Source: Elusimicrobiota bacterium (GTDB taxonomy: Bacteria; Elusimicrobiota; UBA8919). From it: a stretch of DNA of 64,000 bases. How positions within the stretch are numbered: position 1 is the first letter of the stretch; the number at the start of each line of letters is the position of its first letter. The notes beneath the pieces are model-generated. The model was not told where the DNA came from, did no database searches, and saw nothing but the letters and a program-made list of their open reading frames with translations. Positions 1-64,000 of the stretch are shown here, piece after piece. Made by a program: the position numbers and the translations under genes. The DNA lies in assembly GCA_028718185.1 (NCBI GenBank), contig JAQUMH010000001.1, forward strand, positions 901,186 through 965,185, in the 5' to 3' direction.

Positions 1-476
1 TCTATGTTTATTTTTTCTCTTCTACTTTTACCACCCCTAAGCAATTCTTCATAGCATTTCCATTCCGGATATTTATGAGTAAACTTAACCAAATCCCATG
101 TATTCATTTTTCCATAATTATTTATTACAAAATCTAGTGCGTCTTTATCTGTTTCAGACAACATTAGATATTTCACCTTTTGTTCTTTGCTAATAAAACT
201 ATTTTTTGATGTTTCATCAAACAAACTTTTCGCATAGTTATATTCGGTCTCAGAAAGATTTAGTTTATCGTAACTTAAAACATTTAATACCGTTGAACCG
301 ACAGGACCATTTTGCATTGCGTAGTAATCATCTTCAGTTACTGTTTTTCCATATTTTAGCAAATGGTATTTATCGGCAAGATATAATAGCTTTACTATTT
401 TTAATTTATCGAGGGCTTTTGCTTTTTTGTTTAAAAGATAGGAAACTGCTTGAATAATTTTTTTAGTTTCTATCAT
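1..476 (-). CDS. Panacea-domain (SocA-like, DUF4065) protein, 3' end outside window
   Basis: Reading the minus strand from the ATG at 476 gives 158 uninterrupted codons that run off the left edge. Residues about 22-58 contain KLLYLADKYHL, then G-K-x-V-T-E-D-D-Y-Y-A and a GPVGSTV turn, the typical signature of the DUF4065/SocA/Panacea fold. Panacea domains are known as antitoxin modules paired with diverse toxins, and SocA is a proteolytic adaptor-type antitoxin. Any partner toxin would be just outside the window, so a toxin-antitoxin role is inference. No Shine-Dalgarno sequence precedes the ATG; a consensus promoter ends 6 nt upstream. Confidence 0.8.
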   Translation of the reverse strand, partial: MIETKKIIQAVSYLLNKKAKALDKLKIVKLLYLADKYHLLKYGKTVTEDDYYAMQNGPVGSTVLNVLSYDKLNLSETEYNYAKSLFDETSKNSFISKEQKVKYLMLSETDKDALDFVINNYGKMNTWDLVKFTHKYPEWKCYEELLRGGKSRREKINI

Positions 477-482
477 AGTTAT

Positions 483-511
483 ATTATACAGAACAAATGT
501 TTTATTGTCAA
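483..511 (-). promoter_or_regulatory. Consensus sigma-70 promoter for the Panacea gene
   Basis: The minus strand reads TTGACA (511-506), a 17-nt spacer and TATAAT (488-483), a perfect housekeeping promoter. The ATG begins at 476, so the expected transcription start falls on or within a nucleotide or two of the start codon. This predicts a leaderless mRNA. Confidence 0.8.
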
Positions 512-726
512 GGTACTTTTTCGAACTATTTTTTATCCAGGAATTCCTCACCTGTCGGCGCACCACCCAAACCCCAATTTTCTTTTTCAACCCCACTTAT
601 GACTTCTTTCATAAGTCAACCATTCAAACACCGCCCCGTTGCTCTTATTTTCGGGAGATTTTAACTCTTAATATCTCATTTTTAAATATCGAGTCACCTG
701 AAATTTCTTCATATATGGTTTTGAAC

Positions 727-875
727 TGTTAACTGCAATCGAATATTGACCCAGGGTTGTAATCCAATATTGACACATCTATAATTGTGTTACCGATAAT
801 AAAAATGAATTGGGTGGGTCATTTTTCAATTGCAATTATGTGCCCAAGTGGGTCAATCCTAGAATACATTTAACA
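727..875. mobile_element. Internally deleted IS21-like element (two ends only)
   Basis: The left edge reads TGTTAACTGC and the right edge, reverse-complemented, reads TGTTAAATGT. Within each end ATTGACCCA-type sequences are repeated (left: ATATTGACCC and ATATTGACAC; right: GATTGACCCA and ATGACCCACC). Multiple terminal repeats behind a TG terminus are the usual layout of IS21-family ends. The 149 bp leave no room for istA/istB, so this is a solo remnant or a MITE-like derivative. No clean target-site duplication is visible. The family assignment is from memory of such ends. Confidence 0.5.
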
Positions 876-993
876 AATAACCTTATACTCATAAGTATAA
901 TACTAAAAAGTATATCTTTTATCAAGCACTTTTCTTGTTTTGAAGTAGGGTTAAGTATTAAAACTCAATGGTGTAATAGCAATAGGTAAACCA

Positions 994-3477
994 TCAGTGG
1001 TCGTCAGGGACGAAGTTAACTGAGACTTCTCCTGAACTAACAACCGGTGCTTTCACGCCCATCAGGACAGGAACCTGCCATTTGCCGGCTCCATAAGAAC
1101 CTTTCCAGACCAACTCATTTTTCCCTGCTACTAATGGTATGTAAAAACGCCTTGGCAGTTCCTCATCCCACGCATCCCATGGTACAACAAAACGGCGAGG
1201 GTCAATTTCAAACTCTTTATTGTTTACCATTAGAATAACTGGTGGCAAAGCATATCCCTGCCAGTCCAAACGATAAAAACCTTCAGACTCAACATTGACA
1301 GAGCATCTAAGAATATATTCTTGTTCTATTGTAGCATTAGGGTCAGCAGGTGCAATCGCCCCTGAAGAAGGAACTGGTCGTTTATTTGTTATTGGTTTAG
1401 TGGGCTCGGCAGGTAATACCGGACAAGCTCGCCATTTTAAAGCTCCCACACCACTAAGATTTGCACTTTTGGTCTTCAAAGGACCGCTTACTTCGACTTC
1501 TACGATAGGATGAGGAACAGGTGCCAGTGACAACCAGTCAATTCCCACCCAAGCAGATTTTTGCTTTGAATTTGACGAAAAAGCTTCAATGGAGAGATAC
1601 CCATCATCATTCCGTCGACGAAAAATTGCACCCATATCCCGAACAATTGCACCACGATGCGAAGCATGACAATTTATTTCATCAAATTTATGTTGCAATT
1701 TAGATTTTAGCCGTACAGACCCGTATTCAGGTCCCGTCGTCCAGCGAATACGCAAAGTATGCCAACCATCGCTTTCCACCGAAGGTAGCCGAACTGAAAA
1801 AGATGCTCCTTCTTTCCCGGCTTTCTGCAGTAATTGTGCACCATTAGCCCAATCCGGTCCTTCATCAATCATGCTCACTGAAACCGGTTTCGCACCGGAG
1901 AATGAAATAACTTCCAAATCCTCACCTTCCGTTGGCAGAATAGGTGTTTCCCACCACCAACCGGGAGACCCGGAATCAGGGACACAAACATATTCCGGTT
2001 CCGGCGGTAAGTCTAAAGTACGAAATCTGCGAGCTGTCGCAGGCAATAAAGACGGTAGTGGTGCATGGGGTTCTGTCTGGTACCAAAAAGCTGTTGAATC
2101 ATAATCATACCGGGTAGTGTTGGCACAGAATACCTCAAAACTGAACCGCAGAGACCGTTCAAAGCTTATGGCATCAGTCAGATGAACACGAAAGCACTCA
2201 TGTATATTCATAACCTTTATTCCTGCGGCAAGAGCACCATCCATGGTCCTCGGTCCCCACGCCATATCGAAATAATCTTCATTGCCTGTGCCCGGGCTTG
2301 AACCCGGAGCAGATTCACCGTCAACAAAAACGAATTCATCGCCTTCTGACCTACCGTAACGATGATTCATTGTAGCGACATAATGACCGCGACCCCTGAT
2401 ATCAGCTACGAGATGATTGTAGTATGGATCACATACAGGGTTTATTACACGTTCAAAAGCCCGGACGGGTACCGGCTGTGTTTCTATATCACGCCTCCAA
2501 CTTGCATGGAATGTTCTAAGCGATGTTGGAAGATCTGCATTTTTATCTACAATAAGTTCACCGTTAATTTCCATGGTCTCTTTGCCTTCATTCTCAATGT
2601 TCAATACCGCCGAAGTCCGAAAAGGCATAGGAAAGTAGCAATATCCCATACCGCCTGATTCAGTACCCAGGACCAGACTTTTAAAACCGCTGCCGAACAT
2701 ATCAGCGAGAGGAATATTTATACTGGGCACCGGTTCTCCGTCCCATGTTGCTTTGAAAAGCGCCATGCGTCCGGACTGACGGTCCATATTCGGCCAATTA
2801 AGACGAATTCCGCGAATGATTGCGGGACCGTCCAGATTTGCAATCAATCCGGTCTTACCCGGTGGTATGGAAATTTTAATTGCATGTTTTTCCCCGCGCA
2901 CTATAGCAGGCATTTTCCCAAAAGCAGAGAATTCGCGCGACAATCGTTCAAGATTCTCCTGATGGCGAGTTGCCAAAGGCAGTACCAAAGGTTCCACTTC
3001 AATTTCTGGAGAAAACTTTACATAACCCGCTTGAAAAAAAGTCAGGGTATCACGATAAATGCGGCATGATTTAGCAAATGGAATCGGAATATATGCCCAG
3101 TGATAGCAACGTATGTCGTTTTTATTAGGTGTCCGCACAAACGGCTCGACAAAAGGCGGAAATTTACCAAGAAAAAGATTCCGGAAATCAGTATGTATTA
3201 CCGGTTGTTCTTCACCATCCAAGTAAACCCATATCTTGCCGGTGGGATTCGCAGACCACAGACGCACCACGGCACCGGGACCTTGTACATCTGCCATAAG
3301 ATACTTGTCACCCTCTTTTCGGATGAATCCTACCGAATCGGCGTTTGCCAGAGTGCGGTCATAACTCGATGCCATGCCGAATTTATGTCCCGGATCTTCG
3401 TATAATCTGTCAAAATAACTAGTACGCTCTAAAAACCGGGAAAAATCCCACCCGACTGTTTGATTTTTTTTTGTCAT
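994..3477 (-). CDS. GH172/DUF2961 family glycoside hydrolase-like protein
   Basis: An 827-aa protein with no evident signal peptide. The N-terminal half carries DUF2961 hallmarks: GPGAVVRLWSANPTG near residues 67-80, a jelly-roll-like core, and GTGNEDYFDMAWGP near 397-409. In characterised GH172 enzymes (difructose-dianhydride and D-arabinofuranose-active) catalytic glutamates lie in an EGD segment and in GTGxEDY; the equivalents here would be E378 and E400. The C-terminal ~300 residues look like extra beta-sandwich modules. AAGGAGG precedes the ATG. Neighbouring URO-D-like, oxidoreductase-like and beta-mannosidase genes support carbohydrate catabolism. The substrate cannot be told. Confidence 0.85.
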   Translation of the reverse strand: MTKKNQTVGWDFSRFLERTSYFDRLYEDPGHKFGMASSYDRTLANADSVGFIRKEGDKYLMADVQGPGAVVRLWSANPTGKIWVYLDGEEQPVIHTDFRNLFLGKFPPFVEPFVRTPNKNDIRCYHWAYIPIPFAKSCRIYRDTLTFFQAGYVKFSPEIEVEPLVLPLATRHQENLERLSREFSAFGKMPAIVRGEKHAIKISIPPGKTGLIANLDGPAIIRGIRLNWPNMDRQSGRMALFKATWDGEPVPSINIPLADMFGSGFKSLVLGTESGGMGYCYFPMPFRTSAVLNIENEGKETMEINGELIVDKNADLPTSLRTFHASWRRDIETQPVPVRAFERVINPVCDPYYNHLVADIRGRGHYVATMNHRYGRSEGDEFVFVDGESAPGSSPGTGNEDYFDMAWGPRTMDGALAAGIKVMNIHECFRVHLTDAISFERSLRFSFEVFCANTTRYDYDSTAFWYQTEPHAPLPSLLPATARRFRTLDLPPEPEYVCVPDSGSPGWWWETPILPTEGEDLEVISFSGAKPVSVSMIDEGPDWANGAQLLQKAGKEGASFSVRLPSVESDGWHTLRIRWTTGPEYGSVRLKSKLQHKFDEINCHASHRGAIVRDMGAIFRRRNDDGYLSIEAFSSNSKQKSAWVGIDWLSLAPVPHPIVEVEVSGPLKTKSANLSGVGALKWRACPVLPAEPTKPITNKRPVPSSGAIAPADPNATIEQEYILRCSVNVESEGFYRLDWQGYALPPVILMVNNKEFEIDPRRFVVPWDAWDEELPRRFYIPLVAGKNELVWKGSYGAGKWQVPVLMGVKAPVVSSGEVSVNFVPDDH

Positions 3478-3522
3478 GTTCTTTTTTGCCCCCCTCCTTA
3501 AAAATAATGCAATGGAACTTTA

Positions 3523-3562
3523 GTGCGATGGTGCTATGGTGCGATTGTGCGATAGTGAACTT
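3523..3562. repeat. Degenerate 8-bp tandem repeat
   Basis: Five consecutive 8-bp units (GTGCGATG, GTGCTATG, GTGCGATT, GTGCGATA, GTGAACTT) lie in the 160-bp gap between two genes. One of several short-period degenerate arrays at gene junctions in this window. Confidence 0.75.
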
Positions 3563-3638
3563 TTGCACTTATGTTCTTATGTTTTCTAATTTTTAATCTT
3601 AAATCTTAGATTTTAGATCTTTCTTTTCTCTCTATTTT

Positions 3639-4724
3639 TTATCTATATGGCTCAACTTTTTTTATAAGTGTTTCTAATTCTTTTTCGTCGTTGAATTCAG
3701 CATGAATATACATTCCTTTCCCGCCTACTGCATCAAGCAGTGGAATTACTTCTTCAGGTTTGATTCTTATTACTTGAACTGATTTTCCTGCATCAAGTAT
3801 TTTTCTGTAAAGACTATACCACTCTTTATTGCCGCCTGAAGGTATGGTAGGGTCGGGTGTCCACTCAATCGCATCAAGTCCTTTTATAGAAAGCAAACTA
3901 TCAAGATGAGCAAGACACTGGTGACCGTCAAGGTGGAACATGGAATAATCCAGCCAGTCACACTGCCTGCTTAAAGCAGGAACAACAAACTGCTCAAACA
4001 TGGCTGGTGAAAACATAGCGGATGCATCACACTGCACTTTTGCTGTTTTGCCGGGTCCCCAAACATAAAATGCTGTAAAAGCACTACTACCGTCTTCGAG
4101 TTTTATAATGTCGTATATCCGGCTGTATGCATCAAACCAAACCTGATTAATCTCATCCAATTTCTGTTTTACCCAGTCCGGTCGTTCAACCATATCCATA
4201 AGCAGTGTTTCGGTACCGCGTAAAGAAGCAAGGATATCTATGTTTTCAATAAGGTCAGGACAACCTACAATGTATTTATTATTTGAAAGTTTTACAGATT
4301 CTTTTAGTAATGCTTCGGTTATTTTCCACCATTTGTTTTCAGGATTAAACTTTAACGCCGGTCTGTTTTCCGGGTTTTCGTCATCTTTCATAACGGGATT
4401 AAACCATATAGTATCTTTAGAAAAACCTGGTTCCGAACCAAGAAAAAGGGCAAGAGAACCCGGTCCCAAATCAAGAAATGCAATGGGAATAATATCTCCC
4501 TTAAAGCTCCGTTTTGACATAGAATAATGATTTTTCTTAGACCTGAATTCAGGATTAATAAAAGACTCTTCTATTGATTTAACTTTGCCCGGGTTTGGCA
4601 CAATTTCATGCGGGTTAGCAGCATAGGGTGCGCCCCATGTTCCCAATATAAATCCTTTCTGGTTCCACCAATCTGTAAAATGCTTTTTCGTTTCCTGCCA
4701 ATTTTGTTTCCACAAACATTCCAT
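3639..4724 (-). CDS. Uroporphyrinogen decarboxylase (URO-D)-like family protein
   Basis: A 361-aa cytosolic protein resembling the URO-D / corrinoid methyltransferase (MtaA/CmuA) TIM-barrel superfamily: a FLDLGPGSLALFLGSEPGF segment, the strand SMFHLDGHQCLAHLDSLL and the terminal barrel motif MYIHAEFNDEKELETLIKKV. True HemE is unlikely, since no other haem genes are nearby and such paralogues are common in sugar-catabolism clusters of uncultured bacteria. It starts 21 bp after the stop of the upstream gene, so the two are probably co-transcribed. Substrate and reaction are unknown. Confidence 0.7.
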   Translation of the reverse strand: MECLWKQNWQETKKHFTDWWNQKGFILGTWGAPYAANPHEIVPNPGKVKSIEESFINPEFRSKKNHYSMSKRSFKGDIIPIAFLDLGPGSLALFLGSEPGFSKDTIWFNPVMKDDENPENRPALKFNPENKWWKITEALLKESVKLSNNKYIVGCPDLIENIDILASLRGTETLLMDMVERPDWVKQKLDEINQVWFDAYSRIYDIIKLEDGSSAFTAFYVWGPGKTAKVQCDASAMFSPAMFEQFVVPALSRQCDWLDYSMFHLDGHQCLAHLDSLLSIKGLDAIEWTPDPTIPSGGNKEWYSLYRKILDAGKSVQVIRIKPEEVIPLLDAVGGKGMYIHAEFNDEKELETLIKKVEPYR

Positions 4725-4745
4725 AACAAATCCCTCAATAATTGA

Positions 4746-5546
4746 TTATGTTCCTTTTGAAATCTTTTCGAGAATTTTCCGGACAATATCGGCGTTCTCT
4801 TCTACCATATTATCCTTGTCGCCGCGATATATACCTACATTTACCATGTCGCCGGGTTTGATGTTCTCGAATGCAAACTCAATAGCCATAGCCGGATCTA
4901 TGCGGCCGGCCCCCATTATCTTATATCCAATGCAAGGTTTCCGTATACGGCGGATGCATTCTACGGCAGAGAAGATATCACTTAAATTCCATCTCTCATC
5001 TTTATTAACAGCATGAACGCTGGCACAATTAAAAAAGCACACGACATGGAAATCCACAAGATCAAGACTGTCCACCCACTTGTGCGTTGCAGGCGAGTGC
5101 CCTGCTACACCCACCGGAATACTATGAGAACGAGCATGTTGCACCCATTCCCGAAGTGTGCCATCATCCCGCTGTTCACATAAGTCGTCAACTATCATCC
5201 CATGAAAAAATATTGCTTTGGCACCTATTGCCACTGCTTCATCTATGGCTTCAAACATACTGGAGTGAGTCCGGTTAGCAATCTGTCCAATCCACTGGAG
5301 ACTTCCTCCGTTTTTTAGATACTCTTTTACCGTATTAATGACACGCAGCGTCTCATTGTTGGTTATCATAGTATTGATACCCGCCGCATAAGCACGATCC
5401 CAAGTCTCGCAAATGCGTTCCGGAGTATAATATGCCATCATCTCCGCATCACGTTCCTTGTTCTTATGGCTGAAACCCGCAAAGGGATTTGCCCCGATAA
5501 TCAGACGAGTGATTTTAAGACCGCATAAATTCACCACCGGTAACAT
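4746..5546 (-). CDS. TIM-barrel protein, aldo/keto reductase-like
   Basis: A 266-aa protein beginning with a beta-strand then LIIGANPFAGFSHKNKERD, followed by alternating strand/helix units (GINTMITNN, AKAIFFHGMIVDD, IPVGVAGHSP, LVDFHVVCFFN, IGYKIMGAGRIDP) and a late GDMVNVGIYRGDKDN, consistent with a complete (beta/alpha)8 barrel. GANPFxGxSH resembles the start of aldo/keto-reductase-like barrels, but I do not see a convincing catalytic Asp-Tyr-Lys-His tetrad, so enzymatic type is open. Directly upstream of the URO-D-like gene and likely in the same transcript. Confidence 0.55.
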   Translation of the reverse strand: MLPVVNLCGLKITRLIIGANPFAGFSHKNKERDAEMMAYYTPERICETWDRAYAAGINTMITNNETLRVINTVKEYLKNGGSLQWIGQIANRTHSSMFEAIDEAVAIGAKAIFFHGMIVDDLCEQRDDGTLREWVQHARSHSIPVGVAGHSPATHKWVDSLDLVDFHVVCFFNCASVHAVNKDERWNLSDIFSAVECIRRIRKPCIGYKIMGAGRIDPAMAIEFAFENIKPGDMVNVGIYRGDKDNMVEENADIVRKILEKISKGT

Positions 5547-5572
5547 GTTATTACTACCTCCTGATATTTTAT

Positions 5573-6379
5573 TTAAATTTCCTTACAAAGTTTACTTAAA
5601 ATTTGTCTTATACCGAAATATACCTCTCTTGTAGCGACTATCCCATGCTTTTTCTCTACTATATCCTCTAATTCTTGCGTTACATCAGACGGGCAGGCCG
5701 GTAAACCGACACTTTTTAACATTTCTATATCATTTTCTGCATCCCCGATTGCACATACATCTTTTAACGGTATACCTAAATAATTTGACAGATATTTCAC
5801 ACCGTCACTCTTATTCGCTATACCTATTTGTATAAAATAGTCCTGCAATTTAACAAAACTCAATTTCCATTTGTTTTTATGACATTCTTTTTTTAATATT
5901 TTTATTATTGGTGCCATACTATCTTTCGGGTTTACCAATATTATGTCAAGAGATGTCTTTGAACGTATTTTTAGATATGTTTTCCCCAAGCAATAAATTT
6001 TATAATAATTATTATCAGTCAAAACAGGGTCTGATGTTTTTATTCTTTTGGCAATTTTAAAAAAATATTTTTTTAAACCGCTTAAATGCTGCCATTTCTC
6101 CTTATTTTCCCTTTCATAACACATTAATTTTTTATATGAACCGTCCTTTTGTCTTAAATATATAACAGCCCCGTTTTCCAGGACCATAAAATCCAATTTA
6201 TAATATTTAGAGAATTTTTTGGTAAACTTACCATCAATAACATGCGAAGTGGCTGTGCCAAATTTTATCCCTTGTTCTCGCAATTTTATTATACTGCTGC
6301 GAATAGCGGAATCCACCGGTTTTGTTTTATGTCCCGTTAAAGTCCCATCAACATCACAAAATATTATCTTAAACATCAT
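5573..6379 (-). CDS. HAD-superfamily (Cof/IIB-type) phosphatase
   Basis: 268 aa with the HAD motifs in order: motif I CDVDGTLT (D9 nucleophile, D11 acid), motif II TATSH, the cap domain, a lysine in ANKSDGVKYL, and motif III/IV GDAENDIEML. The cap after motif II places it with the IIB group (Cof-like, sucrose- and mannosyl-phosphate phosphatases). It probably hydrolyses a small phosphorylated metabolite. Its position in the sugar cluster suggests a sugar phosphate, which is inference. Confidence 0.85.
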   Translation of the reverse strand: MMFKIIFCDVDGTLTGHKTKPVDSAIRSSIIKLREQGIKFGTATSHVIDGKFTKKFSKYYKLDFMVLENGAVIYLRQKDGSYKKLMCYERENKEKWQHLSGLKKYFFKIAKRIKTSDPVLTDNNYYKIYCLGKTYLKIRSKTSLDIILVNPKDSMAPIIKILKKECHKNKWKLSFVKLQDYFIQIGIANKSDGVKYLSNYLGIPLKDVCAIGDAENDIEMLKSVGLPACPSDVTQELEDIVEKKHGIVATREVYFGIRQILSKLCKEI

Positions 6380-6517
6380 ATTCTATTCCCCTATAAACAA
6401 ATCTTCTTTTCACATCAAGTTAGGCTTGCCAAGGGTCTGGCGACAACTACGAAAATTAATTATATTGTAGTTTCACGCCCTTGGCTTGATATTATTAAAA
6501 TTCCTAGACAACAAGTA

Positions 6518-6543
6518 AAGCAAAGCTTCGCTTTGCAGCTACA
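6518..6543. repeat. Palindromic hairpin element, copy 1
   Basis: GCAAAGC (6518-6524), loop TTC, GCTTTGC (6528-6534), then AGCTACAAA. The same hairpin plus AGCTAC tail recurs elsewhere in the window with different stem bases. Confidence 0.75.
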
Positions 6544-6549
6544 AATAAA

Positions 6550-9105
6550 TTATTCCCATTTTGTCAGCCAATGCCCTACTATTAAACTATTAATATCAAG
6601 TTTTTCCTTGGATTGAACGCATATTTCACGCGTGGTACCTGCTGACATATCAAAATAGTTATCTGAAAACGATACATTAACATTATCTTTTTTTAACAAT
6701 AAGTGGCAAAAACGCACAAACGTATCTGTTTTTAACCGAATATAAGAATTCCATTCCCCGTCAACAAACTTCTGCCTGATTAATTTAATTTTAATATCAG
6801 GAGCCGGCCAATTTATGTTCTTCCAACCGTCAGGAAAATAAATTACCCGCGGAAGTTTTTTGCCGTTAACTTCAGCATCAATAAACAGAAAATCTCCCGT
6901 AGGAATTATTTTCTTGCTTTTTTTAATTGCATCAAACAAAACAGTTGAATTAGATTTAACTCTTAAATTCTTTTGTTTTTTCCATACTTGTTCCCCTTCC
7001 AATTTTTCCTGACCGTATATCAGTTTTACTTTCAAATCTTTTGGCGAATCATTCCCAAAAAAGAACTCTATTTTTCCTGCACGTTCGAAAATAATAGGCA
7101 ATAAAGGTTCACACGCACGTTTGGCTGCATAAAATGCAGGTTTTGGGTTTCTATAGTAATCTATAGTTGACCAATTGCTGGTGGGCCAGCAATCGTTGAG
7201 CATCCATACCATAGTACCGCCATTGTTAGGGCAGTCACGCCTGGCACTTTCATATTCGGCTCTCATCATTTCTATATGGGTGGCTTGGCCGTATTTTACA
7301 TATTTCTGAAGGCTGTCTATTTTACCGAAAAGCCCGCCGGCAATCATAAGTGTCTGTTCATGGTGCGATATATTTCTATGACCACGCTGGACATGATACG
7401 TCCACACGTCGTTAGGAGGCCAGAGGTTTTCGGGAGAAAGAAATTTTTTAAATGTCTTTTCACTGCAAGGTCCTTCAATACAAAATTCCGAGTCAAACGA
7501 ACAGACATCTTCAAAAAGGCTCCGAAACAGTTCGGGCTTCCCGTTGCAATGAAAAAGGGCATGTTTCCAGCAGGAAATATGACAATTTCCGGAATCAGGC
7601 ACATTCCCTATATCATCGTATGATTGCGGACTTGATTCTATATAAGGAACACCTAACCCGAGTTTACCTACCAGTCCCCTTAAAATCATAGTATATATTT
7701 GTGGGTCTTCTTTAAATCTGTCAATAGCCCACCCGTCTTCTACTTCCGAATAAACACCTTTGTCCTGCTGAACATCGTCTACTGTTTCACCTTCATAATC
7801 CCATGCAAATATATCTTCATTACTGCCACACCATATTACAATACACGGGTGATTTCTAAGCCGTTTAATTTGGTAGTCGGCTTCAGCAATAATCTCATCA
7901 CGTAAAATATTAACCGGATAACCCGTAGAGGCAAACATAAAATCCTGCCAGACCATTAACCCAAGTTTATTACACAAGTCATAAAAAATATCTGATTCAT
8001 AGATGCCGCCACCCCATACGCGAATCATATTAAAATTGGCTTCTTTTGCTTTTTTTAGATAAAACTCATACTGTTCTTTTGTGGAATTTGCGGGCCATAG
8101 TTCAGTGGGAACCCAATTTGCACCTTTACAAAATATAGTTTCACCGTTAATTTGAATCTCGAACGAAAAACCATTTCCTTTTTTCGTGGTAAATGGTCTT
8201 TCAACAATTTTTGATTCGCGGAATCCTATCTGTCCTTTCCGAATATCTACAACAGAATCATTTACTAAAAGCTCAATTGAATAATCGTAAAGCGGTTGTT
8301 TCCCAAAACCATTCGGAAACCACAATTGCGGATTACGAATATTTAAACTTTGATAAGATTTAAAAGCGTTTTTTGAAATTCTGCTTTTTACATTTGCACC
8401 GTGTCCCTTAACGTTTATATTTATGCAGTAACCAGTATCTTTTACCGCTTTATTAACTTCAAAGAAGAAATCAACCCTACCGCTTACATAAGGTCTGATT
8501 GAAAAATCTTTTAAACGATATTTATTGTCGCATTCAATCCATACATTGCCCGAAAGACCAATTGAGGGAAGAGGTAACGCCCAATCCCAACCGAACGAGA
8601 ACATCGGTTTGCGGATGAAACCTCTTCTATCTTTCCAACCGGCAAGTTCATCAAGACGCGGTCCGCCAAGAATCCGGTCAAGCGACTTAAAACGAATTAG
8701 AAGAACATTGTTTTTCGATTTTAATAAACCGGTTATATTGAAGCGGAATAAACGAAAATCATTCTTCGTTTCACCTAGATATTTATCATTAAGCCAGATA
8801 TTCGAATGTCCGTCAACTCCTGTCAGACAAAAATCTGAAATGGCATCGCTGATTTCAGAAACATCAAATTCCAAACGATACCACCACTCTTTACTAGTAA
8901 CCCAATAGCAATCTTTTGCCTGCGCGTTATAATGAGGGTCAGGTATTTTTTTGTATTTTAATAATGTTGCATTTACATCACCGGGAACATCAACTGTCAT
9001 CCAGTCTCCGACAGTAGAATCCGGTTTTATAATCTTGTCCAATATATCCGGCTGGGGTTCACAACCCAAAAGCATCCATTTGTGATTTAGATTAATTTTT
9101 TTCAT
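6550..9105 (-). CDS. Beta-mannosidase, glycoside hydrolase family 2
   Basis: An 851-aa GH2 enzyme of usual beta-mannosidase length. The N-terminal jelly-roll domain contains DVPGDVNATLL and WWYRLEFDV. The TIM barrel contains IRVWGGGIYESD (about 361-372) and WCGSNED with acid/base E430; the predicted nucleophile is E540 in SEFCIEG. WMLNDCWP follows, as in the family. No signal peptide, so it probably acts in the cytosol, removing non-reducing beta-mannose from imported oligosaccharides. It heads the sugar cluster; a palindromic element lies just downstream of the stop. Confidence 0.92.
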   Translation of the reverse strand: MKKINLNHKWMLLGCEPQPDILDKIIKPDSTVGDWMTVDVPGDVNATLLKYKKIPDPHYNAQAKDCYWVTSKEWWYRLEFDVSEISDAISDFCLTGVDGHSNIWLNDKYLGETKNDFRLFRFNITGLLKSKNNVLLIRFKSLDRILGGPRLDELAGWKDRRGFIRKPMFSFGWDWALPLPSIGLSGNVWIECDNKYRLKDFSIRPYVSGRVDFFFEVNKAVKDTGYCININVKGHGANVKSRISKNAFKSYQSLNIRNPQLWFPNGFGKQPLYDYSIELLVNDSVVDIRKGQIGFRESKIVERPFTTKKGNGFSFEIQINGETIFCKGANWVPTELWPANSTKEQYEFYLKKAKEANFNMIRVWGGGIYESDIFYDLCNKLGLMVWQDFMFASTGYPVNILRDEIIAEADYQIKRLRNHPCIVIWCGSNEDIFAWDYEGETVDDVQQDKGVYSEVEDGWAIDRFKEDPQIYTMILRGLVGKLGLGVPYIESSPQSYDDIGNVPDSGNCHISCWKHALFHCNGKPELFRSLFEDVCSFDSEFCIEGPCSEKTFKKFLSPENLWPPNDVWTYHVQRGHRNISHHEQTLMIAGGLFGKIDSLQKYVKYGQATHIEMMRAEYESARRDCPNNGGTMVWMLNDCWPTSNWSTIDYYRNPKPAFYAAKRACEPLLPIIFERAGKIEFFFGNDSPKDLKVKLIYGQEKLEGEQVWKKQKNLRVKSNSTVLFDAIKKSKKIIPTGDFLFIDAEVNGKKLPRVIYFPDGWKNINWPAPDIKIKLIRQKFVDGEWNSYIRLKTDTFVRFCHLLLKKDNVNVSFSDNYFDMSAGTTREICVQSKEKLDINSLIVGHWLTKWE

Positions 9106-9188
9106 TTTTTATTTTGAAAAACTTCTGTGCCAAATTCCTTATCTCTTTTGAATTCTGTGAATTCAGACAGGTTTATATACTTACAAGT

Positions 9189-9256
9189 TAAGCAAAGCTT
9201 CGCTTTGCAGCTACAAACCAATTGATATTGTAGCCGCAGAGCGTTAGCTCTGCTAA
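9189..9256. repeat. Pair of palindromic hairpin elements in inverted orientation
   Basis: The left copy has GCAAAGC (9192-9198), TTC, GCTTTGC (9202-9208) and tail AGCTACAAA. The right copy is in the opposite sense: TTGTAGCC, GCAGAGC (9236-9242), loop GTTA, GCTCTGC (9247-9253). The two GTAGC tails face each other across a short spacer, as in BIME-type REP pairs. They fill the gap between kbl and the beta-mannosidase gene. Confidence 0.75.
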
Positions 9257-9292
9257 ACATTGAAAATCCTATATTATAAATTATAAAACTTT

Positions 9293-10483
9293 TTATATAA
9301 TTTTCAATTCTTTACCGACTTTTTTTAATTTATCAAGGGCAAAATCAAGGTCTTGTTTTGAGAATATAGCAGACATTTGGATTCTTATCCTCGCGGAACC
9401 CTTTGGTACAATCGGATAAAAAAATCCTATTACATAAATACCTTCCTCTAACAGCCTTTCTGCCATTTTTATCGCAAGTTGAGATTCACCCAATAAAACC
9501 GGCATTATCGGGTGGTCACCAATTTTAATTTTAAAACCATTTTTTATCATGCCATACCTGAAATATTTTATATTTTCATGAAGTTTTTCTAATAATTCGG
9601 TTGATGATGAAACCATTTCCAATGCTTTTAATGAAGCTGAAGCAACTCCGGGAGCAAGAGTATTTGAAAACAGGTACGGACGTGAACGCTGCCGCAACAT
9701 ATTAATAATTTCTTTCCTGCCGCTGGTATAACCACCTGAAGCACCACCTAACGCTTTGCCCAGTGTTCCGGTTATTATGTCTATACTGTTCATTACATTG
9801 TTATATTCATGACTCCCGCGACCCGTTTTACCGATAACACCTACAGAATGAGAATCATCTATCATTACCATTGCTTTATATTTTTCGGCAAGATAACAGA
9901 TATCTTTTAATTTGGCAATTATGCCGTCCATGGAAAAAACACCATCGGTTGCAATCAATTTAAATCTTGCAGAAGATGCTTCATTTAACTTTGACTCCAA
10001 ATCAAACATATCGTTATTTGCATATCGCAACCTCTGCGCCTTGCATAATCTGATACCATCTATAATGCTTGCGTGGTTTAGCTGGTCACTGATGACAACA
10101 TCTTCTTCTGAAAGAATGGTTTCAAATAATCCTCCGTTTGCATCAAAGCAGGAAGAATATAATATTGTGTCTTCAGTTTTCAGAAATTCCGATATTTTAT
10201 TTTCAAGTTCTTTGTGAACTTCCTGTGTACCGCATATAAAACGTACTGATGAAAGTCCGTATCCCCATTTCTCAACTCCATCTTTTGCCGCTTTAACCAG
10301 TTCAGGATGCCCTGACAAACCGAGATAATTATTAGCACAAAGATTAAGAACTTTTCTGCCATCTTGAAGTGTTATCCAGGAACCCTGCGGGCTGGAAATT
10401 ACTCTTTCTTTTTTATAAAGATTGTCTGTTTTGATTTGATCGATTGTATCAGTTAAATATTTTTTAAATTGTTCAGTTAACAT
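9293..10483 (-). CDS. kbl: 2-amino-3-ketobutyrate CoA ligase (glycine C-acetyltransferase)
   Basis: A PLP-dependent alpha-oxoamine synthase that cleaves 2-amino-3-ketobutyrate with CoA to glycine and acetyl-CoA. The PLP lysine is K243 in [25 protein letters not shown] and [12 protein letters not shown] are family motifs. I chose the internal ATG at 10483 rather than a start 10 codons upstream because GGAAGGAG lies just before it; this yields 396 aa, close to E. coli Kbl. It begins 16 bp after the tdh stop, a classic tdh-kbl operon. Confidence 0.93.
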
Positions 10484-10499
10484 TTTCTCTCCTTCCAAC

Positions 10500-11534
10500 C
10501 TAATCCCATTCAAGTATCACTTTGCCGGAATTATGTGAACTCATTATTTTAAAGGCTTCTTTATAAAGCGATATCGGAAATCTATGGGTTATTACCGGAC
10601 TTATATCAAGACCGCTCAAAAGCATTGACGTCATTTTATACCATGTTTCGTACATTTCGCGGCCATAGATACCCTTGATGAAAAGTGATTTAAATATTAC
10701 CATATCCCAGTCAATAGCAGTTTTAGGCGGAAGAATTCCTAATAATGCAATCCGGCCGCCATGACACATATTAGCTAACATTGAGCGGAAAGCTTCGGCA
10801 CTTCCGGACATTTCCAGTCCGACATCAAACCCTTCTTTCATTCCTAATTCTTTTTGCGCATCTTCTATTTTTCTCTTAGAGACATCTACTGTAAGTGTTG
10901 CACCCATTTTTTTTGCAAGTTCCAGCCGGTAAGGATTAACATCTGTTATAACAACATATCTTGCACCCACATGCTTTGCTATTGCCACAGCCATACAACC
11001 TATAGGACCGGCGCCGGTTATTAACACATCTTCGCCGACTAAATCGAAAGATAATGCAGTGTGTGTTGCATTACCAAAGGGGTCAAAAATAGAAAGTTGT
11101 TCCATGGGTATTTTTTTATTTGCGTACCAGACATTGCTTACAGGAATACACAAATATTCTGCAAATGCGCCTGCACGATTAACCCCGACACCGGAAGTAT
11201 TCGGACATAGATGGCGCCGGCCAGCAAGACAGTTCCTGCACAATCCGCACACAAGATGTCCTTCACCGCTTACAACATCTCCTTTCTTAAAATCGTGAAC
11301 ATTGCTTCCTATTGACTCTATTGTACCCGCAAACTCATGTCCGATTATTAACGGTGTTTTAATATGTTTCTGCGCCCATTTATCCCAGTTGTAAATATGG
11401 ACATCAGTACCGCAAATTGCTGTTTTATTTATTTTTATCAGCACATCGTTGCTACCAACTTTAGGAATTGGTACTTGTTCCATCCAAATACCGGGCGCGC
11501 GACGGGATTTTACCAAAGCTTTCATTTTTTTCAT
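10500..11534 (-). CDS. tdh: L-threonine 3-dehydrogenase
   Basis: 344 aa, zinc-dependent medium-chain dehydrogenase that oxidises threonine to 2-amino-3-ketobutyrate with NAD. Catalytic zinc ligands C41, H66 and E67 and the structural zinc cysteines C96, C99, C102 and C110 are all present; the NAD-binding [13 protein letters not shown] motif follows. Pairing with kbl makes the threonine assignment firmer than sequence alone, since sorbitol dehydrogenases are related. An RBS-like AGGAG precedes the ATG. Confidence 0.93.
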
Positions 11535-11618
11535 ATATATCTCCTATTAACTACAAATTATAATATCTAAATACTAAATCCTAAATAAATTTTAATTTAC
11601 TAATTCTCTAATTAACTG

Positions 11619-11641
11619 GCACCATAAGATGGTGCAGCTAC
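11619..11641. repeat. Palindromic hairpin element, covarying stem
   Basis: GCACCAT (11619-11625), loop AAG, ATGGTGC (11629-11635), then AGCTAC. Architecture and tail match the copies at 6518 and 9192, but the stem bases differ on both arms, so the pairing rather than the sequence is kept. A CGGAC-rich stretch (about 11661-11678) follows it. Confidence 0.65.
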
Positions 11642-11686
11642 TTCTAACTTATGACCAAGGACGTCGGACTTCGGACGCTTTTGTCT

Positions 11687-14155
11687 CTACTTAATTATTG
11701 CTAATTTCTTTTTAACTGTTACTTTTTCATTTGTATCAAGTTCTCTAAGGTCAAGTATATAAAAATATATCCCGCTTGCTATATTTTTAGTATTCCAGAT
11801 AAACTCATATTTTGGCGGGGTCCTGGTTATTTCGTCATCTTTTACCAACTTGACTAATTCACCTGCAAGATTATAAATCCTAATTTTTGTGGTATGATTG
11901 GGATTCGGGACTGAATATCTTATTGTTATCTTATTAATTTTGCTTGGATTTGGATATGCATAAACATCTTTCTCTTTAAGTCCTATAAGTCTTACTACTG
12001 ATACAATTATCTGGTTTACTCCGACAAGATAGTCGTCTGCTACAGCATGGACCGTTATTGTATGTTCGCCTTTTGTATATTCGGTGGTGTCCCAAAAGTA
12101 TTCAGGGGTTTGTGATATCTTAACAAGTTTGGTGTCTATAAAATAGCGATATGATATAACAGAGCTGTTTGTCTCGGGATTCTTAGTGGCGCTTGCTGCA
12201 ATTTTTGCTGTTCCTCTCACAACTTCTCCATATGTTGGTGCAGTTATGGAAACAGTCGGTGATGGTTTGAAGAAGTTGTCGTACATCACCTTATCATACT
12301 TCGCTCTATCTTCTGTAGGTGAATCGTAGAGTTTAAATATTTCCAAACCAAGCCCGGCCATCTGAGGCGATGCTGCTCGCAGGTATTTTATCCATAAATC
12401 AATGTCGGGCGGTAGACCGTTATAGTCATCTCTGCCGCTAAGAATACCTATATTCTTCCCTTCAAGCCCGTAGAGTTTTATCCAGTCAATAAAATCCTTT
12501 ATATATGAGTTATATGGTCTGAACCCACGATAAATGTACATCTCTGCCGTATAAAGGTCCACCGCATCAGCTCCGCCTGAAATTACATCATCCATACTAC
12601 CGCCATAATAAGCAGCCATAACAAAAAAATTCGGGTATTGTTGTCTTACTCTTCTGAGGGCATTAATAGATTTTTGAGCCCGTGTATCACTGTCCCATGG
12701 AGCCCATTCATCAATATCTAATCCATAATATCCTTCCCTTGCAATCTTCAGATAATTTGCGTACATTTTTTCTTCAGTCTCAAGATACCAAATGCTAGTG
12801 ATTGTATATGTAGCAACCCTGACAGCGTAAGTAAACGGTATCGGTAATTTTCTTTTCCTTACCATAGTATCGTGCCATGACTTGTCAATATATATGTAAG
12901 CAGAAACAATTGAGGTTTCATGAAGTTGCTCGCCACCACCGGCAAACCATGAAATGATATATGGAGGATTCATAGGCGCAAGATTGGTATTTGGGAATAC
13001 TGCACCTTCATGAAAAAGCAGATTATTATTTGGTGGTGTCGCAGGAGTTGGGGTTTTAATACCCGGTGAATTTGATATTCCTGACCAGTTCGGAACATTA
13101 TCTGCTGTCTTTATTGCAAAATAATATTGGCTGTTAGGAGAAACCCCAAGTGCTACACATGATTGGTTTGCCCCGGCCCATCCGTCCGAGTTTTCAAACT
13201 TGTTCATTTCAATCGGAGTGGCTAAGTTCCAGTCTGACTCCGTTACTATCGGCAAAGAACGATATCTCATTTCATATTTTGAAACTCTGCCCGTATTGCC
13301 GTTACTACCTGGGGCAGTCCATGTAAGCGTGATTGAGGCAGGTGTTGTATTGCTTATAGCAAGATCATTTATCGCAGCCGGAGGTACTGAATCTGTTAAA
13401 GCAGGAGTCGTTCCGCTAGGTATATTTGATAATGCTGACCAATTAGGCACATCATCTGCAGTTTTTACTGCAAAGTAATATATCGTAGAAGGTGAAAGCC
13501 CGGCAACAACAAATTCTTCCTGACTGGATGGCTCTTTAGGTGTCGGTGTACCTGTGACTTGTGTCGCCGAATCCCAATTAATATCTGTTATCGGTGAAGT
13601 ATAATATCTTATGTCATATGGTATATATCTTGACGGCATACCTGCGGGACCCACATCAAGCGGAGCAGACCATTTAAGTTTAATTGATTTTGCTGTAGCG
13701 TTACTTGTTGCCAAATCGGTTATTGCCGCCGGTGGTGTTGTGTCTGTAAGAGCAAGCGTAGTGTTGCTCGGCGAATTTGACAGTCCAGACCAGTTAGACG
13801 CCTCATCTCCTGATTTTATTGCAAAGTAGTATTGTGTTGAAGGTGAAAGTCCGGTTACAATAAACGTTTCTACTGAACCGGCAGGTTTTGGATTTGGTTC
13901 ACTTGTTACCTGTGTTGCTGTACCCCAGGCAGATTCAGTAGTTATTGCGGAAACTGAATATCTTATATCATATTTAGTTGCCGAACCGGAGTAACCGTCA
14001 TTAATAGGAGCGCGCCATACTAGTGTAATTGACTTGGATGTCGGGTATCCGGTGATAAAATATGCTATTTTGGCAGGCGGGACTGTAGCAGCCATGATTT
14101 GAGTAGTATTAAAAATACTTGCGAGTAAGATAAACAACACATACATAACCGCCAT
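11687..14155 (-). CDS. Secreted protein: three FN3 domains, TIM-barrel-like domain, FlgD-like C-terminal domain
   Basis: After a signal peptide come three fibronectin type III modules of about 115 aa with repeated YYFAIK-x-x-D and NWSxLSN motifs, then a probable TIM-barrel region (GYYGLDIDEWAPWD, then FVMAAYYGGSMDD) that resembles glycoside hydrolase barrels without matching one I can name. An Ig-like module and a C-terminal YPNPSKINKITIRYSV...ASGIYFYIL...KKKLAIIK domain end the protein. That domain has the FlgD-Ig/sorting-domain shape shared with two other genes here. The open frame reaches 14179 with a TTG start; ATG at 14155 starts a better signal peptide, though no strong RBS is visible. 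Translation is probably coupled to the overlapping upstream oxidoreductase gene. Confidence 0.75.
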   Translation of the reverse strand: MAVMYVLFILLASIFNTTQIMAATVPPAKIAYFITGYPTSKSITLVWRAPINDGYSGSATKYDIRYSVSAITTESAWGTATQVTSEPNPKPAGSVETFIVTGLSPSTQYYFAIKSGDEASNWSGLSNSPSNTTLALTDTTPPAAITDLATSNATAKSIKLKWSAPLDVGPAGMPSRYIPYDIRYYTSPITDINWDSATQVTGTPTPKEPSSQEEFVVAGLSPSTIYYFAVKTADDVPNWSALSNIPSGTTPALTDSVPPAAINDLAISNTTPASITLTWTAPGSNGNTGRVSKYEMRYRSLPIVTESDWNLATPIEMNKFENSDGWAGANQSCVALGVSPNSQYYFAIKTADNVPNWSGISNSPGIKTPTPATPPNNNLLFHEGAVFPNTNLAPMNPPYIISWFAGGGEQLHETSIVSAYIYIDKSWHDTMVRKRKLPIPFTYAVRVATYTITSIWYLETEEKMYANYLKIAREGYYGLDIDEWAPWDSDTRAQKSINALRRVRQQYPNFFVMAAYYGGSMDDVISGGADAVDLYTAEMYIYRGFRPYNSYIKDFIDWIKLYGLEGKNIGILSGRDDYNGLPPDIDLWIKYLRAASPQMAGLGLEIFKLYDSPTEDRAKYDKVMYDNFFKPSPTVSITAPTYGEVVRGTAKIAASATKNPETNSSVISYRYFIDTKLVKISQTPEYFWDTTEYTKGEHTITVHAVADDYLVGVNQIIVSVVRLIGLKEKDVYAYPNPSKINKITIRYSVPNPNHTTKIRIYNLAGELVKLVKDDEITRTPPKYEFIWNTKNIASGIYFYILDLRELDTNEKVTVKKKLAIIK

Positions 14156-14171
14156 AAATATACCACATATT

Positions 14172-15227
14172 TTAGCCAAATTTTATTGCAACAGATTTAT
14201 TTGTCTCTGCAGATTTATAAAGTCCGTCAAACATTTTCAACATTGTTATACCCTGCTCTAAAGAAACTATGGGTTTTTTATTGTTTCGGATACAATCAAT
14301 AAAATGTTTAGCTTGTTCATCAAACTTGCTGTCTTCTCTTATTTCCGGCACAATAACTGACGGGCTACCTTCAATATATTTGATTAACTTCAATGGCGAG
14401 AATTCAGCACCGCCTTCAGTACCACACAAAACTGAAATGTTTTGAGTATTTTCACTGATATTTAATGCCCAGCTTATTTCTAAAGATAATGTAGCTCCGT
14501 TTTTAAATTTTATCAGTCCAACAGCTAAATCTTCTACATCAAAAGTTGTACCCTTTCTTTTGGATTGCCCAAAACCCGAATCTCTTAATCCTTTTGAACC
14601 AAACTCATCATATGTTGCACCAAAAACTTCTACCGGTTCAGGACAACCCATTTCCCACCAGGCAAGATCTATCGCATGAACACCAATATCAATAAGAGAA
14701 CCCCCACCTGAACATTTCTTAGTTGTAAACCAACTGCCTATGCCGGGTATTCCATGCCTTCTTAGCAGTTTTACCTTGGCATAATATATTTTGCCAAGCT
14801 CATTTTTATCTATTAATTTCTTTAAATATTGAGCTTCACTTCCAAATCTGCACACTTGTGCAATCATGAATATTTTTTTGCTTTTTGCCAAAGGACCTGC
14901 AATTTTTTCCGCCTCTTCTGCATTTATACTTAGCGGTTTTTCGCATATTACATGTTTGCCTGACTCAAGTACCTTTATTATCTGCGGCACATGTAAAAAG
15001 TTCGGCGTGCATACACTTACCGCATCAAGTTCATCAAGTGCAAGCATCTCTTCTAATTTTGTAAATTTTTTGGGTATGTTATATTCATTAGCGATTTTGT
15101 CCAATAATTCTTCATTAAGATCACATAATGCCAATACCTTTACTCCTTCTATTTTTTGATAACCTTTTATGTGCTGCCATGCCGGCCAGCCTGCCCCGAT
15201 TAATCCCACATTAATTTGCTTTGACAT
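14172..15227 (-). CDS. Gfo/Idh/MocA family oxidoreductase
   Basis: 351 aa. The N-terminal Rossmann fold has VGLIGAGWPAWQHIKGY, and the family motif ICEKPLS appears near residue 95-100 (nicotinamide-site lysine). The C-terminal alpha/beta domain begins around FGSEAQYLKKLID, with a GGGSLIDIGVHAIDLAWWEMG catalytic-helix segment. Such enzymes oxidise or reduce sugars or cyclitols with NAD(P). A GGAGAG precedes the ATG. It lies 38 bp downstream of a PilZ gene and overlaps the secreted FN3 gene. Confidence 0.9.
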   Translation of the reverse strand: MSKQINVGLIGAGWPAWQHIKGYQKIEGVKVLALCDLNEELLDKIANEYNIPKKFTKLEEMLALDELDAVSVCTPNFLHVPQIIKVLESGKHVICEKPLSINAEEAEKIAGPLAKSKKIFMIAQVCRFGSEAQYLKKLIDKNELGKIYYAKVKLLRRHGIPGIGSWFTTKKCSGGGSLIDIGVHAIDLAWWEMGCPEPVEVFGATYDEFGSKGLRDSGFGQSKRKGTTFDVEDLAVGLIKFKNGATLSLEISWALNISENTQNISVLCGTEGGAEFSPLKLIKYIEGSPSVIVPEIREDSKFDEQAKHFIDCIRNNKKPIVSLEQGITMLKMFDGLYKSAETNKSVAIKFG

Positions 15228-15265
15228 GATAAACTCTCTCCTTTTATAAACTTGTGCTGATACTA

Positions 15266-15619
15266 TTAAATACTTTTGACATACTCTTCAATTATTTTTT
15301 TGTCTTCAAAACTAATCCTATTAAACTCAATACCTATGCCTTCCACAAAGTTATCATTGCTAATCTGCTGTCTAATTATTTTTCCTATTAAACGTATCGG
15401 TCTTTCTGCGTTAGGCAGTTTAAATCTTAGATAAATCTCAGAGCCTACATCAAATGAAACTGATGATTCTAAAAAAATACCACCGACACTAATATCGCTG
15501 GCATAGAGACATATAACTCCTTTACCTCTCTGCCTGGTTTGATTATTAGTTCCCTCAACAAAAATCTCCGTATCAATCGGAGCTCTGGGGTATTTCCTTT
15601 TTTCTATAATATCTTCCAT
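15266..15619 (-). CDS. PilZ-domain protein (c-di-GMP receptor)
   Basis: 117 aa, a single PilZ domain. Both ligand motifs are present: RKYPR (R8 to R12) and DISVGGI (D/N-x-S-x-x-G), separated by a beta-strand linker, with a C-terminal helix EDKKIIEEYVKSI. It likely binds cyclic di-GMP and passes the signal to an unknown partner. Close paralogue of the next gene upstream, so a tandem duplication. GGGAG precedes the ATG. Confidence 0.88.
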   Translation of the reverse strand: MEDIIEKRKYPRAPIDTEIFVEGTNNQTRQRGKGVICLYASDISVGGIFLESSVSFDVGSEIYLRFKLPNAERPIRLIGKIIRQQISNDNFVEGIGIEFNRISFEDKKIIEEYVKSI

Positions 15620-15659
15620 AATCTCCCAATTTCCTTCTTTCTCTATTTACGTAAATCAC

Positions 15660-16034
15660 TCATATTTGAACAACATAATCCTCAACTATTTTAACATACT
15701 CCTCAATCAATTTTTTATCTTCAAAACCAACCCCATTAAATTCAACCCCTATACCTTCTACATAGTTATCCCCATTAAATTGTTGTCTAACTATCTTTCC
15801 TACCAGATGTATTGGTTTTTCAGCATTAGGTAGTTTGAAACGAGTGCTTATTTCAGAACCTACATCAAATGTAACCGGTGATGCTAATGATATTCCCCCG
15901 ACACTAATATCGCTGGTATAAAAACATATATCTCTTTTACCTGTTTGTCTGTTTTTATAGTTACTTTCTTCAATATAAATCTCTATATAAATCGGTACTC
16001 TAATGTATTTTCTTTTTTCTTTAACATCATCCAT
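15660..16034 (-). CDS. PilZ-domain protein, paralogue of the neighbour
   Basis: 124 aa with RKYIR (R8 to R12) and DISVGGI, so c-di-GMP binding residues are retained. It shares most of its sequence with the following gene and is longer by a short C-terminal tail. First gene of the operon driven by the promoter at 16119-16147; GAAGGAGG lies just before the ATG. Confidence 0.88.
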   Translation of the reverse strand: MDDVKEKRKYIRVPIYIEIYIEESNYKNRQTGKRDICFYTSDISVGGISLASPVTFDVGSEISTRFKLPNAEKPIHLVGKIVRQQFNGDNYVEGIGVEFNGVGFEDKKLIEEYVKIVEDYVVQI

Positions 16035-16118
16035 GATTCCTCCTTCTCTTTCATTCTCTAATTACACAAATCACCTGAATTTTAGCAATAATAATATCCT
16101 TTTGCACTTTTAGGTTAA

Positions 16119-16147
16119 AGTATATCAAAAATAGACAAAAAAATCAA
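16119..16147 (-). promoter_or_regulatory. Sigma-70-type promoter of the PilZ operon
   Basis: Minus strand: TTGATT (16147-16142), 17-nt spacer, TATACT (16124-16119). It lies immediately after a terminator for the preceding operon and about 85 bp before the first PilZ start codon. Confidence 0.65.
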
Positions 16148-16148
16148 T

Positions 16149-16176
16149 AAAAAAACGACCGTTAACAACCCGGTCA
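16149..16176 (-). terminator. Intrinsic terminator of the ECF-sigma operon
   Basis: Read on the minus strand, GACCG (16175-16171), a 9-nt loop and CGGTC (16161-16157) are followed by G and seven consecutive T residues. It lies about 130 bp downstream of the last gene of the sigma-factor operon. Confidence 0.7.
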
Positions 16177-16306
16177 TTTTGTCTTTTGTAACAATATCCC
16201 TTTTACTTTATATAATACCAAAAGAGTTACTTAATTAGTGAGCATTAACAAGCGATCTAATTTGTCTATAAGAACAGACAATATCAATCTGGCAAATTAA
16301 CATTTA

Positions 16307-17866
16307 TTAGTTAGCTGCCATATTATTTTTTCTTCCTACTTTTATTTTAAATAAGAAAAATGGCCGGATATACTTATATTTTGCATCTTCCTGATATCTA
16401 AACAACAGTGGAAGAATAGTAATAGATTTTGTTTTTTCTGTTTTGGTTTCAACGGACTTAGAATCATAAATTAGCCCCGGTAACCCAAAAATTGTCCCTA
16501 TTTTTAGTCTTTGTTGTTTTTTATCTCCCCTGGAACTATAACCATAATGGAATAATGGTAAAAAATCAATATTTTTATTATTATCTTTTTTGAGATTATA
16601 TTTTACACTTTCATCATATCCAAACAACAGAGGAAGAATAAAAAAAGATTTCGTTTTATCAGATTTGGTCTCAACGGATTCAGAATGAAAAATAGCCCCT
16701 GCCACTATGTTTAGTTTTGCTTCTTTTTTATCTTCCTTGGAACTATAACTATAGCCGGTTAATAGAGGAAAGATAACAATATCTTTTCTTTTATCACTCT
16801 TAGTCTCAACAGATTGGGAACCAAAAATTAACCCTAATCCCATGTATAGTTCCTTTTCTTTTTTATCTCCCTTGGAACCATATCTATAGTCGACTAACGG
16901 GAAAAAACTGATATTTTTATCATCTTTTTTAAGGTTATATTCTCCAAGTGGCCAGAGAAAATTACCTGACTTGTCAAAATCGCTTTTATAATATAAAGGC
17001 CAAAATTTAGTAAAACTATATAAAGGATTAAATCTTATGAAAGATTTTTCATCTTTAATACCAAATTGTAGCATCAAAGGAACCAAACTATAAATTTTAT
17101 TATTTTCATTTCTTTGGTAACTAAAAATCGGCATTAATTCTGTTTTTGCTTTTGAAGTAGATGTGTAAATAGAAAATAAAGGATTTACTATACTTAGGTC
17201 CGATTCAACTCGTACAAAATCCGATGTATGAAAATCAGTGCTACTTGTATTTATGCTCATATTTGTTTCTGTTTTATCGGGTCTAATATTTGTTGTTTTT
17301 ATTCTTATTAATGATGATGGAATTATTAAAGGATTTAATATTGCTAAGTCCTTACTTAAATTGTTACGACTCGCAGATTTCTCAGAAACGAACAGCGGTA
17401 AACAACCCCAAGCTGTTACACTTTCCTTGCTCGTTTTATAGTTATAATATCCACTAAGTAATGGAACTAAAATTGCATATTTACGAAGAGTAAGTTCTCC
17501 TTCATCTTTAACATAATATTTTTTATACCAAGAAAGTAACAATATAGAAGAATAATTCCATTCTTCAAGACCATCTTTATGATACAGTTTATACCCGCCT
17601 AAAATCGGCCAGATAAATAGTTTCTTGTCATTTGTGTATTGATTGTATTTATATGTAAAAATCGGTGGGACAAGCGTAGTGCGAGTATATTTCGGTTTTT
17701 CTTTTTCAACATATTCCGGTTTTTCCTTTTCAATATAAGGAACGTTTTTGTATATTCTACCAAGAATATCATAAAAACCGGTTGATTGCAGTTGTTTTTC
17801 TTCTTGTGCCAGTAAATAAAAATTGGAAATAACAATTAAGCCAAATATTAAACATTTTTTAAACAT
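16307..17866 (-). CDS. Secreted/outer-membrane repeat protein, unknown function
   Basis: I chose the ATG at 17866 because GAGGAGGGG lies directly upstream and the protein then opens with a signal peptide (MFKKCLIFGLIVISNFYLLAQ). The 519 aa are rich in aromatic residues and lysine. They are built of repeats around xxPLLxGY or FPLxxY strands; three late modules share SVETKSDKTKS followed by PLLFGY. The alternating pattern suggests many amphipathic beta-strands, as in an outer-membrane barrel or beta-sheet array. No family recognised. Last gene of the ECF operon, so a candidate envelope-stress output. Confidence 0.75.
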   Translation of the reverse strand: MFKKCLIFGLIVISNFYLLAQEEKQLQSTGFYDILGRIYKNVPYIEKEKPEYVEKEKPKYTRTTLVPPIFTYKYNQYTNDKKLFIWPILGGYKLYHKDGLEEWNYSSILLLSWYKKYYVKDEGELTLRKYAILVPLLSGYYNYKTSKESVTAWGCLPLFVSEKSASRNNLSKDLAILNPLIIPSSLIRIKTTNIRPDKTETNMSINTSSTDFHTSDFVRVESDLSIVNPLFSIYTSTSKAKTELMPIFSYQRNENNKIYSLVPLMLQFGIKDEKSFIRFNPLYSFTKFWPLYYKSDFDKSGNFLWPLGEYNLKKDDKNISFFPLVDYRYGSKGDKKEKELYMGLGLIFGSQSVETKSDKRKDIVIFPLLTGYSYSSKEDKKEAKLNIVAGAIFHSESVETKSDKTKSFFILPLLFGYDESVKYNLKKDNNKNIDFLPLFHYGYSSRGDKKQQRLKIGTIFGLPGLIYDSKSVETKTEKTKSITILPLLFRYQEDAKYKYIRPFFLFKIKVGRKNNMAAN

Positions 17867-17892
17867 ACCATCCCCTCCTCTTAAAATTTGGG

Positions 17893-18564
17893 TCATCTTT
17901 CTACTAACAGTTTTGCCCCTTTAGGTATAGAAACTTCAAATTCTTCTTTTTTTATTTCCTCATCTATTTTAATATTATTAAAATTAATCACCATAACTGA
18001 TTCGTATTCAGAATTTAAAACTTCAATCTTTTTTATCAGCCAGCTTTTTTCTTCTACCCAGAGTTTAACTGATGTGAATTGGTTGTTCTGATAATTCTTT
18101 TTGAAATATGATTGTAGAACAAAAGTTTTTATTTTATCGTTTTTAGTGAGAGTTTCCAACAGTTTTACTGTGTCAATATCATATAAACTGAACTGCGGAA
18201 AAAACTGAGTGATTTCACCCGATGCGGCTGACGATGAAACAGTTTTAATTATCTGGTTTTTAAATGGGTCATAATCATAAACATATTGCCCGGTACACAA
18301 ATTAAATATATTGTAATTTTTGCCTTTAACATTTAAATTTAAAGATATTTTCCATTTGTTAGGTTTTTCTACTATGATATTACCGGTAACTTTATCGTAC
18401 GGATAAACCTTGCATTCTATTTGCGCATTAAAACTTTTCAATTCACCATATTTTTTAAGCGTCTGCTGATATATAGATGTAGCATCTGTTTTTGTTTCTG
18501 AAAAAATATTTGAATTGGCAATAAAAACGATTAAAATAGAAGTAAAAATAAATATTTTTTTCAT
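17893..18564 (-). CDS. LolA-like periplasmic lipoprotein-carrier family protein
   Basis: 223 aa with an N-terminal signal peptide ending near SNIFSET. The body fits the LolA/LolB-like half-barrel: an initial helix (YQQTLKKYGELKSFNAQI), then IIVEKPNKWKI, YVYDYDPFKNQI and the late WLIKKIEVLNSEYESVMVINFNNIKID. This is the layout of LolA-like factors encoded beside sigma/anti-sigma genes, where some act as envelope sensors such as RseB. Its ATG overlaps the anti-sigma stop by 4 bp. Confidence 0.75.
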   Translation of the reverse strand: MKKIFIFTSILIVFIANSNIFSETKTDATSIYQQTLKKYGELKSFNAQIECKVYPYDKVTGNIIVEKPNKWKISLNLNVKGKNYNIFNLCTGQYVYDYDPFKNQIIKTVSSSAASGEITQFFPQFSLYDIDTVKLLETLTKNDKIKTFVLQSYFKKNYQNNQFTSVKLWVEEKSWLIKKIEVLNSEYESVMVINFNNIKIDEEIKKEEFEVSIPKGAKLLVER

Positions 18565-19148
18565 AATTTATTATTCTCCCCCTTTTTCTTAGGTATATTT
18601 CTTTTATTTATAATTAATTTATTAAATTCACATAATTGTATCATTATTTGTCTTAATGCCTGTTGTTGTTCAATAGTTGAAAAGTCTTCTGTTTTTTCAG
18701 AAACTAACATTGCTTTTATTAAATTTGCAGACATTTCCGGGGTATAAGCAATGGAACCGGCTGATACTGACATATAAGATTGTTTTTTATACTTGAATTT
18801 GGTCCCCAGATAAAAGAACAAACCGGCAACGATTAATAAAATAGGCACCCTTATCAAAACAAGTTTATAAATTTTAAAATCCGGTAATCTTAATATCGGC
18901 AATTGAAATGTGAATTTCCTGGATTTTTCTTGTTCTTTTATTTTCTCCTGTATTTTTGCCCATATATATTCAGGAGCTTCTTTTTTGTGTAGTAACTCCA
19001 GTTTATTTTGTAAATTGTTTAATAAATCATATCCGCTCTTGCAGGAATCACATTCTTTTAAGTGATTTTCTAATTCTTCTTTTTTTTCTTTATTTAATTC
19101 GTAATCAATGTAGCCTGAAATTAATTCTTTATAATGATTACATTTCAT
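18561..19148 (-). CDS. Zinc-finger anti-sigma factor, membrane anchored
   Basis: 195 aa. Residues 1-40 form a ZAS/mycothiol-type zinc finger: an early Cys3 followed by HLKECDSC (H-x3-C-x2-C). A single transmembrane helix (VPILLIVAGLFFYLG) follows at about residues 104-118, leaving a ~75-aa extracytoplasmic tail. It probably sequesters the ECF sigma factor encoded 6 bp upstream. The extracytoplasmic tail would sense envelope state with the LolA-like protein. Confidence 0.85.
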   Translation of the reverse strand: MKCNHYKELISGYIDYELNKEKKEELENHLKECDSCKSGYDLLNNLQNKLELLHKKEAPEYIWAKIQEKIKEQEKSRKFTFQLPILRLPDFKIYKLVLIRVPILLIVAGLFFYLGTKFKYKKQSYMSVSAGSIAYTPEMSANLIKAMLVSEKTEDFSTIEQQQALRQIMIQLCEFNKLIINKRNIPKKKGENNKL

Positions 19149-19154
19149 CTTTTA

Positions 19155-19733
19155 TCACCCCTTGATATATGGTTCTAATTTATCTTTCAATATATTTCTT
19201 ATTCTGCACAACTGGGATTTAACTGCTTTTGTTGAACAATTAAAAATGTCAGATGCTTCGGAATATGAAAGTTTTTCTACTGCTACCATTGTAAACAATG
19301 CCCGGTGCTTCTCCTTTAAAGAAAAAAGAGCATCTTGCAATACTTTGTCAAATTCTTTGTCAGCTAATATTTTTTCCGGTTCATCTCTGCGGTCAGGAGC
19401 GGATAATAACTCTGCATTTTCAATGGAAGACAAATTTTTATTGTTTACTGTTACAGAACCTTTTCTCCTTTTTCGTAAAACCAAAAGACAGGAATTTATC
19501 ACTATTCTATATAACCACGTTTTGAAACTCGCCCTAAAATCAAACTGCCCTAATTTCCGGTAAACCGTAACAAATGTTTCCTGGGTTACATCAGCAGCTT
19601 CCTGTTCGCCAACTATTTTGCAAGAAATATTATATACCATATCTTTATATCTCTGATAAATTTTAGCGAAAGATTCGTTATCATCCGCTAAAAACTTTTT
19701 AATAAGGATTATATCTGTTTCTTCAATATTCAC
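19155..19733 (-). CDS. ECF (RpoE-like) RNA polymerase sigma factor
   Basis: 192 aa with sigma region 2 (DMVYNISCKIVGEQEAADVTQETF, core and -10 binding; ASFKTWLYRIVINSCL) and region 4 (KLSYSEASDIFNCSTKAVKSQLCRIR, the -35-binding helix-turn-helix). It starts with GTG behind AGAAGGAT. First gene of a four-gene operon with its anti-sigma factor; a sigma-E-like promoter lies just upstream, suggesting autoregulation. Confidence 0.93.
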   Translation of the reverse strand: MNIEETDIILIKKFLADDNESFAKIYQRYKDMVYNISCKIVGEQEAADVTQETFVTVYRKLGQFDFRASFKTWLYRIVINSCLLVLRKRRKGSVTVNNKNLSSIENAELLSAPDRRDEPEKILADKEFDKVLQDALFSLKEKHRALFTMVAVEKLSYSEASDIFNCSTKAVKSQLCRIRNILKDKLEPYIKG

Positions 19734-19754
19734 AATTTTTATCCTTCTATCACA

Positions 19755-19782
19755 TTAGATACACAAGCACTAAAAAAGTTCC
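19755..19782 (-). promoter_or_regulatory. Candidate ECF-sigma autoregulatory promoter
   Basis: Minus strand: GGAACTT (19782-19776), 16-nt spacer, TCTAA (19759-19755), matching the known sigma-E-type -35 element and approximating its -10. It lies 22 bp upstream of the GTG start of the sigma-factor gene. Confidence 0.6.
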
Positions 19783-19859
19783 GATTTGAATATTAGTTTT
19801 TTATTAATAAGAATGCTGGCAGGAATATTTTATGTGAAGAGTCCCAATTATCTATTATT

Positions 19860-22169
19860 CTACGATTTCTGAATAATATACCCTTTTATTACATCTTCTT
19901 CGCTGACTTTAATATACCGCTTTTCTTTGCCTATGGATACCGTGTAATTTTCTTTCGTCCTAACCTGATGTTTAGCACCATATGTTGAATAAGGAAATGT
20001 TAGTTCAAAATTACCCATGCTGTCACTTTTAGTTTTATATGTATAAACGAATTCTCTATCAATATTGGTAATTACAGGAATACTGATTTTAATTTCTGTA
20101 TTTGAAGTTGTATTACCATAATAACAAGCCCCTTTAACATATTCAAAGACTTTCTCCCTGGCGGTTCTAACATTGATACCGGAACATGGAAACTCTATAT
20201 ATTCCGCTGTTTCAAAAAGAAGCCGATAATGTCTTAATTCTTCAATTCCCATACCAAGAAAACTACTATAAGACCCATCAAACAAATGAAGCCTTATAGT
20301 TAAATAAGATGAAAATTCCTCATTAGAAATATTTAATTGATATCCCTTGGGAGTAAGAATACTATCCTTTACCAAAGAGTGATTATCCATTTCTCTCAAC
20401 CATTTAAGCACCATTGTCGGATCGGAAGTTATGCAGTAACGAAAGTTGTTTTCTTCCATAATTTTATTTGCTTCTTTTTCGTTCCGGGCAAGATAAAATT
20501 TTATCATTTTTTCAATACCCTGACCGTAGGGATTTACCGCAGCCGGTCTCTCTGAAACATATTCTATAAAATGACCCCATGACCAGAGACACATAATACC
20601 ATATTCCGGTTTTTTTACCGGGTTATTATAGAACGAAGTTACCGGAGTATTATCTTTTATCCAGCTAAGAAGCTCATATTCACTTGGAGAAAGCGTTGGT
20701 CTTTCAGACACAATTTTATTTTTCAGCAATTTTGAGTTGCTATAAAGCAAAATAAGAATTACAACATAAGATATATGTTTGGGTTTGAGAAATGGGGCTA
20801 AACTTATTTTTCTTTTTTCCAATTCTTCATAAAGAAGGTAAAATGTATATGCCGAAAACAAAGAAACACAGGCACCGAAATTATATGAATACCGGATTAC
20901 TTTAAAAGCTATAATTCCAAACGTTACTGTCCAAATCATAACAAAAATACTAACAGGATAATCCTTTTCTCTTTTAATTGTCACAATAGTAAAAACAAAC
21001 AGTCCTACCGGCATAATGAAAAATCCCCAAGTAAGCATTTCAATTACAGTGTAAAGATTAAATTTGCCATTAACATACAGAAGTGGTTTATTTTCGGAAA
21101 TAATTTCAAGCCATTCCGGCGAATAAGCACCTCTTTTGGCAAGAAAATTTAATCCTTCGATAAATTGATTCTTTATTTCAGGAAAGAATAGGGAACATAA
21201 AACAATAAATATGCAGTAAACTATAGTCACACCAAACAACAAATGGATATTTTTCAATTTTGAGAAAATCTTAATTTTAAAACTTATGAATGCAATTAAA
21301 AAGAAGGTAATTGAAAATATTAATAAATAAATCTGGAACAACGAAAGTGCTTTAAAACTGACCATTCCCTGTCTCCCCCACCAGGAAGTAAGGCAGGGAT
21401 AAAGCAGAAAAATCAGTGTCGACATAAGAACCGCAAAATACGCTTTCAAATGTTTAAGAATTTCGCTTCCTGACACTGTGTAAAGTGATAAATACATTGT
21501 CAAAAGTACCGATCCCAAGTATATTGTTGCTCCTGTCCAAACCGTGTAAGAAAACCAGATACCGGCACCCGTAAGAACCGACCAGAGATAGAACCGGCGG
21601 GATGATGAGAATTTTGTAATTAATGATAATTCAAGAGATTTGAGAAGTTTAATAAAAAACCAATACATCAAAAGAGTAGAAAATGTTTCGGCAACATGGT
21701 GATCGACTCTTCCTAACTTGCTATAAAAAATATGAACCGGTTGTAATGCCATAAATAAAGCAGCTAATATCCCGCAGGTATTATTGAAAAGTATTTTTCC
21801 TATCATCCAGACAAGGATAATACTTGCCGCACCAACAAGCGGAGGAAAATAACAGGCTATTCTTTCAGCAAGTTCTTTTGCAGGTTTACCTAAACTCAAA
21901 ATCCAAACAAAAGCGGCAGTCATCTTATCAAAACCATCTGGCCAGATACTGACATTACCTTCAGGATAATTAAGATAATAATCAAATTTAACCATATTAA
22001 AATTGTTTTGAAGCATATTCATTATTCTACGCATGTGATAATAGGAATCGGGATCATAAAATATTACTTTTCCTTTATAAAAAGTAGCACTAATAAATGG
22101 AATTACCCGCACAGCAAAAGCAAGTAAAAATATTCCTAATATTATCAAAACCAATTTTTTATTTTTCAT
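19860..22169 (-). CDS. STT3/PglB-type oligosaccharyltransferase
   Basis: 769-aa polytopic membrane protein. All main STT3 motifs can be placed: DPDSYYH in the first external loop (D39, D41), RVDHHVAE (155-161), SEN with E359 in the position of the EL5 glutamate, an arginine in AFKVIRYSY (R426), and WSWGHFIEY (529-537) in place of WWDYG. The ~240-aa C-terminal domain is extracytoplasmic. STT3 enzymes transfer lipid-linked glycan to asparagine in N-x-S/T sequons, here predicted at the periplasmic face. Single gene with no adjacent pgl genes, so the glycan donor is unknown. Confidence 0.82.
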   Translation of the reverse strand: MKNKKLVLIILGIFLLAFAVRVIPFISATFYKGKVIFYDPDSYYHMRRIMNMLQNNFNMVKFDYYLNYPEGNVSIWPDGFDKMTAAFVWILSLGKPAKELAERIACYFPPLVGAASIILVWMIGKILFNNTCGILAALFMALQPVHIFYSKLGRVDHHVAETFSTLLMYWFFIKLLKSLELSLITKFSSSRRFYLWSVLTGAGIWFSYTVWTGATIYLGSVLLTMYLSLYTVSGSEILKHLKAYFAVLMSTLIFLLYPCLTSWWGRQGMVSFKALSLFQIYLLIFSITFFLIAFISFKIKIFSKLKNIHLLFGVTIVYCIFIVLCSLFFPEIKNQFIEGLNFLAKRGAYSPEWLEIISENKPLLYVNGKFNLYTVIEMLTWGFFIMPVGLFVFTIVTIKREKDYPVSIFVMIWTVTFGIIAFKVIRYSYNFGACVSLFSAYTFYLLYEELEKRKISLAPFLKPKHISYVVILILLYSNSKLLKNKIVSERPTLSPSEYELLSWIKDNTPVTSFYNNPVKKPEYGIMCLWSWGHFIEYVSERPAAVNPYGQGIEKMIKFYLARNEKEANKIMEENNFRYCITSDPTMVLKWLREMDNHSLVKDSILTPKGYQLNISNEEFSSYLTIRLHLFDGSYSSFLGMGIEELRHYRLLFETAEYIEFPCSGINVRTAREKVFEYVKGACYYGNTTSNTEIKISIPVITNIDREFVYTYKTKSDSMGNFELTFPYSTYGAKHQVRTKENYTVSIGKEKRYIKVSEEDVIKGYIIQKS

Positions 22170-22310
22170 TTTTATCAGGTATTTTATTAAAAGTTATAAT
22201 AATCCGAGCTATACCAAAAACACTCTTATTCTTACAATAACCGATATTATTATATTAAGTTTTTTTCAAAACAAATCTCAGTAGTTAGGATATTTTATAG
22301 AAATTAGCAG

Positions 22311-23213
22311 CTATTTTCTCACTAAAAAATAATATAAAAGGGGTAACATAATTTCATGGTGTCCGATAAAATAAAAACCGGTGCCACCGGTAGGCCTTGA
22401 AACAATATTTTCTGCTGCACGATACTGGTAGTTCATATCAAAATTTGCAGCTGTAAAATTTTTTACTTTGCAGCCAAGATTCCTGGAAAGGTTTAATGCT
22501 TTAAGAAAAACTTCGGGAAGTATTACAGCAGAACCGAAATTCAAAACAACACCTCCGTCAAGTTTTGAAATAACTTCTGTAAGTTTTATAAAATCGCCAT
22601 GAGATGTCTTTCCCCAGCTTGCCCCGCTACATTCCGGATGCTGGTAAATTATATCCGTTCCAATAGCTACATGAACCGTTGCCGGAACTTTTAAATTATA
22701 AGCATTGGCAAAAATACTTTCTTTGGAATGTTTTAACTTTTTGCCATTAATCATTTTCCCTATTATTTCGCCTAATCCAATATTTTTTTCAGCACCGGTT
22801 TCTACTGCTTCGTTAATATATTTTCCTGTCTCGTATGCCATACCGAATCTGCCATTTTTTAATTGTTCCGCAACATCTTCCGATGTTTTCCCGCAATATG
22901 CAAGCTCAAAATCGTGGATAACTGAAGCCCCGTTTGTGGCAATTGCTGTGATAATGTTTTTTTTCATTAACTCAACTATCAGACCGGAAAGCCCGCATTT
23001 TATTATATGTGCTCCAAACATAAAAATTACAGGTTTTTTATTTTTCCTTGCAATAATAATTTGTTCAACAAGTCTTTTTAAATTCTTTCCGGCTAAAATA
23101 TCCGGAATTAATCCTAATAAATCTTTTTTGTCTGGATTGGAAAACGAACTTATGCTGACTTTACTTGCTCTTTTACCCAAAGAGTATCTTTTAACTTTTT
23201 TAATGTCTATCAT
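22311..23213 (-). CDS. Deoxyhypusine synthase-like protein
   Basis: Start chosen at the ATG at 23213, preceded by GGAGG; a GTG four codons earlier overlaps that RBS. 300 aa. IATNGASVIHDFELA resembles the NAD-binding region of deoxyhypusine synthase, and ASWGK (K202) matches the SWGK segment that carries the catalytic lysine in the eukaryotic enzyme. Bacterial members may act on polyamines (homospermidine synthase-like) rather than on an eIF5A lysine. Last gene of the LPS operon; function there unknown. Confidence 0.6.
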   Translation of the reverse strand: MIDIKKVKRYSLGKRASKVSISSFSNPDKKDLLGLIPDILAGKNLKRLVEQIIIARKNKKPVIFMFGAHIIKCGLSGLIVELMKKNIITAIATNGASVIHDFELAYCGKTSEDVAEQLKNGRFGMAYETGKYINEAVETGAEKNIGLGEIIGKMINGKKLKHSKESIFANAYNLKVPATVHVAIGTDIIYQHPECSGASWGKTSHGDFIKLTEVISKLDGGVVLNFGSAVILPEVFLKALNLSRNLGCKVKNFTAANFDMNYQYRAAENIVSRPTGGTGFYFIGHHEIMLPLLYYFLVRK

Positions 23214-23227
23214 TTTATCCTCCACAA

Positions 23228-24004
23228 TTAGTGTGTATCCACCGGCATTTCCCTTAATTCTGCGACAATTGAACCAACAGAAATTTCAGATTTCATCTTA
23301 ACGGGTATGTGTTTTTCATCATCAGTGAGCCATATTTTTATTTCTCCCTTTTGCCTGAAAATCCCGGCATCCTGAAGGTTCGGCTTCACCACAATTGTTT
23401 TATATTTTTTACCGTTAACTTTTACAGTTTTTTTATCACATATCTTTATTACCATTTTATAATTTTTCTTGCGAGAGTTTACATTCGCCGTTAAAATCTC
23501 ACTTTGTTTTAATTCTTGAAGCCTAACCCAGTAAAACGCACCTAAAACATCTAAAACGTTTTCCGGAATACTAAAACTTTCACCTTTGTTGTTTACTGCT
23601 AAATGTTTCTGCTGGTCGTATTCTGTTCTTCTATTGAACTTATGTTTGCCTTCATTTATATTCTGTTCAAAAACAAGTGAGTAAAAATTTTCAACATCAA
23701 TCCGTGATTCATTTGTATCACGAACTTTACAGAAAGTATCAAAAAATGGTGCAGATTTCGCTTCCGAGTAAATATGGTATGCTTTTCTACCATTATAATC
23801 TTCTATACCTTTTATTTCAAGAGTCCCATAACCAACTTTTATGAATTTCCAATAAACATCAAAAACAAGTTTTTCAGCATTTGGAAGCTTTTTTGTTTCT
23901 GCAAATGCAAATTGCTGCAAACTTCCCTGATTAACAATAATCCAGGAAAGTAGAAAAAATAATTTAACTTTGTTTAATAATCCATTCCGCCGCATCTGAA
24001 ACAT
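23228..24004 (-). CDS. DUF3108 periplasmic protein
   Basis: 258 aa with a signal peptide (LFFLLSWIIVNQGSLQQFAFA). The mature part carries the DUF3108 pattern: EKLVFDVYWKFIKVGYGTL, then AYHIYSEAKSAPFFDTF and NRRTEYD, and a C-terminal beta-rich region with IKIWLTDDEKHIPVKMK. The fold is LolA-like by family knowledge; role in LPS or lipid handling is inferred. The start overlaps the upstream fusion gene by about 40 bp and is uncertain; the ATG at 23995 is an alternative. Confidence 0.75.
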   Translation of the reverse strand: MFQMRRNGLLNKVKLFFLLSWIIVNQGSLQQFAFAETKKLPNAEKLVFDVYWKFIKVGYGTLEIKGIEDYNGRKAYHIYSEAKSAPFFDTFCKVRDTNESRIDVENFYSLVFEQNINEGKHKFNRRTEYDQQKHLAVNNKGESFSIPENVLDVLGAFYWVRLQELKQSEILTANVNSRKKNYKMVIKICDKKTVKVNGKKYKTIVVKPNLQDAGIFRQKGEIKIWLTDDEKHIPVKMKSEISVGSIVAELREMPVDTH

Positions 24005-25643
24005 CCTTTGCTATATAGTCAGCACCCTCAACTTTTTTACAGTCACCTGTTAAAACAAAAATACTTTTAGCGCCTATGTTTTTCGCTAGATTAATATCAG
24101 ACTGTGCGTCGCCGACAACATAAGAGTATTTTAAATCAATATTAAAATCCTTTTTTGCCTGTATAATCATTCCCTTCTCCGGCTTTCTACAAGCACATTT
24201 ATCATCAGGTTTATGCGGACAGAAATATATATAATTTACCAAAGCACCTTTTTCCTTAAGAGTTTCTACTATGGTTTTATTCATCTTGCAAACATCGCTT
24301 CTTTTTGAATATCCTCTCGCAATACCGGATTGATTAGTAACAACAAAATTTTTAAACCCGGCATCATTAAGCAATTTTATGGCAGGAAATGACTTTTCAA
24401 AAACTTTGAGCTTTTTAATATCCGCAGAATAGTGTGTATCTTCAATTATCGTTCCATCCCTATCCAGAAAAACAGCCCGGCTTTTATAAAATGTCAATGC
24501 CATTAAAAACCACATCATCATTTGAATTTCGGAGTCACCATATGAATATTCCGTTATGCCCGACAATAAAAACCCAATAATCCCAAATAAACAAACAATA
24601 AGAAAACTCTTTTCATCATCATTTGTATATATTGCTTTCTTTATCCCATAATAAAAATAAACTCCAAATATATATAAAAAAGCGATTAAACCAATTATAC
24701 CTCTTTCAACAAGTATATGTACAAAATTACTATGTAGATGAGAAAGTAAATAATAATCTTTTGATAAACCTAATTTTTCGTAATATTGCGGGTAAATTCT
24801 TTTTATATTTTTTAAGCCTACTCCCAATAAAGGATAATCTTTGAAAATCTCAAAAGATGTTTTCCACATATTAGTTCGAACCGGATCATTAAGATAAGTT
24901 GCTCTACTGATAATATTCCTGCGTCCTGTTAAATATATTCCGGAAAATATTGATATAATTAAACCAATAACAAAAATATAAACGAGATTTTTTAATTGTT
25001 TCTTTCTAATATATAGTAAAATTGCCAAAATAATCACTGATGAAATCCAAACCATCCGCGCAAAACTAAAAATTATTCCTAAAAATATAAATATAATCAA
25101 AAGATAGGAAATATACTTTCTCTTACCATGTAATAAAGTATATATAGAAATCGGCAATGCCATAAGAAGACCTTCTGCATATGTTAGCGGCCAAGACCGC
25201 GTTCCATGAACACGACCGTCAATCATACCAAAAATATAAGCACCGGAAAAACTTTTTCCTGTAACATATTGTATTACACCTAATAATCCCATAATAGAAG
25301 ATGAAATTATAAATACAAATACAATTTTCTTAGCATGTTCATAGTTTTTTATATTAGATGAAACAAGAAAAAATATAAAAAACAACATTTCCGAATTTAA
25401 ACCTGTTAAACTTTTTGTAAAATTAAGTCCAAATATAGATGAAATTACCGTAGAAAAGAAAAATATTAAAATTGGAACTGTCACCGGTGTTGAAATATCT
25501 TCGGATTTTTTTAATATTATCTTTATAATCCAGACCAAAAACAATAAAATCCAGACAATATTTACTGCCGCAATAGATATGGGCATTACAAAAGCAAGAA
25601 CAAAAAGTCCGTAATATAAAGTTAAATCAAGTTTTTTTAGCAA
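23964..25643 (-). CDS. Fusion: O-antigen ligase/polymerase (Wzy_C) + GmhB phosphatase
   Basis: 559 aa in one uninterrupted frame. Residues 1-385 are a polytopic membrane protein of the WaaL/Wzy type, with the conserved periplasmic SHLHSNFVHILVERG (H302, H304) and PLLGVGLKN. Residues 388-559 are a complete GmhB-type HAD phosphatase: FLDRDGTI (D394, D396), VVTNQSG, the zinc segment CPHKPDDKCACRKP and GDAQSDINLA. GmhB makes heptose 1-phosphate for ADP-heptose; the ligase joins glycan to lipid A-core. The TTG start is preceded by GGAGG and overlaps lpxK by 17 bp. Confidence 0.85.
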   Translation of the reverse strand: MLKKLDLTLYYGLFVLAFVMPISIAAVNIVWILLFLVWIIKIILKKSEDISTPVTVPILIFFFSTVISSIFGLNFTKSLTGLNSEMLFFIFFLVSSNIKNYEHAKKIVFVFIISSSIMGLLGVIQYVTGKSFSGAYIFGMIDGRVHGTRSWPLTYAEGLLMALPISIYTLLHGKRKYISYLLIIFIFLGIIFSFARMVWISSVIILAILLYIRKKQLKNLVYIFVIGLIISIFSGIYLTGRRNIISRATYLNDPVRTNMWKTSFEIFKDYPLLGVGLKNIKRIYPQYYEKLGLSKDYYLLSHLHSNFVHILVERGIIGLIAFLYIFGVYFYYGIKKAIYTNDDEKSFLIVCLFGIIGFLLSGITEYSYGDSEIQMMMWFLMALTFYKSRAVFLDRDGTIIEDTHYSADIKKLKVFEKSFPAIKLLNDAGFKNFVVTNQSGIARGYSKRSDVCKMNKTIVETLKEKGALVNYIYFCPHKPDDKCACRKPEKGMIIQAKKDFNIDLKYSYVVGDAQSDINLAKNIGAKSIFVLTGDCKKVEGADYIAKDVSDAAEWIIKQS

Positions 25644-26649
25644 GTGAATCCTCCAAATATTTTTTTATTTCTTTTTTTTCCTGTATTTCAATTTTTACAT
25701 CAAGAATATAATAAGGAAATTCTTCCGGAAGGCGGGTTGCATCTTTTGAAGTTGTAATAACGACTGCCTGAAATTCTGCCGCATTATCATAAAACTTTTT
25801 AATATCTTTACTTTTAAAAAAATAGTGATCGGGATACTTTCTATGATCCAATAGATTCATTCCAATTTCCTTTATTGTACTTTCAAAATCTTCCGGTATC
25901 GCTATACCGGAAATTGCAATAACATTTCTTCCTTTTAGTGATGAAACATCAACATCGCTGCCATTTTTATTAAGAATTCTTTTTTTAAAAAAAGCATGGA
26001 AAATTGGTGATTTGCTGTTGTACTTTCTGATGGTTTCTTCTATGCGCTGAATATTTTCACCGGGAACCTTATCGCATCTTGTTATAATAAAAGCTGAAGC
26101 GCGTGATATATTCTTCAACGGTTCCCTTAAATATCCTGCAGGTAAAAGTCTAAAGTCACCATATGGATTCAGAGCATTCACGCAAACAATGTCAATATCC
26201 CTGTAAAGATTTAAGTGCTGGAATCCATCGTCCAAAATTATTATATCACTATTAAATTTATCAACTGCCAGCAACCCCGCCCTGTGCCTGTCTTTATCAA
26301 CTATTACCGGAACATTTTCAAGTGACCTGGCAATTAGATGAGGTTCATCACCTGCAATTTTAGGACCATAATATATTTTTTTACCGTCAGTAACAATTTT
26401 TGATGTTCCCGTTTTAGTTTTTGATTTATACCCTCTTGAAACCACACTAACGTTTCTCTGTAAATTTTTTAAAAGATTTGCCAAAAAAATTACAGTCGGC
26501 GTCTTTCCTGTTCCTCCGACAGTAATATTACCGACAGATATCACGTTACAGGGTAATTTTTTTTGCTTTGCTTTTTTTATCTTTTGTGAAATATTAAAAA
26601 TTAAAAGATATAAAAAAGAAAACGGATAAAGAATTTTTAATGGTTTCAT
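25627..26649 (-). CDS. lpxK: Tetraacyldisaccharide 4'-kinase
   Basis: 340 aa. It phosphorylates the 4' position of tetraacyldisaccharide 1-phosphate to make lipid IVA at the inner membrane. The hydrophobic N-terminus is followed by the Walker A GGTGKTPT (45-52), the RGYKSK motif, GDEPHLIARS and DDGFQHLNLYRDIDIV, all diagnostic of LpxK. It lies in the middle of the LPS operon and establishes that the cell makes lipid A. Confidence 0.95.
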   Translation of the reverse strand: MKPLKILYPFSFLYLLIFNISQKIKKAKQKKLPCNVISVGNITVGGTGKTPTVIFLANLLKNLQRNVSVVSRGYKSKTKTGTSKIVTDGKKIYYGPKIAGDEPHLIARSLENVPVIVDKDRHRAGLLAVDKFNSDIIILDDGFQHLNLYRDIDIVCVNALNPYGDFRLLPAGYLREPLKNISRASAFIITRCDKVPGENIQRIEETIRKYNSKSPIFHAFFKKRILNKNGSDVDVSSLKGRNVIAISGIAIPEDFESTIKEIGMNLLDHRKYPDHYFFKSKDIKKFYDNAAEFQAVVITTSKDATRLPEEFPYYILDVKIEIQEKKEIKKYLEDSLAKKT

Positions 26650-26699
26650 AACTTCAAATTAATGCCGACTCCGCCACTAATACTTTGACGGATCTGCAA

Positions 26700-27689
26700 T
26701 TATATCAACATTGTAGTGGCAGAGCTTGCTCTGCCTACATTTTCCAGATTGTTATATAATGACTTATCAAAACAACTAAATAATTTTTCTGCAACTTCAT
26801 CAACAGATAGACTGTCAAGCTGTCCTTGTATATATTTATGAATATTATCGTTTGGATAGGTCCAGCTAACTGGATTAGTTTTTAATCCATAAATTATAAA
26901 TGATGGCGTGTTTTGACTCACTGCAATGTGTGCCGGTGCAGATGAAGTTCCAATATGCAACTTACAACTTTTAATAAGCGCTGCTAAATCAAGGATGTTA
27001 AAATCATCACAGAGCAAGTGTTTCTTTTTACATAATGACATTGCACTTTGGACATAATCAAGTTCTCCGGGTCCCCATATAAAAATAACTTTTGCATTTA
27101 ATTTATCTGCAACTAAATCAGCCAGTTGAGCAAATTTCTCCTTTGACCATTGCCTATATGTACGACGATTGGTTATATCAAAAGTAATTAGAAAATCCTG
27201 ATTAGAAATATTATTTTTATTAAAATAACTTAAAACTTTTTTCTCGTTTTCTGCACCAAAGGATAAATCCAATGCAGTGTTTTCATATTTTATTCCAAAT
27301 GTTTCCAGTATCTGGAGACGGTCAAAAACAGTATAACCCTTGTTAACATACTTTGGCATAATATTATAACACCAAAAACCCCACGGTCTATAAAAAGCAA
27401 CCCGTTTATCGGCTCCCGATAAAAGAGTATAATAACCTGTAATCGCTGAATTCATAAAATCAATTACTATATCAAACTTTCGTTCTTTTATATTTTTTAA
27501 GGTATTTTTATCCAATAAAATTACACCGGAAATATACGGATTATATTTCAAAATTATTTCAGATGATTTTTGAGTTAAAAAGTATATTTTACTTTCCGGT
27601 TTACTTTTCTTTAATGCTCTTATAAGCGGTGTAGTAAGTAATACATCCCCGATTGCTCTTAGAACAATAATCAAAATTTTCTCAGTCAT
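26700..27689 (-). CDS. Glycosyltransferase family 9 (heptosyltransferase-like)
   Basis: 329 aa. GT9 features: the N-terminal ILIIVLRAIGDVLLTTPLIRALKK and the donor-site segment SCKLHIGTSSAPAHIAVSQNTPSFIIYG. It probably adds ADP-heptose or a related sugar to the LPS core. Its ATG overlaps the stop of the DUF4254 fragment. Oddity: the last 13 codons (NVGRASSATTMLI) are encoded by a palindromic repeat, so the natural C-terminus was probably replaced or extended by insertion. Confidence 0.88.
   Translation of the reverse strand: MTEKILIIVLRAIGDVLLTTPLIRALKKSKPESKIYFLTQKSSEIILKYNPYISGVILLDKNTLKNIKERKFDIVIDFMNSAITGYYTLLSGADKRVAFYRPWGFWCYNIMPKYVNKGYTVFDRLQILETFGIKYENTALDLSFGAENEKKVLSYFNKNNISNQDFLITFDITNRRTYRQWSKEKFAQLADLVADKLNAKVIFIWGPGELDYVQSAMSLCKKKHLLCDDFNILDLAALIKSCKLHIGTSSAPAHIAVSQNTPSFIIYGLKTNPVSWTYPNDNIHKYIQGQLDSLSVDEVAEKLFSCFDKSLYNNLENVGRASSATTMLI
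26711..26739. repeat. Palindromic hairpin element inside a coding end
   Basis: TTGTAGTG, GCAGAGC (26719-26725), loop TT, GCTCTGC (26728-26734), CTACA. It is a member of the same hairpin family as those at 9236 and 36539, and it lies within the last codons of the GT9 gene. Confidence 0.75.
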
Positions 27690-27955
27690 TTTTTTACCCG
27701 ATATTTTGGGTCATTATACATTTTGAACTGGCGATATATTTTTAATTTTGTCTTTCCGGATTTTACGTTCTCGAATAAATCGGACAACTCAATTTCAAGA
27801 TCCTTTTTCTGTTTTTGCATAATTTTTATTCTCTGGGCGGCTTCTTTCTTATGCTGATTATCCGCATCAGTGCGTTCTAACTGCCGGTTCATATAAAATA
27901 TCTTCAGCTGAATTATGCTTAATTTATCTACTAAACTTCCTATGGTTTCTGCCAT
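27686..27955 (-). CDS. C-terminal half of a split DUF4254 protein
   Basis: 89 aa: [20 protein letters not shown] followed by a helical stretch and [14 protein letters not shown], matching the second half of DUF4254 proteins, which usually accompany GT9 genes. An AAGGAG lies before this ATG, inside the upstream frame, so separate translation is plausible. Otherwise it is one gene broken by a frameshift. Confidence 0.7.
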
Positions 27956-28181
27956 TATTTAATCTCCTTAAAACTACTTCATCTATTCTTTCAATAAGGT
28001 CATTCCGCTTCTGGTTAAATTTATCAATGTTTCTTTTCGCCTTAAATACTGTTTGTACATCGGGCAAACGGGCTTTATCTTCTTCATGCCACAGAAATAT
28101 ATTGACTTCCGAAAGTTCGCTTACTAATTTTCCCAAATTAGCATCTACTGAAAAAATACTTTTTTTACTATTTCTTTTCAT
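27924..28181 (-). CDS. N-terminal half of a split DUF4254 protein
   Basis: 85 aa with [14 protein letters not shown] and [19 protein letters not shown], matching the first half of DUF4254. The frame ends shortly after the second half has begun in another frame; the two overlap by 32 bp. AAAGGAG precedes the ATG, and the start overlaps the GT2 stop by 14 bp. Together the halves approach the usual family length (about 200 aa by memory). Confidence 0.7.
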
Positions 28182-28911
28182 TTTGAAGCTCCTTTAACTT
28201 TTGAAATTTAACGAAAGTATAAAAAGAAGAAAAAATTGCCCAATCTAAACCTTGTATACCATCAAGAAAACCTAATCGTAAAAAATACATATTAAAAAAC
28301 CTGAATACCGGCTGGATATAATACCAAAAATGAAATTTTCTGTTTTCACTGAATCTTTTTTTTGAATCCAGTGTTGTGTAACGATTAAACCGCTCAAAAT
28401 AATCTGAAAGGTTTTTGTAGCTATAATGAATTAAACTATTCTTAAGAAAACCGATTTTACCGTTAACCACAAGTTTTTCATGAACTAAGGCAAGATTAAA
28501 TTTCGCTTTACTTTTAAGGAAAAGACGTATTTGGTAATTAGGGTAACACCCGCCCCACCGCAAATACTTATCCTGGAATATTAATTTTCTCGGAATTTTG
28601 AAAGCCATGTAATCCCCGGGATTTTGAATAATATTTTTTATTTCTTCATACAAAGCAGGTTCTACTGTTTCATCAGCATCTATTGATAATATCCAGTCAC
28701 TATTTGATTTATCAATAGCAAAGTTTTTTTGGGCACCATATCCTTTCCAGAAATTATGGAATATTTTTACGTTATATTTTTTCGCAATAGTAATTGTATC
28801 ATCTGTGCTTCCAGAGTCAACCAAAATAATTTCATCAGCCCATTTCACGCTTTCAAGACATTTCCCGATATTTTTTCCCTCGTTATAAGTTATAATCACA
28901 ACTGATATCAT
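28168..28911 (-). CDS. Glycosyltransferase family 2, LPS core type
   Basis: 247 aa, GT-A fold: [33 protein letters not shown], then [10 protein letters not shown] supplying the metal-binding DxD. The C-terminal portion, with [19 protein letters not shown], resembles the WaaE/KdtX-type group that adds sugars to the inner core. Start ATG overlaps the preceding stop by 4 bp. Confidence 0.88.
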
Positions 28912-29987
28912 AATAACCCCGTATATATCCTTTCTGTCCCGTCAACCATCTTTTCTTTTGAAAATTCTTTTGACTTTATTTTACTTGCTTCTGAATATTT
29001 TTTCCATAAATCTTTTTCTTTTATAATTTTTATTATTTTCTCAGCTAACAATTCCGGATTCCGGGAAGGAACAAGAAAACCATTAACCCCATTATTAACA
29101 AGTTCCCCGACCCCACCTACGTCAGTTGCTACTATTGGCAAACCCGATGCCATTCCATCAATTATTGAGGTACATAGACCTTCTTTATACGACGATAAAA
29201 CAAATATTGTAAAAATTGACAGAATTTGAGGAATATCATTTCTAAAACCTGTAAAAATTATGGAGTCAGACATATTCAATTCTCGTGCGTATTCTTTTAA
29301 TTCCTGTTCTAATTCCCCTTTCCCAACCACAAAAAATATCGCTTCCGGAATTACCTTTTTTACTATTTCTGCAGACTTGATAAAATTTTTATAGTTTTTA
29401 TGACCAGCGAGAGCACCAACTGTACCAACTATAACTTGTCCTTTTTTAATCTTAAATTCTTCGTAAAGATAATCTCCTGAAACATTTTCCAATCTTTTTA
29501 AATCAACCCCTGAATAAACAACAGATATTTTATGCTCCGGAATTCTATCCTCTAATAGAACCTTTTTTACTCCTTCTGAAATTGCTATTATTTTATTAAC
29601 GCTTTTATATTTCCATCTGCTTTTTATATTAAAATCCACCCTGCGGGAAGAAACCAATTTTGGCTTATATTTTGAAACTTTTGAAGCTAAAAGTCCGATT
29701 GTATGTGCATGTGCCGAATGCAAGTGGATGATATCCGGTTTTATTTTTTCTATAATATTTGCAGTTTTATAAATTGCAAAAGGGTCCAGCTCAAACAACA
29801 TTTTAACAGTAAAAAAACTAATATTGTTTTCTGACAACTTTTTAAATAACTCACTTTTATGACGACATATTACAAAATTCTTATGGCCTTTTTTTGAAAG
29901 ACCTTCTACGAGCCAAAAAAGCTGCTGCTGACCACCACGCCATGTTTTTTCTAAATCAATATGTAATATTTTTAATTGTTTCGTCAT
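28908..29987 (-). CDS. Glycosyltransferase family 4
   Basis: About 359 aa from the ATG at 29987, chosen because it begins the first Rossmann strand directly (MTKQLKILHIDLEKTWRGGQQQ) and has GGAAG upstream; the open frame reaches 30026. GT-B fold with VGTVGALAGHKNYKNFIKSAEIV and the donor-binding segment SSYKEGLCTSIIDGMASGLPIVATDVGGVGE. It acts in LPS or polysaccharide assembly, sugar unknown. It overlaps the preceding GT4 gene by about 32 bp. Confidence 0.85.
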   Translation of the reverse strand: MTKQLKILHIDLEKTWRGGQQQLFWLVEGLSKKGHKNFVICRHKSELFKKLSENNISFFTVKMLFELDPFAIYKTANIIEKIKPDIIHLHSAHAHTIGLLASKVSKYKPKLVSSRRVDFNIKSRWKYKSVNKIIAISEGVKKVLLEDRIPEHKISVVYSGVDLKRLENVSGDYLYEEFKIKKGQVIVGTVGALAGHKNYKNFIKSAEIVKKVIPEAIFFVVGKGELEQELKEYARELNMSDSIIFTGFRNDIPQILSIFTIFVLSSYKEGLCTSIIDGMASGLPIVATDVGGVGELVNNGVNGFLVPSRNPELLAEKIIKIIKEKDLWKKYSEASKIKSKEFSKEKMVDGTERIYTGLL

Positions 29988-31131
29988 ATATTTCTTCCAA
30001 AAAAATCGCTTGCTTTCCTGCATCATAATGAGCTTCTATATGTTTTCTGCCTTCAAATCCCATCTGTTTCCAGATTCCAGGATTTAAAACCATAAATTCC
30101 AATTTTTCAGCCAACACATTTACATCCCGTTCGGGAACAAGATAGCCGCTTAAATTGTTAATTACAGCCTCCGGGATATCACAGTGTAAAGTTGAAATAA
30201 CAGGCATACCGGAAGCCGATGCTTCTATAAGAGAAACAGGTAACCCACCTTCAGTATCACCATCACAAGCAGTAACGCTGGGAGCAAGATAAATATGATT
30301 TCTATAAAGTTCTTTAATAAAAAATGCATGCGGTTTTAAACCAAATATTTCCACATTGTTTTGTATATTGTAATTTTTTATTTTCTCAATAATTTTTCTT
30401 TTTTCAATCTCTTCGAGGTTGCAACCGCAAGAATCACCTAAAATATTTAATTTAAGTTTTAACTCCGGGTGCTTGTTTTTTACAATTCCAAACGATTCAA
30501 CAGCATACGAAATCCCTTTCTTCTCTCTGAATCTACCGCAAATCAGTATTCTTATTTCCTTATCGGCACTAATTTCTCTCGGCGTGTATTTTATTCCATC
30601 TAAATCAATACCGATATGCCGTATAGTGATTTTATTTTCAGGACAACCAAGCTTAATCAGAGATTTTTTCATATTTGAACCTTCAACGAGAAATCTTTCA
30701 CTGCCGCTAAAAAGTTTCTTGTACCTTTTTTTCCACTTGGGAAATCTTTTAGGCATTTTGCTCAAATCAAACCCATAAAAAGCAGTGACCATAGGAATAT
30801 TAAAAAGTTTTTTCAACCGTAAGAAAAAATATCCTGCCGGTCCAAAATGCGAATAAATAATATCAGGTTTATCTTTTATCAGAAAATATATAAATGCAGG
30901 ATAAAAGTGGAATATATTGTTCCAAATCTTATTAAACACAATTATGGGAACAGACCATATGCCAGAATTATCCAGCGAATGTATTTCTTCAACGGGAAAT
31001 ATATCAATATTTTCCATGCTATGGCAATACACAACCGGTTTATAGTTTTTAAAATATTTTATCTGTGTATATATCCAATTTTCGGTCTCGGATAGATATT
31101 TTCCTCTGATATAGTGTATAACCTTTTTCAT
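29956..31131 (-). CDS. Glycosyltransferase family 4
   Basis: 391 aa, GT-B fold. N-terminal acceptor domain with YSHFGPAGYFFLRLKKLFNIPMV. C-terminal donor domain with ILICGRFREKKGISYAVESF, APSVTACDGDTEGGLPVSLIEASASGMPVIST and the E-x7-E-type segment. CDGDTEGGLP resembles colanic-acid/WcaL-like transferases. It starts 2 bp after the aminotransferase stop. Confidence 0.85.
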   Translation of the reverse strand: MKKVIHYIRGKYLSETENWIYTQIKYFKNYKPVVYCHSMENIDIFPVEEIHSLDNSGIWSVPIIVFNKIWNNIFHFYPAFIYFLIKDKPDIIYSHFGPAGYFFLRLKKLFNIPMVTAFYGFDLSKMPKRFPKWKKRYKKLFSGSERFLVEGSNMKKSLIKLGCPENKITIRHIGIDLDGIKYTPREISADKEIRILICGRFREKKGISYAVESFGIVKNKHPELKLKLNILGDSCGCNLEEIEKRKIIEKIKNYNIQNNVEIFGLKPHAFFIKELYRNHIYLAPSVTACDGDTEGGLPVSLIEASASGMPVISTLHCDIPEAVINNLSGYLVPERDVNVLAEKLEFMVLNPGIWKQMGFEGRKHIEAHYDAGKQAIFLEEIYDETIKNITY

Positions 31132-31133
31132 AA

Positions 31134-32291
31134 TTATTGTAAAATATCTTTCACTGCATTAATTACATCTTCAACATCGTCATCGGTCAACTTGGCTGAC
31201 AACGGCAGAGACACTGTCCTTTCGGAAATATATTCGGCATTCGGAAAATCACCTTTTTTGTAATTGTAAGCCTGTTGATAATACGGGTGTAAATGTAAAG
31301 CAATATAGTGAACCCCTACGCCTATTTTCCTTTTTGTCATTTCATTTAAAAATCGGTCTCTTGTAATTTTCAGTTTATCAATATCAATCAGCAATGTATA
31401 TAAATGATAGGCATGCCTTGTATTTTGTTCAACATCGGACGGTATTATGACCGGCATATTTTTAAATGCTTCGTTATATCTTCCCCATATTTTCTTCCTG
31501 CGATTCCAATACTTATCAATTCTCTTTAACTGATGTATCCCTATCGCTGCCTGGATATCCATCATATTGCATTTGAATCCGGCATATACCACCTGGTAAT
31601 GCTTGTATCCTTCATCACTGAACCTTTTCCACGCATCTTTTGTCAAGCCATGAAGTCCGAGAATTTTTATCTTGTTGGCATATTCTTCATTATCGGTTAT
31701 AACCATTCCACCTTCTCCGGTAGTAATATTCTTTGTCACATAAAAACTAAAAACACCCAAATCACCAAATCTTCCCGTTTTTTTGCCTTTATATTCCGAC
31801 TCAATAGCATGAGCGCAATCCTCAATAATTTTTAAATTATTTTTTTTGGAAATTTTCACAATTTTATCCATGCTGCAGGCACGACCGGCAAAATGAACCG
31901 GTATTATACATTTTGTTTTACTCGTAATTTTTTTCTTAATATCTTCAAAGGAGATATTCATCGTATCTTTTTCACAATCGGCGAAAACAGGTCTCCCACC
32001 GGCGTGGATTACGGCATTGGCTGTTGCTGCAAACGTCATTGTCGGAACGATAACTTCGTCACCGGTTTTTAGACCGGCGGCAATCATTGAAAGATGCAGG
32101 GCAGACGTGCAGGAATTTAACGCTAGAGCATACTTGCTGCCTTTATATTCTTTAAACATTTCTTCAAATCTGCAAACTTTGGGACCTGTCCCCAACCAAC
32201 CGGATTTCATTGAATCTATAACTTCATCAATCTCCGGCTGTTCTATGATAGGATTTCCAAATATCAAAAAATTCTTTCGTCGAGAAAGCAT
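31134..32291 (-). CDS. DegT/DnrJ/EryC1/StrS family sugar aminotransferase
   Basis: 385 aa PLP enzyme making an amino sugar nucleotide for surface glycan. PLP-binding lysine K187 in YVTKNITTGEGG; EDCAHAIES (157-165) stacks the cofactor; ALNSCTSALHLS binds the phosphate. Closest in pattern to ArnB/PseC-like enzymes, but the substrate cannot be assigned. AAAGGAG precedes the ATG. Confidence 0.92.
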   Translation of the reverse strand: MLSRRKNFLIFGNPIIEQPEIDEVIDSMKSGWLGTGPKVCRFEEMFKEYKGSKYALALNSCTSALHLSMIAAGLKTGDEVIVPTMTFAATANAVIHAGGRPVFADCEKDTMNISFEDIKKKITSKTKCIIPVHFAGRACSMDKIVKISKKNNLKIIEDCAHAIESEYKGKKTGRFGDLGVFSFYVTKNITTGEGGMVITDNEEYANKIKILGLHGLTKDAWKRFSDEGYKHYQVVYAGFKCNMMDIQAAIGIHQLKRIDKYWNRRKKIWGRYNEAFKNMPVIIPSDVEQNTRHAYHLYTLLIDIDKLKITRDRFLNEMTKRKIGVGVHYIALHLHPYYQQAYNYKKGDFPNAEYISERTVSLPLSAKLTDDDVEDVINAVKDILQ

Positions 32292-32304
32292 TAATTCTCC
32301 TTTA

Positions 32305-33357
32305 TCAGTTTACAACTTCTTTACAAACTTTTTCCGTTTTCAAGACAAAATCATCAAAATTGAATTTTTCTTCTATAATAGTTCTATTTAATGCAGCATA
32401 TTTTTCCATTTCATGTCCATCGGCAAGCAATCCGCATATTTTTTCAGCCAATAAATCAGGGTTAGCAACCTGCACAAGATATTTTTGCGGTAAAATTTCC
32501 GGGATACAACCAACAGAAGTCGCGACAACAGGTTTCCGGCAAACCATCCATTCAAAAAGCACACGGCTCACCGCTTCACTACCTACAGAAGCAACCACTC
32601 CAATCGAACATTTTGACATAAATTCATACACATTATCAATATAACCCTTAAACTCAACTGCACCTTTTATACCAAGTTTACCAACCAGTAACCCAAGTTC
32701 TTTATATTTTATATTTTCTTCTTTACCGGCAATTAGAAACCTTGCAGACGGATATTTTTTAAGCACATTAACAGCCGCTTCCAAAAAATATCTATGCCCC
32801 TTCACAGGATCCAACCTGCCAACCATCCCCACTGTTGGAATTTCGGACTTCGGACTTCGGACCTCGGACCTTGGACTTATTTTTAATCCCTGATAGATTG
32901 TGACAACTTTTGACGGTTCAATCCCGATATCTAAATATCTTTTTCTTATAAATTCTGAAGCAGCAATAATTTTTGCTGTTTTTTTATAAATAAAACTTTT
33001 TCTTGGATATAGTGTATCTGACTTTGTCCTTATTATAGTAAATTTCTTATTTAAAAACAGCTGCGTAATATAAGCCAGAAAATGTCCTTTTCCGGTATGA
33101 GCATTTACAATTTCAATTTTTTCTTTTTCAATTAATTTTTTAAGACGGAAAACACTATTTAAAATAAATGGATTCCTTCTTGAACATATTTCAATGGTTT
33201 CGTAACCGTTTTCTTTTGCAAGTTTTAATGGCAATCCCTCTTTTACACCTGCAAAGTATATTTTATGCCCTTTCCGGGAAAGCCCCTTTGAGATTTCTAT
33301 AGCATAATTGGTCACTCCGCTATGCCAGGGGATATCAATTATTTGTAATATTTTCAT
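32305..33357 (-). CDS. Glycosyltransferase family 4 with a repeat-encoded insertion
   Basis: 350 aa, GT-B fold: IPWHSGVTNYAIEISKGLSRKGH at the start, TVGMVGRLDPVKGHRYFLEAA at the start of the donor domain, and GSEAVSRVLFEWMVCRKPVVATSVGC near the end. Between the two domains a stretch SPRSEVRSPKSEI is encoded by a heptamer tandem repeat; family members lack such a segment there. The insertion lies in the interdomain linker and keeps the frame, so the enzyme may remain active. Overlaps the GT9 gene upstream by 23 bp. Confidence 0.85.
   Translation of the reverse strand: MKILQIIDIPWHSGVTNYAIEISKGLSRKGHKIYFAGVKEGLPLKLAKENGYETIEICSRRNPFILNSVFRLKKLIEKEKIEIVNAHTGKGHFLAYITQLFLNKKFTIIRTKSDTLYPRKSFIYKKTAKIIAASEFIRKRYLDIGIEPSKVVTIYQGLKISPRSEVRSPKSEIPTVGMVGRLDPVKGHRYFLEAAVNVLKKYPSARFLIAGKEENIKYKELGLLVGKLGIKGAVEFKGYIDNVYEFMSKCSIGVVASVGSEAVSRVLFEWMVCRKPVVATSVGCIPEILPQKYLVQVANPDLLAEKICGLLADGHEMEKYAALNRTIIEEKFNFDDFVLKTEKVCKEVVN
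32842..32876. repeat. 7-bp tandem repeat inside a glycosyltransferase gene
   Basis: Five 7-bp units (TTCGGAC three times, CTCGGAC, CTTGGAC) in 35 bp. Because 21 bp equals seven codons, the peptide shows a heptapeptide repeat (SPRSEVR / SPKSEIP). Confidence 0.85.
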
Positions 33358-34348
33358 ACTGCGTTTTTACCGCTTTAAATACATCATCAACAGAAACTTC
33401 ATTCATACACTTGAAATCACCTTGAGGGCATTTATTGGGTCCATGTCTGCCGCAAGGACGACACGGAATGTCTTTCTCTATAACAACTGCTTTCTTTGAA
33501 TATGGGAAAAATCCTAATTCTTTAACTGTCGGACCGAAAACTGCAACAGTCGGAACGTTAAAAGCTGCTGCAATGTGCATCGGACCTGAATCGTTTGTAA
33601 TAAATATCTTACATTTTTTTATAAGTGCCGCAAGCTGTTTAATCGTTGTTTTTCCTGCAAGATTAATTGCTTTTGTTCCCATATTTTTTACAACTGTATT
33701 TACTACTTCAATATCATCAGGACCACCAAAAATTATAATTTTACCGCCAAGCTCATTAACAATCCTATCGGAAAGTTCTGCATAATTTTTTGCCGGCCAC
33801 CTTTTAGTTGCCCAAACACTTCCCGGATTTATTCCAAAAAAAACCTCACTGCCAGCCAGTAAATTTGCCACATATTCTTCATCTTTTTTGTCAATATAAA
33901 TTTCGGTTTTTTCTTCCCTTACTTCAATATCGAAATACTTTAACAAATCAAGGTATCTTTCTAGCTGATACTTTTCTTTATCAAAAAAAACGTTACCGGT
34001 AAAAAAAATGCGTCCGGCACTATTTGAGAGACCAATCCTTTTTGGAATACCGGAAAGGTAAGCGATAAGTCCTGACTTGAACGACGGATGCGGTATTAAA
34101 GATATATCATATTTTTTTTCTCTTAATTTTTTAACAACTTTTAACAAACCCATTAATCCTTTATCTTTACCCTTTTTATCATAAACAATTAATTCACTAA
34201 TTGACGGGTGACTCTCAAGAATATTTTGTGTTGATGGAATACACAAAACAGACACTTCCGATTTTAAGTATTTTTTTGCTGCTTGAATTAAAGGAATAGT
34301 TAAGACGACATCTCCTAAAAACGCTGTCTGTATTATGAGTATCTTCAT
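33335..34348 (-). CDS. Glycosyltransferase family 9, heptosyltransferase II-like
   Basis: 337 aa. ILIIQTAFLGDVVLTIPLIQAAKKY at the N-terminus, INPGSVWATKRWPAKNYAEL in the linker to the donor domain, and ITNDSGPMHIAAAFNVPTVAVFGPT as the ADP-heptose-binding loop, followed by a Cys-rich CRPCGRHGPNKCPQGDFKC typical of the WaaF/RfaF group. It most likely transfers heptose to the inner LPS core. Start overlaps the previous stop by 4 bp. Confidence 0.9.
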   Translation of the reverse strand: MKILIIQTAFLGDVVLTIPLIQAAKKYLKSEVSVLCIPSTQNILESHPSISELIVYDKKGKDKGLMGLLKVVKKLREKKYDISLIPHPSFKSGLIAYLSGIPKRIGLSNSAGRIFFTGNVFFDKEKYQLERYLDLLKYFDIEVREEKTEIYIDKKDEEYVANLLAGSEVFFGINPGSVWATKRWPAKNYAELSDRIVNELGGKIIIFGGPDDIEVVNTVVKNMGTKAINLAGKTTIKQLAALIKKCKIFITNDSGPMHIAAAFNVPTVAVFGPTVKELGFFPYSKKAVVIEKDIPCRPCGRHGPNKCPQGDFKCMNEVSVDDVFKAVKTQYENITNN

Positions 34349-34974
34349 ATAAGAGAATCTGCTTGTAAGGTAATCATATCAATCGCATCTTTAAGTTCTT
34401 TTGATTTATTTTCAAGATTATCGTTTTCATTGACATATATCGGCTTGCCATGGCATACAGAAACTTTGTTAAACGGATAAGGTATATGAAATTCGTCCCA
34501 GTGCCTGACAACATATTTTCTTTTTGAAGCATATGCAATAGGAATTATAGGTAAACCGCTTTTCTGGGCTACACTAATTACACCCGGCTGGACCATTCTT
34601 TGGGGACCGCGAGGTCCATCAGGAGTAAAAGCGACAGAACTGCCGGTTTTAGCTTTGTTAATCAATGCCAGTAATGCCTCAGAACCGCCTTTAGATGTTG
34701 AACCTCTAATGCTTTCATAACCCAGCTTTTCTGTAATTTTTGCAATTAACTCGCCGTCTTTTGATTTACTTATTAAAGTGCAGATACCCTCGTATTTATG
34801 TACCCAAAATAAAAATATTAACCTGCCATGCCAAAGAGCATAAACCATCGGTCTCTTGTTTTTTTTTAATTCATCATACTCAGAAGAGTTTTTGACAATA
34901 ATTTTTGATGTCTTTCCTGTAAACCATAAATAAAAAAACCCTAACCAAACCGATATTTTTCCAAAAAAATTCAT
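34345..34974 (-). CDS. DUF374 lysophospholipid acyltransferase-like protein
   Basis: 209 aa. Motifs of the DUF374/LPLAT family in order: YALWHGR (45-51), ISKSKDGELIA, RGSTSKGGSEALL (90-102) and FTPDGPRGP (116-124). By family knowledge these resemble LpxL-type acyltransferases, probably acylating lipid A or a related lipid at the inner membrane. A hydrophobic N-terminal helix anchors it. Confidence 0.87.
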   Translation of the reverse strand: MNFFGKISVWLGFFYLWFTGKTSKIIVKNSSEYDELKKNKRPMVYALWHGRLIFLFWVHKYEGICTLISKSKDGELIAKITEKLGYESIRGSTSKGGSEALLALINKAKTGSSVAFTPDGPRGPQRMVQPGVISVAQKSGLPIIPIAYASKRKYVVRHWDEFHIPYPFNKVSVCHGKPIYVNENDNLENKSKELKDAIDMITLQADSLI

Positions 34975-35489
34975 CTTTTTCTCTTTAAAACCCAGCCAAC
35001 GGCAAAAAACCTTGTATATTCAGGCGATACCGTTTCTGCTTCATACTTTATATCGACTTTAGAAAATTCAATTGTATTTAATATCTTTTGATTTTCAAAA
35101 ACTTTTTGTGGTTCCACCTTAATTACTTCGAGAAGTTCACAATGTTCCTGTTCCGCTTCAATCTGGACAAGTTTTAAAACAAAATGCTTAGCAACTTCCA
35201 GTCCATCCATCAGCGATGCTTCTACAATGTCACTTTTTTCCAATGCCTCAACTTCTTTGCCTAAAGTAACGGCAAAAAGCGAAAAAGCGACAGATTTACC
35301 AAAATCTATTTTTTTCTGAAATATTGCAGGATTAAAAGAATCGTAAACTGTGGCAGGTTTTATACATTTCTGTATTTCTTTTACTTTTTCCGATAATTCT
35401 TCTTCACTAACTTCAACTTTCCTTTTTTTCAGTTCCCTGAAAATATAGCCTTGCCTTAATTCAATTTTAAAACTTTTTATCATTTTCAT
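34971..35489 (-). CDS. Hypothetical protein at the head of the LPS operon
   Basis: 172 aa, no signal peptide. It begins with a charged helical stretch (FRELKKRKVEVSEEELSEKVKEI), then FSLFAVTLGKEVEALEKSD, and ends in a strand (FFAVGWVLKRKR). VTLGKEVEAL vaguely recalls the activation domain of B12-dependent methionine synthase (MetH-like small proteins), but I would not assign it. It overlaps the DUF374 gene by 4 bp. The promoter TATAAT ends 8 nt before its ATG. Confidence 0.6.
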   Translation of the reverse strand: MKMIKSFKIELRQGYIFRELKKRKVEVSEEELSEKVKEIQKCIKPATVYDSFNPAIFQKKIDFGKSVAFSLFAVTLGKEVEALEKSDIVEASLMDGLEVAKHFVLKLVQIEAEQEHCELLEVIKVEPQKVFENQKILNTIEFSKVDIKYEAETVSPEYTRFFAVGWVLKRKR

Positions 35490-35497
35490 AATCAGTT

Positions 35498-35526
35498 ATT
35501 ATATAAGAAAGAAGGGTAAATTTCAA
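35498..35526 (-). promoter_or_regulatory. Sigma-70 promoter of the LPS operon
   Basis: Minus strand TTGAAA (35526-35521), 17-nt spacer, TATAAT (35503-35498). The start codon is at 35489, so the transcript would have almost no leader. Confidence 0.75.
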
Positions 35527-35582
35527 CTTAAATTTTATGTTTTTGAGTAGGCAGATATACAGAAGTTTAAGAAGTTGATTCT

Positions 35583-36518
35583 TTAAAATTTTACACTAAA
35601 AGATATTCTTTGAGTGTTGCCAAGGTCACCGTAGGGGATAAAGGCATAGTCAGTGGAAGTATTCGTTATTCGTAGTCCAAGTCCACCTCCAAAACCAGCA
35701 AAATTAGAGGCATTCATGTGTTCATGTGTTGATTTGTTCATTAGTAAGTAACCAATCCGTAATGCTAAAAGATTTATAGGTGCGTATTCTGTGCCGAAGG
35801 ATACTTCTGTTTTGTTATCATATATTTTTCTCTTTACGTCTAATGCAAACGTCATTGCTCTTTTTAGAGTATACCCAATTCCTACCGTTGCAGTTAGCGG
35901 TAGATTATAACCCTCGGAAATAAAGGTCATTTTAGGTCCTATGTTCTGAATCGATAAACCGTATTGTAGCGGCAAAACGAAGCTTTGCTTCATCAACAAT
36001 CCAATATCCATTGCAATGCCTGTAGCCTTTTCACCTGCTATGCCCTGCTGAATTATTTTTAAGTTAGTGCCTAAACTCACCTGCTTACCTGCTAACCCGC
36101 TCATCTGCTTGCTGTAACTAACAGTTACTGCCGTATCATATGCACTGAATGAACCTGTTTTCTGTCTATTCTCATCTCTGCCTTCTATCCTGCCTTGTGT
36201 AAGTGCTACCACGCTTATTCCCATCGTTCCCATACTTGTTGGTCTTACATAAGCCAAAAAATCATGATTGGTATCTGCAATCCACATCGTATGCTGTGCT
36301 ATTATCTCACTTTTACTCAATTGTGATAACCCCGCTGGGTTGTAACTGATTGCACTTGCATCGTTTGCTACTCCTACATATGCTCCACCCATTGAGACGG
36401 CACGAGCAGAAGTGCCGATGTTTAGGAAAGAAGCACCGGTGTTTTGAGAAGCAGTGAGTAGGGAGTAGGAAGTAGGAAGTAAGAAAAAGATAAAAATAAT
36501 AATTAAGATTTTTTTCAT
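35583..36518 (-). CDS. PorV/PorQ-like outer-membrane barrel protein
   Basis: 311 aa with signal peptide, then ASFLNIGTSARAVSMGGAYVGVANDASAISYNPAGLSQL, the hallmark N-terminus of the PorV/PorQ (UPF0164-like) family, followed by alternating strands ending in an aromatic residue (ISFSVKF). In type IX secretion PorV shuttles cargo bearing C-terminal domains. Here the gene lies directly downstream of a giant protein with a FlgD-like C-terminal domain. AAGGTGGT precedes the ATG. The signal peptide core (LLPTSYSLL) is encoded by a 7-bp tandem repeat. Confidence 0.85.
   Translation of the reverse strand: MKKILIIIFIFFLLPTSYSLLTASQNTGASFLNIGTSARAVSMGGAYVGVANDASAISYNPAGLSQLSKSEIIAQHTMWIADTNHDFLAYVRPTSMGTMGISVVALTQGRIEGRDENRQKTGSFSAYDTAVTVSYSKQMSGLAGKQVSLGTNLKIIQQGIAGEKATGIAMDIGLLMKQSFVLPLQYGLSIQNIGPKMTFISEGYNLPLTATVGIGYTLKRAMTFALDVKRKIYDNKTEVSFGTEYAPINLLALRIGYLLMNKSTHEHMNASNFAGFGGGLGLRITNTSTDYAFIPYGDLGNTQRISFSVKF
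36454..36481. repeat. 7-bp tandem repeat in the PorV-like signal peptide
   Basis: Four 7-bp units on the plus strand: GTGAGTA, GGGAGTA, GGAAGTA, GGAAGTA. They encode LLPTSYSLL of the signal peptide on the minus strand. Confidence 0.8.
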
Positions 36519-36538
36519 AATTGACCACCTTTAAGAAA

Positions 36539-36599
36539 GCAGAGCTTTGCTCTGCGGCTACACGACTAACTAGAGCAGGGTAAGACCCTGCTCTACAAC
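36539..36599. repeat. Two palindromic hairpin elements between surface genes
   Basis: First: GCAGAGC (36539-36545), TTT, GCTCTGC (36549-36555), GGCTACA. Second: TAGAGCAGGG (36571-36580), loop TAAGA, CCCTGCTCTA (36586-36595), CAAC. They occupy the gap between the giant protein and the PorV-like gene; the stems could attenuate or stabilise the transcript. Confidence 0.7.
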
Positions 36600-36629
36600 T
36601 AATTCACTAATTCTCTGATCTCTAATTAA

Positions 36630-39600
36630 CTATCTTACAACTGCTGCTTTCCCTGTTGCCTTTATGTCTGGATATCCGGCTTTCTTTGCTCTTATTACAT
36701 AAATATACACGCCACTGGCAACATTGGATATGTCCCAATTATACTCGTAACAGTATTTAGAATTTATCGTTAAGGGTTGAGTGCCATTAAGTTCTACTGA
36801 ATGAACATGCTCTGCGGCTATATTATAAATTTTAATCTCAATCTTATCCGCTATCCCGCACTCTATGTGTATTGTCGGTGTTTTACCATTCTTCGCAGGG
36901 TTGGGATAACTGTATATTTCTCCAAGAACAAATGCAGATGATGGTGCTAATTTAACTGCTGCAAATGGCTGTACGGAATTCGCTGTTATTGATATTGTGC
37001 CTTTACCGGTTGCATTGAATTGTCTGCAAAATATGTTACCGGAAAATGTGTAATTACCTGCTACCAGTGTTTTTGATTTAGGTGCATATATGATGCCATT
37101 GTATTCTGCTTTGCCACCTATCAACACTTGCGGGACTTTTGTTGTTTTGTCTCTTCTGCAATTTATATTGCCTTTTTTGTCTATTCCAAGCTCATCATCA
37201 AATGTTATGTCTTTGTCTTCAAATATTTCCGATAGCTCTTCATTGTTAAATGTGTTGTCTATTGTGAAGTTGTTGCACTCTATATCATCAAGTATGTCTT
37301 CATACCAGTGTCTCTCCTGTATGTAGGTGCTTACATATATTACAAAGTTTTTGACTTTGTCACCCGCCAACGATCCAGTGGCGGGCACACCATTTGCGTT
37401 TACTTTTACGTTCCCTACCAACTTTATATCGCCTATGCATACTATTTTTACTTTTCCTTGCAGTTTTATTTCGCTTTTTCCGGTTAGCTGTATTCCGGTA
37501 AAGTAATATGTGCCGGTAGACATTGTTAAACTATCGTTACCGGTTATTACTAATCTGCCTTTTTTGTCTATCGGTTTTTTACCTTTTTGTGTTAGTCCTA
37601 TGTCAACGTTATTGTTTTGGGTAGCTGCTTTGTTTATTATTTGTGTCAGATTTATCGGATACGGGTCTATTTTGGACGCATTCTCTGTTATAGTGCCGTT
37701 TATTGTGCTGCTCCTGGATATTTTTACTTTATCACCATATATGTTGCCGGTTATTACCGGCTTACCTTTTATGGTTATCTCTCCATTACTGCGTATATCC
37801 CCCTTTATGTTAACTTTGCCTGTTATGTTTATTTCTTCGCTGCCTATTAGTGTATATTTCTGCAGTATGGTTACTGTTACGTTCATCGTTTTTGTTTGTT
37901 CGCTGTTACCAACATTATCATTTGTATAATATTCTATGGTATGCTCACCTGATGGTAATGTAAACGCATTTACATATTCTGCATAATTTGTGCTGGTATC
38001 TATTCTGTAGTGTGTTTTGTTTACTCCACTGGCTATGCCACTAGACAGAGGGTCTGTTGCTGTAAAAGAAAGTATTGTATCAGGTGCTATTATTGTTTCT
38101 TGTCCTGATTGTTGTTTGTTGTTGAATAATATTTCAGTTACTGGTGCTGTATTGTCTACATAATATGTTTTCTGGTTTATTTGTTCTGTGTTGCCAAGAT
38201 TGTCGGTTGAGTAGTATCCTATTGCATGGATGCCTTCAGACAAAATAAATGGAGTGGCATAGGTTATTATCTGCCCACTGTCTATTGTATAACTTACCTG
38301 TTTTATTCCGCTGGCTACTTCATTGATTATTGGATCTTGTGTAGTAAACACTATGTTTGTCTGTGAAGTTATATATGTTTTATTGTCCGATGATATATAT
38401 TTTAGTCCATTCTCGGTTATTTGGCTTTGGGGTTTTGTGTTGTCTAATTTTAATGTTAGATCTCTTGTTGGTTCTGTGTTTTCTACGTTGTCTTGTGAGT
38501 AATAATTCATTGAATATATTCCATCCATACCGGTTATATTAAATGTGGTAACGTATTGGGTATATGCTGGGATATTATTTGTGCTGGTGTATATGGTGTA
38601 TTTTGTTTCTTTTATGCCTGATGGTATTGTGCCGGAATCAATCGCTATAAGTGTAAATGCTGATTCCGAGGTTATGTAGTCATTATATTTTGGTTGTGCT
38701 ATACTTACAAATGTCTCTGAAATGCTATTGTCTATTATTACTTTTACTGACCTTTCCGTTTCCTGATTTAATAAGTTATCATAACTGCGATAATATATTG
38801 TGTGTTCGCCTTCAGGTAAAGCAGAAAGATAAAAGGTAGAGATATAAATGGAGTAGAAACTATCATCTATTTTATACTCTGTATATTTTACTTCACAGGG
38901 AATTGTGCTTCTGTCAACTGATACTAAACTTACCGCTGTCTCTGAACTTACAAATACTTTGCCATTATCTATAAACTTAGGACTATGAACTATTAACTGA
39001 CTCTCAGGAGGCGTATTATCCACTATCACTTCAAGAGTTTTTGGCTGTTCGGTGTTACCTATTACATCTACACTATAATAAGTTATCGTATGCGAACTTT
39101 CAGTTGGAATCGTAAATGTCCCTGTATATACTATGAACTCCGAACTATCAACTCTGAATTTTGTCTCTTTCACTCCTAACCCTCTACCATCTCCTACCTC
39201 TATTATATCATCAATTGCTGATAATGAAATATCCGTTAGTGATGTTATATAAGTTTTACTATCAACTATGAACTTTGGACTATGAACTGCCACTTCAGTC
39301 CTCGGTGGCTGTATGTCATGTATCACTTCAAACTTTGCTGTAGTTGTAGATGAATGATTCCCAACCCAATCAGTTGCCTCAACTGTTAATGTCCAAAATC
39401 CATCATCAATACTCAGTGGCTCTATCATTCGTCCACTATTTACCTGTATTGTCGTTCCTTCTTCCAAGTCAGTTAAATATGCATAATATGTCGGCACCGG
39501 GTCAAGGTTATCGGTAACTGTATAGTTTATTGTTATTGTAGAAACTGTCGCAATAAATCTTTCTCCACCAACTGGTGAACTAATTGTTATTTCAGGTGGG

Positions 39601-41468
39601 TTTTCATCAATGATATTAAGGGTACCAGTAGAATATCCACTGTTATATCTATCATTACCTTCAAATCTCACTCTTATATCCAACTGATTTTTTGTAGGTT
39701 TTTTTGGTAAAGTAAATTCAAACATTGCCTCATAAACCGAAAGAGGACTATTCCCTAATAATATCCAATTTTCTCCATCATAATATTCAAGATGTAATAT
39801 TGGAATATCTCCATTAGGAATTAACGGTTCTTCATCAGAATCAAACATTGTTGCATATGCGGTTCCAGTAGATGGATAACTAATAATTGCAGAAAGATTA
39901 GATAAAACAATATTTTTCTTCTCAATTGTTAATTTTACTGAATCACTTGAAGGCAAATGATAGAAACCGTCACCATAATACTCAATATTCATTGTATATT
40001 CACCAGACGGCTGGCTTGCAGTAATGTCAATACTTGCTACACCTTCACTGCTTGTTATAACGGTATAACTGCTGTTGCCAATAGTAAATGTTATGGGATT
40101 ATAAGATATCTTTTTTCCATTTTCAGTTGTAAGTAGTGCTTGTAGTTTTAAAGAATCTGAATACTTAACATTGTTTTGCCCACTGTAGACAATTTGTGTT
40201 TGATGTGGAATTACAGAAACGACAGAATTTGTTCTTGTTTCTTCACATACTGATGGAAAATATACAGTTGCATAATTTGTAATTACCGTCTCTGGTTGTG
40301 CATCACTTTTCACTCTTACGCTTAAATCAAACTTGCCACCTTGTTTTGAACCAACTTCCCCATAGTTATCTATAAATACTGTTAACATTCTCGTTTTTGA
40401 ATCATACCGATATTCAAAATTAGAGGGTGTCTCAGTATTGTTCGTATAATCCTTTCTCTTAAAGTTTGAAACAACTAAACTTGTATCATCCAAACCTTCA
40501 GGTAAAACATTTGTTACATATACTCCATATGCAATCCCTTCTCCTATATTCTCAAACTCAACCGTATAATTCAATGTCTGCCCTGCATATACATATCCTT
40601 TAGGTCCATACATCACATTAGGGTCTCTGGGTCTAAACATTCCATTTGCTGTTTCACCATTAGGTGATGGTGGCGGTTCTGGTGGTTCATCGTCTTCTAT
40701 CGTAAATTTAACAGTTTTCAAATTAAAATTCCCCGCCCAATCACTCGCATAAAAATCAACTTCGTATTCTCCAGGATCTGTATATGATTTTCCCTTTCTA
40801 AATCTTTCTCCAGTAGCTTTATCACGAGCAAAAGCTCTGGGTTCAGGTTCCCCTGATGTATATATATCATCAATAGCAGTAAAACTTACTGTAACTGGGT
40901 TTTTATATGTCTTATCATTTTCTACACTTATATCTTTTATAGTTGGTTCCACATTATCATAAATAAGACGGTGCCAAGTATAACCAATAAGTTCACTAGT
41001 AATACTATATGTTGATATTGCTACTCCATGTTTACTACCTGATGCTTCAATCACACTAGCTACTTTATAAGTTTCATACCATCCTATAAAAATTCTTACA
41101 TGTTTTCCACCATATTTTGGATCATTATATGTTATCAACAAATCTCCTGGATAAATTCCTTGCCACCATGCAACAGGAATTGTAAGTTTTTCTTTTAAAT
41201 GCCAGGCACTGTAATGTCTCCTTAATCCTGACGCCATGTCAACCAAACCAGAACAGTCAAGAGATTTCCCATCCCATGGTTTGAATATATAACCAAAAGT
41301 ATCTTCATTTGTTTCGTCTGGTGTACCATAATCATATGTAATTCCACGATTAAGGTAATTTTCTGCACTATTTACCAATGCTTGCCCTGTTATATTTACA
41401 GAATATATTTTGGATATAGGTAATATTAGAAAAAGCAATGATAATAATCTTAATTTATTTTTTCCCAT
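36630..41468 (-). CDS. Giant secreted multidomain protein: NlpC/P60, DUF11, OmpL47-type repeats, FlgD-like C-terminus
   Basis: 1612 aa with signal peptide. Residues ~25-165 are an NlpC/P60-type cysteine peptidase: DCSGLVDMASG (C72) and GKHVRIFIGW (H123); the third polar residue would be E141, where His is commoner. A DUF11-like domain (YTVEFENIGEGIAYGVYVTN) follows, then Ig-like modules. About five OmpL47-like repeats come next (YITSxTxIxLxAxD, IDxxxxxY, HTIxYYSxDNxGNxE). Then a parallel-beta region ending near 1400 and a C-terminal YPNPAKNG...ASGVYIYVIRA domain. Likely cell-surface, possibly cell-wall active. One palindromic repeat is inserted in frame at 37363. Third gene of the riboswitch operon. 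Confidence 0.8.
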   Translation of the reverse strand: MGKNKLRLLSLLFLILPISKIYSVNITGQALVNSAENYLNRGITYDYGTPDETNEDTFGYIFKPWDGKSLDCSGLVDMASGLRRHYSAWHLKEKLTIPVAWWQGIYPGDLLITYNDPKYGGKHVRIFIGWYETYKVASVIEASGSKHGVAISTYSITSELIGYTWHRLIYDNVEPTIKDISVENDKTYKNPVTVSFTAIDDIYTSGEPEPRAFARDKATGERFRKGKSYTDPGEYEVDFYASDWAGNFNLKTVKFTIEDDEPPEPPPSPNGETANGMFRPRDPNVMYGPKGYVYAGQTLNYTVEFENIGEGIAYGVYVTNVLPEGLDDTSLVVSNFKRKDYTNNTETPSNFEYRYDSKTRMLTVFIDNYGEVGSKQGGKFDLSVRVKSDAQPETVITNYATVYFPSVCEETRTNSVVSVIPHQTQIVYSGQNNVKYSDSLKLQALLTTENGKKISYNPITFTIGNSSYTVITSSEGVASIDITASQPSGEYTMNIEYYGDGFYHLPSSDSVKLTIEKKNIVLSNLSAIISYPSTGTAYATMFDSDEEPLIPNGDIPILHLEYYDGENWILLGNSPLSVYEAMFEFTLPKKPTKNQLDIRVRFEGNDRYNSGYSTGTLNIIDENPPEITISSPVGGERFIATVSTITINYTVTDNLDPVPTYYAYLTDLEEGTTIQVNSGRMIEPLSIDDGFWTLTVEATDWVGNHSSTTTAKFEVIHDIQPPRTEVAVHSPKFIVDSKTYITSLTDISLSAIDDIIEVGDGRGLGVKETKFRVDSSEFIVYTGTFTIPTESSHTITYYSVDVIGNTEQPKTLEVIVDNTPPESQLIVHSPKFIDNGKVFVSSETAVSLVSVDRSTIPCEVKYTEYKIDDSFYSIYISTFYLSALPEGEHTIYYRSYDNLLNQETERSVKVIIDNSISETFVSIAQPKYNDYITSESAFTLIAIDSGTIPSGIKETKYTIYTSTNNIPAYTQYVTTFNITGMDGIYSMNYYSQDNVENTEPTRDLTLKLDNTKPQSQITENGLKYISSDNKTYITSQTNIVFTTQDPIINEVASGIKQVSYTIDSGQIITYATPFILSEGIHAIGYYSTDNLGNTEQINQKTYYVDNTAPVTEILFNNKQQSGQETIIAPDTILSFTATDPLSSGIASGVNKTHYRIDTSTNYAEYVNAFTLPSGEHTIEYYTNDNVGNSEQTKTMNVTVTILQKYTLIGSEEINITGKVNIKGDIRSNGEITIKGKPVITGNIYGDKVKISRSSTINGTITENASKIDPYPINLTQIINKAATQNNNVDIGLTQKGKKPIDKKGRLVITGNDSLTMSTGTYYFTGIQLTGKSEIKLQGKVKIVCIGDIKLVGNVKVNANGVPATGSLAGDKVKNFVIYVSTYIQERHWYEDILDDIECNNFTIDNTFNNEELSEIFEDKDITFDDELGIDKKGNINCRRDKTTKVPQVLIGGKAEYNGIIYAPKSKTLVAGNYTFSGNIFCRQFNATGKGTISITANSVQPFAAVKLAPSSAFVLGEIYSYPNPAKNGKTPTIHIECGIADKIEIKIYNIAAEHVHSVELNGTQPLTINSKYCYEYNWDISNVASGVYIYVIRAKKAGYPDIKATGKAAVVR
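37363..37385. repeat. CCCGCCA palindromic element inside the giant protein gene
   Basis: CCCGCCA (37363-37369), 9-nt loop, TGGCGGG (37379-37385). It differs by about two bases from the copy at 56464-56486 in the pst operon. In this gene it encodes the stretch PATGSLAG in frame. Confidence 0.8.
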
Positions 41469-42637
41469 TTTATTACTTTGAATCCTTCATTTAACTTATT
41501 TTCTAACCATACTATCTGATATACACCACCATTCCAACTTATACAAGGAGCAACAAATATTGAATTAACTGAATTAAATAATTGATATTTAGAAACTAAC
41601 TTACCTTTAAAATTATATTTTATAACAAGATTTTGATATATTTTATTCTTTTCTGAATCATTATTTGCAGTAGATACAAAAACATAAACATTACCACTAC
41701 TATCTTCACACAAAGGACTATACCATCTCTGATTGGGAATTTTGATATATATAATCTTTTCAATTTTTTTAACATTTTTTTTATTAGACCAAAATAAAAA
41801 AGTATAACGAGTGCTTTCCATAAAACTGGGATATTTGTTTCTTTCGCTCTTTTCCAAGGTTTTAAGATATTCTCTCACTGAATCAATTCCAAAATATTCT
41901 GCTTGTTTAAAAACTTTATCATGTTCTGTTCTAGTATTATAATATGAAGGCATAATGCTAAAACTTGGAGCATCAATAGAATCTTCACCAATTTCTAAAT
42001 ATATAAATTCTTTTGGTGAAATTGCTCTCATATCACTGTAGTTTTGAATTGTTAGTTTTCCTAATTTTTTTAATAAATCAAATATTTTATTCTTTCCTAA
42101 AACTTTTCCTTTGATTTCCTTATAATATTTTTCATCAACACCTTTAAGTTGTTCATAAACATTTTTATTAACATATCCATCAATTATATATGAAACTATA
42201 CTGCCATTAAAATTATATTTTTTAATTACATAAGGTTTTAACTCTTCTCCTGGATGAATAAAAATACTATTATCAGATATTTTTATCTCATCTTTACCAG
42301 CAACATACTCTTGAGGTTCTTTTGGAATCTTTTCTAAATCAATTGTTGTCTGTAATTTTCCTTCTTTGTCATACTTCTTTACTCGCCAGTTTACTGCATC
42401 AAAAATGTATATATTTCCTTCTTTATCCACATCCATTGCCACTGGTCCCCTTACTTCTCCTTTTGTATATATCCCAAACTCATCATCCCCTTTACCCCAT
42501 TTGCCTTGTATTATTACTTTCGGTTCATATTGCTCTAAATAAGTTGTGGTTGATTTGTTAATTTCATTTTGAGTAGAAACCTCAGCGAATAAGTTGGAAG
42601 TCACCAAAATAAACAATACCATACTAATAATCTTCAT
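41450..42637 (-). CDS. Secreted protein with NHL-type beta-propeller repeat, unknown function
   Basis: Start chosen at 42637: AAGGAG about 10 nt upstream, and the protein then opens with a signal peptide (MKIISMVLFILVTSNLFAEVS). The 395 aa contain VRGPVAMDVDKEGNIYIFDAVNWRVKKYDKEGKL, a clear NHL/6-bladed-propeller repeat, and later weaker blades (YNFKGKLVSKYQLF). Probably a periplasmic or surface binding module. It overlaps the giant gene by 19 bp, so translation is coupled. Confidence 0.75.
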   Translation of the reverse strand: MKIISMVLFILVTSNLFAEVSTQNEINKSTTTYLEQYEPKVIIQGKWGKGDDEFGIYTKGEVRGPVAMDVDKEGNIYIFDAVNWRVKKYDKEGKLQTTIDLEKIPKEPQEYVAGKDEIKISDNSIFIHPGEELKPYVIKKYNFNGSIVSYIIDGYVNKNVYEQLKGVDEKYYKEIKGKVLGKNKIFDLLKKLGKLTIQNYSDMRAISPKEFIYLEIGEDSIDAPSFSIMPSYYNTRTEHDKVFKQAEYFGIDSVREYLKTLEKSERNKYPSFMESTRYTFLFWSNKKNVKKIEKIIYIKIPNQRWYSPLCEDSSGNVYVFVSTANNDSEKNKIYQNLVIKYNFKGKLVSKYQLFNSVNSIFVAPCISWNGGVYQIVWLENKLNEGFKVIKWEKIN

Positions 42638-42704
42638 AACCTTTTTTCTCCTTCGTTTTGTAATTAAATCTGTAAAATTGTTGTTTTTACCCCTATTCTT
42701 TTCT

Positions 42705-45700
42705 CTACTTTTCAGTGAAATCATATGTTGGAAGATATGAATCCATCTGCTCTTTTGTTAAAATATATGCTTTGCATTTAACTACCGTATTTAATGTTAA
42801 TCCCCACATTATTGTTGACTGGCAATTATATTGTTTTACTGTTTTAGCTGGAATATTAATATCCCATCTTATCATATTCATTGGATAGTATTTTTTATCA
42901 ATCCAGTTGGGAACATCATACAGAGTATATAAACCAACTGCAGAACCAAAATTACTATATGCTGAAGGATATACTATTAAAGACATATTTTCAGCATCTT
43001 TTAGTCCATCATTTCTTACTTCCATGGTATATGTTATCGTCTGTCCTGGGCTTATTGCACTGCCAGGTCCCCAAATCTTTACCTTTAAGTCAGGTTGAGG
43101 CGGTTTACCATAATCAAGTCGGGTTATTGACATTGATAATTTTTTAGGTGTTACACTTTCATCAAGATATGCAGAAAGTAATCCATATATCGGACCGGTA
43201 ATGGCTCCTTTTAAATTTGTTTCATTAATAGTACTTTTCTTAACATAACTATAACTCATACCCGAACCTAAACTTGAGTTGTATGACATTATTGAAAATC
43301 CTTCATTGTTACATGGATTACTTATTTCATCTATCCGTAGTAGTGTTATTATTGTTGTTAAATTACCAGTATAATATCCCGCAGCCGTTCCTTCAACTGC
43401 TGTCTGTAAATAATGTATTTTAGTGTTTGGATATTCTGTTTCTGTTTGATATATTATGCTACCTGATAAATTTATTCTATCTGCAATAGATTGTGACCCT
43501 ATCTCTGTTATTGTTAATGTTGCATTGTATATATCATAATTACCACTTCCAACAACAGATTCCTGTATCACTGCTTCTATTATACCACTACCTGCACCTT
43601 CAACATAACCATTCATATATATATTTCTTTCTTTTGTATTTAGATATGATATCCCTTTCCAAAAACAAGGATATGAAGCATTCCCTACATTTATTGTAAA
43701 ACTACTTTTGAATAAACCTTTATCTGCAAATGAACCTGTTTTTATATCTATCTTTTCAAAATTTTGAAAATTCAAACTACCAACAATACTTTCACCGTGA
43801 AAAACTGTGTTATTTAATACTATTCTTTGTGATTTTAATGTTTCATAAATTAAGTTATCTTTTGAATATGTTTCTGATAGATTTGATATACTAACAGGAG
43901 ATTCTATATTGAGACACTTTAATACAATTGTTCCATTACCTAAAGGATTAGTTATAATGCCGCAATTACTGATAATACTACCTGTAAAACTATTAGTATT
44001 GTAATATATTGCTATCCTACCTCCGCCTCCACCATTGCCCTTATCACTTCTATCACTTCCATTTCCACCATTAGATGTTATCGTTCCATTACCTAAAATT
44101 GTATTTGCTTTGATGTATACACTACCACCACTACCACCACCTGCCGGCCAATTGCCACCCCAACTCCCATCACCACCATTCGTTCCATTCGCTGAAATTA
44201 TTCCATTAAATGTCAAAGTGTTCGCTGTTATCTTTATTGCTCCTCCACCTGCGCCTCCTGTTCCAAGTGATGGTGCAGATGCTCCTCCGCCACTTCCAAG
44301 GTCTGTTGGCGTATACATACTTCCATAAACAGAACTCATTCCACCAAAACCACCGTAACTTCCACCTGCTGATGTATTGCCGGTGGGTGCTCCGGGTCCC
44401 TTATACTGCGGATACCCTTTGCCATCTACTGTAATTTTACCACCTGCTTGTATATTTAATGTATCTTCTATTTCAAGTTCAAAATCCGGGTCTTGATTAC
44501 TATGGGTTAATATCCCGCCACTAAATATTGTCAAATTACTCAATGATAGTTTAGTGTTTAAATAAAATATACCGCCACTGTCTATCTGTAAAGCATCAAA
44601 ACCTTCTTTTTTCAATATTCCAGCATTATGATAAAATGCTCCGCCATTTTCCAACTTGAAATTGGTTACTGCAATATTGCCTGTATTTGTAACTACTCCT
44701 AAATCTTTTATGTTTAAATTAACAGATGTCACAACATCATTATCAGATATTTCTAATGTCGCTTTATTTTTTACTGTTATTTTATCAAAGGTGTGTACTC
44801 CATCTATTATTGGTGTGGTTCCTTGACTATTATTATTATCTATCGTCAAATCACCATAATTTTGTGTTGTAGATTTCAGATATATTGTTCCAGCACCACC
44901 GTAAGCATTTATTGCACCTGCTCCTCCATATGCTGTTATTATGCCTGTAAAATTGTTTGTCGTGTAATATATCGCTATCCTGCCTCCGCCACCGCCACAT
45001 CCTCTTTCGCTACGGTTACTATCACTACCACCATTGGCTGTTATCGTTCCAGTACCTGAAATTGTATTTGCTGTAATGTATACACTACCACCGCTACCTC
45101 CACCTGCCGGCCAATTACCTCCCCAACTCCCGTCACCACCATTTGTTCCATTTGCTATTATTGCACCATTAACTGTCAACGTGTTTGCTGTTATCTTTAC
45201 TGCTCCTCCACCTGTGCCTCCTGTTCCAACTGATGGTGCAGATGCTCCTCCGCCACTTCCAAGGTCTGTTGGCATATACATGCTTCCATAAACAAGACCC
45301 ATTCCACCAAACCCACCATAACTACCGCCTGCTGATGTATTACCGGTAGGTGCGCCAGGTCCCTGATATTGTGGATACCCCTTACCTGTTACATCTATCT
45401 TTCCACCTGTATCTATTGTAAGATTCTCATGTACTTCAAGTTCAAAATCACTGTCTTTCTGGGTATGGGTCAATATTCCGCCATTCACTACCGTTAAGTT
45501 ACCCAAAGACAATTTAGTGTTTAAATAAAATGTACCACTATTACCTATCTGCAAACTGCCTTCTCCAGATACAGGTCCATTGACTATTATATTGCCACTG
45601 TTATGGTATAAAGAACTTCCACTCTCTAATGTAAGATTTTCTAACGCCATTTTGCCTTCGTTGGTAACTATACCATTATTTGTCACTGTCAAATTTGTTG

Positions 45701-46655
45701 TTATTAATTCATTACCACTCTCTACTTTAAGGTTTGCTCTATTGCTCACTAAAATACTATCAAAAGTAAGAATATTAGTACTAACTACAAATGGTGTAAT
45801 AAAACAGGATTGGTTATTATTTTTTATTATTAAGTCACCATAACTCTGTGTAGTAGATTTCAGATATATTGTCCCAGCACCACCATAAGAATTTAGTGCA
45901 CCTGGACCACCATATGATGTTATTATGCCTGTTAAATTGTTTGTCATGTAATATATCGCTATCCTGCCTCCGCCACCGCCACATCCTCTTTCGCTACGGT
46001 TACTATCACTACCACCGTTGGCTGTTATTGTACCAGTACCTATTACAATATTGGCGTTGATGTATACACTGCCACCGCTACCACCACCTGCCGGCCAATT
46101 ACCACCATAGCTCCCATCACCGCCATTTGTTCCATTTGCTGTTATTACACCATTAACTGTCAACGTGTTCGCTGTTATCTTTACTGCTCCTCCGCCTGTT
46201 CCACCTGTTCCAAGTGATGGTGCAGATGCTCCTCCACCACTTCCAATATCTATTGGTAAGTATATGCTTCCATAAATAGTACCCATTCCACCAAACCCGC
46301 CATAACTACCCCCTGCTGATGTGTTGCCGGTGGGTGCTCCAGGTCCTTGATACTGTGGATAACCTTTGCCAGTTGCGTCTATCTTTCCATTAATTATAAC
46401 GGTGGAAGCTGACAATTCTAACCTACCACTACTACCTGAACCATTATATTGGGTTATAAAGAGTGTTCCATAGATTTGCACTGAATTTGTATAGGTATGA
46501 GTACCGCTTAAGGTATATGTTTCGGTGGCGAGAATTATTAAATCACTTGAATTGTCAGTTAATGCAAATACTTGTATAGGGGAAAAAACTAAAATGTAAA
46601 AAATTATTATACCTGCAAATAAATGTTTAATAAAAATGTTTTTATTCTTTCTCAT
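42705..46655 (-). CDS. Secreted glycine-rich adhesin-like repeat protein
   Basis: 1316 aa from the ATG at 46655, which opens with a signal peptide (FAGIIIFYILVFSPIQVFA); the open frame reaches 46697 and neither start has a clear RBS. Three near-identical ~160-aa glycine-rich blocks (KGYPQYQGPGAPTGNTSAGGS, then AGGGSGGSVYI and CGGGGGRIAIYY) alternate with beta-helix-like NLTVxxGGILTH segments. The C-terminus has a DUF11-like ISPGQTITYTMEVRNDGLKDAENM domain. No FlgD-like tail. First gene after the c-di-GMP riboswitch, so probably a regulated surface adhesin or matrix protein. Confidence 0.8.
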   Translation of the reverse strand: MRKNKNIFIKHLFAGIIIFYILVFSPIQVFALTDNSSDLIILATETYTLSGTHTYTNSVQIYGTLFITQYNGSGSSGRLELSASTVIINGKIDATGKGYPQYQGPGAPTGNTSAGGSYGGFGGMGTIYGSIYLPIDIGSGGGASAPSLGTGGTGGGAVKITANTLTVNGVITANGTNGGDGSYGGNWPAGGGSGGSVYINANIVIGTGTITANGGSDSNRSERGCGGGGGRIAIYYMTNNLTGIITSYGGPGALNSYGGAGTIYLKSTTQSYGDLIIKNNNQSCFITPFVVSTNILTFDSILVSNRANLKVESGNELITTNLTVTNNGIVTNEGKMALENLTLESGSSLYHNSGNIIVNGPVSGEGSLQIGNSGTFYLNTKLSLGNLTVVNGGILTHTQKDSDFELEVHENLTIDTGGKIDVTGKGYPQYQGPGAPTGNTSAGGSYGGFGGMGLVYGSMYMPTDLGSGGGASAPSVGTGGTGGGAVKITANTLTVNGAIIANGTNGGDGSWGGNWPAGGGSGGSVYITANTISGTGTITANGGSDSNRSERGCGGGGGRIAIYYTTNNFTGIITAYGGAGAINAYGGAGTIYLKSTTQNYGDLTIDNNNSQGTTPIIDGVHTFDKITVKNKATLEISDNDVVTSVNLNIKDLGVVTNTGNIAVTNFKLENGGAFYHNAGILKKEGFDALQIDSGGIFYLNTKLSLSNLTIFSGGILTHSNQDPDFELEIEDTLNIQAGGKITVDGKGYPQYKGPGAPTGNTSAGGSYGGFGGMSSVYGSMYTPTDLGSGGGASAPSLGTGGAGGGAIKITANTLTFNGIISANGTNGGDGSWGGNWPAGGGSGGSVYIKANTILGNGTITSNGGNGSDRSDKGNGGGGGRIAIYYNTNSFTGSIISNCGIITNPLGNGTIVLKCLNIESPVSISNLSETYSKDNLIYETLKSQRIVLNNTVFHGESIVGSLNFQNFEKIDIKTGSFADKGLFKSSFTINVGNASYPCFWKGISYLNTKERNIYMNGYVEGAGSGIIEAVIQESVVGSGNYDIYNATLTITEIGSQSIADRINLSGSIIYQTETEYPNTKIHYLQTAVEGTAAGYYTGNLTTIITLLRIDEISNPCNNEGFSIMSYNSSLGSGMSYSYVKKSTINETNLKGAITGPIYGLLSAYLDESVTPKKLSMSITRLDYGKPPQPDLKVKIWGPGSAISPGQTITYTMEVRNDGLKDAENMSLIVYPSAYSNFGSAVGLYTLYDVPNWIDKKYYPMNMIRWDINIPAKTVKQYNCQSTIMWGLTLNTVVKCKAYILTKEQMDSYLPTYDFTEK
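43920..46380. repeat. Three long glycine-rich coding repeats
   Basis: Near-identical DNA blocks of roughly 450-500 bp at about 43920-44430, 44870-45395 and 45840-46380, spaced about 0.95 kb, all within the glycine-rich gene. They could recombine and change copy number. Confidence 0.75.
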
Positions 46656-46732
46656 ATTGAGCTGTATTCGGATAAAATTAATTTTTATTATATACAACTT
46701 TTACAAAATAAAAACCAAATTACCTGTTTTAA

Positions 46733-46756
46733 GGTTCGCTTACGATGTAGCAAACC
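46733..46756 (-). promoter_or_regulatory. Candidate alternative hairpin of the riboswitch expression platform
   Basis: Minus strand GGTTTGCT (46756-46749), 8-nt loop, AGCGAACC (46740-46733). Its 5' arm overlaps the 3' strand of aptamer stem P1 (46757-46752), so the two cannot form together. No good U-tract follows, so it may act on translation or RNA stability rather than as a classical terminator. Confidence 0.5.
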
Positions 46757-46886
46757 CATCAACCTTCGGTAACCTGGCTAGCGTAAATAGTCCTTATTAT
46801 TATTTATTACTTTTTTTTACCTGACTATCTTTAGCCCCATAGCTTTGCGAATCACACTTTTCAGTATGACAGCCCGTTCGGGTTTT
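46752..46886 (-). promoter_or_regulatory. Cyclic di-GMP-I (GEMM-I) riboswitch aptamer
   Basis: Read on the minus strand: closing stem AAACCC (46885-46880) with GGGTTT (46757-46752); GGGC; hairpin CATACT-GAAA-AGTGTG (46868-46853) with GNRA loop; CGCAAAGC (46849-46842); second stem AGATAGTC/GGACTATTT (46830-46823 with 46793-46785); and GGTTACCGA (46774-46766). The three c-di-GMP contact positions known from the Vibrio Vc2 structure all match: G20 (46874), A47 (46846), C92 (46769). G rather than A at position 20 favours c-di-GMP over cGAMP. It precedes the adhesin-like gene by about 100 nt. Confidence 0.85.
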
Positions 46887-46928
46887 AACAAATACTATAT
46901 AAAATAAAAAGAACTAACAAACAGTAAA

Positions 46929-46957
46929 AGTATAACCGAATATCAGCATTTTGTCAA
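46929..46957 (-). promoter_or_regulatory. Strong sigma-70 promoter of the riboswitch operon
   Basis: Minus strand TTGACA (46957-46952), 17-nt spacer, TATACT (46934-46929). Expected transcription start is near 46922, about 36 nt before the aptamer. Confidence 0.8.
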
Positions 46958-47510
46958 GCAGTATTTTTACTTTTAAATTTTTGATTAATTTAGTATATTT
47001 TGAAAAAATCCTTACCAACCACTGAACTACACAAATACTACTACCAACTCTTAATCCACGTAACCTTGCATTCCGACGGTGTAAGCATAGTTTTCAACAA
47101 GAATTACCCTACAGAACCCTGATATATAGGTGCAAATAATGTGCCAACCAATAAACCTGTTATATTTGTTATTTCACATACAAGTACACAACTTATTGTG
47201 CACCTACTGTATCTTTTTTTGTGCAATGTATTTAGATGTGTTTTACCTTCTTCTTTCTCTTGGATGGTATTTTTATGCATCCTTTTAAGGTCTGTTATTG
47301 TTACCTTTGAATATATCTGTGTAGATTGTAAAGATTTATAAATGGGTTGCAATTGTATGACAGTATAAGTTGGGATAATTCAGTATAGTGATTAATTACT
47401 ACTTCTGAGACGGGAAAGAGAGTTTTTCGTCGGTTGGATTTTTTTTAAATTCCTGCCCCAAACCAGTATCGGTCCGGGATAAATGTAATTTTTCGATGAA
47501 ATCGCTTGTT
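46958..47510. other. Intergenic region, no convincing gene
   Basis: It separates the riboswitch operon from secF. An 82-codon minus frame (47104-47352, TTG start, no RBS) and an overlapping plus frame show no recognisable feature. Two hairpins are visible: CCCGGACC pairing with GGTTTGGG (with G-U pairs) near 47458-47482, and a plus-strand GACG...CGTC hairpin near 47411-47433 followed by a T-run at about 47441-47448, possibly a terminator of an unseen plus-strand transcript. Confidence 0.5.
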
Positions 47511-48410
47511 TTATTTTTTATATGCTCCTGCTTTTCTTATTTCCCACTCATAGACTATGGGAGCGGCAACAAAAACTGAAGAGTATGTACCCACAACAAC
47601 ACCAAAAAGAAGTGCAAATGAAAAATCGTGGATAACTTCTCCGCCAAAAAAGAAAAGTGCAAGAAGAACTAAAACTACAGTAATCGATGTATTAACTGTC
47701 CTGGAGAGTGTATCATTGATAGAGCGGTTTATTATATTACCTAAGGGTTCTTTTCTGTAAAGTCGCATATATTCCCTCATTCTGTCAAACACAACAATAG
47801 TATCATTTATAGAATAACCGGCAATCGTAAGAAGTGCCGCAATTACATTAATTGACATTTCTCTGTTTACAACAGAAAAAAGCCCTATTGTCACAACAAC
47901 ATCATGTATTAGCGCAATAACACCTGCAGTACCCCACACTCCTGCTCTAAATCTAAATCCAACATAAATAATAATACCGACAAAAGACCAAAAAAGCGCA
48001 AAAAATGCTTGATTGATTAAATGCTTCCCAATAGCAGGACCGACATATTCTGCTTTACTGATTTCATATGGATTTTGAGGGATTTCCTTATTAATAATTT
48101 CTTTAATTTTGTTTGTAAAACCTTCTTCTGTACCTTTAACCCTTATACTAATTGAATTATTTTGCGGAAAATCCTGAAGTTCACATACAATCCCATTTTT
48201 TGACATTATAGCACGAACATCTGATAGCGCGATTGGCTGACTGAAATTCAACTGAACAAGCGTACCCCCGCTAAAATCAATACCATAATTCAACCCTTTG
48301 TGCAAAAATATTGAAATGATTGTAATTAAAGTCATAGCTATTGATACACCAAAAAACAAATGCCTTTTCCCAACGAAATCAAAATTTGTCTTCTTGAAAA
48401 ATTCTATCAT
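47511..48410 (-). CDS. secF: Protein translocase subunit SecF
   Basis: 299 aa. Six membrane helices around a periplasmic P1 domain: HKGLNYGIDFSGGTLVQL after helix 1, EYVGPAIGKHLINQAF before helix 2, and ALLTIAGYSINDTIVVFDRMRE in the helix 4 region. With SecD it uses the proton gradient to pull exported proteins through SecYEG. AAGGAG precedes the ATG. It lies 92 bp downstream of secD. Confidence 0.96.
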   Translation of the reverse strand: MIEFFKKTNFDFVGKRHLFFGVSIAMTLITIISIFLHKGLNYGIDFSGGTLVQLNFSQPIALSDVRAIMSKNGIVCELQDFPQNNSISIRVKGTEEGFTNKIKEIINKEIPQNPYEISKAEYVGPAIGKHLINQAFFALFWSFVGIIIYVGFRFRAGVWGTAGVIALIHDVVVTIGLFSVVNREMSINVIAALLTIAGYSINDTIVVFDRMREYMRLYRKEPLGNIINRSINDTLSRTVNTSITVVLVLLALFFFGGEVIHDFSFALLFGVVVGTYSSVFVAAPIVYEWEIRKAGAYKK

Positions 48411-48460
48411 ATTAAACTCCTTACACTAAACTGACACGCTAAACCGATGCTAAATGTTTC

Positions 48461-48502
48461 GCGTCAGTTCTGCGTTCTGTTCTGCGTCTGTTTAGCGTTC
48501 TT
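48461..48502. repeat. Degenerate 11-12-bp tandem repeat at the secD-secF junction
   Basis: Units GCGTCAGTTCT, GCGTTCTGTTCT, GCGTCTGTTTA and the beginning of GCGTTCTTTTA. The last unit runs into the stop codon of secD. Confidence 0.6.
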
Positions 48503-49933
48503 TTATACTGACAATTTATCAACTTGTCTGCCAGCCAACCAACCGTCATAAATTTGATGTGTAACAACAATTGCTGTATACATTGAAGCTATAAGACCCA
48601 GGGTAAGAGTAACTGCAAAACCTCTTACAGGACCTGTTCCAAATTGGAAAAGAAACGCAGCAGCAATAAGTGTGGTTACATTTGAATCAAGTATAGCAGA
48701 AAATGCCTTTTCATAGCCCAAATCAATTGCTACTCTTACTGTTTTACCATTTCTCAATTCTTCCCGCATTCTTTCAATAATAAGAACATTTGCATCTACA
48801 GCCATACCGACTGTTAAAATTACCCCGGCGATACCGGGAAGAGTAAGTGTCGAATGGAAGAGTGACATTAACCCAAGAAGAATGAGTATATTCAAAAGAA
48901 CTGCAATGTTGGCAATCAACCCGGACATTTTGTAATAAAAAAACATAAAACCCATGACAAGAATAAAACCTATAAAACAGGCAGTAAGCCCTGCTTTTAC
49001 AGAGTCACGCCCGAGCGAAGGTCCGATAGTCCTGTTTTCAATTACTCTTACAGGGGCAGGTAATGCACCTGCACGAAGAACAATTGCAAGCCCGGACGCT
49101 TCGTCAGCAGTAAAACTACCTTCTATTATTGCATGTCCATCAGGAATTCGCGAACGTATAACCGGCGCCGATTGAACTACCCCGTCAAGAACTATCGCAA
49201 GCCGCTTCTCAATATTCGCCTCAGTAACTGCTGAAAATATTTTGGCACCATCTTTATTAAAATCAATCCCTACATAAGGCATATTATATTGCCCACCTAT
49301 CTTTACCTTTGCATCTGTTAAAAATGCACCTGTAATTTGTGCGGATGTAGTGACCAAAAAATATCCTTCTTCTTTGCCGGGAAGAACTTCATAACCCTTG
49401 GGAATCAAATCAACAAATTCTTTTTTTGGTTTGTGGTTTTCATCGTAAATCTCTTTTAATTGAAGTCCCATGTCTCTTGCTTTTGTAGATATTTTTTCAA
49501 TTGCACCTGTATTTTCAACAAGACGGAATTCAAGAAGTGCAGTCTTTCCTATTAAATCAATTGCACTATCCGGATCTTTTATTCCCGGTAGCTGAACGAC
49601 AATCCATTTTTCGCCCTGCTTCGCTATAAACGGTTCGGATACTCCAAACTGGTCGATACGGTTCCTTATAATTTCTATTGCACGGTCCAGCGCATCAGTA
49701 ACACTAATATTTTTTTCAAGTTTTGTACTGTCAATTTCAAGAACGAGATGAATACCACCCTGCAAATCAAGCCCTAAATTCAAAATTTTACCAACGATAC
49801 TTTCTTTTGCTTGCTGCGATTTCAATTTTTCTTCCGGAGACATCCTGTACCACAAGAAAGTAGGCCACAGAAAATAAATCGAACCCAATAATACAACCCA
49901 AAAAATCAACCACTTAAATTTTTTAGCATCCAT
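48503..49933 (-). CDS. secD: Protein translocase subunit SecD
   Basis: 476 aa, typical for the shorter bacterial SecD. N-terminal helix, then GLDLQGGIHLVLEIDS, RNRIDQFGVSEPFIAKQG and VVQLPGIKDP in the P1 head, the P4 domain, and the membrane half with LPGIAGVILTVGMAVDANVLIIERMREE. Partner of SecF. It follows the HD-domain gene across a 90-bp AT-rich hairpin region. Confidence 0.96.
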   Translation of the reverse strand: MDAKKFKWLIFWVVLLGSIYFLWPTFLWYRMSPEEKLKSQQAKESIVGKILNLGLDLQGGIHLVLEIDSTKLEKNISVTDALDRAIEIIRNRIDQFGVSEPFIAKQGEKWIVVQLPGIKDPDSAIDLIGKTALLEFRLVENTGAIEKISTKARDMGLQLKEIYDENHKPKKEFVDLIPKGYEVLPGKEEGYFLVTTSAQITGAFLTDAKVKIGGQYNMPYVGIDFNKDGAKIFSAVTEANIEKRLAIVLDGVVQSAPVIRSRIPDGHAIIEGSFTADEASGLAIVLRAGALPAPVRVIENRTIGPSLGRDSVKAGLTACFIGFILVMGFMFFYYKMSGLIANIAVLLNILILLGLMSLFHSTLTLPGIAGVILTVGMAVDANVLIIERMREELRNGKTVRVAIDLGYEKAFSAILDSNVTTLIAAAFLFQFGTGPVRGFAVTLTLGLIASMYTAIVVTHQIYDGWLAGRQVDKLSV

Positions 49934-49946
49934 TTCAAATTCAATT

Positions 49947-49999
49947 AAAAGATTAAAAAGATTAAAAAGATTACAAGATTTAAAATCTTACAATCTTTT
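49947..49999. repeat. 9-bp tandem repeat merging into an AT-rich hairpin
   Basis: Three AAAAGATTA units (49947-49973), the last forming part of a 16-bp arm (49965-49980) that pairs with 49984-49999 at 14 of 16 positions across a 3-nt loop. It sits between the HD gene and secD, where it could modulate readthrough. Confidence 0.6.
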
Positions 50000-50023
50000 A
50001 ATATTTCCAATTTTTAATCGCCC

Positions 50024-50689
50024 CTAGAGTAATTTTGTTTCGTTTATATATAAATCAAAATCTGTTTTTAGAAATTCTGCTGCTTTTTTACATATCAGCA
50101 TCCTGGTTAAAAATATTTCAAAATATTCCATTACCTGTGAAATATTAGTATCAATTGTAAGTTCCAAAGAAATTATTTTATTTTTATCGTCAACCCGTAA
50201 AAATGACCGTTCAACTGCATAATTAACCCTATCGTGAATATCCAACCCAATCAATTGCGGGTTTCTTACCCGGCTTCTATGAACATCCGCTTTATCAGCA
50301 AGTATTAACGCTGCTGCAACCGGATTCACCGGTTCCCCGGCAGGTTCTTCGTGATTACCTATTGCACTTATTATTATTGCTATTTCCTCAGGCGGCATCT
50401 GCAACTCGTTAAGAATATCCATAGCAATCAAAGCGCTGGATGCTATATGGTCACTGCGGTTAACAACATTTCCTATATCATGAAGATAACCGGCAATTGC
50501 TGCAAGTTCAGGAAGCGGTTTTTCCAAATTAAGATGAGTTAAAACATTTCTAGCAAGATTGGCAACAATATCAGCATGCCTGAAACCATGCTCGGTATAA
50601 CCAATAACTCCAAGATATTCATTTGCCGCTTCTAAGAGTGAAACTACTTTTGGGTTCGCTTTGATAACTTCTAATGTAATTTCGCTCAT
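50024..50689 (-). CDS. HD-domain phosphohydrolase
   Basis: 221 aa with HD motifs in order: H38 in GFRHADIVA, YLHDIGN (H68, D69), DHIASSALIAM and ADKADVHRSRV. Metal-dependent phosphohydrolase, substrate unknown; a nucleotide is possible. It lies between yajC and secD with a 4-bp overlap with yajC, a position I have no functional explanation for. Confidence 0.85.
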   Translation of the reverse strand: MSEITLEVIKANPKVVSLLEAANEYLGVIGYTEHGFRHADIVANLARNVLTHLNLEKPLPELAAIAGYLHDIGNVVNRSDHIASSALIAMDILNELQMPPEEIAIIISAIGNHEEPAGEPVNPVAAALILADKADVHRSRVRNPQLIGLDIHDRVNYAVERSFLRVDDKNKIISLELTIDTNISQVMEYFEIFLTRMLICKKAAEFLKTDFDLYINETKLL

Positions 50690-50997
50690 TTGCTTATAAT
50701 TTCTTTAACTGGTTCAGTTACTACTATGGAAATTGCAGATTTAAGTATTTGGATATTAGTATTTTCTGAAATTTTTAATTTTACAATGTTTTCTTGAATT
50801 TCATTGACATTACCATATATCCCGCTGGTAGTAATTACTCTATCACCCTTTTTCAGATTGTTTAACATCTTTTGAAGTTCTTTTTGTTTTTTTCCCTGTG
50901 GTCTAATTAATAAAAAATAGAAAACTATAAAAATTAAAAAAATAGGCATCAACGACGTAAATATTGAGACTCCCGGTGCAACTGCTTGTCCTGGCAT
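50686..50997 (-). CDS. yajC: Sec translocase accessory subunit YajC
   Basis: 103 aa: one transmembrane helix (PIFLIFIVFYFLLI) followed by RPQGKKQKELQKMLNNLKKGDRVITTSGIYG, the YajC signature. It forms a complex with SecDF. AAAGGAGG precedes the ATG; the promoter at 51036-51063 lies upstream. Confidence 0.95.
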   Translation of the reverse strand: MPGQAVAPGVSIFTSLMPIFLIFIVFYFLLIRPQGKKQKELQKMLNNLKKGDRVITTSGIYGNVNEIQENIVKLKISENTNIQILKSAISIVVTEPVKEIISK

Positions 50998-51035
50998 ATA
51001 ACTATCCTCCTTTTGGAAAAATACAGAATTGTTTA

Positions 51036-51063
51036 ATTATACAAAATAATAAAAAAATAGCAA
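51036..51063 (-). promoter_or_regulatory. Promoter of the yajC-HD-secD-secF operon
   Basis: Minus strand TTGCTA (51063-51058), 16-nt spacer, TATAAT (51041-51036), about 38 bp upstream of the yajC start. Confidence 0.6.
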
Positions 51064-51103
51064 TAAAAAAATGTGTAATGAATGTCTGTTATAGAGTTTT
51101 AGC

Positions 51104-51136
51104 GTTATAGGGTTATAGGGTTATAGGGTTATAGGG
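51104..51136. repeat. 8-bp tandem repeat upstream of yajC
   Basis: Four copies of GTTATAGG in register in the gap between yajC and the lipoprotein gene, directly preceded by a similar half unit (TTATAG at 51089). Confidence 0.8.
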
Positions 51137-51212
51137 TCTACGACTCTATGAACTCTTTTTATTTAACATTAGACATAATCTGCCAAACGGCAAATATTCC
51201 TAAGAAATCTCG

Positions 51213-52049
51213 TTATTCTATTGCAATATGTGTTCCGGTTGTATCGGTGGCATCTATATAATAACCTGTGTAATTTCCAAAAGTTGTACTAAATGTAAGA
51301 TACACATCTGCAACTTTGGCACCGTTATAGTAAATTGGACCTTCGCATTTGTAGGTTGAACCATCCTTGCTATAGGTGTTGGTTCCTGTATATCCTGAAG
51401 AACCGGTTATTGCCATAGTTCCGCTAATCGGAATACCCATCGGGATGCCGGCTACCGTTGTTTTCTCCATCACCATATTAGAAATTACGGCACTAAATGT
51501 ACCCCCTACCGGGTCAGCCGTTGTTATCGTACCGGATTCCATAGTTTCTGTTGTGGCAGTTAGGGTAGCAACGGTTTCTAAAATATAGAAATCACCGGTA
51601 AAAACTCCGAAAGCATATGTTGATGTAATTTTTACATTAATTTTTGCAAGACCTATCATCTCCTGATTGAGGTGAAGCCATCCACCCGCTGTGTTAAGAA
51701 ATTTGATTTTCATAGTTGTCCCGGTAAAATTAGGATAGGTGAAAAAACCGTCAGCATCCGGGCCAGTTAGCCCCGTAGCAACTCTTTGTTCTGCATTTGC
51801 AATTGCCAAATGCGGCGCAAACCCTGTTATACTGCCGGAAGCACCGGCTCTTGCTGCCATGCTTGCACTGTTTGCTGCTATGCTTGCAGTAGTACTTTTA
51901 GTAGCAGGCTGTCCACCGCTCCCCGATTGCCCGCTGGTTGCTGTTGCGACACCGGTCAAAAGCGCTGTTTTCTTTTCATTTTTTCCGCATCCGGCCAATA
52001 CCATCGCTCCAATTAAAGCCGGAATTATAAATAAATTAAATTTTTTCAT
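51213..52049 (-). CDS. Predicted outer-membrane or secreted lipoprotein
   Basis: 278 aa. Type II signal peptide with lipobox LAGC (lipidated C21), then a low-complexity Ser/Ala/Gly linker to residue ~75. The C-terminal beta-rich domain is unassigned: LNTAGGWLHLNQEMIGLAKINVKIT, then GTMAITGSSGYTGTNTYS. Secretion via Lol is inferred. GGGGGG-TGG RBS upstream. It follows the outer-membrane protein gene by 15 bp, so the two are co-transcribed. Confidence 0.8.
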   Translation of the reverse strand: MKKFNLFIIPALIGAMVLAGCGKNEKKTALLTGVATATSGQSGSGGQPATKSTTASIAANSASMAARAGASGSITGFAPHLAIANAEQRVATGLTGPDADGFFTYPNFTGTTMKIKFLNTAGGWLHLNQEMIGLAKINVKITSTYAFGVFTGDFYILETVATLTATTETMESGTITTADPVGGTFSAVISNMVMEKTTVAGIPMGIPISGTMAITGSSGYTGTNTYSKDGSTYKCEGPIYYNGAKVADVYLTFSTTFGNYTGYYIDATDTTGTHIAIE

Positions 52050-52064
52050 TTAATCCACCCCCCA

Positions 52065-52934
52065 TTAAATTTCAAATTTATAAGCACCGGAAAGAATTAC
52101 CTTCCAGTCCCATGAATCATAAAAATTGAAACGCGTATTTCCTGCCCTGTAGTCCTCACTCCCCGCCGCCAGCTCAAACCCGAGTTTAAGTTTCATTGCG
52201 TCTTTTATGTACTGAGTACCTACCAAAAAATCAAGAGTTGAACCGTTAGAATCTATCCAGTCTGTTGCTGTTCCACCGTTCGGCGTATACTTTGTTTTCC
52301 CGAAACTCTGAAATTGTGCTTCGCCTATGAGGGAGCATTTGTTTATCGGATATTCAATGGCACCTTTTACAATTAACGGGTCACCGGGATCCCATTCTAT
52401 TTTATTCTTATCTTTATATTTCATTTTAAGAATATAACCTGTATTTACGGAAACTTTTAACGAGTTAAGATTACCGGATATAATTAACATGAGTCCGGCA
52501 TCTGTTCCTTCGCCTAGCATTTTGTCCACATCACCTGTAGGCGTCTGGACGTCAACCGCCATTGCTAAACTTTCAGAAAATGCAAGTTTTCCACCCACTC
52601 CTATCTGTCCCATTCCTGCTTTATATTCGGACAAATATGACGAGTCGGGGTCTACTTTATATTTCCATGACCTGTAAGGAACGTTCAAATTGAATTGCAA
52701 TTTGTCGCTTACACCATATTTTATCGGAAGACCGACTGAAATTAAACTTACTTTATAGTCGGCGCTGTTTGTTTGTTCCTTAATCGTCCAAGTATCAACC
52801 CCATACGAGGCACCAAGCCCGATTTCAAGGTTCCCCTTCCCAAGACATTTTGACTCTTCGGTCAAAATCGGTTCTGCGACAACAATTGAACCCAGAAGCA
52901 ATACACCAAAACATGCTCCTAAAACTTTTTTCAT
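52065..52934 (-). CDS. Outer-membrane beta-barrel protein
   Basis: Start at the ATG 52934, preceded by GGAGGTGG; the frame extends only three codons further. 289 aa with signal peptide (MKKVLGACFGVLLLGSIVVA). Alternating strands such as LEIGLGASYGVD, LQFNLNVPYRSW and KLKLGFELAAGSED, ending ...VILSGAYKFEI, suggest a transporter-like barrel of the meta-pathway phenol-degradation-type family. Substrate unknown. Confidence 0.75.
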   Translation of the reverse strand: MKKVLGACFGVLLLGSIVVAEPILTEESKCLGKGNLEIGLGASYGVDTWTIKEQTNSADYKVSLISVGLPIKYGVSDKLQFNLNVPYRSWKYKVDPDSSYLSEYKAGMGQIGVGGKLAFSESLAMAVDVQTPTGDVDKMLGEGTDAGLMLIISGNLNSLKVSVNTGYILKMKYKDKNKIEWDPGDPLIVKGAIEYPINKCSLIGEAQFQSFGKTKYTPNGGTATDWIDSNGSTLDFLVGTQYIKDAMKLKLGFELAAGSEDYRAGNTRFNFYDSWDWKVILSGAYKFEI

Positions 52935-52976
52935 TAAGTCCACCTCCTGTTAAAATTTCTGGTTAAACTTTATATA

Positions 52977-53005
52977 TTTATATAACAAATTAGCCATTTT
53001 GTCAA
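52977..53005 (-). promoter_or_regulatory. Sigma-70 promoter of the barrel-lipoprotein operon
   Basis: Minus strand TTGACA (53005-53000), 17-nt spacer, TATAAA (52982-52977), about 42 bp upstream of the start codon. Confidence 0.75.
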
Positions 53006-53041
53006 TATTTTAATATACCAAATATTAATAGCTCGTTCTTT

Positions 53042-53061
53042 CAAACCATTGCCTTGGTTTG
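53042..53061. other. Hairpin just after phoU
   Basis: CAAACCA (53042-53048), 6-nt loop, TGGTTTG (53055-53061), a perfect stem starting 5 nt past the phoU stop. No U-tract follows on the minus strand. It may mark the end of the pst transcript. Confidence 0.45.
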
Positions 53062-53065
53062 TTTA

Positions 53066-53740
53066 TTACTGTTTTAATTTTTTTTCTTCAATATGATGTT
53101 TAATAGTTTTGCCTTCAAAAAGATATATAACATCCTCTGCAATGTTGGTTGCGTGGTCGGCAATCCGTTCTATATTCCTTGCTACAAGTATTAAATCTAT
53201 TGCAGCTTCAATATTTTTTGGGTCCTGCATCATGTATGTCAGGAGTTTTCTGAATAATTCATCATTAAGATCATCTACCTTATAGTCTTTTTTACATACC
53301 TCTCTTGCTGCCTTGGAATCACGGTTAACTAAAGAATTCAAACTTTCTTTTACCATATCCTGAGCAAGAACCGCCATTTGAGGAATATTATTTAACGGTT
53401 TCAACTGTGGATACTGTAAAATAATCTTAGTCCGGTTTACTATATTTATCGCAAGGTCTCCCATCCTTTCCAAATCACTGTTGATTTTCATTACGGAAGT
53501 TATAAATCTGAGATCAATCGCCATCGGCTGTCTTAATGCGAGAAGTTTATGACATTGTTCATCTATATCTATTTCCAGCATGTTGATTGCATCTTCCTCT
53601 TCATATGCATTCTTGGTAAGCTCCGGATTCCGTTCTTCAAGGGACTTAATAGATTTTGCTATTATTGCCTCCACTAATGATGCCATCTTCAAAAGCTTTG
53701 ATTTCAGTTGTTCTAATTCTTCATCAAAATGCCTTTCCAT
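53066..53740 (-). CDS. phoU: Phosphate transport regulator PhoU
   Basis: 224 aa, two repeats of a three-helix bundle. Each contains a metal-binding E/DxxxD-type segment (MKINSDLERMGDLAINI and LVARNIERIADHATNIAEDVIYL). It couples the Pst transporter to PhoR and silences the regulon when phosphate is plentiful. Last gene of the pst operon, 144 bp after pstB2. CGGAGG precedes the ATG. Confidence 0.96.
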   Translation of the reverse strand: MERHFDEELEQLKSKLLKMASLVEAIIAKSIKSLEERNPELTKNAYEEEDAINMLEIDIDEQCHKLLALRQPMAIDLRFITSVMKINSDLERMGDLAINIVNRTKIILQYPQLKPLNNIPQMAVLAQDMVKESLNSLVNRDSKAAREVCKKDYKVDDLNDELFRKLLTYMMQDPKNIEAAIDLILVARNIERIADHATNIAEDVIYLFEGKTIKHHIEEKKLKQ

Positions 53741-53884
53741 TTTAATCCTCCGTTTTTATCATTTAATTAATTAGTTGCGAAAGAGAAATTTCCCAGAACC
53801 TCAATTTACGACTTATTTTTTCCAGGAGTAAATTGTAGAGCGACCTCAAGGAAGCGTTTCAGGAAAATTTGCTCTGAGCAACTC

Positions 53885-54637
53885 TTAACCAAACCTGCCG
53901 GTTAGATAATCTTCTGTCTGTTTTTTTTCCGGTACTGTAAAAATTTTATTAGTATTGTCGTATTCAACCAGTTCACCGAGATACATGAATGCGGTATAAT
54001 CTGACACTCGTGCCGCTTGCTGCATATTATGAGTAACAATCACAATTGAATAGTTTTTTTTAAGTTCAATCATCAGCTCTTCGATTCTCGCTGTGGAAAC
54101 CGGGTCCAAAGCCGAACAGGGTTCATCCATCAGTAATATTTCCGGTTTCACCGCAACAAGTCTTGCTATACACAAACGCTGCTGTTGTTCCAAACTAAGG
54201 TCAAGAGCATATTTTTTAAGTTTGTCTTTCAGGTCATCCCATAACAAAACCGATTTTAGGCTGTTTTCAACTATTTCATTAAAAGAATCTTCACTGCTGA
54301 TACCGTGAATTTCCAGACCGAAAGTTATATTTTTATATACCGATAATGGGAACGGATTCGGTCTCTGGAATACCATACCCACTTTTCTTCTTAACCCGAC
54401 AAGATCAGTTTCCGGACTAAGAATATTCTCATCATCGATTATAATCCTGCCTTCTATTCTTATTTTTTCAATCAAATCGTTCATCCGGTTAAATACTCTT
54501 AGCAATGTGGACTTCCCGCATCCGGAAGGACCGATTATAGCAGTAATTTTTTTGTCATTGATTTTCATGCTTACATCTTTCAAAGCATGAAATTTATCAT
54601 ACCACAAGTTAAGATTCTCTACTATTATGTCATTCAT
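53885..54637 (-). CDS. pstB: Phosphate ABC transporter ATPase, second copy with degenerate signature
   Basis: 250 aa from the ATG at 54637. Walker [10 protein letters not shown] (G36-S43), Q-loop FQRPNPFP (Q91), Walker B LLMDEP (E172) and H-loop VTHNMQQ (H203) are intact, but the ABC signature reads LSLEQ (147-151) instead of LSGGQ. Such a change should weaken hydrolysis at the site this signature contributes to. It starts 4 bp after the first pstB stop. Read together with that paralogue, it appears to be the catalytic half of a heterodimer. Confidence 0.93.
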
Positions 54638-54641
54638 TTTT

Positions 54642-55394
54642 TTACCCAAATCTTCCGGAAACATAATCTTCTGTTCTTTTATCTGTTGGGGCTGTAAAAA
54701 TTTTTTCAGTAGAATCTATTTCTATTAGTTCTCCGGAGAGAAAAAATGCAGTTCTATCGCTTACTCTGGCGGACTGCTTAACATTGTTTGTTACCAATAT
54801 AATTGTATATTTTTTTTTAAGTTTGTCCATTGCTTCTTCAACTTTTGCAGTTGAAATAGGGTCCAGCCCCGAACACGGCTCGTCAAATAAAATAACTTCC
54901 GGCTCAACTGCCAATGTCCGTGCAATACAAAGCCGCTGTTGTTGCCCGCCGGACAGATTTAACGCAGATTCATTGAGTCTATCCTTTACCTCATCCCAAA
55001 GATATGCGGATTTTAAACTATTTTCCACGATTTCATCCAGCCCTTTTTTAATTCCGTGCCTTCTTGGACCATAGGAAACATTATCATAAATAGACATAGG
55101 CAATGAAATCGGCAATGCAAAAATTACACCGACTTTTTTTCTCAGTAGATTAACATCTATGTCTTTGTAAATATTAAGATTGTCCAGCAAAATCTCGCCA
55201 TCTATTTTGAACTTATCTTCTAAATCATTTAACCTGTTGAGCGTTCTCAGAAAAGTTGTCTTTCCACTGTTTGCCGGACCTATTATACCAAGTATCTCAT
55301 TGGAAAACACTTCCATATTCAGAGATTTTATTGCCTGTTTTCCGTCAAACCACGCATTAAAGTTTTTAACAACAATTTTGATATTGTTTACCAT
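54642..55394 (-). CDS. pstB: Phosphate ABC transporter ATPase, first copy lacking Q-loop Gln and H-loop His
   Basis: 250 aa. Walker [10 protein letters not shown] (G39-T46), signature LSGGQQQR (147-154) and Walker [12 protein letters not shown] (E172) are intact. The Q-loop reads [12 protein letters not shown] (A93 where Gln is expected) and the H-loop reads VTNNVKQ (N203 where His is expected). Its own ATP site should therefore be weak, while its signature is intact for the partner. It overlaps the pstA end by 7 bp. Confidence 0.93.
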
Positions 55395-56257
55395 TTTTTT
55401 TGCCGCCTTAAACGAGTTCTTATTATTATACCTACCAGATTTAACGACAAAGTAAAAATTATCAGCACGAGCGCCGTCCCGTAAGTTATATTTTTCCCTA
55501 TTCCGGGAATCTGGGTGGAAATTACGTAAAGATGGTAAGGCAACGCCATAGTTTGGTCAAACACAGAAGAAGGCAGTCGCGGCAGATAGAATGCGGCTAC
55601 GGTAAAAAGAATCGGCGCCGTCTCTCCGGTTTTTCTTGCATTACTTAAAACTGTGCCGGTTATTATTCCAGGTAATGCATACGGCAGAACAGCATATCTT
55701 ATAGTCTGCCATTTTGTTGCACCCAAAGACAAACTTACTTCTCTGAACTGTTTTGGAACGCTGTTAAGTGCAGTCTTAGTCGCGGTTATAATCGATGGAA
55801 GTTCCATAATCGCTAAGGTCAGACATCCCGACAAAATCGAAACTCCTAATTTCATATAAATAACAAACAATGAAAGACCGAAAAGCCCGTAGACTATTGA
55901 AGGTACACCGGCAAGATTGACAATACCAAGATTAAGTATCCTTGTAAATTTATTTTCTTTTGCGTATTCCGAAAGATATATTGCGGCTAGAACACCTAGT
56001 GGAAGAGAGAAAATAGTAGCGCCGACCGTTAAATAAAATGTACCGACGATTGCAGGAAAGATTCCACCCGCGCGCATCCCGTTTTTTGGCATTGATGTCA
56101 AAAATTCCCAATTTATGGCGCTGAGCCCGTTTTTTATAACAATAATAATAATAATCACAACCGGAATTATAGTTACAAGTGTCGACAAGAGTAATATTGT
56201 AAAGGCAATTTTTTGGCTTACTTTAGGATTAAACAATCTTATTTTTGCTTTTATCAT
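55388..56257 (-). CDS. pstA: Phosphate ABC transporter permease PstA
   Basis: 289 aa from the ATG at 56257, preceded by GGAG; the open frame extends to 56338 only because a palindromic repeat is read through. Six membrane helices with the ABC permease motif EVSLSLGATKWQTIRYAVLPYALPGIITG and LGVLAAIYLSEYA. Inner-membrane channel with PstC. Confidence 0.93.
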   Translation of the reverse strand: MIKAKIRLFNPKVSQKIAFTILLLSTLVTIIPVVIIIIIVIKNGLSAINWEFLTSMPKNGMRAGGIFPAIVGTFYLTVGATIFSLPLGVLAAIYLSEYAKENKFTRILNLGIVNLAGVPSIVYGLFGLSLFVIYMKLGVSILSGCLTLAIMELPSIITATKTALNSVPKQFREVSLSLGATKWQTIRYAVLPYALPGIITGTVLSNARKTGETAPILFTVAAFYLPRLPSSVFDQTMALPYHLYVISTQIPGIGKNITYGTALVLIIFTLSLNLVGIIIRTRLRRQKKW

Positions 56258-56306
56258 TCTGACTCCAATTTCGCCATTAGAAACTTGTGAAAAATCTTCT
56301 TTGTTG

Positions 56307-56398
56307 GTCATTGCGAGCGACCAATGGGAGCGCGGCAATCTCTTTTACAGATAAGATTGCTTCGTCGTCCCGCTTACTGCGGGACTCCTCGCAATGAC
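56307..56398. repeat. Dispersed palindromic repeat (CATTGCGAG type) between pstC and pstA
   Basis: 92 bp bounded by GTCATTGCGAG and its inverse CTCGCAATGAC, with inner inverted segments GGCAATCT/AGATTGC and CCCGC/GCGGG. Sequences of this kind recur in many unrelated bacterial genomes as intergenic repeats; known here from memory. It pushes pstA and pstC 230 bp apart and adds false codons to the pstA frame. Confidence 0.75.
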
Positions 56399-56463
56399 AC
56401 CTCAGTAGTCTCTCACTAGACAATACCCAAGATACTTTCCCGCACAATTTATTGACAGGCATG

Positions 56464-56486
56464 CCCGCCAACGGTTCAGTGGCGGG
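56464..56486. repeat. CCCGCCA palindromic element at the end of pstC
   Basis: CCCGCCA (56464-56470), 9-nt loop, TGGCGGG (56480-56486), immediately after the pstC stop at 56488. Near-identical to the copy inside the giant protein gene at 37363-37385. Confidence 0.8.
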
Positions 56487-56487
56487 G

Positions 56488-57363
56488 TCATTTTTTTATT
56501 CTGTGTAAAAAGATATCGGCTATAAAGTTTATGATAAATGTAATTATGAATAAAATTATTCCGACAGCATACAAAGCATAGTAATGATTGCTTCCTCTTA
56601 TAGCTTCGCCCATTTCTGCTGCAATAGTTGCCGTAAGTGTCCTGACCGGTTCCAGCAAAGTGTGAGGTATTACAGCGGCATTGCCCGTAATCATCATAAC
56701 CGCCATCGTTTCTCCTATTACTCTGCCTATGCCAAGCATAATTGCCGCAAATATTCCCGGCGCGGCTGCAATTAGAATAACTTTATATATCGCCTGCCAA
56801 TGAGTGGCACCGAGTGCAAGCGCTGCTTCTTTGTAGCGTTTCGGAACCGCAGTTATGGCATCTTCTGCTATAGATACGATTGTCGGCATAGCCATAAATG
56901 CAAGCATTATTGAGCCGGAAAGCGCCGTTAGACCCGTAGGCAAATGAAAAAGATTCTTAACCAAAGGTACCAACGTAACCATACCGACAAAACCTATAAC
57001 TACGCTTGGTATTGCTGCTAAAAGCTCTATACCTGTTTTAAGAATATCTTTCATTTTCGGATTAACTATTTCCGCTATGTAAAACGCACATGCAACACCA
57101 AGAGGAATAGAGATTGCCATAGCTCCCAAAGTAACCATCACTGAACCCATTATTAAAGGAAGTACCCCAAACTGTGAAGGATTGGAAAGCGGATACCAAT
57201 TTCTCCCTAAAATAAATTCTTTCACGCTCTCATACTTAAAAAATGACAGTCCTTCCCTTGCAAGAAAAATAAAAATCAGGATTACGAATATTATAGAAAG
57301 GCTCCCGCATATAACTATGAGCTTTTCAATAAAAAATTCTTTTACTTTTCCAATCTTATTCAT
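56488..57363 (-). CDS. pstC: Phosphate ABC transporter permease PstC
   Basis: 291 aa. Six membrane helices, with the permease EAA-type loop YKEAALALGATHWQAIYKVILIAAAPGIFAAIMLG and LGVACAFYIAEIV. Partner of PstA. Its ATG overlaps the pstS stop by 4 bp. Confidence 0.94.
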   Translation of the reverse strand: MNKIGKVKEFFIEKLIVICGSLSIIFVILIFIFLAREGLSFFKYESVKEFILGRNWYPLSNPSQFGVLPLIMGSVMVTLGAMAISIPLGVACAFYIAEIVNPKMKDILKTGIELLAAIPSVVIGFVGMVTLVPLVKNLFHLPTGLTALSGSIMLAFMAMPTIVSIAEDAITAVPKRYKEAALALGATHWQAIYKVILIAAAPGIFAAIMLGIGRVIGETMAVMMITGNAAVIPHTLLEPVRTLTATIAAEMGEAIRGSNHYYALYAVGIILFIITFIINFIADIFLHRIKK

Positions 57364-58223
57364 TTTTTTACTGTCCCTATCGGGACAAAATCCGTTTTCT
57401 TTACTATTTCTTGGCCCGTTTTTGAAAATACAAAATCTACGAATTTCCTTATAGATTCTTTCGCATCAACTTTCGTGTAAAGAAATAATGGTCTTGAAAT
57501 CGGGTAAATATTTTTTTGAACAGTTTCTATTGAAGGTTCAACATACGCAGACCCTTTATTTTTTGCAACGGCTATAATCTTCTGATTTTTAGAAATATAT
57601 CCCATACCATAATATCCTATGGCATCAGAATTCTGCGAAACCTCATCTGCCACCGCTTGCGAAGACGGTAAAAGCAGACAACTACTTGCAAACTCCTCCG
57701 GACCTTTCGGATTGCCTTTTCTAAGTACATGTTCTTTAAAGAAAACATGTGTACCTGAATTAATCTCTCTGGATAAAAGAACTATATTTGAATCTTTCCC
57801 GTCAACATCTTTCCAGTTTTTTATTTTACCTGTGAATATATCCCTGAGTTGCTCAAGTGTAAGTTTTTTCACAGGATTATTTGGATTTACCACAACAACT
57901 ATGCCGTCGAGCGCCACTGCATATTCTTTGGGTGTTATGCCGTTCTTTACGGCAAGAGCGGTCTCTTCGGCGGTCATTTTTCTGGAAGAGGAAACTATGT
58001 CACAGCTGTTATTGACGAATGCAGAAATCCCCGTGCCGGAACCTCCGCCGGTAACCGAAATATTTTCGCCGGGATTTTCTTTATCAAACTCTTCCGCCCA
58101 CACCTGTACCAGATTGACCATAGTATCAGACCCTTTTACCTGAATACTATTTCCGGAATTTCTTGAGCATCCTGCCATAATTCCAAACAAGCATATCGCG
58201 ACTAAACATAAACATTTTTTCAT
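57360..58223 (-). CDS. pstS: Phosphate-binding lipoprotein PstS
   Basis: 287 aa. Lipobox MAGC with lipidated C19. Phosphate-loop features: KGSDTMVNL near residue 33, VTGGGSGTGISAFVNNSCDI and SREINSGTHVFFKEHV, as in PBP-like PstS proteins. It captures phosphate in the periplasm for PstCA. AAGGAGGC precedes the ATG. It follows the porin gene by 31 bp. Confidence 0.94.
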   Translation of the reverse strand: MKKCLCLVAICLFGIMAGCSRNSGNSIQVKGSDTMVNLVQVWAEEFDKENPGENISVTGGGSGTGISAFVNNSCDIVSSSRKMTAEETALAVKNGITPKEYAVALDGIVVVVNPNNPVKKLTLEQLRDIFTGKIKNWKDVDGKDSNIVLLSREINSGTHVFFKEHVLRKGNPKGPEEFASSCLLLPSSQAVADEVSQNSDAIGYYGMGYISKNQKIIAVAKNKGSAYVEPSIETVQKNIYPISRPLFLYTKVDAKESIRKFVDFVFSKTGQEIVKKTDFVPIGTVKK

Positions 58224-58254
58224 ACTGCCTCCTTATAAATAACTATCCTGGAAC

Positions 58255-59208
58255 TCAAAACTTCACCTGCAGTTGGGTCACAATTAAATCATTTTTTATT
58301 TCGGGTGATTCCATTTTTACTTCATAATCATTTCTTAACAGCAGATTTTTGTCTATTAAATAGTTTATTCCTAATGTCAGCCGTTTGTTTTTTGCTCCAG
58401 GCGTATTTATACTGGCATCATAAATATCATATCTGGCAAGCAGCATCACCTCCGGAATTATGCTGTAACCCACCGTAGTATAATATCCTTCTTTTTTAAC
58501 ATTAGCATCTTTTCCCCACAAATATTCGGCTTTGCACATTATTTTCTGGTATTCGTATTTCAATTCCAGCCCTCTCCTGTTTTTAACCACACTGCTTGTG
58601 CTTATTCTTCCGTCATAAACTGAACCGCCAAAACTTAAACCTTTCACAGGACTGACTACAATCCTTCCAACTATTGTTTTGTAATCGTTTTCATCTGACT
58701 GATTCATTCCGCTGCCATTCAGCACGTCCAGATAACAGTCCGTCTTAACCGCATTCACTATAAAACTTCTATTAAATTCTATTCCAATATCTCGTGTGGG
58801 ATTTACAAGACTGCTCACCACCAATGATTTGTTTATCATTTCCAAGTCTGTATCTGATGTTACGTTTTCCAATGTCAATCTGTATTTATATTGCCCTACT
58901 CTCAATCCAAAATATTTTATGCTTCTTATATCTATATATGCGTCATACAACATCTTGTTGTTGTTTATATCCGTATTCGTTCCTTCTACAGAAAAAGCAA
59001 ATGAAATCTTTGCCGTCATGTCTCCTTTCGCACCGACTCTTACATTAGTAAGCGAAAAACCGTCTTTGGCTCCGGCTGTCTCATCTGCCGTATACCTTGT
59101 GTTTATGTATCCGCTTGGCACAATCTTTGGATATTCTGCTTCACTGTAAACTATTGAACCAGCAAAAAATACCATACTTACCAACGATACGACTTTTAAT
59201 AATTTCAT
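58255..59208 (-). CDS. Phosphate-selective porin (OprO/OprP-like)
   Basis: 317 aa from the ATG at 59208, preceded by GGGAGG. Signal peptide (LLKVVSLVSMVFFAGSIVYS) and a barrel with LRVGQYKYRLTLENVTS, RRGLELKYEYQKIMCKAEYLWG and a final YEVKMESPEIKNDLIVTQLQVKF, the layout of the phosphate-selective porin O/P family. Position as first gene after the Pho box, ahead of pstS, supports phosphate uptake across the outer membrane. Confidence 0.85.
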   Translation of the reverse strand: MKLLKVVSLVSMVFFAGSIVYSEAEYPKIVPSGYINTRYTADETAGAKDGFSLTNVRVGAKGDMTAKISFAFSVEGTNTDINNNKMLYDAYIDIRSIKYFGLRVGQYKYRLTLENVTSDTDLEMINKSLVVSSLVNPTRDIGIEFNRSFIVNAVKTDCYLDVLNGSGMNQSDENDYKTIVGRIVVSPVKGLSFGGSVYDGRISTSSVVKNRRGLELKYEYQKIMCKAEYLWGKDANVKKEGYYTTVGYSIIPEVMLLARYDIYDASINTPGAKNKRLTLGINYLIDKNLLLRNDYEVKMESPEIKNDLIVTQLQVKF

Positions 59209-59231
59209 GTTACCTCCCAAACTATGGTATA

Positions 59232-59286
59232 ATTATAGAAAATCAATATTAAGGTTAAATAAAGAAATTATTAAGATTTTGTTAAG
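59232..59286 (-). promoter_or_regulatory. Four-repeat Pho box and -10 element for the porin-pst operon
   Basis: Minus strand 7-mers CTTAACA (59286-59280), CTTAATA (59275-59269), CTTTATT (59264-59258) and CTTAATA (59253-59247) lie at an exact 11-bp period, the 7+4 spacing of PhoB boxes. TATAAT (59237-59232) follows 9 nt later, so PhoB would replace the -35 element. The porin ATG is at 59208; phoR stops at 59296. Confidence 0.8.
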
Positions 59287-59295
59287 GTGGAAATT

Positions 59296-61056
59296 TCATT
59301 TTGGAAGAACTATTGTGAAGACAGAACCTTTTCCAGGTTGGCTTTCTACAAATACGTTACCTTTATGTAACATTACAAGGTGTTTTACTATTGCAAGTCC
59401 TAGACCTGTACCACCCATTTCCCGTGAACGGGCAGTGTCAACGCGGTAAAATCTTTCAAAAATGCGGGGAAGGTGTTCTTTTGATATGCCTATGCCTGTG
59501 TCAGATATTTCAATTCTTATATTTTCACCTGCAGATAAACATTTAATTTTAATTTCTCCATTTTCACCGGTAAATTTTACAGCATTATCAATAAGGTTAG
59601 AAATTATCTGCCTGAACTTCTCTTCATCAACAGTTATATTTTGTATGTCTGCAGACACTTCTTTTATTATTTTCTGTTTTTTAGATTCCATCTTCGATTT
59701 ATATACAACTAATATACTATTGATAAGTTCTTTAAGATTTACTTTTCCCAAATTCAACTTAAATTCCCTGGACTCTGCCATTGATATTGTAAGGAGGTCG
59801 TTAACGAGGTCTTTTAAACGTGTTGTGTTATCTTGAATTATACTAAGAAATTCCATCGCTTTTTCCCTGTCATTTATCGCACCTTCTTTAAGAGTCTCTA
59901 CAAATCCGATAATTGCAGTAAGCGGTGTTTTAAGCTCATGTGATGCATTAGCGACAAACTCAGTTCGGACTTTTTCAAGTTTTTTAATCTGTGTCATATC
60001 ATGAAAAACACACACAATACCAAAGAGTTTTCTATGATCATAAAATATAGACGATGTATGTATTTCGATATGGTGTTCTTCTGGTAAAAGTATTGTTATA
60101 TCTTTTTTTAAAGATTGTTGTATACCCATAGCAGATTCTATAAAACTGTTTATCTCTTCATTCCCTATCACTTCCCAATAATATTTTCCTGCGACATCTT
60201 CGGACCGGAAGTAGAGCATTTTCGACAATGCCGGATTTATAAGAACTATTTTTTTGCTCTCCTCAACAACTAATACACCTTCAGACATGCTTGATAATAC
60301 TGCTGAAAGCTCATTCTTTTCCTTGATAATCTCACTGATTTTTTTCTGTAGTTCTTCGGACATCACATTAAGACTATTGCCCAACTGAGCAATTTCGCCA
60401 TACGACTTGAAATCAAGTTTCTGGCTAAAATCTCCCTTACTTATTTTTTCTGCAACGGCTCTCATTATTAATATAGGCTTAACAAAAGATTTACCCACTA
60501 CAAGACTGAGCAAAAGTGCAGCAAGAATACCGATAAAAACTGCAACGATTATTATCTTATGTATTCTTTTTATTTTCTTATTGACATTATTCAGGGGCAT
60601 TGACAGACGTATCGCTCCAATAGTCTTTCCGCGAAACCTTAATGGTATAGCCACATACATCATATCTACATTAAGAGTATTACTATACCTTATACTTTTT
60701 CCCGTAACACCGGATAATGCCCTTTCTATTTCCGGCCTGTTTTTATGATTTTCCATCGTTTTTGGATTTGACTCGGAGTCGGCAATCACAAAACCGTCCA
60801 AACCAACTATTGTAATTCTGTCTTTTATTTTTTCTTCCAATCTTTTTACTAAACTCTGTAATTCGGATGTATTTTTGAAAATAGCTACATTTCCCAAAAT
60901 ATCATCAACCAGCACAGCGGATATTTCGAGTTCGTGTGCGATTTCATCCCTGTAATATTCCTTAAACACATAATCTGCAAATACCGCAATTATAGTTGAA
61001 GAAACTACAATGATAAAAACATATGTTACAAAAAGTCTCTTAAAGATTCCTTTCAT
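59296..61056 (-). CDS. phoR: Phosphate-regulon sensor histidine kinase PhoR
   Basis: 586 aa. Two membrane helices (about 8-27 and 168-187) flank a periplasmic sensor domain, then HAMP (188-240), PAS (about 250-355), HisKA with H373 in ANASHELKTPLT, and HATPase with ISNLIDNAVKFTGENG, DTGIGI and GGTGLGLAIVKHL. Phosphorylates PhoB in phosphate limitation. Starts 7 bp after the phoB stop. The full periplasmic domain differs from the short PhoR of E. coli and resembles the Bacillus type. Confidence 0.93.
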   Translation of the reverse strand: MKGIFKRLFVTYVFIIVVSSTIIAVFADYVFKEYYRDEIAHELEISAVLVDDILGNVAIFKNTSELQSLVKRLEEKIKDRITIVGLDGFVIADSESNPKTMENHKNRPEIERALSGVTGKSIRYSNTLNVDMMYVAIPLRFRGKTIGAIRLSMPLNNVNKKIKRIHKIIIVAVFIGILAALLLSLVVGKSFVKPILIMRAVAEKISKGDFSQKLDFKSYGEIAQLGNSLNVMSEELQKKISEIIKEKNELSAVLSSMSEGVLVVEESKKIVLINPALSKMLYFRSEDVAGKYYWEVIGNEEINSFIESAMGIQQSLKKDITILLPEEHHIEIHTSSIFYDHRKLFGIVCVFHDMTQIKKLEKVRTEFVANASHELKTPLTAIIGFVETLKEGAINDREKAMEFLSIIQDNTTRLKDLVNDLLTISMAESREFKLNLGKVNLKELINSILVVYKSKMESKKQKIIKEVSADIQNITVDEEKFRQIISNLIDNAVKFTGENGEIKIKCLSAGENIRIEISDTGIGISKEHLPRIFERFYRVDTARSREMGGTGLGLAIVKHLVMLHKGNVFVESQPGKGSVFTIVLPK

Positions 61057-61063
61057 ATAAATA

Positions 61064-61750
61064 TCAACCTTTGAATTTATATCCTATTCCCCTAATGGTC
61101 TCAATACTACTCCCGTACTTACCAAGCTTTTGTCTTAACCAGGTAATATGGACATCGACAGCTCTGTCAACTACTGCAATCTCATCACCCCAAACATTAT
61201 CTAAGAGTTGTTCTCTGGTAAATGGTTTTCCGCTATTTTCCATAAGAAAGGCGAGCAGTTTGAATTCGATAGAAGTAAGTTTTACCGGAATATTTTTTAC
61301 GGTGGTTTCATATGTAGAGAGATTTACTTTTATATCGCCTTTTTCTAAAACATCTGCATGTCTAGCATCCTGCTTTGCCCTTCTTAAAATCACATTAATA
61401 CGTTCAATAAGAACTTTTATACTAAACGGTTTCGTGATATAGTCATCGGCACCTAATCTCAGCCCTTCTATAATATCTGATTCTTCACCCTTTGCGGTAA
61501 GCATTATAACCGGTATGCTTTGCACTTCCTTATCCTTTTTTATTCTTTTTAGAATTTCAAGACCATTCAATCCCGGCAGCATTATATCAAGTATAATAAG
61601 CTTCAACGACGGCTTTATATCTATAATATCCAGTGCTTCGCCACCTGATTTCGCCGACATAACGCTATAGCCGGCTTTTTCAAGATTATATTTTACAAGT
61701 TCTAAAATATCTTTTTCGTCATCAACCACTAATATTTTTTCTTTTGACAT
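61064..61750 (-). CDS. phoB: Phosphate-regulon response regulator PhoB
   Basis: 228 aa from the ATG at 61750, chosen as the start of the receiver domain (KILVVDDEKDI); the open frame extends to 61798. Phosphoacceptor D55 in IILDIMLPG, switch residues MLTAKG and KPF, then an OmpR-type winged helix (PFTREQLLDNVWGDE, VDVHITWLRQKLG). Activates the Pho box upstream of the porin-pst operon. Confidence 0.93.
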   Translation of the reverse strand: MSKEKILVVDDEKDILELVKYNLEKAGYSVMSAKSGGEALDIIDIKPSLKLIILDIMLPGLNGLEILKRIKKDKEVQSIPVIMLTAKGEESDIIEGLRLGADDYITKPFSIKVLIERINVILRRAKQDARHADVLEKGDIKVNLSTYETTVKNIPVKLTSIEFKLLAFLMENSGKPFTREQLLDNVWGDEIAVVDRAVDVHITWLRQKLGKYGSSIETIRGIGYKFKG

Positions 61751-61861
61751 AGAGATAATTGGTGCTTTTCCAGATTTTGGATGAGGTCGTGTGTCCATGA
61801 GATAGGATTAACGGGATTAAAAATTTATTAGACCAATTTACATCTTATTTTCAAGTACGTT

Positions 61862-62797
61862 TTACTTTGAGAGACCGAATCTGTAACCGACACTTATTCT
61901 GTTTGTCGTATTAAGATAAAGTCCGGGTATATATGCGTAACCGAAATCAATATTTTTCCAGTTGATACCTAAACCGAAATGCAGTTTCGCTTCTTCAACA
62001 TTGAATCTGTAGCCGATATTTAAAGAGACAACCTCATAACCAAACTCAAATCCCAACTCAGGAATTAGTTCTTTATCTTCAATATTATAGGTTGCGCCGA
62101 CTCCGGGAATAATATAATATTTCCCTGATTTATAAAAATAACCGCTTCCTAAATAACCGGATGAGGGAAGCGGATTTTTTTTCTCAATAAACTTTGTTGA
62201 TGAACCGAGATTTTGAACCGCTGCCGAAACTGATAAATTTTCTGTCGGAAGATAAAATACACCGAGGTCTCCGACATAAGCAATTGCTGACTCCCGTTCT
62301 ATGATCTTGCTTGATGCAAATTTCAGCGATGCACCTCCGAACAGACTATCGCTGAATTTATGCCCGTAAGATAACAACCCGAACAAATCCCTCTGTGCAG
62401 AAACATTTGCTGTTTTAAGTTCACCGCCTTCAAGCCAGTTTAATTCCATAATTCCTGCATCATAATATGCAACTCCGCCGGCAATCATACCATTTTTCAA
62501 TGGTTCTCCATAAACTAAACCGCCTAATTTGTCATCGGATAATCCAAGTTCTGAAATAAAAAATATCTCCCGTTGTTGATTAGTCCCCAGAACGGCGGGG
62601 TTATAAAACACACCGGATAAATCACCGCGAACCCCGGTAACTGTTGTCATCGCTTTGAACTTTGCCGACTGCACTTTTTTGAAAATCGACCAGCCGGATT
62701 TTCCGAAATCTGCATAAACCGTATTTACCTGATTTATAAAAAAAACAAGTCCGATAAATTGGGAAACTACCAACAGTTTAAAAATTTTTCTTTTCAT
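61862..62797 (-). CDS. PorV/PorQ-like outer-membrane barrel protein
   Basis: 311 aa. A hydrophobic N-terminus is followed by AKFKAMTTVTGVRGDLSGVFYNPAVLGTNQ, the PorV/UPF0164-type N-terminal motif, and many alternating strands ending SVGYRFGLSK. Second member of this family in the window; like the first it lies directly downstream of a gene for a FlgD-like C-terminal-domain protein. GGAGGGG precedes the ATG. Confidence 0.82.
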   Translation of the reverse strand: MKRKIFKLLVVSQFIGLVFFINQVNTVYADFGKSGWSIFKKVQSAKFKAMTTVTGVRGDLSGVFYNPAVLGTNQQREIFFISELGLSDDKLGGLVYGEPLKNGMIAGGVAYYDAGIMELNWLEGGELKTANVSAQRDLFGLLSYGHKFSDSLFGGASLKFASSKIIERESAIAYVGDLGVFYLPTENLSVSAAVQNLGSSTKFIEKKNPLPSSGYLGSGYFYKSGKYYIIPGVGATYNIEDKELIPELGFEFGYEVVSLNIGYRFNVEEAKLHFGLGINWKNIDFGYAYIPGLYLNTTNRISVGYRFGLSK

Positions 62798-62863
62798 AAC
62801 CCCTCCATGTACTTCTATATCTATTTTTTTATATTTTAATTTTAACTTTTAACTTGACTCTTC

Positions 62864-64000
62864 CTACCTTACTATCGCCATTTTTTTATGGATACTGACA
62901 CCGGGACCTTTGATATGTACAACATATATTCCTGATGCTATATTTTTGGGTATCCATTCAAACCTGCCTTCTGAGAGATTTTCTTTCGTCTCATCGTGGA
63001 CAAGTTCACCGGTTAATGTAAATATCCTGCATTCAAACTTTCCGACTTCCGTTCCTTTGAAATCAACTTTAACCGACTCACCCTTATCGGGATTTACTGC
63101 GCCCCTGCTTTCAGTTCCACCAACAACTTTCACTTCACCGGATTGTGTCACTGTGGAATTTGCTGCTTTTGCGGTATATGTCCCTACAAAATCCCAGTTG
63201 CTGACACTTATTGAAAGCGATGTTGTACTTATTGAAACAGGGCTAAAAGTGTAATCTGTTTTAGACGCTGTCACTGTATAACTTCCTTTAGCTAAGCTTA
63301 AAAACTCATAATAACCGGAACTATTTGTAGTTGTAACCCCTTGACTTGCTCCTGTCAAGTTAATACTTACACCGTTTATCGCCGTTCCGGCTGAATCCTT
63401 CGCATATCCCTTTATGAAATAGGTAACAACATCCGGAACCCACTTCGCATACTTTAAATCAGAGTTTGTAAAATCACGATATGAAATATTCGGATTATCA
63501 TTTGAGTCGAGAGCTATAGAAGTATACCAACCTACATCACCTACTGCGTCTACTGACTCAGTGGTCCATGCAGTACCTGTCCACTTTGCATATTTTAAAC
63601 CAAATAATCCGGCACCACCGCTACGATAATAAGAAATGTGCGGATAATTATTACTATCAACCGCTATGGAAGTATAGAAACCCACCTGCCCTACTGTATC
63701 AACTAAGTCAGTTGTCCATGAAGCGCCATCCCACTTTGAATACCTTAAACCAGGACTTATGTTATCGCTATGAGAAATATGTGGATAATCATTACTGTCA
63801 AGCGATATAGAACTATAGTAACCTCCAACAACAACTGTTGAAGTTGACCATGCAGTACCTGTCCATTTAGCATATTTAAGCTGCCCGTTTGTGCTATGAC
63901 AATACGAAATATGCGGATAATTCTTTGAATCAACAGCTATAGAAGTATATGTGCCCACATCACCATCTGATTCAATTGTTGAAATTACCCATGAAGTACC
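62864..64000 (-). CDS. Secreted repeat protein with FlgD-like C-terminal domain, 5' end outside window
   Basis: The frame runs 14 codons past the apparent GTG start at 63958 to the window edge, so the N-terminus is missing. Visible: at least four ~55-aa repeats (SIAVDSNNYPHISY, LKYAKWTGTAWTT, VDxVGxVG), which look like beta-propeller blades; a carboxypeptidase-regulatory-like domain (IKGYAKDSAGTAINGVSINL); and a C-terminal domain ending IPKNIASGIYVVHIKG and KKMAIVR, akin to those at 11687 and 36630. Confidence 0.85.
   Translation of the reverse strand, partial: GTSWVISTIESDGDVGTYTSIAVDSKNYPHISYCHSTNGQLKYAKWTGTAWSTSTVVVGGYYSSISLDSNDYPHISHSDNISPGLRYSKWDGASWTTDLVDTVGQVGFYTSIAVDSNNYPHISYYRSGGAGLFGLKYAKWTGTAWTTESVDAVGDVGWYTSIALDSNDNPNISYRDFTNSDLKYAKWVPDVVTYFIKGYAKDSAGTAINGVSINLTGASQGVTTTNSSGYYEFLSLAKGSYTVTASKTDYTFSPVSISTTSLSISVSNWDFVGTYTAKAANSTVTQSGEVKVVGGTESRGAVNPDKGESVKVDFKGTEVGKFECRIFTLTGELVHDETKENLSEGRFEWIPKNIASGIYVVHIKGPGVSIHKKMAIVR

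Follow-up and report, generated by a model that had tools for sequence, protein, structure and literature searches.

A WaaL-like O-antigen ligase fused to a GmhB-like phosphatase is conserved within one order of Elusimicrobiota

A single gene in an Elusimicrobiota genome encodes an O-antigen ligase-like protein and a GmhB-like phosphatase in one reading frame, and this fusion is genuine and conserved within one order of uncultured members of the phylum. The gene was found in a stretch of 64,000 nucleotides of contig JAQUMH010000001.1 (GCA_028718185.1), here called the window, where it occupies positions 23964..25643 on the minus strand. As the first-pass annotation of the window had claimed, ligase and phosphatase form one frame: the open reading frame runs for 559 amino acids without a stop codon, from a TTG start codon with a GGAGG ribosome-binding site 6 bases upstream (25650..25654, minus strand). 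Pfam places a Wzy_C domain (PF04932; 75.9 bits against a cut-off of 31.7) at residues 182-323 and HAD families at residues 393-551, and NCBIfam places TIGR01656, a HAD-IIIA domain of the histidinol-phosphatase type, at residues 390-530 (142 bits, cut-off 84). According to the predicted structure, which was built with 8 sequences and has a middling mean pLDDT of 69, the product is two whole proteins placed end to end, with the WaaL fold followed by the GmhB fold.

The search for the same two-domain architecture covered 60 relatives and then 294 genomes drawn from the phylum, of which 28 had no match at the threshold. The order is represented by nine genomes, namely the one containing the window, seven of the same family and one of another family. 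All nine encode the full-length fusion without internal stop codons, at 51-65% identity to the window protein, and all keep the TTG start with GGAG or a longer motif upstream. Separate ligase and gmhB genes, which had been named as a reason to doubt the fusion if present in close relatives, were seen only in other families. Beyond the order, the matches listed contain essentially the GmhB part alone or the ligase part alone. Seven of the order loci are also present in named MAG contigs from several projects, all titled Elusimicrobia bacterium. They were recovered by a scan of genome contigs with the order alignment and two ligase-end patterns, which reaches close relatives only and gave 7 loci, all from Elusimicrobia; a scan with the window protein alone found no fusion locus. 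Matches were obtained in 7 phage and 224 plasmid records, but no record aligns with 80% of the query at a single site, in a sample where other phyla are thinly represented, and the three loci on viral contigs contain the GmhB part only. Among the papers listed in literature searches, judged by titles and the beginnings of abstracts, no account of such a fusion was found.

The ligase module comprises residues 1-387 (24483..25643, minus strand). The model of residues 3-387 matches the WaaL cryo-EM chain 7tpg_B (Z 23.0, 353 residues, rmsd 5.3, about 14% identity), which is also found by profile comparison (E 6.9e-5), and by this match of the predicted model the 12-helix WaaL fold extends over the whole chain; hydropathy alone gave 10, 10 and 12 helices in three members. 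The resemblance to WaaL (7TPG/7TPJ) thus covers the fold and the arginine and histidine of the active loop, whereas the WaaL chain has no phosphatase match. Both termini of WaaL are cytosolic. The hydropathy profile contains a long hydrophilic loop at residues 239-309 (24717..24929, minus strand), which would be periplasmic by analogy with WaaL. It holds R256 and H304, which the ligase-half profile aligns with R265 and H313 of WaaL and which are invariant in all nine proteins. The PF04932 family also takes in polymerases and protein O-glycosyltransferases, and the acceptor can therefore only be named as putative; from the lpxK operon context, lipid A-core is the candidate. According to PMC10920833, R265 of WaaL is the second of two arginines that bind undecaprenyl diphosphate, and H313 activates the acceptor; the first such arginine is R191. 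R196 of the fused protein, which may correspond to R191, is also invariant (9/9) and lies outside the stretch aligned with WaaL.

The two halves meet at residues 381-390 (24474..24503, minus strand), where the sequence of the window protein is MALTFYKSRAVFLDRDGT. A join precisely at the end of the last membrane helix had been proposed, and this agrees with the DSSP assignment of the predicted model, in which residue 384 is the last of the helix and residue 388 (S388, codon 24480-24482) opens the first HAD strand, leaving a linker of about three residues. No frameshift was found at the junction. Among the orthologues of the order, the codons near the junction vary synonymously and the residues are kept, as expected of a translated join. 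The mean pairwise identity of the junction is 80%, as compared to 59% and 64% for the two halves, although one pair reaches only 27% there. In G008, the most distant member, the junction differs and reads LIAGIMFHKKKAVF, which argues that the exact residues are not essential.

The GmhB-like module comprises residues 388-559 (23967..24482, minus strand), and the model matches E. coli GmhB (2gmw_B) over residues 387-559 (Z 23.8, 172 residues, rmsd 2.1). The earlier statement that the catalytic and zinc residues of GmhB are intact was borne out by the alignment, in which twelve motif residues are invariant in the nine proteins: D394, D396, T398, S439, R443, C475, H477, C483, C485, K487, D512 and D516. 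The DRD motif (24456..24464, minus strand), aligned with that of E. coli GmhB, contains D394 and D396, which we take to be the HAD catalytic aspartates, and C475-x-H477 and C483-x-C485 (24189..24221, minus strand) presumably form the Cys3His zinc site. One member (G001) has DRDD in place of DRDG. The whole HAD fold and the catalytic and zinc residues are thus shared with E. coli GmhB (2GMW, 3L8E), which differs in being a free protein and in having a zinc loop that is seven residues longer. The specific GmhB models match at residues 387-558 but remain under their own cut-offs (NF006506, 159.8 versus 178; TIGR00213, 120.6 versus 149.6; NF050049, 117.9 versus 250), and for this reason we call the domain GmhB-like. 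Besides WaaL and GmhB, the matches listed in the fold search are mostly other HAD-fold proteins, together with one FtsWIQLB chain.

A free GmhB gene had been suggested as a check, and no second convincing GmhB was found in the nine genomes of the order, as judged by TIGR01656 in the genome containing the window and by a search with the GmhB part in all nine. The former genome has one TIGR01656 match over the cut-off and two further weak matches of 24.4 and 23.8 bits, and the search over the nine genomes gave one further match to the GmhB part, of 19 bits, in G001. HldA is over the cut-off in every genome. GmhA-like and HldC proteins are matched in all nine, over the cut-off in none and in six genomes, respectively. 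The HldD epimerase exceeds the cut-off in one genome, and weaker SDR matches occur in all nine. In four genomes (G001, G002, G004 and G005), hldA is located 1.7-2.0 kb from the fusion. Since GmhA-like, HldA and HldC proteins are present and no further convincing GmhB was found, the sequence data suggest that the fused domain is likely the phosphatase of the beta-heptose route. The genome containing the window also has a second cluster outside it (G000:C3:207162-211094) with gmhA-like, SDR-like and HldE-like genes, the last with its nucleotidyltransferase domain preceding the kinase domain, which possibly serves another sugar-nucleotide route.

The fused gene is flanked by lpxK (25627..26649, minus strand; PF02606 and TIGR00682 over cut-off), with which it overlaps by 17 bases, and by a gene for a DUF3108 protein with a signal-like N-terminus (23228..24004, minus strand; PF11306), which overlaps its end by 41 bases. 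The cluster also contains a GT9 heptosyltransferase-like gene (26700..27689, minus strand; PF01075) and other glycosyltransferase genes.

To learn about the origin of the fusion, we compared 60 fetched regions, one of which (L141) is a 100-base placeholder. Among the other 59, all except L128 hold gmhB, and these 58 consist of eight fusions, to which the window adds a ninth, and 50 regions from outside the order. The survey is not random, as L047-L059 and L133 were chosen for long-looking GmhB frames and GmhB-DUF3108 fusions are over-represented. An unfused ligase gene is located directly upstream of gmhB in nine of the 50 genomes: G045 and G022 (f3), G157 and G060 (f14), G068, G169 and G251 (f16), G123 (f22) and G269 (f27). 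In each of these pairs, gmhB is in a different frame from the ligase. The distance from the ligase stop to the DRD codon is 13-76 bases, and if gmhB is taken to begin at the closest start codon upstream, the two genes overlap in six (G045, G022, G068, G169, G157 and G269). The end of the ligase in G068, GLTESWIGDKEVAMIFWALLG, is similar to that of the fused ligase, GITEYSYGDSEIQMMMWFLMA. An unfused ligase gene directly 5' of gmhB is thus a plausible pre-fusion state.

The phylogeny of the ligases (28 rows) was built from matches longer than 250 residues, which left out G269 and G036; two of its branches are flagged as long and five rows as compositionally odd. All fused ligases fall into a single clade (100/100), which joins, with modest support (88/85), the ligases of f14, f16 and f22 and two ligases from f8 and f26 that are not neighbours of gmhB. 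The ligases of the f3 neighbours are placed elsewhere, so that ligase and gmhB may have become neighbours on more than one occasion. The fused proteins are also one clade (100/98) in the GmhB phylogeny (59 rows), where their nearest relatives lack clear support and the clade is not placed beside the rows from f14, f16 or f22. The simplest reading is one fusion event from adjacent, perhaps overlapping, genes, by a mutation whose exact form we can only infer.

We consider it probable that the protein is a bifunctional membrane-spanning enzyme of lipopolysaccharide (LPS) synthesis that arose once from adjacent or overlapping genes, with activities, topology, substrate and fusing mutation as we infer them here. 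The compartments of both halves would be those of the known families. The N-terminal 387 residues would be a WaaL-type ligase with its active loop facing the periplasm, most likely with lipid A-core as the acceptor of a glycan carried on undecaprenyl diphosphate. The 172 residues at the C-terminus would extend from the last helix into the cytosol and dephosphorylate heptose 1,7-bisphosphate at position 7, as a step of ADP-heptose synthesis. The fusion would have arisen once, in or before the ancestor of the order. Its probable source is a ligase gene and a gmhB gene that were adjacent or overlapped within an lpxK operon and whose frames would have been united by an indel. The benefit of the fusion would most likely lie in co-expression at a fixed ratio and in tethering GmhB near other membrane enzymes of LPS synthesis; since the steps catalysed are distant, direct channelling from one site to the other is improbable.

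An unlikely alternative is that the two enzymes, although genuinely fused in the gene, function separately, with GmhB also made from an internal start or released by cleavage after synthesis and the join a neutral relic of overlapping genes, such as those seen in the unfused neighbours of other families. An in-frame ATG is indeed present 13 codons before the DRD motif in eight of the nine genes, but in none of the eight is it preceded by a ribosome-binding match longer than 3 bases, in contrast to the GGAG or longer motif at the true start in all nine. G008 lacks this ATG and has one of its own 10 codons before the motif, with no ribosome-binding match. A further ATG 19 codons before the motif has a weak 5-base match at long spacing (GGTGA, spacing 13) in four of the nine. 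However, the junction is on average more conserved than either half, the lowest pair aside, which argues against a neutral relic.

It is quite improbable that one half is a non-catalytic partner, for example with GmhB sensing the heptose supply to gate the ligase. The scores below the GmhB model cut-offs and the DRDD motif in G001 would be consistent with a loss of catalysis, but they have to be set against the invariance of the motif residues and against the gene content of the nine genomes, in which the other heptose enzymes are present and a further convincing GmhB was not found. As for an assembly or sequencing artefact, the seven named relatives are MAGs, but the same join in nine genomes, seven of them also represented by named contigs from several projects, contradicts this explanation and leaves it practically no probability. 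The bifunctional membrane-spanning enzyme therefore remains our preferred reading.

GmhB is also found in frame with the downstream DUF3108 gene in seven of the 50 regions outside the order (L047, L051, L052, L053, L054, L055 and L133), which belong to G009, G074, G100 and G118 (f3), G065 (f12), and G087 and G261 (f20). In the six that were inspected, all but G118, there is a hydrophobic stretch between GmhB and DUF3108, which is weak in G087 and G261. On the GmhB phylogeny, this state requires five changes, gains or losses, at least four of which are forced by well-supported branches, making more than one event likely; the GmhB-DUF3108 fusion thus probably arose more than once. Long GmhB frames in G266, G246, G203, G287, G276, G248 and G269 were taken as chance open frames, since 13 window-protein queries and the ligase model gave no match in the same frame.

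Among the adjacent gene pairs in the 58 regions, shared frames were observed only for ligase and GmhB (8/17, all eight representing one event) and for GmhB and DUF3108 (7/29). None was found for LpxK and GmhB (0/33), GT2 and LpxK (0/16), DUF3108 and the deoxyhypusine-synthase-like gene DHS (0/12), LpxK and the ligase (0/10) or other pairs in these regions. The GmhB-DUF3108 rate is inflated by the choice of long GmhB frames, a choice that would also have revealed LpxK-GmhB fusions. This pattern is no more than suggestive of selection for GmhB to sit at the membrane. That the inner membrane has repeatedly drawn in GmhB among these bacteria, through the ligase C-terminus on one occasion and probably more than once through a signal-anchor-like segment of the exported DUF3108 protein, is a tentative idea that we would not count on. 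If true, the usually soluble ADP-heptose route would run at the membrane in a complex with LpxK, the heptosyltransferases and the ligase, linking the supply of core sugars to the attachment of O-antigen.

The closest known system is WadA of Brucella and Mesorhizobium, in which a GT25 domain is combined with a GT121 O-antigen ligase. The authors of the 2023 report on the Brucella protein present WadA, to their knowledge, as the first bifunctional O-antigen ligase, and they make the same claim with regard to bifunctional membrane-spanning enzymes that have a catalytic site on each face (PMC9938171). Both systems join an O-antigen ligase module to a cytosolic enzyme of the LPS core, with catalytic sites on either side of the inner membrane, as described in the WadA and WaaL reports (PMC9938171, PMC10920833) and as predicted here. 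WadA carries its cytosolic domain, a glycosyltransferase responsible for the final core sugar, at the N-terminus, whereas the partner in the fused protein is C-terminal and, to judge from its sequence, would be expected to use a soluble sugar phosphate as its substrate, several steps before that point. Pfam, NCBIfam and the fold search gave no match to a GT25 glycosyltransferase domain in the fused protein, and the ligase begins at the N-terminus; lacking a glycosyltransferase domain, the protein is not a WadA. It is a candidate for a second design of two-sided O-antigen ligase, with another partner and in reversed order, for which plausible precursor gene arrangements are still visible in related families. 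The fusion offers a test of spatial coupling between the supply of LPS core sugars and O-antigen ligation.

Several other genes in the vicinity deserve mention. Next to the DUF3108 gene, positions 22311-23225 (minus strand) encode a member of the GSU2086 family (403.6 bits), which resembles deoxyhypusine synthase, and in 12 of the 58 regions with gmhB such a gene adjoins DUF3108. Positions 19860-22169 (minus strand) encode a 769-residue STT3/AglB-like oligosaccharyltransferase with an archaeal AglB_L1 domain in a bacterial host, to which there was no match in the 59 surveyed regions. In G003, lpxK is split into two overlapping frames (L081:4318-4569 and 3554-4324), reflecting a frameshift that is either genuine or an assembly error. 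DUF4254 is encoded in the window by two overlapping half-genes (27686-27955 and 27924-28181, minus strand) that correspond to profile positions 3-63 and 73-143, the second half-gene having its own AAGGAGA motif and ATG. The halves are in separate frames in all eight other regions that have the N-terminal half (L048, L049, L080, L081, L082, L127, L129 and L140), which span families f1, f2, f6, f13 and f22, and DUF4254 is therefore a conserved split gene rather than an error.

What the first reader, a model, noticed from the sequence alone, without database searches (positions are those of the whole stretch)
35583..41468. Cargo-then-PorV gene pairs, found twice
The giant protein with a FlgD-like C-terminal domain (36630-41468) is followed by a PorV-like gene (35583-36518). 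The same order occurs at 62864-64000 followed by 61862-62797. A third protein (11687-14155) has the same C-terminal domain. PorV carries C-terminal-domain cargo in the type IX system; a pairing of dedicated PorV-like proteins with individual cargos would suggest a related export or anchoring system. The PorL/M/N/Sov genes are not in this window.
Basis: partly seen in the sequence, partly recalled or inferred. Interest (0 to 1): 0.65.

Follow-up and report, generated by a model that had tools for sequence, protein, structure and literature searches.

The report
One anchor barrel per secreted protein
This bacterium seems to export dozens of large surface proteins through a type IX-like outer-membrane channel and to give many of them their own private carrier barrel from the next gene, in a group of bacteria where this secretion system is said to be absent.

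Summary
The genome encodes 52 PorV/PorQ-like barrels and 76 C-terminal-domain (CTD) proteins in the 859 kb I fetched. For 41 of 52 barrels a CTD gene is the immediate same-strand neighbour (about 3 expected genome-wide; label shuffles inside the hit-enriched segments give mean 14, maximum 26). The CTDs are Type A: they match TIGR04183 and solved PorZ/PorU CTDs, and carry the near-terminal lysine. A SprA/Sov homologue sits elsewhere in the genome and in 25 of 26 genomes of its phylum (inferred: Elusimicrobiota). The catalytic family of the sortase PorU (Peptidase_C25) was found in 1 of 26 genomes, not this one; GldL and GldM profiles found nothing, without a positive control. The barrels resemble PorQ, which tethers PorZ, more than PorV. 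Barrel and CTD divergence are correlated, even where passengers are unrelated, and several barrels carry TPR, LysM or OmpA extensions. Best reading: a SprA-based type IX-like system in which Type A cargos have dedicated PorQ-like carriers that also anchor them, as SprF does for Type B SprB. Secretion and anchoring are inferred, not shown. New variant of a known kind.

The parts
35583..36518 (-). PorV/PorQ-like outer-membrane barrel, dedicated carrier of the cargo at 36630-41468
   Evidence: NF033709 180.5 bits; PorQ model 119.6, PorV model 79.4; PDB 6h3i PorV 8.1e-5
36630..41468 (-). 1612-aa cargo with OmpL47-type and Ig-like repeats and a Type A CTD
36633..36932 (-). last 100 aa of that cargo: Type A CTD, near-terminal lysine at -6, ends in R
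   Evidence: TIGR04183 24.4 bits, PF18962 30.2 bits; alignments
61862..62797 (-). second PorV/PorQ-like barrel (divergent)
   Evidence: NF033709 76.1 bits, below cut-off; PorQ model 64.7; 29% identical to the first
62864..64000 (-). 3' part of the second cargo (555 aa in the genome), Type A CTD
   Evidence: TIGR04183 26.4 bits, PF18962 29.1 bits; full gene C1:964049-965716
62867..63166 (-). CTD of the second cargo
11687..14179 (-). orphan cargo (fn3, Big_7) with a Type A CTD and no PorV neighbour
   Evidence: TIGR04183 28.8 bits, PF18962 31.3 bits; neighbours
11690..11989 (-). CTD of the orphan cargo; modelled as an Ig-like sandwich
   Evidence: phmmer hit to substrate CTD 8glj_D 7.3e-4; model pLDDT 80.6; PorU and PorZ CTDs among VIA-align rows

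Best explanation
The gene pairs are the substrate-and-carrier units of a SprA-based, type IX-like secretion system. The cargo is exported to the periplasm by its signal peptide (inferred), enters the SprA channel, and its Type A CTD is caught there by a PorV/PorQ-like barrel docked on SprA. Unlike the Bacteroidota, which use one general Type A carrier (PorV) and then cut and re-attach cargo with the sortase PorU, this lineage gives many cargos, or small groups of cargos, their own carrier, encoded next to the cargo. With no C25 sortase found, the CTD probably stays uncut and the carrier remains bound as the permanent surface anchor, in the way PorQ tethers PorZ and SprF holds SprB. Carriers with TPR, LysM or OmpA extensions would fix the complex to periplasmic partners or peptidoglycan. 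Shown: gene pairs, family assignments, SprA, correlation of CTD and barrel divergence, missing C25 family. Inferred: secretion through SprA, specificity, non-cleavage, anchoring.
For: 41 of 52 barrels adjacent to a CTD gene (shuffles). Overlapping or near-overlapping genes in class A pairs, gaps -25 to 226 bp, 4 of 23 overlapping. All 75 complete CTDs end in K/R and 68 of 75 have K at -6; in relatives 40 of 43 and 42 of 43; control proteins end in K/R in 91 of 278 and have K/R at -6 in 68 of 278. SprA in 25 of 26 genomes, its profile hitting only SprA in the PDB, 3.6e-30. C25 in 1 of 26. PorQ model beats PorV model in 20 of 24 barrels. CTD profile hits PorZ best in the PDB, 1.9e-7. Barrel-CTD distance correlation 0.55 over 40 pairs, 0.40 over 19 non-redundant class A pairs, 0 of 2000 permutations each. 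Class B: partial correlation 0.55 given the cargo N-terminus, 2 of 2000; two barrel subtypes match two CTD subtypes in 16 of 16. The four CTDs nearest to the window CTD belong to cargos beside (three) or two genes from (one) barrels of the window clade, though passengers are unrelated apart from shared repeats in one. Extensions on long barrels: TPR 11, CsgG 3, LysM 2, OmpA 1 of 20.
Against: No experiment. 11 of 52 barrels have no adjacent CTD gene, and 20 of 76 CTD genes have no barrel within two genes; in relatives 18 of 46 barrels lack one. Adjacent genes are inherited together, so the correlations need not mean binding specificity. The SprA homologues never reach the curated cut-off (0 of 26), and Pfam SprA_N matches only 2 of 21. 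Energy-chain genes were not found, though these profiles had no positive control. Only 12 of 32 short barrels end in an aromatic residue. The barrel fold could not be modelled (pLDDT 28.7).
Confidence: 0.6

Rival explanations
1. Dedicated carriers without permanent anchoring: each barrel extracts its own cargo from SprA, but an unrelated protease, most likely the M6 metalloprotease that itself carries a CTD and sits beside SprA next to PorV genes, then cuts CTDs and releases or attaches the cargos, taking PorU's place.
For: An M6 match was found in 21 of 26 genomes, over the cut-off in 19, usually as one copy, and within 10 kb of SprA in 11. In 7 of 8 fetched relative SprA loci with an M6 gene a PorV gene adjoins it, and in this genome it lies between two. 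The HExxHxxGxxD-like motif is kept in this genome and in 8 of 9 M6 proteins from relatives. PorU is likewise a CTD protein (PMC10202324, passages).
Against: M6 was not found in G029, G040, G009, G010 and G020 and only weakly in G033, while G029 and G040 have 8 and 67 CTD matches. In this genome it looks like an ordinary paired cargo. One copy (L186) lacks the motif.
Confidence: 0.2
2. Pairing without specificity: barrels and cargos are neighbours because they spread and duplicated together, but any carrier can handle any CTD.
For: In solved structures the translocon accepts non-identical CTDs, and the contact surface is poorly conserved (PMC10994853, passages). 20 of 76 CTD genes lack a barrel within two genes. 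Counts of both families also track genome size (Spearman 0.82 and 0.85).
Against: Partial correlation in class B, where the CTD lies far from the barrel gene, and unrelated passengers in the window clade. A single general carrier would not explain about 50 barrels.
Confidence: 0.15
3. The barrels are unrelated FadL/UPF0164-type transporters and the C-terminal domains generic FlgD-like Ig folds; the neighbourhood is coincidental.
For: PF03687 and PF03349 also match the barrel. FlgD_ig matches 10 of 14 CTDs, and FlgD structures match the CTD profile.
Against: Adjacency far above chance, C-terminal K/R and K-6 signature, SprA in nearly all genomes, and a joint near-absence of SprA, CTD and PorV in G020.
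Confidence: 0.03

Closest known systems
Type IX secretion system of Bacteroidota (SprA/Sov, PorV, Type A CTD)
   Same: SprA-like channel, PorV/PorQ-family barrels, Type A CTD cargos with the near-terminal lysine
   Different: About 50 barrels instead of one general carrier; C25 sortase family not found; GldL/GldM not detected; cargo-carrier gene pairs; a phylum outside those reported
SprB-SprF and PG1035-PorP (Type B CTD with dedicated PorP-like carrier)
   Same: Dedicated carrier encoded beside its cargo (sprB-sprF), which it is proposed to anchor
   Different: Here the CTDs are Type A and the barrels are PorV/PorQ family; TIGR04131 (Type B) matched 1 of 14 CTDs, weakly
PorZ-PorQ tether in Porphyromonas gingivalis
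   Same: Barrels score closer to PorQ than to PorV; CTD profile's best solved match is PorZ, whose CTD is retained
   Different: One structural pair there; dozens of diverse cargos here; none of the 24 scanned reaches the PorQ equivalog cut-off
Poribacteria proteins with TIGR04183 (PMC3909097, passages)
   Same: Type A CTD annotations outside the Bacteroidota
   Different: There no structural genes of the system were found; here a SprA homologue and the barrels are present

Membership tests
Type IX secretion system | SprA/Sov translocon | tested here: met
   TIGR04189 6.3e-35, 119.8 bits whole protein, below curated 200; 25 of 26 genomes; profile of 21 homologues hits only SprA in the PDB, 3.6e-30
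Type IX secretion system | PorV/PorQ-family outer-membrane barrel | tested here: met
   NF033709: 53 matches in this genome, 44 above cut-off 90
Type IX secretion system | Type A CTD at the C-terminus of cargos | tested here: met
   TIGR04183 55 matches in this genome; 14 of 14 scanned CTDs; end signature
Type IX secretion system | PorU-type C25 sortase | tested here: not met
   PF01364 in 1 of 26 genomes, none in this genome; listed PorU-model matches cover only its C-terminal end, apart from one in G004
Type IX secretion system | GldL/PorL and GldM/PorM motor | tested here: inconclusive
   0 of 26 for TIGR03517 and TIGR03513, no positive control rang
Type IX secretion system | GldK/PorK, GldN/PorN, SprE/PorW, PorX/PorY | not tested
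Type IX secretion system | Cargo secretion shown to depend on these genes | not testable with these tools
   needs genetics
SprF-like dedicated Type B carriers | PorP/SprF family barrel | tested here: not met
   window barrels: TIGR03519 absent or 19.1 bits, cut-off 90.55; some long paralogues match Pfam PorP_SprF (7 of 20)
SprF-like dedicated Type B carriers | Type B CTD (TIGR04131) | tested here: not met
   1 of 14 CTDs at E 0.0097; TIGR04183 14 of 14
PorQ | NF033711 equivalog score of 220 bits | tested here: not met
   best of the 24 scanned 145.2: PorQ-like, not PorQ

The most novel reading that the evidence does not exclude
A whole phylum outside the Bacteroidota runs a sortase-free, SprA-based type IX system in which Type A cargos are exported by, and stay uncleaved on, their own PorQ-like anchor barrels; passengers are swapped on conserved CTD-barrel units, and a CTD-bearing M6 metalloprotease encoded beside SprA in many genomes is the system's own processing enzyme.
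Probability: 0.3. Interest if true: 0.82.

Novelty: new variant of a known kind. Interest (0 to 1): 0.7.

Why it matters
Reviews confine type IX secretion to the Bacteroidota or the FCB group (PMC10202324, PMC11205867, PMC11285876, passages; the last calls its genes absent from other phyla). Here a SprA-PorV/PorQ-CTD core is nearly universal in the sampled genomes of another phylum. It joins what is taught as two separate routes: Type A substrates use one general carrier and may be cut and linked to lipopolysaccharide, while Type B substrates keep a dedicated carrier as anchor (PMC12635249, passages). About 40 natural Type A CTD-barrel pairs in one genome are a ready data set for learning how a carrier recognises its CTD, and a possible kit for surface display with private anchors. 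It also asks how the export is powered if GldL/GldM are really missing.

Tried and rejected
Structure of the barrel: modelled from the two window barrels only, pLDDT 28.7, discarded. Structure of the orphan CTD from three window CTDs: usable (pLDDT 80.6), but Foldseek listed no PorU or PorZ among its 50 rows; VIA-align lists PorU (Z 9.5) and PorZ (Z 9.1) among many unrelated Ig folds, so the fold is consistent but not diagnostic. SprA relatives in named genomes: 3 loci, two from a MAG labelled Clostridia at 28-29% identity, not followed. Single-sequence SprA search of the PDB found nothing; the profile did. Recent DNA duplication between loci: no repeat of 500 bp or more at 95%. GldL and GldM searches are uninformative without a positive control. 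Five weak PorV-like ORFs (own-profile E above 1e-15) were dropped before counting, and CTD-like ORFs were required to match at the C-terminus; in relatives two CTD-like hits 7 and 15 residues short of the C-terminus were not counted as CTD. I rejected the name PorV for the window barrels in favour of PorV/PorQ-like. Papers: 10 searches. The searches pairing Elusimicrobi with type IX, T9SS or sorting-domain terms and the PorV-like search listed nothing that I recognised as describing such pairs or such a system in this phylum; of the listed papers I read only passages, and most subscription papers are not held.
Full report
WHAT IS THERE. The window is G000:C1:901186-965185 of a 3.03-Mb, 27-contig genome estimated 96.7% complete. 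Both cargo-then-barrel pairs are real. The barrel at 35583-36518 scores 180.5 bits against the PorV/PorQ family; the one at 61862-62797 scores 76.1, below the cut-off. The cargos end in Type A CTDs by TIGR04183 and PF18962. The third CTD protein (11687-14179) has no barrel neighbour. Its nearest CTD is that of a giant cargo on contig C12, three genes upstream of a 929-aa PorV-like gene.

THE WHOLE GENOME. TIGR04183 finds 55 CTDs and NF033709 finds 53 matches. From these hits I fetched stretches, built own profiles and called ORFs: 52 barrels and 76 terminal CTDs among 494 genes in 859 kb. A CTD gene is the immediate same-strand neighbour of 41 of 52 barrels: upstream of 28, downstream of 21, some on both sides. 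About 2.7 would be expected if CTD genes were spread over some 2,880 genes. Within the segments, which were chosen around hits and are therefore enriched, shuffling CTD labels gave mean 13.95 and maximum 26 in 5000. Of 76 CTD genes, 43 have a same-strand barrel next door and 56 within two genes.

TWO ARCHITECTURES. Class A is cargo then barrel: 23 pairs, gaps -25 to 226 bp, four of them overlapping; both window pairs belong here. Class B is barrel then giant cargo: 17 in the pair list, one of them an ambiguous C12 barrel whose cargo also has a class A barrel. Several class B loci have a divergent gene upstream of the barrel; the one scanned is a cupin/AraC-type regulator. The one class B giant scanned at 3,499 aa carries CBM6, CBM35, Laminin_G_3 and FG-GAP domains. 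In relatives the order is almost always class A: 28 of 46 barrels in 40 fetched loci from 28 genomes have a CTD neighbour, 27 upstream and 2 downstream (loci chosen as high-scoring barrels).

THE CTD IS TYPE A. 14 of 14 CTDs scanned match TIGR04183 and 13 match the PorZ model; TIGR04131 (Type B) matches 1 weakly. FlgD_ig also matches 10 of 14, so a profile of this fold alone is not diagnostic. In the PDB the CTD profile hits PorZ (1.9e-7) before FlgD (5.2e-5), then PorU (4.8e-4) (the table names the PorZ chain as antigen PG93, names the same entry PorZ), and the orphan CTD hits 8glj_D, a Por secretion CTD chain of the entry that also holds SprA and PorV (7.3e-4). All 75 complete CTDs end in K or R and 68 have K at -6; in relatives 40 of 43 and 42 of 43; control proteins 91 of 278 and 68 of 278 (K or R at -6). 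PMC10994853 (passages) reports an almost invariant, functionally important lysine near the end of Type A CTDs that contacts PorV; that it is the residue at -6 is my inference.

THE CHANNEL AND THE MISSING PARTS. A 1,726-aa SprA homologue lies at C12:19125-24305. TIGR04189 matches in 25 of 26 genomes of the phylum, never above the curated cut-off. A profile of 21 homologues hits only SprA in the PDB (3.6e-30). The one genome without it, G020, also lacks CTD matches and has one weak barrel match. Peptidase_C25, PorU's catalytic family, was found in 1 of 26 genomes (G004), not in this one. PorU-model matches listed cover its C-terminal end only, apart from one in G004. GldM and GldL gave 0 of 26 but no control rang.

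THE PHYLUM. Kinship labels come from the tool; the name Elusimicrobiota is my inference. NF033709 matches 59 of 60 genomes searched (own included), over the cut-off in 39.

DO BARREL AND CTD BELONG TOGETHER? Barrel and CTD distances correlate over 40 pairs (0.55), class A (0.47), class B (0.81) and 19 non-redundant class A pairs (0.40), each with 0 of 2000 permutations reaching it. Joint inheritance of neighbours could give this. In class B the CTD lies at the far end of large genes whose N-terminal parts average 25% identity; the partial correlation of barrel and CTD given that N-terminus is 0.55 (2 of 2000), and two barrel subtypes (about 35% identical) match two CTD subtypes in 16 of 16 (the C12 pair was left out). 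In the window's own clade, the four CTDs nearest the window CTD belong to cargos next to (three) or two genes from (one) barrels 46-77% identical to the window barrel, while passengers show no BLAST similarity except shared repeats with one. Other conserved pairs keep their passenger. This favours, but does not prove, specificity.

WHY AN ANCHOR. Of 24 barrels scanned, 20 score higher with the PorQ model than with PorV, 2 the reverse, 2 match neither. [quoted passage not shown] That review also suggests that cognate PorV-like barrels may protect CTDs from cleavage; this lineage looks like that idea at scale. Of 20 long barrels, TPR matches 11, CsgG 3, LpoB 2, LysM 2, OmpA 1. If the barrel is oriented as PorV is, these extensions are periplasmic (inference). 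The Type B precedent is SprB-SprF and PG1035-PorP-PorE (PMC9143113, passages).

THE SPRA LOCUS. An M6 metalloprotease gene, CTD-bearing where checked in most fetched loci, lies within 10 kb of SprA in 11 of 26 genomes, with a PorV neighbour in 7 of 8 fetched relative loci that have M6. LptF/LptG-like genes adjoin SprA in 18 of 20 fetched relative loci; the copy in this genome is LptG by profile, 207.4 bits against a cut-off of 240. The M6 enzyme is the best candidate if any CTD processing exists, but it was not found in some genomes rich in CTDs, such as G040.

NOVELTY. Reviews confine the system to Bacteroidota or FCB phyla (PMC10202324, PMC11205867, PMC11285876, passages). My searches in the held library listed no report that I recognised of it in Elusimicrobiota or of PorV/PorQ pairs with single Type A cargos. 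Poribacteria were reported to have TIGR04183 proteins without the structural genes (PMC3909097, passages). The mechanism is an extension of a known kind, hence a new variant.

Noticed in passing
L069:3350-8659 (C12:11349-16658) and relative SprA loci: M6 metalloprotease with a CTD between two PorV-like genes beside SprA; the only M6 match in this genome; M6 within 10 kb of SprA in 11 of 26 genomes
   Followed up: partly
L069:8640-9707 and 18 of 20 relative SprA loci: LptF/LptG-like permease genes adjoin SprA, mostly divergently; a possible lipopolysaccharide link
   Followed up: partly
Class B loci, e.g. L078:10767-13194: Divergent cupin/AraC regulator, then PorV-like gene and large cargo, one with carbohydrate-binding domains: resembles a sugar-responsive locus
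   Followed up: partly
L049:2005-3276 and 19 other long barrels of the genome: PorV-like barrels fused to TPR, CsgG/LpoB-like, LysM or OmpA domains
   Followed up: partly
G020: Small genome with no SprA or CTD match and one weak PorV match; probably a reduced endosymbiont
   Followed up: no
window 41450-42724 and 42705-46697: 424-aa protein (weak ScyF-like match) and 1330-aa AgmC-like protein just upstream of the first cargo, same strand, overlapping ends, apparently one operon
   Followed up: no
window 19860-22169: 769-aa STT3-like oligosaccharyl transferase, 408 bits against a cut-off of 450, unusual in a bacterium; could glycosylate exported proteins
   Followed up: no
L216, L217, L218, L227, L235: In one family of the phylum (f3) a PorV-like gene is followed by a conserved-length gene of 187 aa (188 to 190 aa in L219 and L220) instead of a cargo
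   Followed up: no

Follow-up and report, generated by a model that had tools for sequence, protein, structure and literature searches.

The base at position 20 of a GEMM-I aptamer marks its ligand type: G is the c-di-GMP-type base, selecting c-di-GMP over cGAMP, and A is the cGAMP-type base (GEMM-Ib); binding of cGAMP, to some degree, is possible for G20 aptamers too. The translocon of type IX secretion (T9SS) is SprA. In the pilM leader of Geobacter, the aptamer and the terminator have one strand in common, and the leader acts as an ON switch (PMC9262584). Tandem c-di-GMP-I riboswitches are also described, with 347 doublets and 12 triplets, in a review that treats whole aptamers and does not mention half aptamers (PMC9481103). 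The window analysed here, a stretch of 64,000 nt from an Elusimicrobiota genome (G000, 3.03 Mb), carries a GEMM-I aptamer on its minus strand, and its leader is read, with a probability of roughly 0.76, as a c-di-GMP-I riboswitch that acts on transcription in the pilM (ON) manner and belongs to a genome-wide c-di-GMP regulon.

Aptamer, promoter and terminator of the window leader

The leader comprises the following features.

46929..46957, minus strand: sigma-70-type promoter, TTGACA-17-TATACT, 11/12 consensus bases
46765..46884, minus strand: c-di-GMP-I (GEMM-I) aptamer, RF01051, 44.7 bits, E 1.7e-5
46714..46778, minus strand: intrinsic terminator hairpin, GCCAGGUUACC / GGUAAUUUGGU, dG −26.8 kcal/mol
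46705..46714, minus strand: U-tract UUUUUAUUUU of the terminator, from the sequence

A cmscan of the whole 64-kb window revealed RF01051 (c-di-GMP-I) as the sole Rfam family above its gathering score (35 bits), the match covering model positions 1-87, which is the full model. The leader thus passed the covariance-model check on the minus strand of 46700-46950 that the sequence-only reading had proposed, and the three ligand-contact nucleotides named there as retained correspond in the RF01051 alignment to G20 (46874), A47 (46846) and C92 (46769). The GNRA loop is kept and the P2/P3 layout is that of RF01051; P3b consists of 7 bp closing an A-rich loop of about 30 nt. Neither inside the P3b loop (p 0.18) nor downstream (p 0.65) does the window leader have a significant second 3' half. 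The window switch by itself is an ordinary member of the GEMM-I family. Its ligand is probably c-di-GMP, as judged from the binding-site bases; specificity for cGAMP was rejected because position 20 is G and not the A of GEMM-Ib. The promoter proposed earlier is also confirmed: a match of 10/12 is reached by 2% of shuffles, and like promoters with 11-12/12 matches lie 7-14 nt upstream of four sister aptamers in the window's genome and of several in relatives.

The terminator was absent from the earlier account of the leader and is found here as the expression platform. Its 5' arm is the 3' half of the aptamer (GCCAGGUUACC), followed by the closing strand GGUAAUUUGGU and then the U-tract, and the overlap between aptamer and terminator is 14 nt. 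Among 5000 dinucleotide shuffles, 10 reach the 10/10 complementarity ahead of the T-run. In 15 distinct leaders, drawn from the window, its genome and relatives, 95% of the cells of the terminator stem are paired; four pairs display double changes (pair 4, for instance, goes from G-C to A-U), and none of 500 shuffles reaches the covariation score of the stem. A second hairpin with a U-tract was not found between the terminator and the start codon. Before the terminator 3' arm is transcribed, the aptamer fold of a transcript from 46888 is 0-2.4 kcal/mol off the best fold, and in a transcript from 46921, with its longer 5' leader, other folds beat the aptamer by 3.9-5.5 kcal/mol. Once the 3' arm is transcribed, the terminator fold is ahead by 7-14 kcal/mol. 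As modelled, these fold energies are those of a kinetic ON design.

Since the 5' arm of the terminator is the 3' strand of the aptamer, the two are mutually exclusive, from which an ON switch of the pilM type is predicted, with c-di-GMP probably turning the operon on. The aptamer, the promoter, the terminator, the mutual exclusion and the regulon described below are established by sequence and statistics. In the proposed mechanism, transcription would start near 46921 and, at high c-di-GMP, the aptamer would be bound once its 3' half (46781-46765) emerges. The bound ligand would lock this half in P3/P1b, where GGUAAUUUGGU could not capture it; the terminator would then fail, and the surface-protein operon would be transcribed. 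When ligand is absent, the 3' half would pair with GGUAAUUUGGU, and transcription would stop at the U-tract (46714-46705). The proteins so produced would belong to a c-di-GMP regulon that spans the genome and makes T9SS-like cargo and PorV-family proteins.

The operon and the age of its link to the riboswitch

Four genes follow the leader.

42705..46655, minus strand: 1316-aa glycine-rich triple-repeat protein, AgmC-like (NF047640), with signal peptide
41450..42724, minus strand: 424-aa NHL-like protein, partial NHL match to NF035926, homologues in relatives
36630..41468, minus strand: 1612-aa protein with NlpC/P60-like N-terminus, Ig-like and OmpL47 repeats and T9SS type-A-like C-terminus
35583..36518, minus strand: 311-aa PorV/PorQ-family outer-membrane protein, NF033709, 180.5 bits against a cut-off of 90

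The overlapping order of the 1316-, 424- and 1612-aa genes had been given correctly; these three overlap by about 20 nt, and the fourth, PorV-family gene is 111 nt further on. The three repeats of the 1316-aa protein partially match AgmC, a gliding protein, over its N-domain; the 64.7 bits (E 7e-18, 4 stretches) stay short of the curated cut-off of 275. The NHL-type description of the second gene holds as a partial NCBIfam match, which at 30.6 bits falls far short of the cut-off of 350. For the third gene, the NlpC/P60 label is plausible; the N-terminus keeps a DCSG motif but, taken as an isolated domain, scores below the Pfam cut-off of PF00877 (19.8 against 23 bits, E 8e-4); no relative of solved structure was found for this N-terminus by sequence. 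The 1612-aa protein has its best relatives in Elusimicrobia MAGs. The OmpL47-type repeats (NF047446, 201.8 bits, 7 stretches), the sorting-domain-like C-terminus and the downstream PorV-family gene go beyond the earlier description. The matches of the last 100 aa of the 1612-aa protein are marginal, with 24.4 bits for TIGR04183 (cut-off 23; 24.1 bits in the genome search with neighbours) and 30.2 bits for PF18962 (cut-off 27).

The operon content, which the sequence-only reading did not recognise, is a T9SS-like cargo and PorV set; sets of this kind are found again downstream of most GEMM-I aptamers in this genome and its relatives, and the operon proteins may reach the surface via the SprA/PorV system. 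The proposal made in that reading, of a surface-protein operon headed by a c-di-GMP riboswitch, is supported as the best account of the locus.

The operon homologues in the relatives G005 and G002, and in the more distant G036, where the operon is rearranged, gave no GEMM-I match when E values up to 10 were allowed; those of G005 and G002 lie directly behind unrelated housekeeping genes (kdsB-like in G005). The link between riboswitch and operon in the window is not ancient, because the homologous operons of G005 and G002 are without a detectable aptamer; an ancient origin of the arrangement was rejected on these homologues and that of G036. The riboswitch seems to have been put ahead of the operon within the window's lineage. 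At C3_49856-type loci (PorV, FliG-like, CTD, PorV), the aptamer is kept across families.

The genome-wide regulon and the sister leaders

The genome of the window contains at least 13 GEMM-I matches, six of them above the gathering score, and flanks could be assessed for 11 of the 13, the other two being at contig ends. T9SS-CTD genes, PorV-family genes or both follow ten of these 11 aptamers (p about 1e-8, with our own CTD profile counted), and the eleventh lies ahead of pilin-like genes. In 9/11, a TIGR04183 or PorV-family gene starts no more than 7.5 kb away on the same strand, as compared to 9.3% of random positions (p 2e-8, permutation test); the enrichment p value overstates independence, because many aptamer loci are paralogous copies. 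GEMM-I matches are present in all seven other genomes of the host's family, and CTD+PorV pairs are recurrent neighbours of the aptamer in G001, G003, G005, G006, G007, G036, G077, G102, G103 and G121. The cargo and shuttle set of the window's genome is unusually large: its 3.0 Mb contain 65 matches to the T9SS sorting domain and 53 to the PorV family.

An aptamer is located upstream of the gene for a SprA homologue in three relatives, directly before it in G006 and G011 and with two small genes between in G003. A GEMM-I match before SprA was not found in the window's own genome, and in G001 this place holds no more than a weak match to c-di-GMP-I-GGC (19.8 bits, E 3.7). The SprA homologues score 120 bits (G000) and 130 bits (G003) with TIGR04189, below the equivalog cut-off of 200. 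GldM/PorM (PF12081) and PorU-type C25 (PF01364) were not detected, PF01364 being silent in control genomes too, and a complete T9SS is not claimed because of these two results.

Several further loci of these genomes were recorded. Aptamers with A20 (AAAAGC or AATAGC) occur at L014 1211-1297 (G000:C3:80010), L085 754-834, L103 9925-10004, L089 and L100, and at most f6 loci (L040, L044, L046, L049, L054, L055); SprA homologues are encoded downstream of those in L085 and L103. Further along from C3_80010, one of these A20 aptamers, G000:C3 has an 18,319-aa open frame (about 86,600-141,532, starting in L133) whose C-terminal domain is T9SS-like; bases near the start of the frame are masked or unknown. 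The window's genome has four full GGDEF domains, of which that at G000:C11:62553-63029 (L136) has N replacing D at the guanine-contacting position (NDKNGHLAGN), making it a candidate for altered nucleotide specificity. At L015 3045-5000 and L107, a riboswitch heads a cluster of PorV, FliG-like/TPR (TIGR00207, 120 bits) and CTD protein genes; in G011 the cluster runs on into genes that look like MotA/MotB and may encode a motor in place of GldL/GldM. In G011, a dual-3'-half GEMM-I leader (L108, G011c) also lies ahead of a PilT-like ATPase gene.

Three platforms cover most leaders of the host's family. In type I, the single 3' half is the terminator arm (window, G005c, G005g, G007a). In type II, the aptamer 3' half (Y1) is followed 26-91 nt downstream by a second 3' half (Y2), and both successive halves are able to pair with the one 5' half (X). 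In type III, an antiterminator strand lies within a separate terminator. Dual-3'-half leaders are L018, L017, L019, L016 and L020-L023 in the window's genome, and further L086, L088, L090-L096, L099, L102, L105, L108 and L045. Y2 is present in 20 leaders of the host's family and G011 (21 listed) and in 1/27 from other Elusimicrobiota families. The covariance-model matches of 130-146 nt in sister leaders had been taken as simple insertions, a view dropped for the dual-3'-half reading after inspection.

The 3' half found outside the family resembles Y2 more than Y1 in 20/21. Pairing of the 5' half with the Y2 of the same leader has a mean of −16.5 kcal/mol as compared to −11.4 kcal/mol with the Y2 of other leaders, and pairing with the Y1 of the same leader is somewhat better (−11.7 kcal/mol) than with that of others (−9.7 kcal/mol). 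In most dual-3'-half leaders, the terminator strand pairs with Y2 and not with Y1; the window's genome also has paralogous 'class B' leaders among them, and these have a separate terminator. Most simply, X:Y2 would be the antiterminator bound by ligand, with X:Y1 as its competitor; alternatively, the ligand may act on X:Y1, with OFF control.

Alternative readings and comparison with known systems

The aptamer of the window might also be imagined under OFF control, with the ligand favouring termination or blocking translation. Such control is known from Cd1 of C. difficile (PMC9262584), and an OFF-type layout is displayed by the type III sister leaders C3_49856, G002c, G005i, G003a and G006d, whose separate terminator contains an antiterminator strand that is the complement of the aptamer 3' half. 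The only terminator in the window, however, has its 5' arm in common with the aptamer, so that the two cannot coexist, and no other U-tract hairpin was found ahead of the start codon; OFF control is considered unlikely here.

A window aptamer sensing 3',3'-cGAMP in place of c-di-GMP is highly improbable: A20 aptamers are known from this genome (C3_80010) and from relatives, but the window has the c-di-GMP-type G at 46874, and a clear Hypr (D-to-S) GGDEF was not seen in the genome, one of the four full GGDEF domains having N at the guanine-contacting position. It is likewise very doubtful that the match is the relic of a decayed riboswitch and the hairpin a plain terminator or attenuator. The moderate score of 44.7 bits, the long A-rich P3b loop and the homologous operons of relatives without an aptamer would fit decay, but the bases that bind ligand are all retained, as are the GNRA loop, the promoter and a terminator that covaries and excludes the aptamer.

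At the level of the phylum, it is reasonably probable that a c-di-GMP riboswitch regulon, partly of cGAMP type, controls a T9SS-like apparatus and its cargo in Elusimicrobiota, and that many of its leaders are a bistable device of one 5' half and two competing 3' halves, the distal one usually being the terminator arm, with the window as the single-3'-half form. This context suggests that, in an uncultured phylum, the secretion of surface proteins is mainly controlled by second-messenger riboswitches, and the sister leaders offer a natural route to a bistable switch, the duplication of half an aptamer. In the open-access papers searched, no link between second-messenger riboswitches and type IX secretion was found, nor any report of half-aptamer duplication.

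With RF01051, the window aptamer has in common the full-length match, G20, A47, C92, the GNRA loop and the P2/P3 layout, and it departs from the family by its long A-rich P3b loop. As in the pilM GEMM-I of Geobacter metallireducens, the strand that stabilises the aptamer is the terminator arm, giving mutual exclusion; pilM is described as a cGAMP sensor (PMC9262584), whereas the window aptamer has the c-di-GMP-type G at position 20. Two aptamers in a row, as in tandem c-di-GMP-I riboswitches (PMC9481103), are also found at C1_651849, G003b/c, G006b/c and G007b/c; unlike these tandems, the window has a single aptamer and the dual-3'-half sisters have one 5' half only. The T9SS of Bacteroidota shares the SprA homologue (TIGR04189, 120-130 bits), the PorV family and type A CTDs, and differs in that SprA here is below cut-off, GldM and the PorU-type C25 peptidase are undetected and PorV-family copies are many. 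As compared to these systems, the window switch is of a known kind, and the new parts are the regulon and the half-aptamer duplication.
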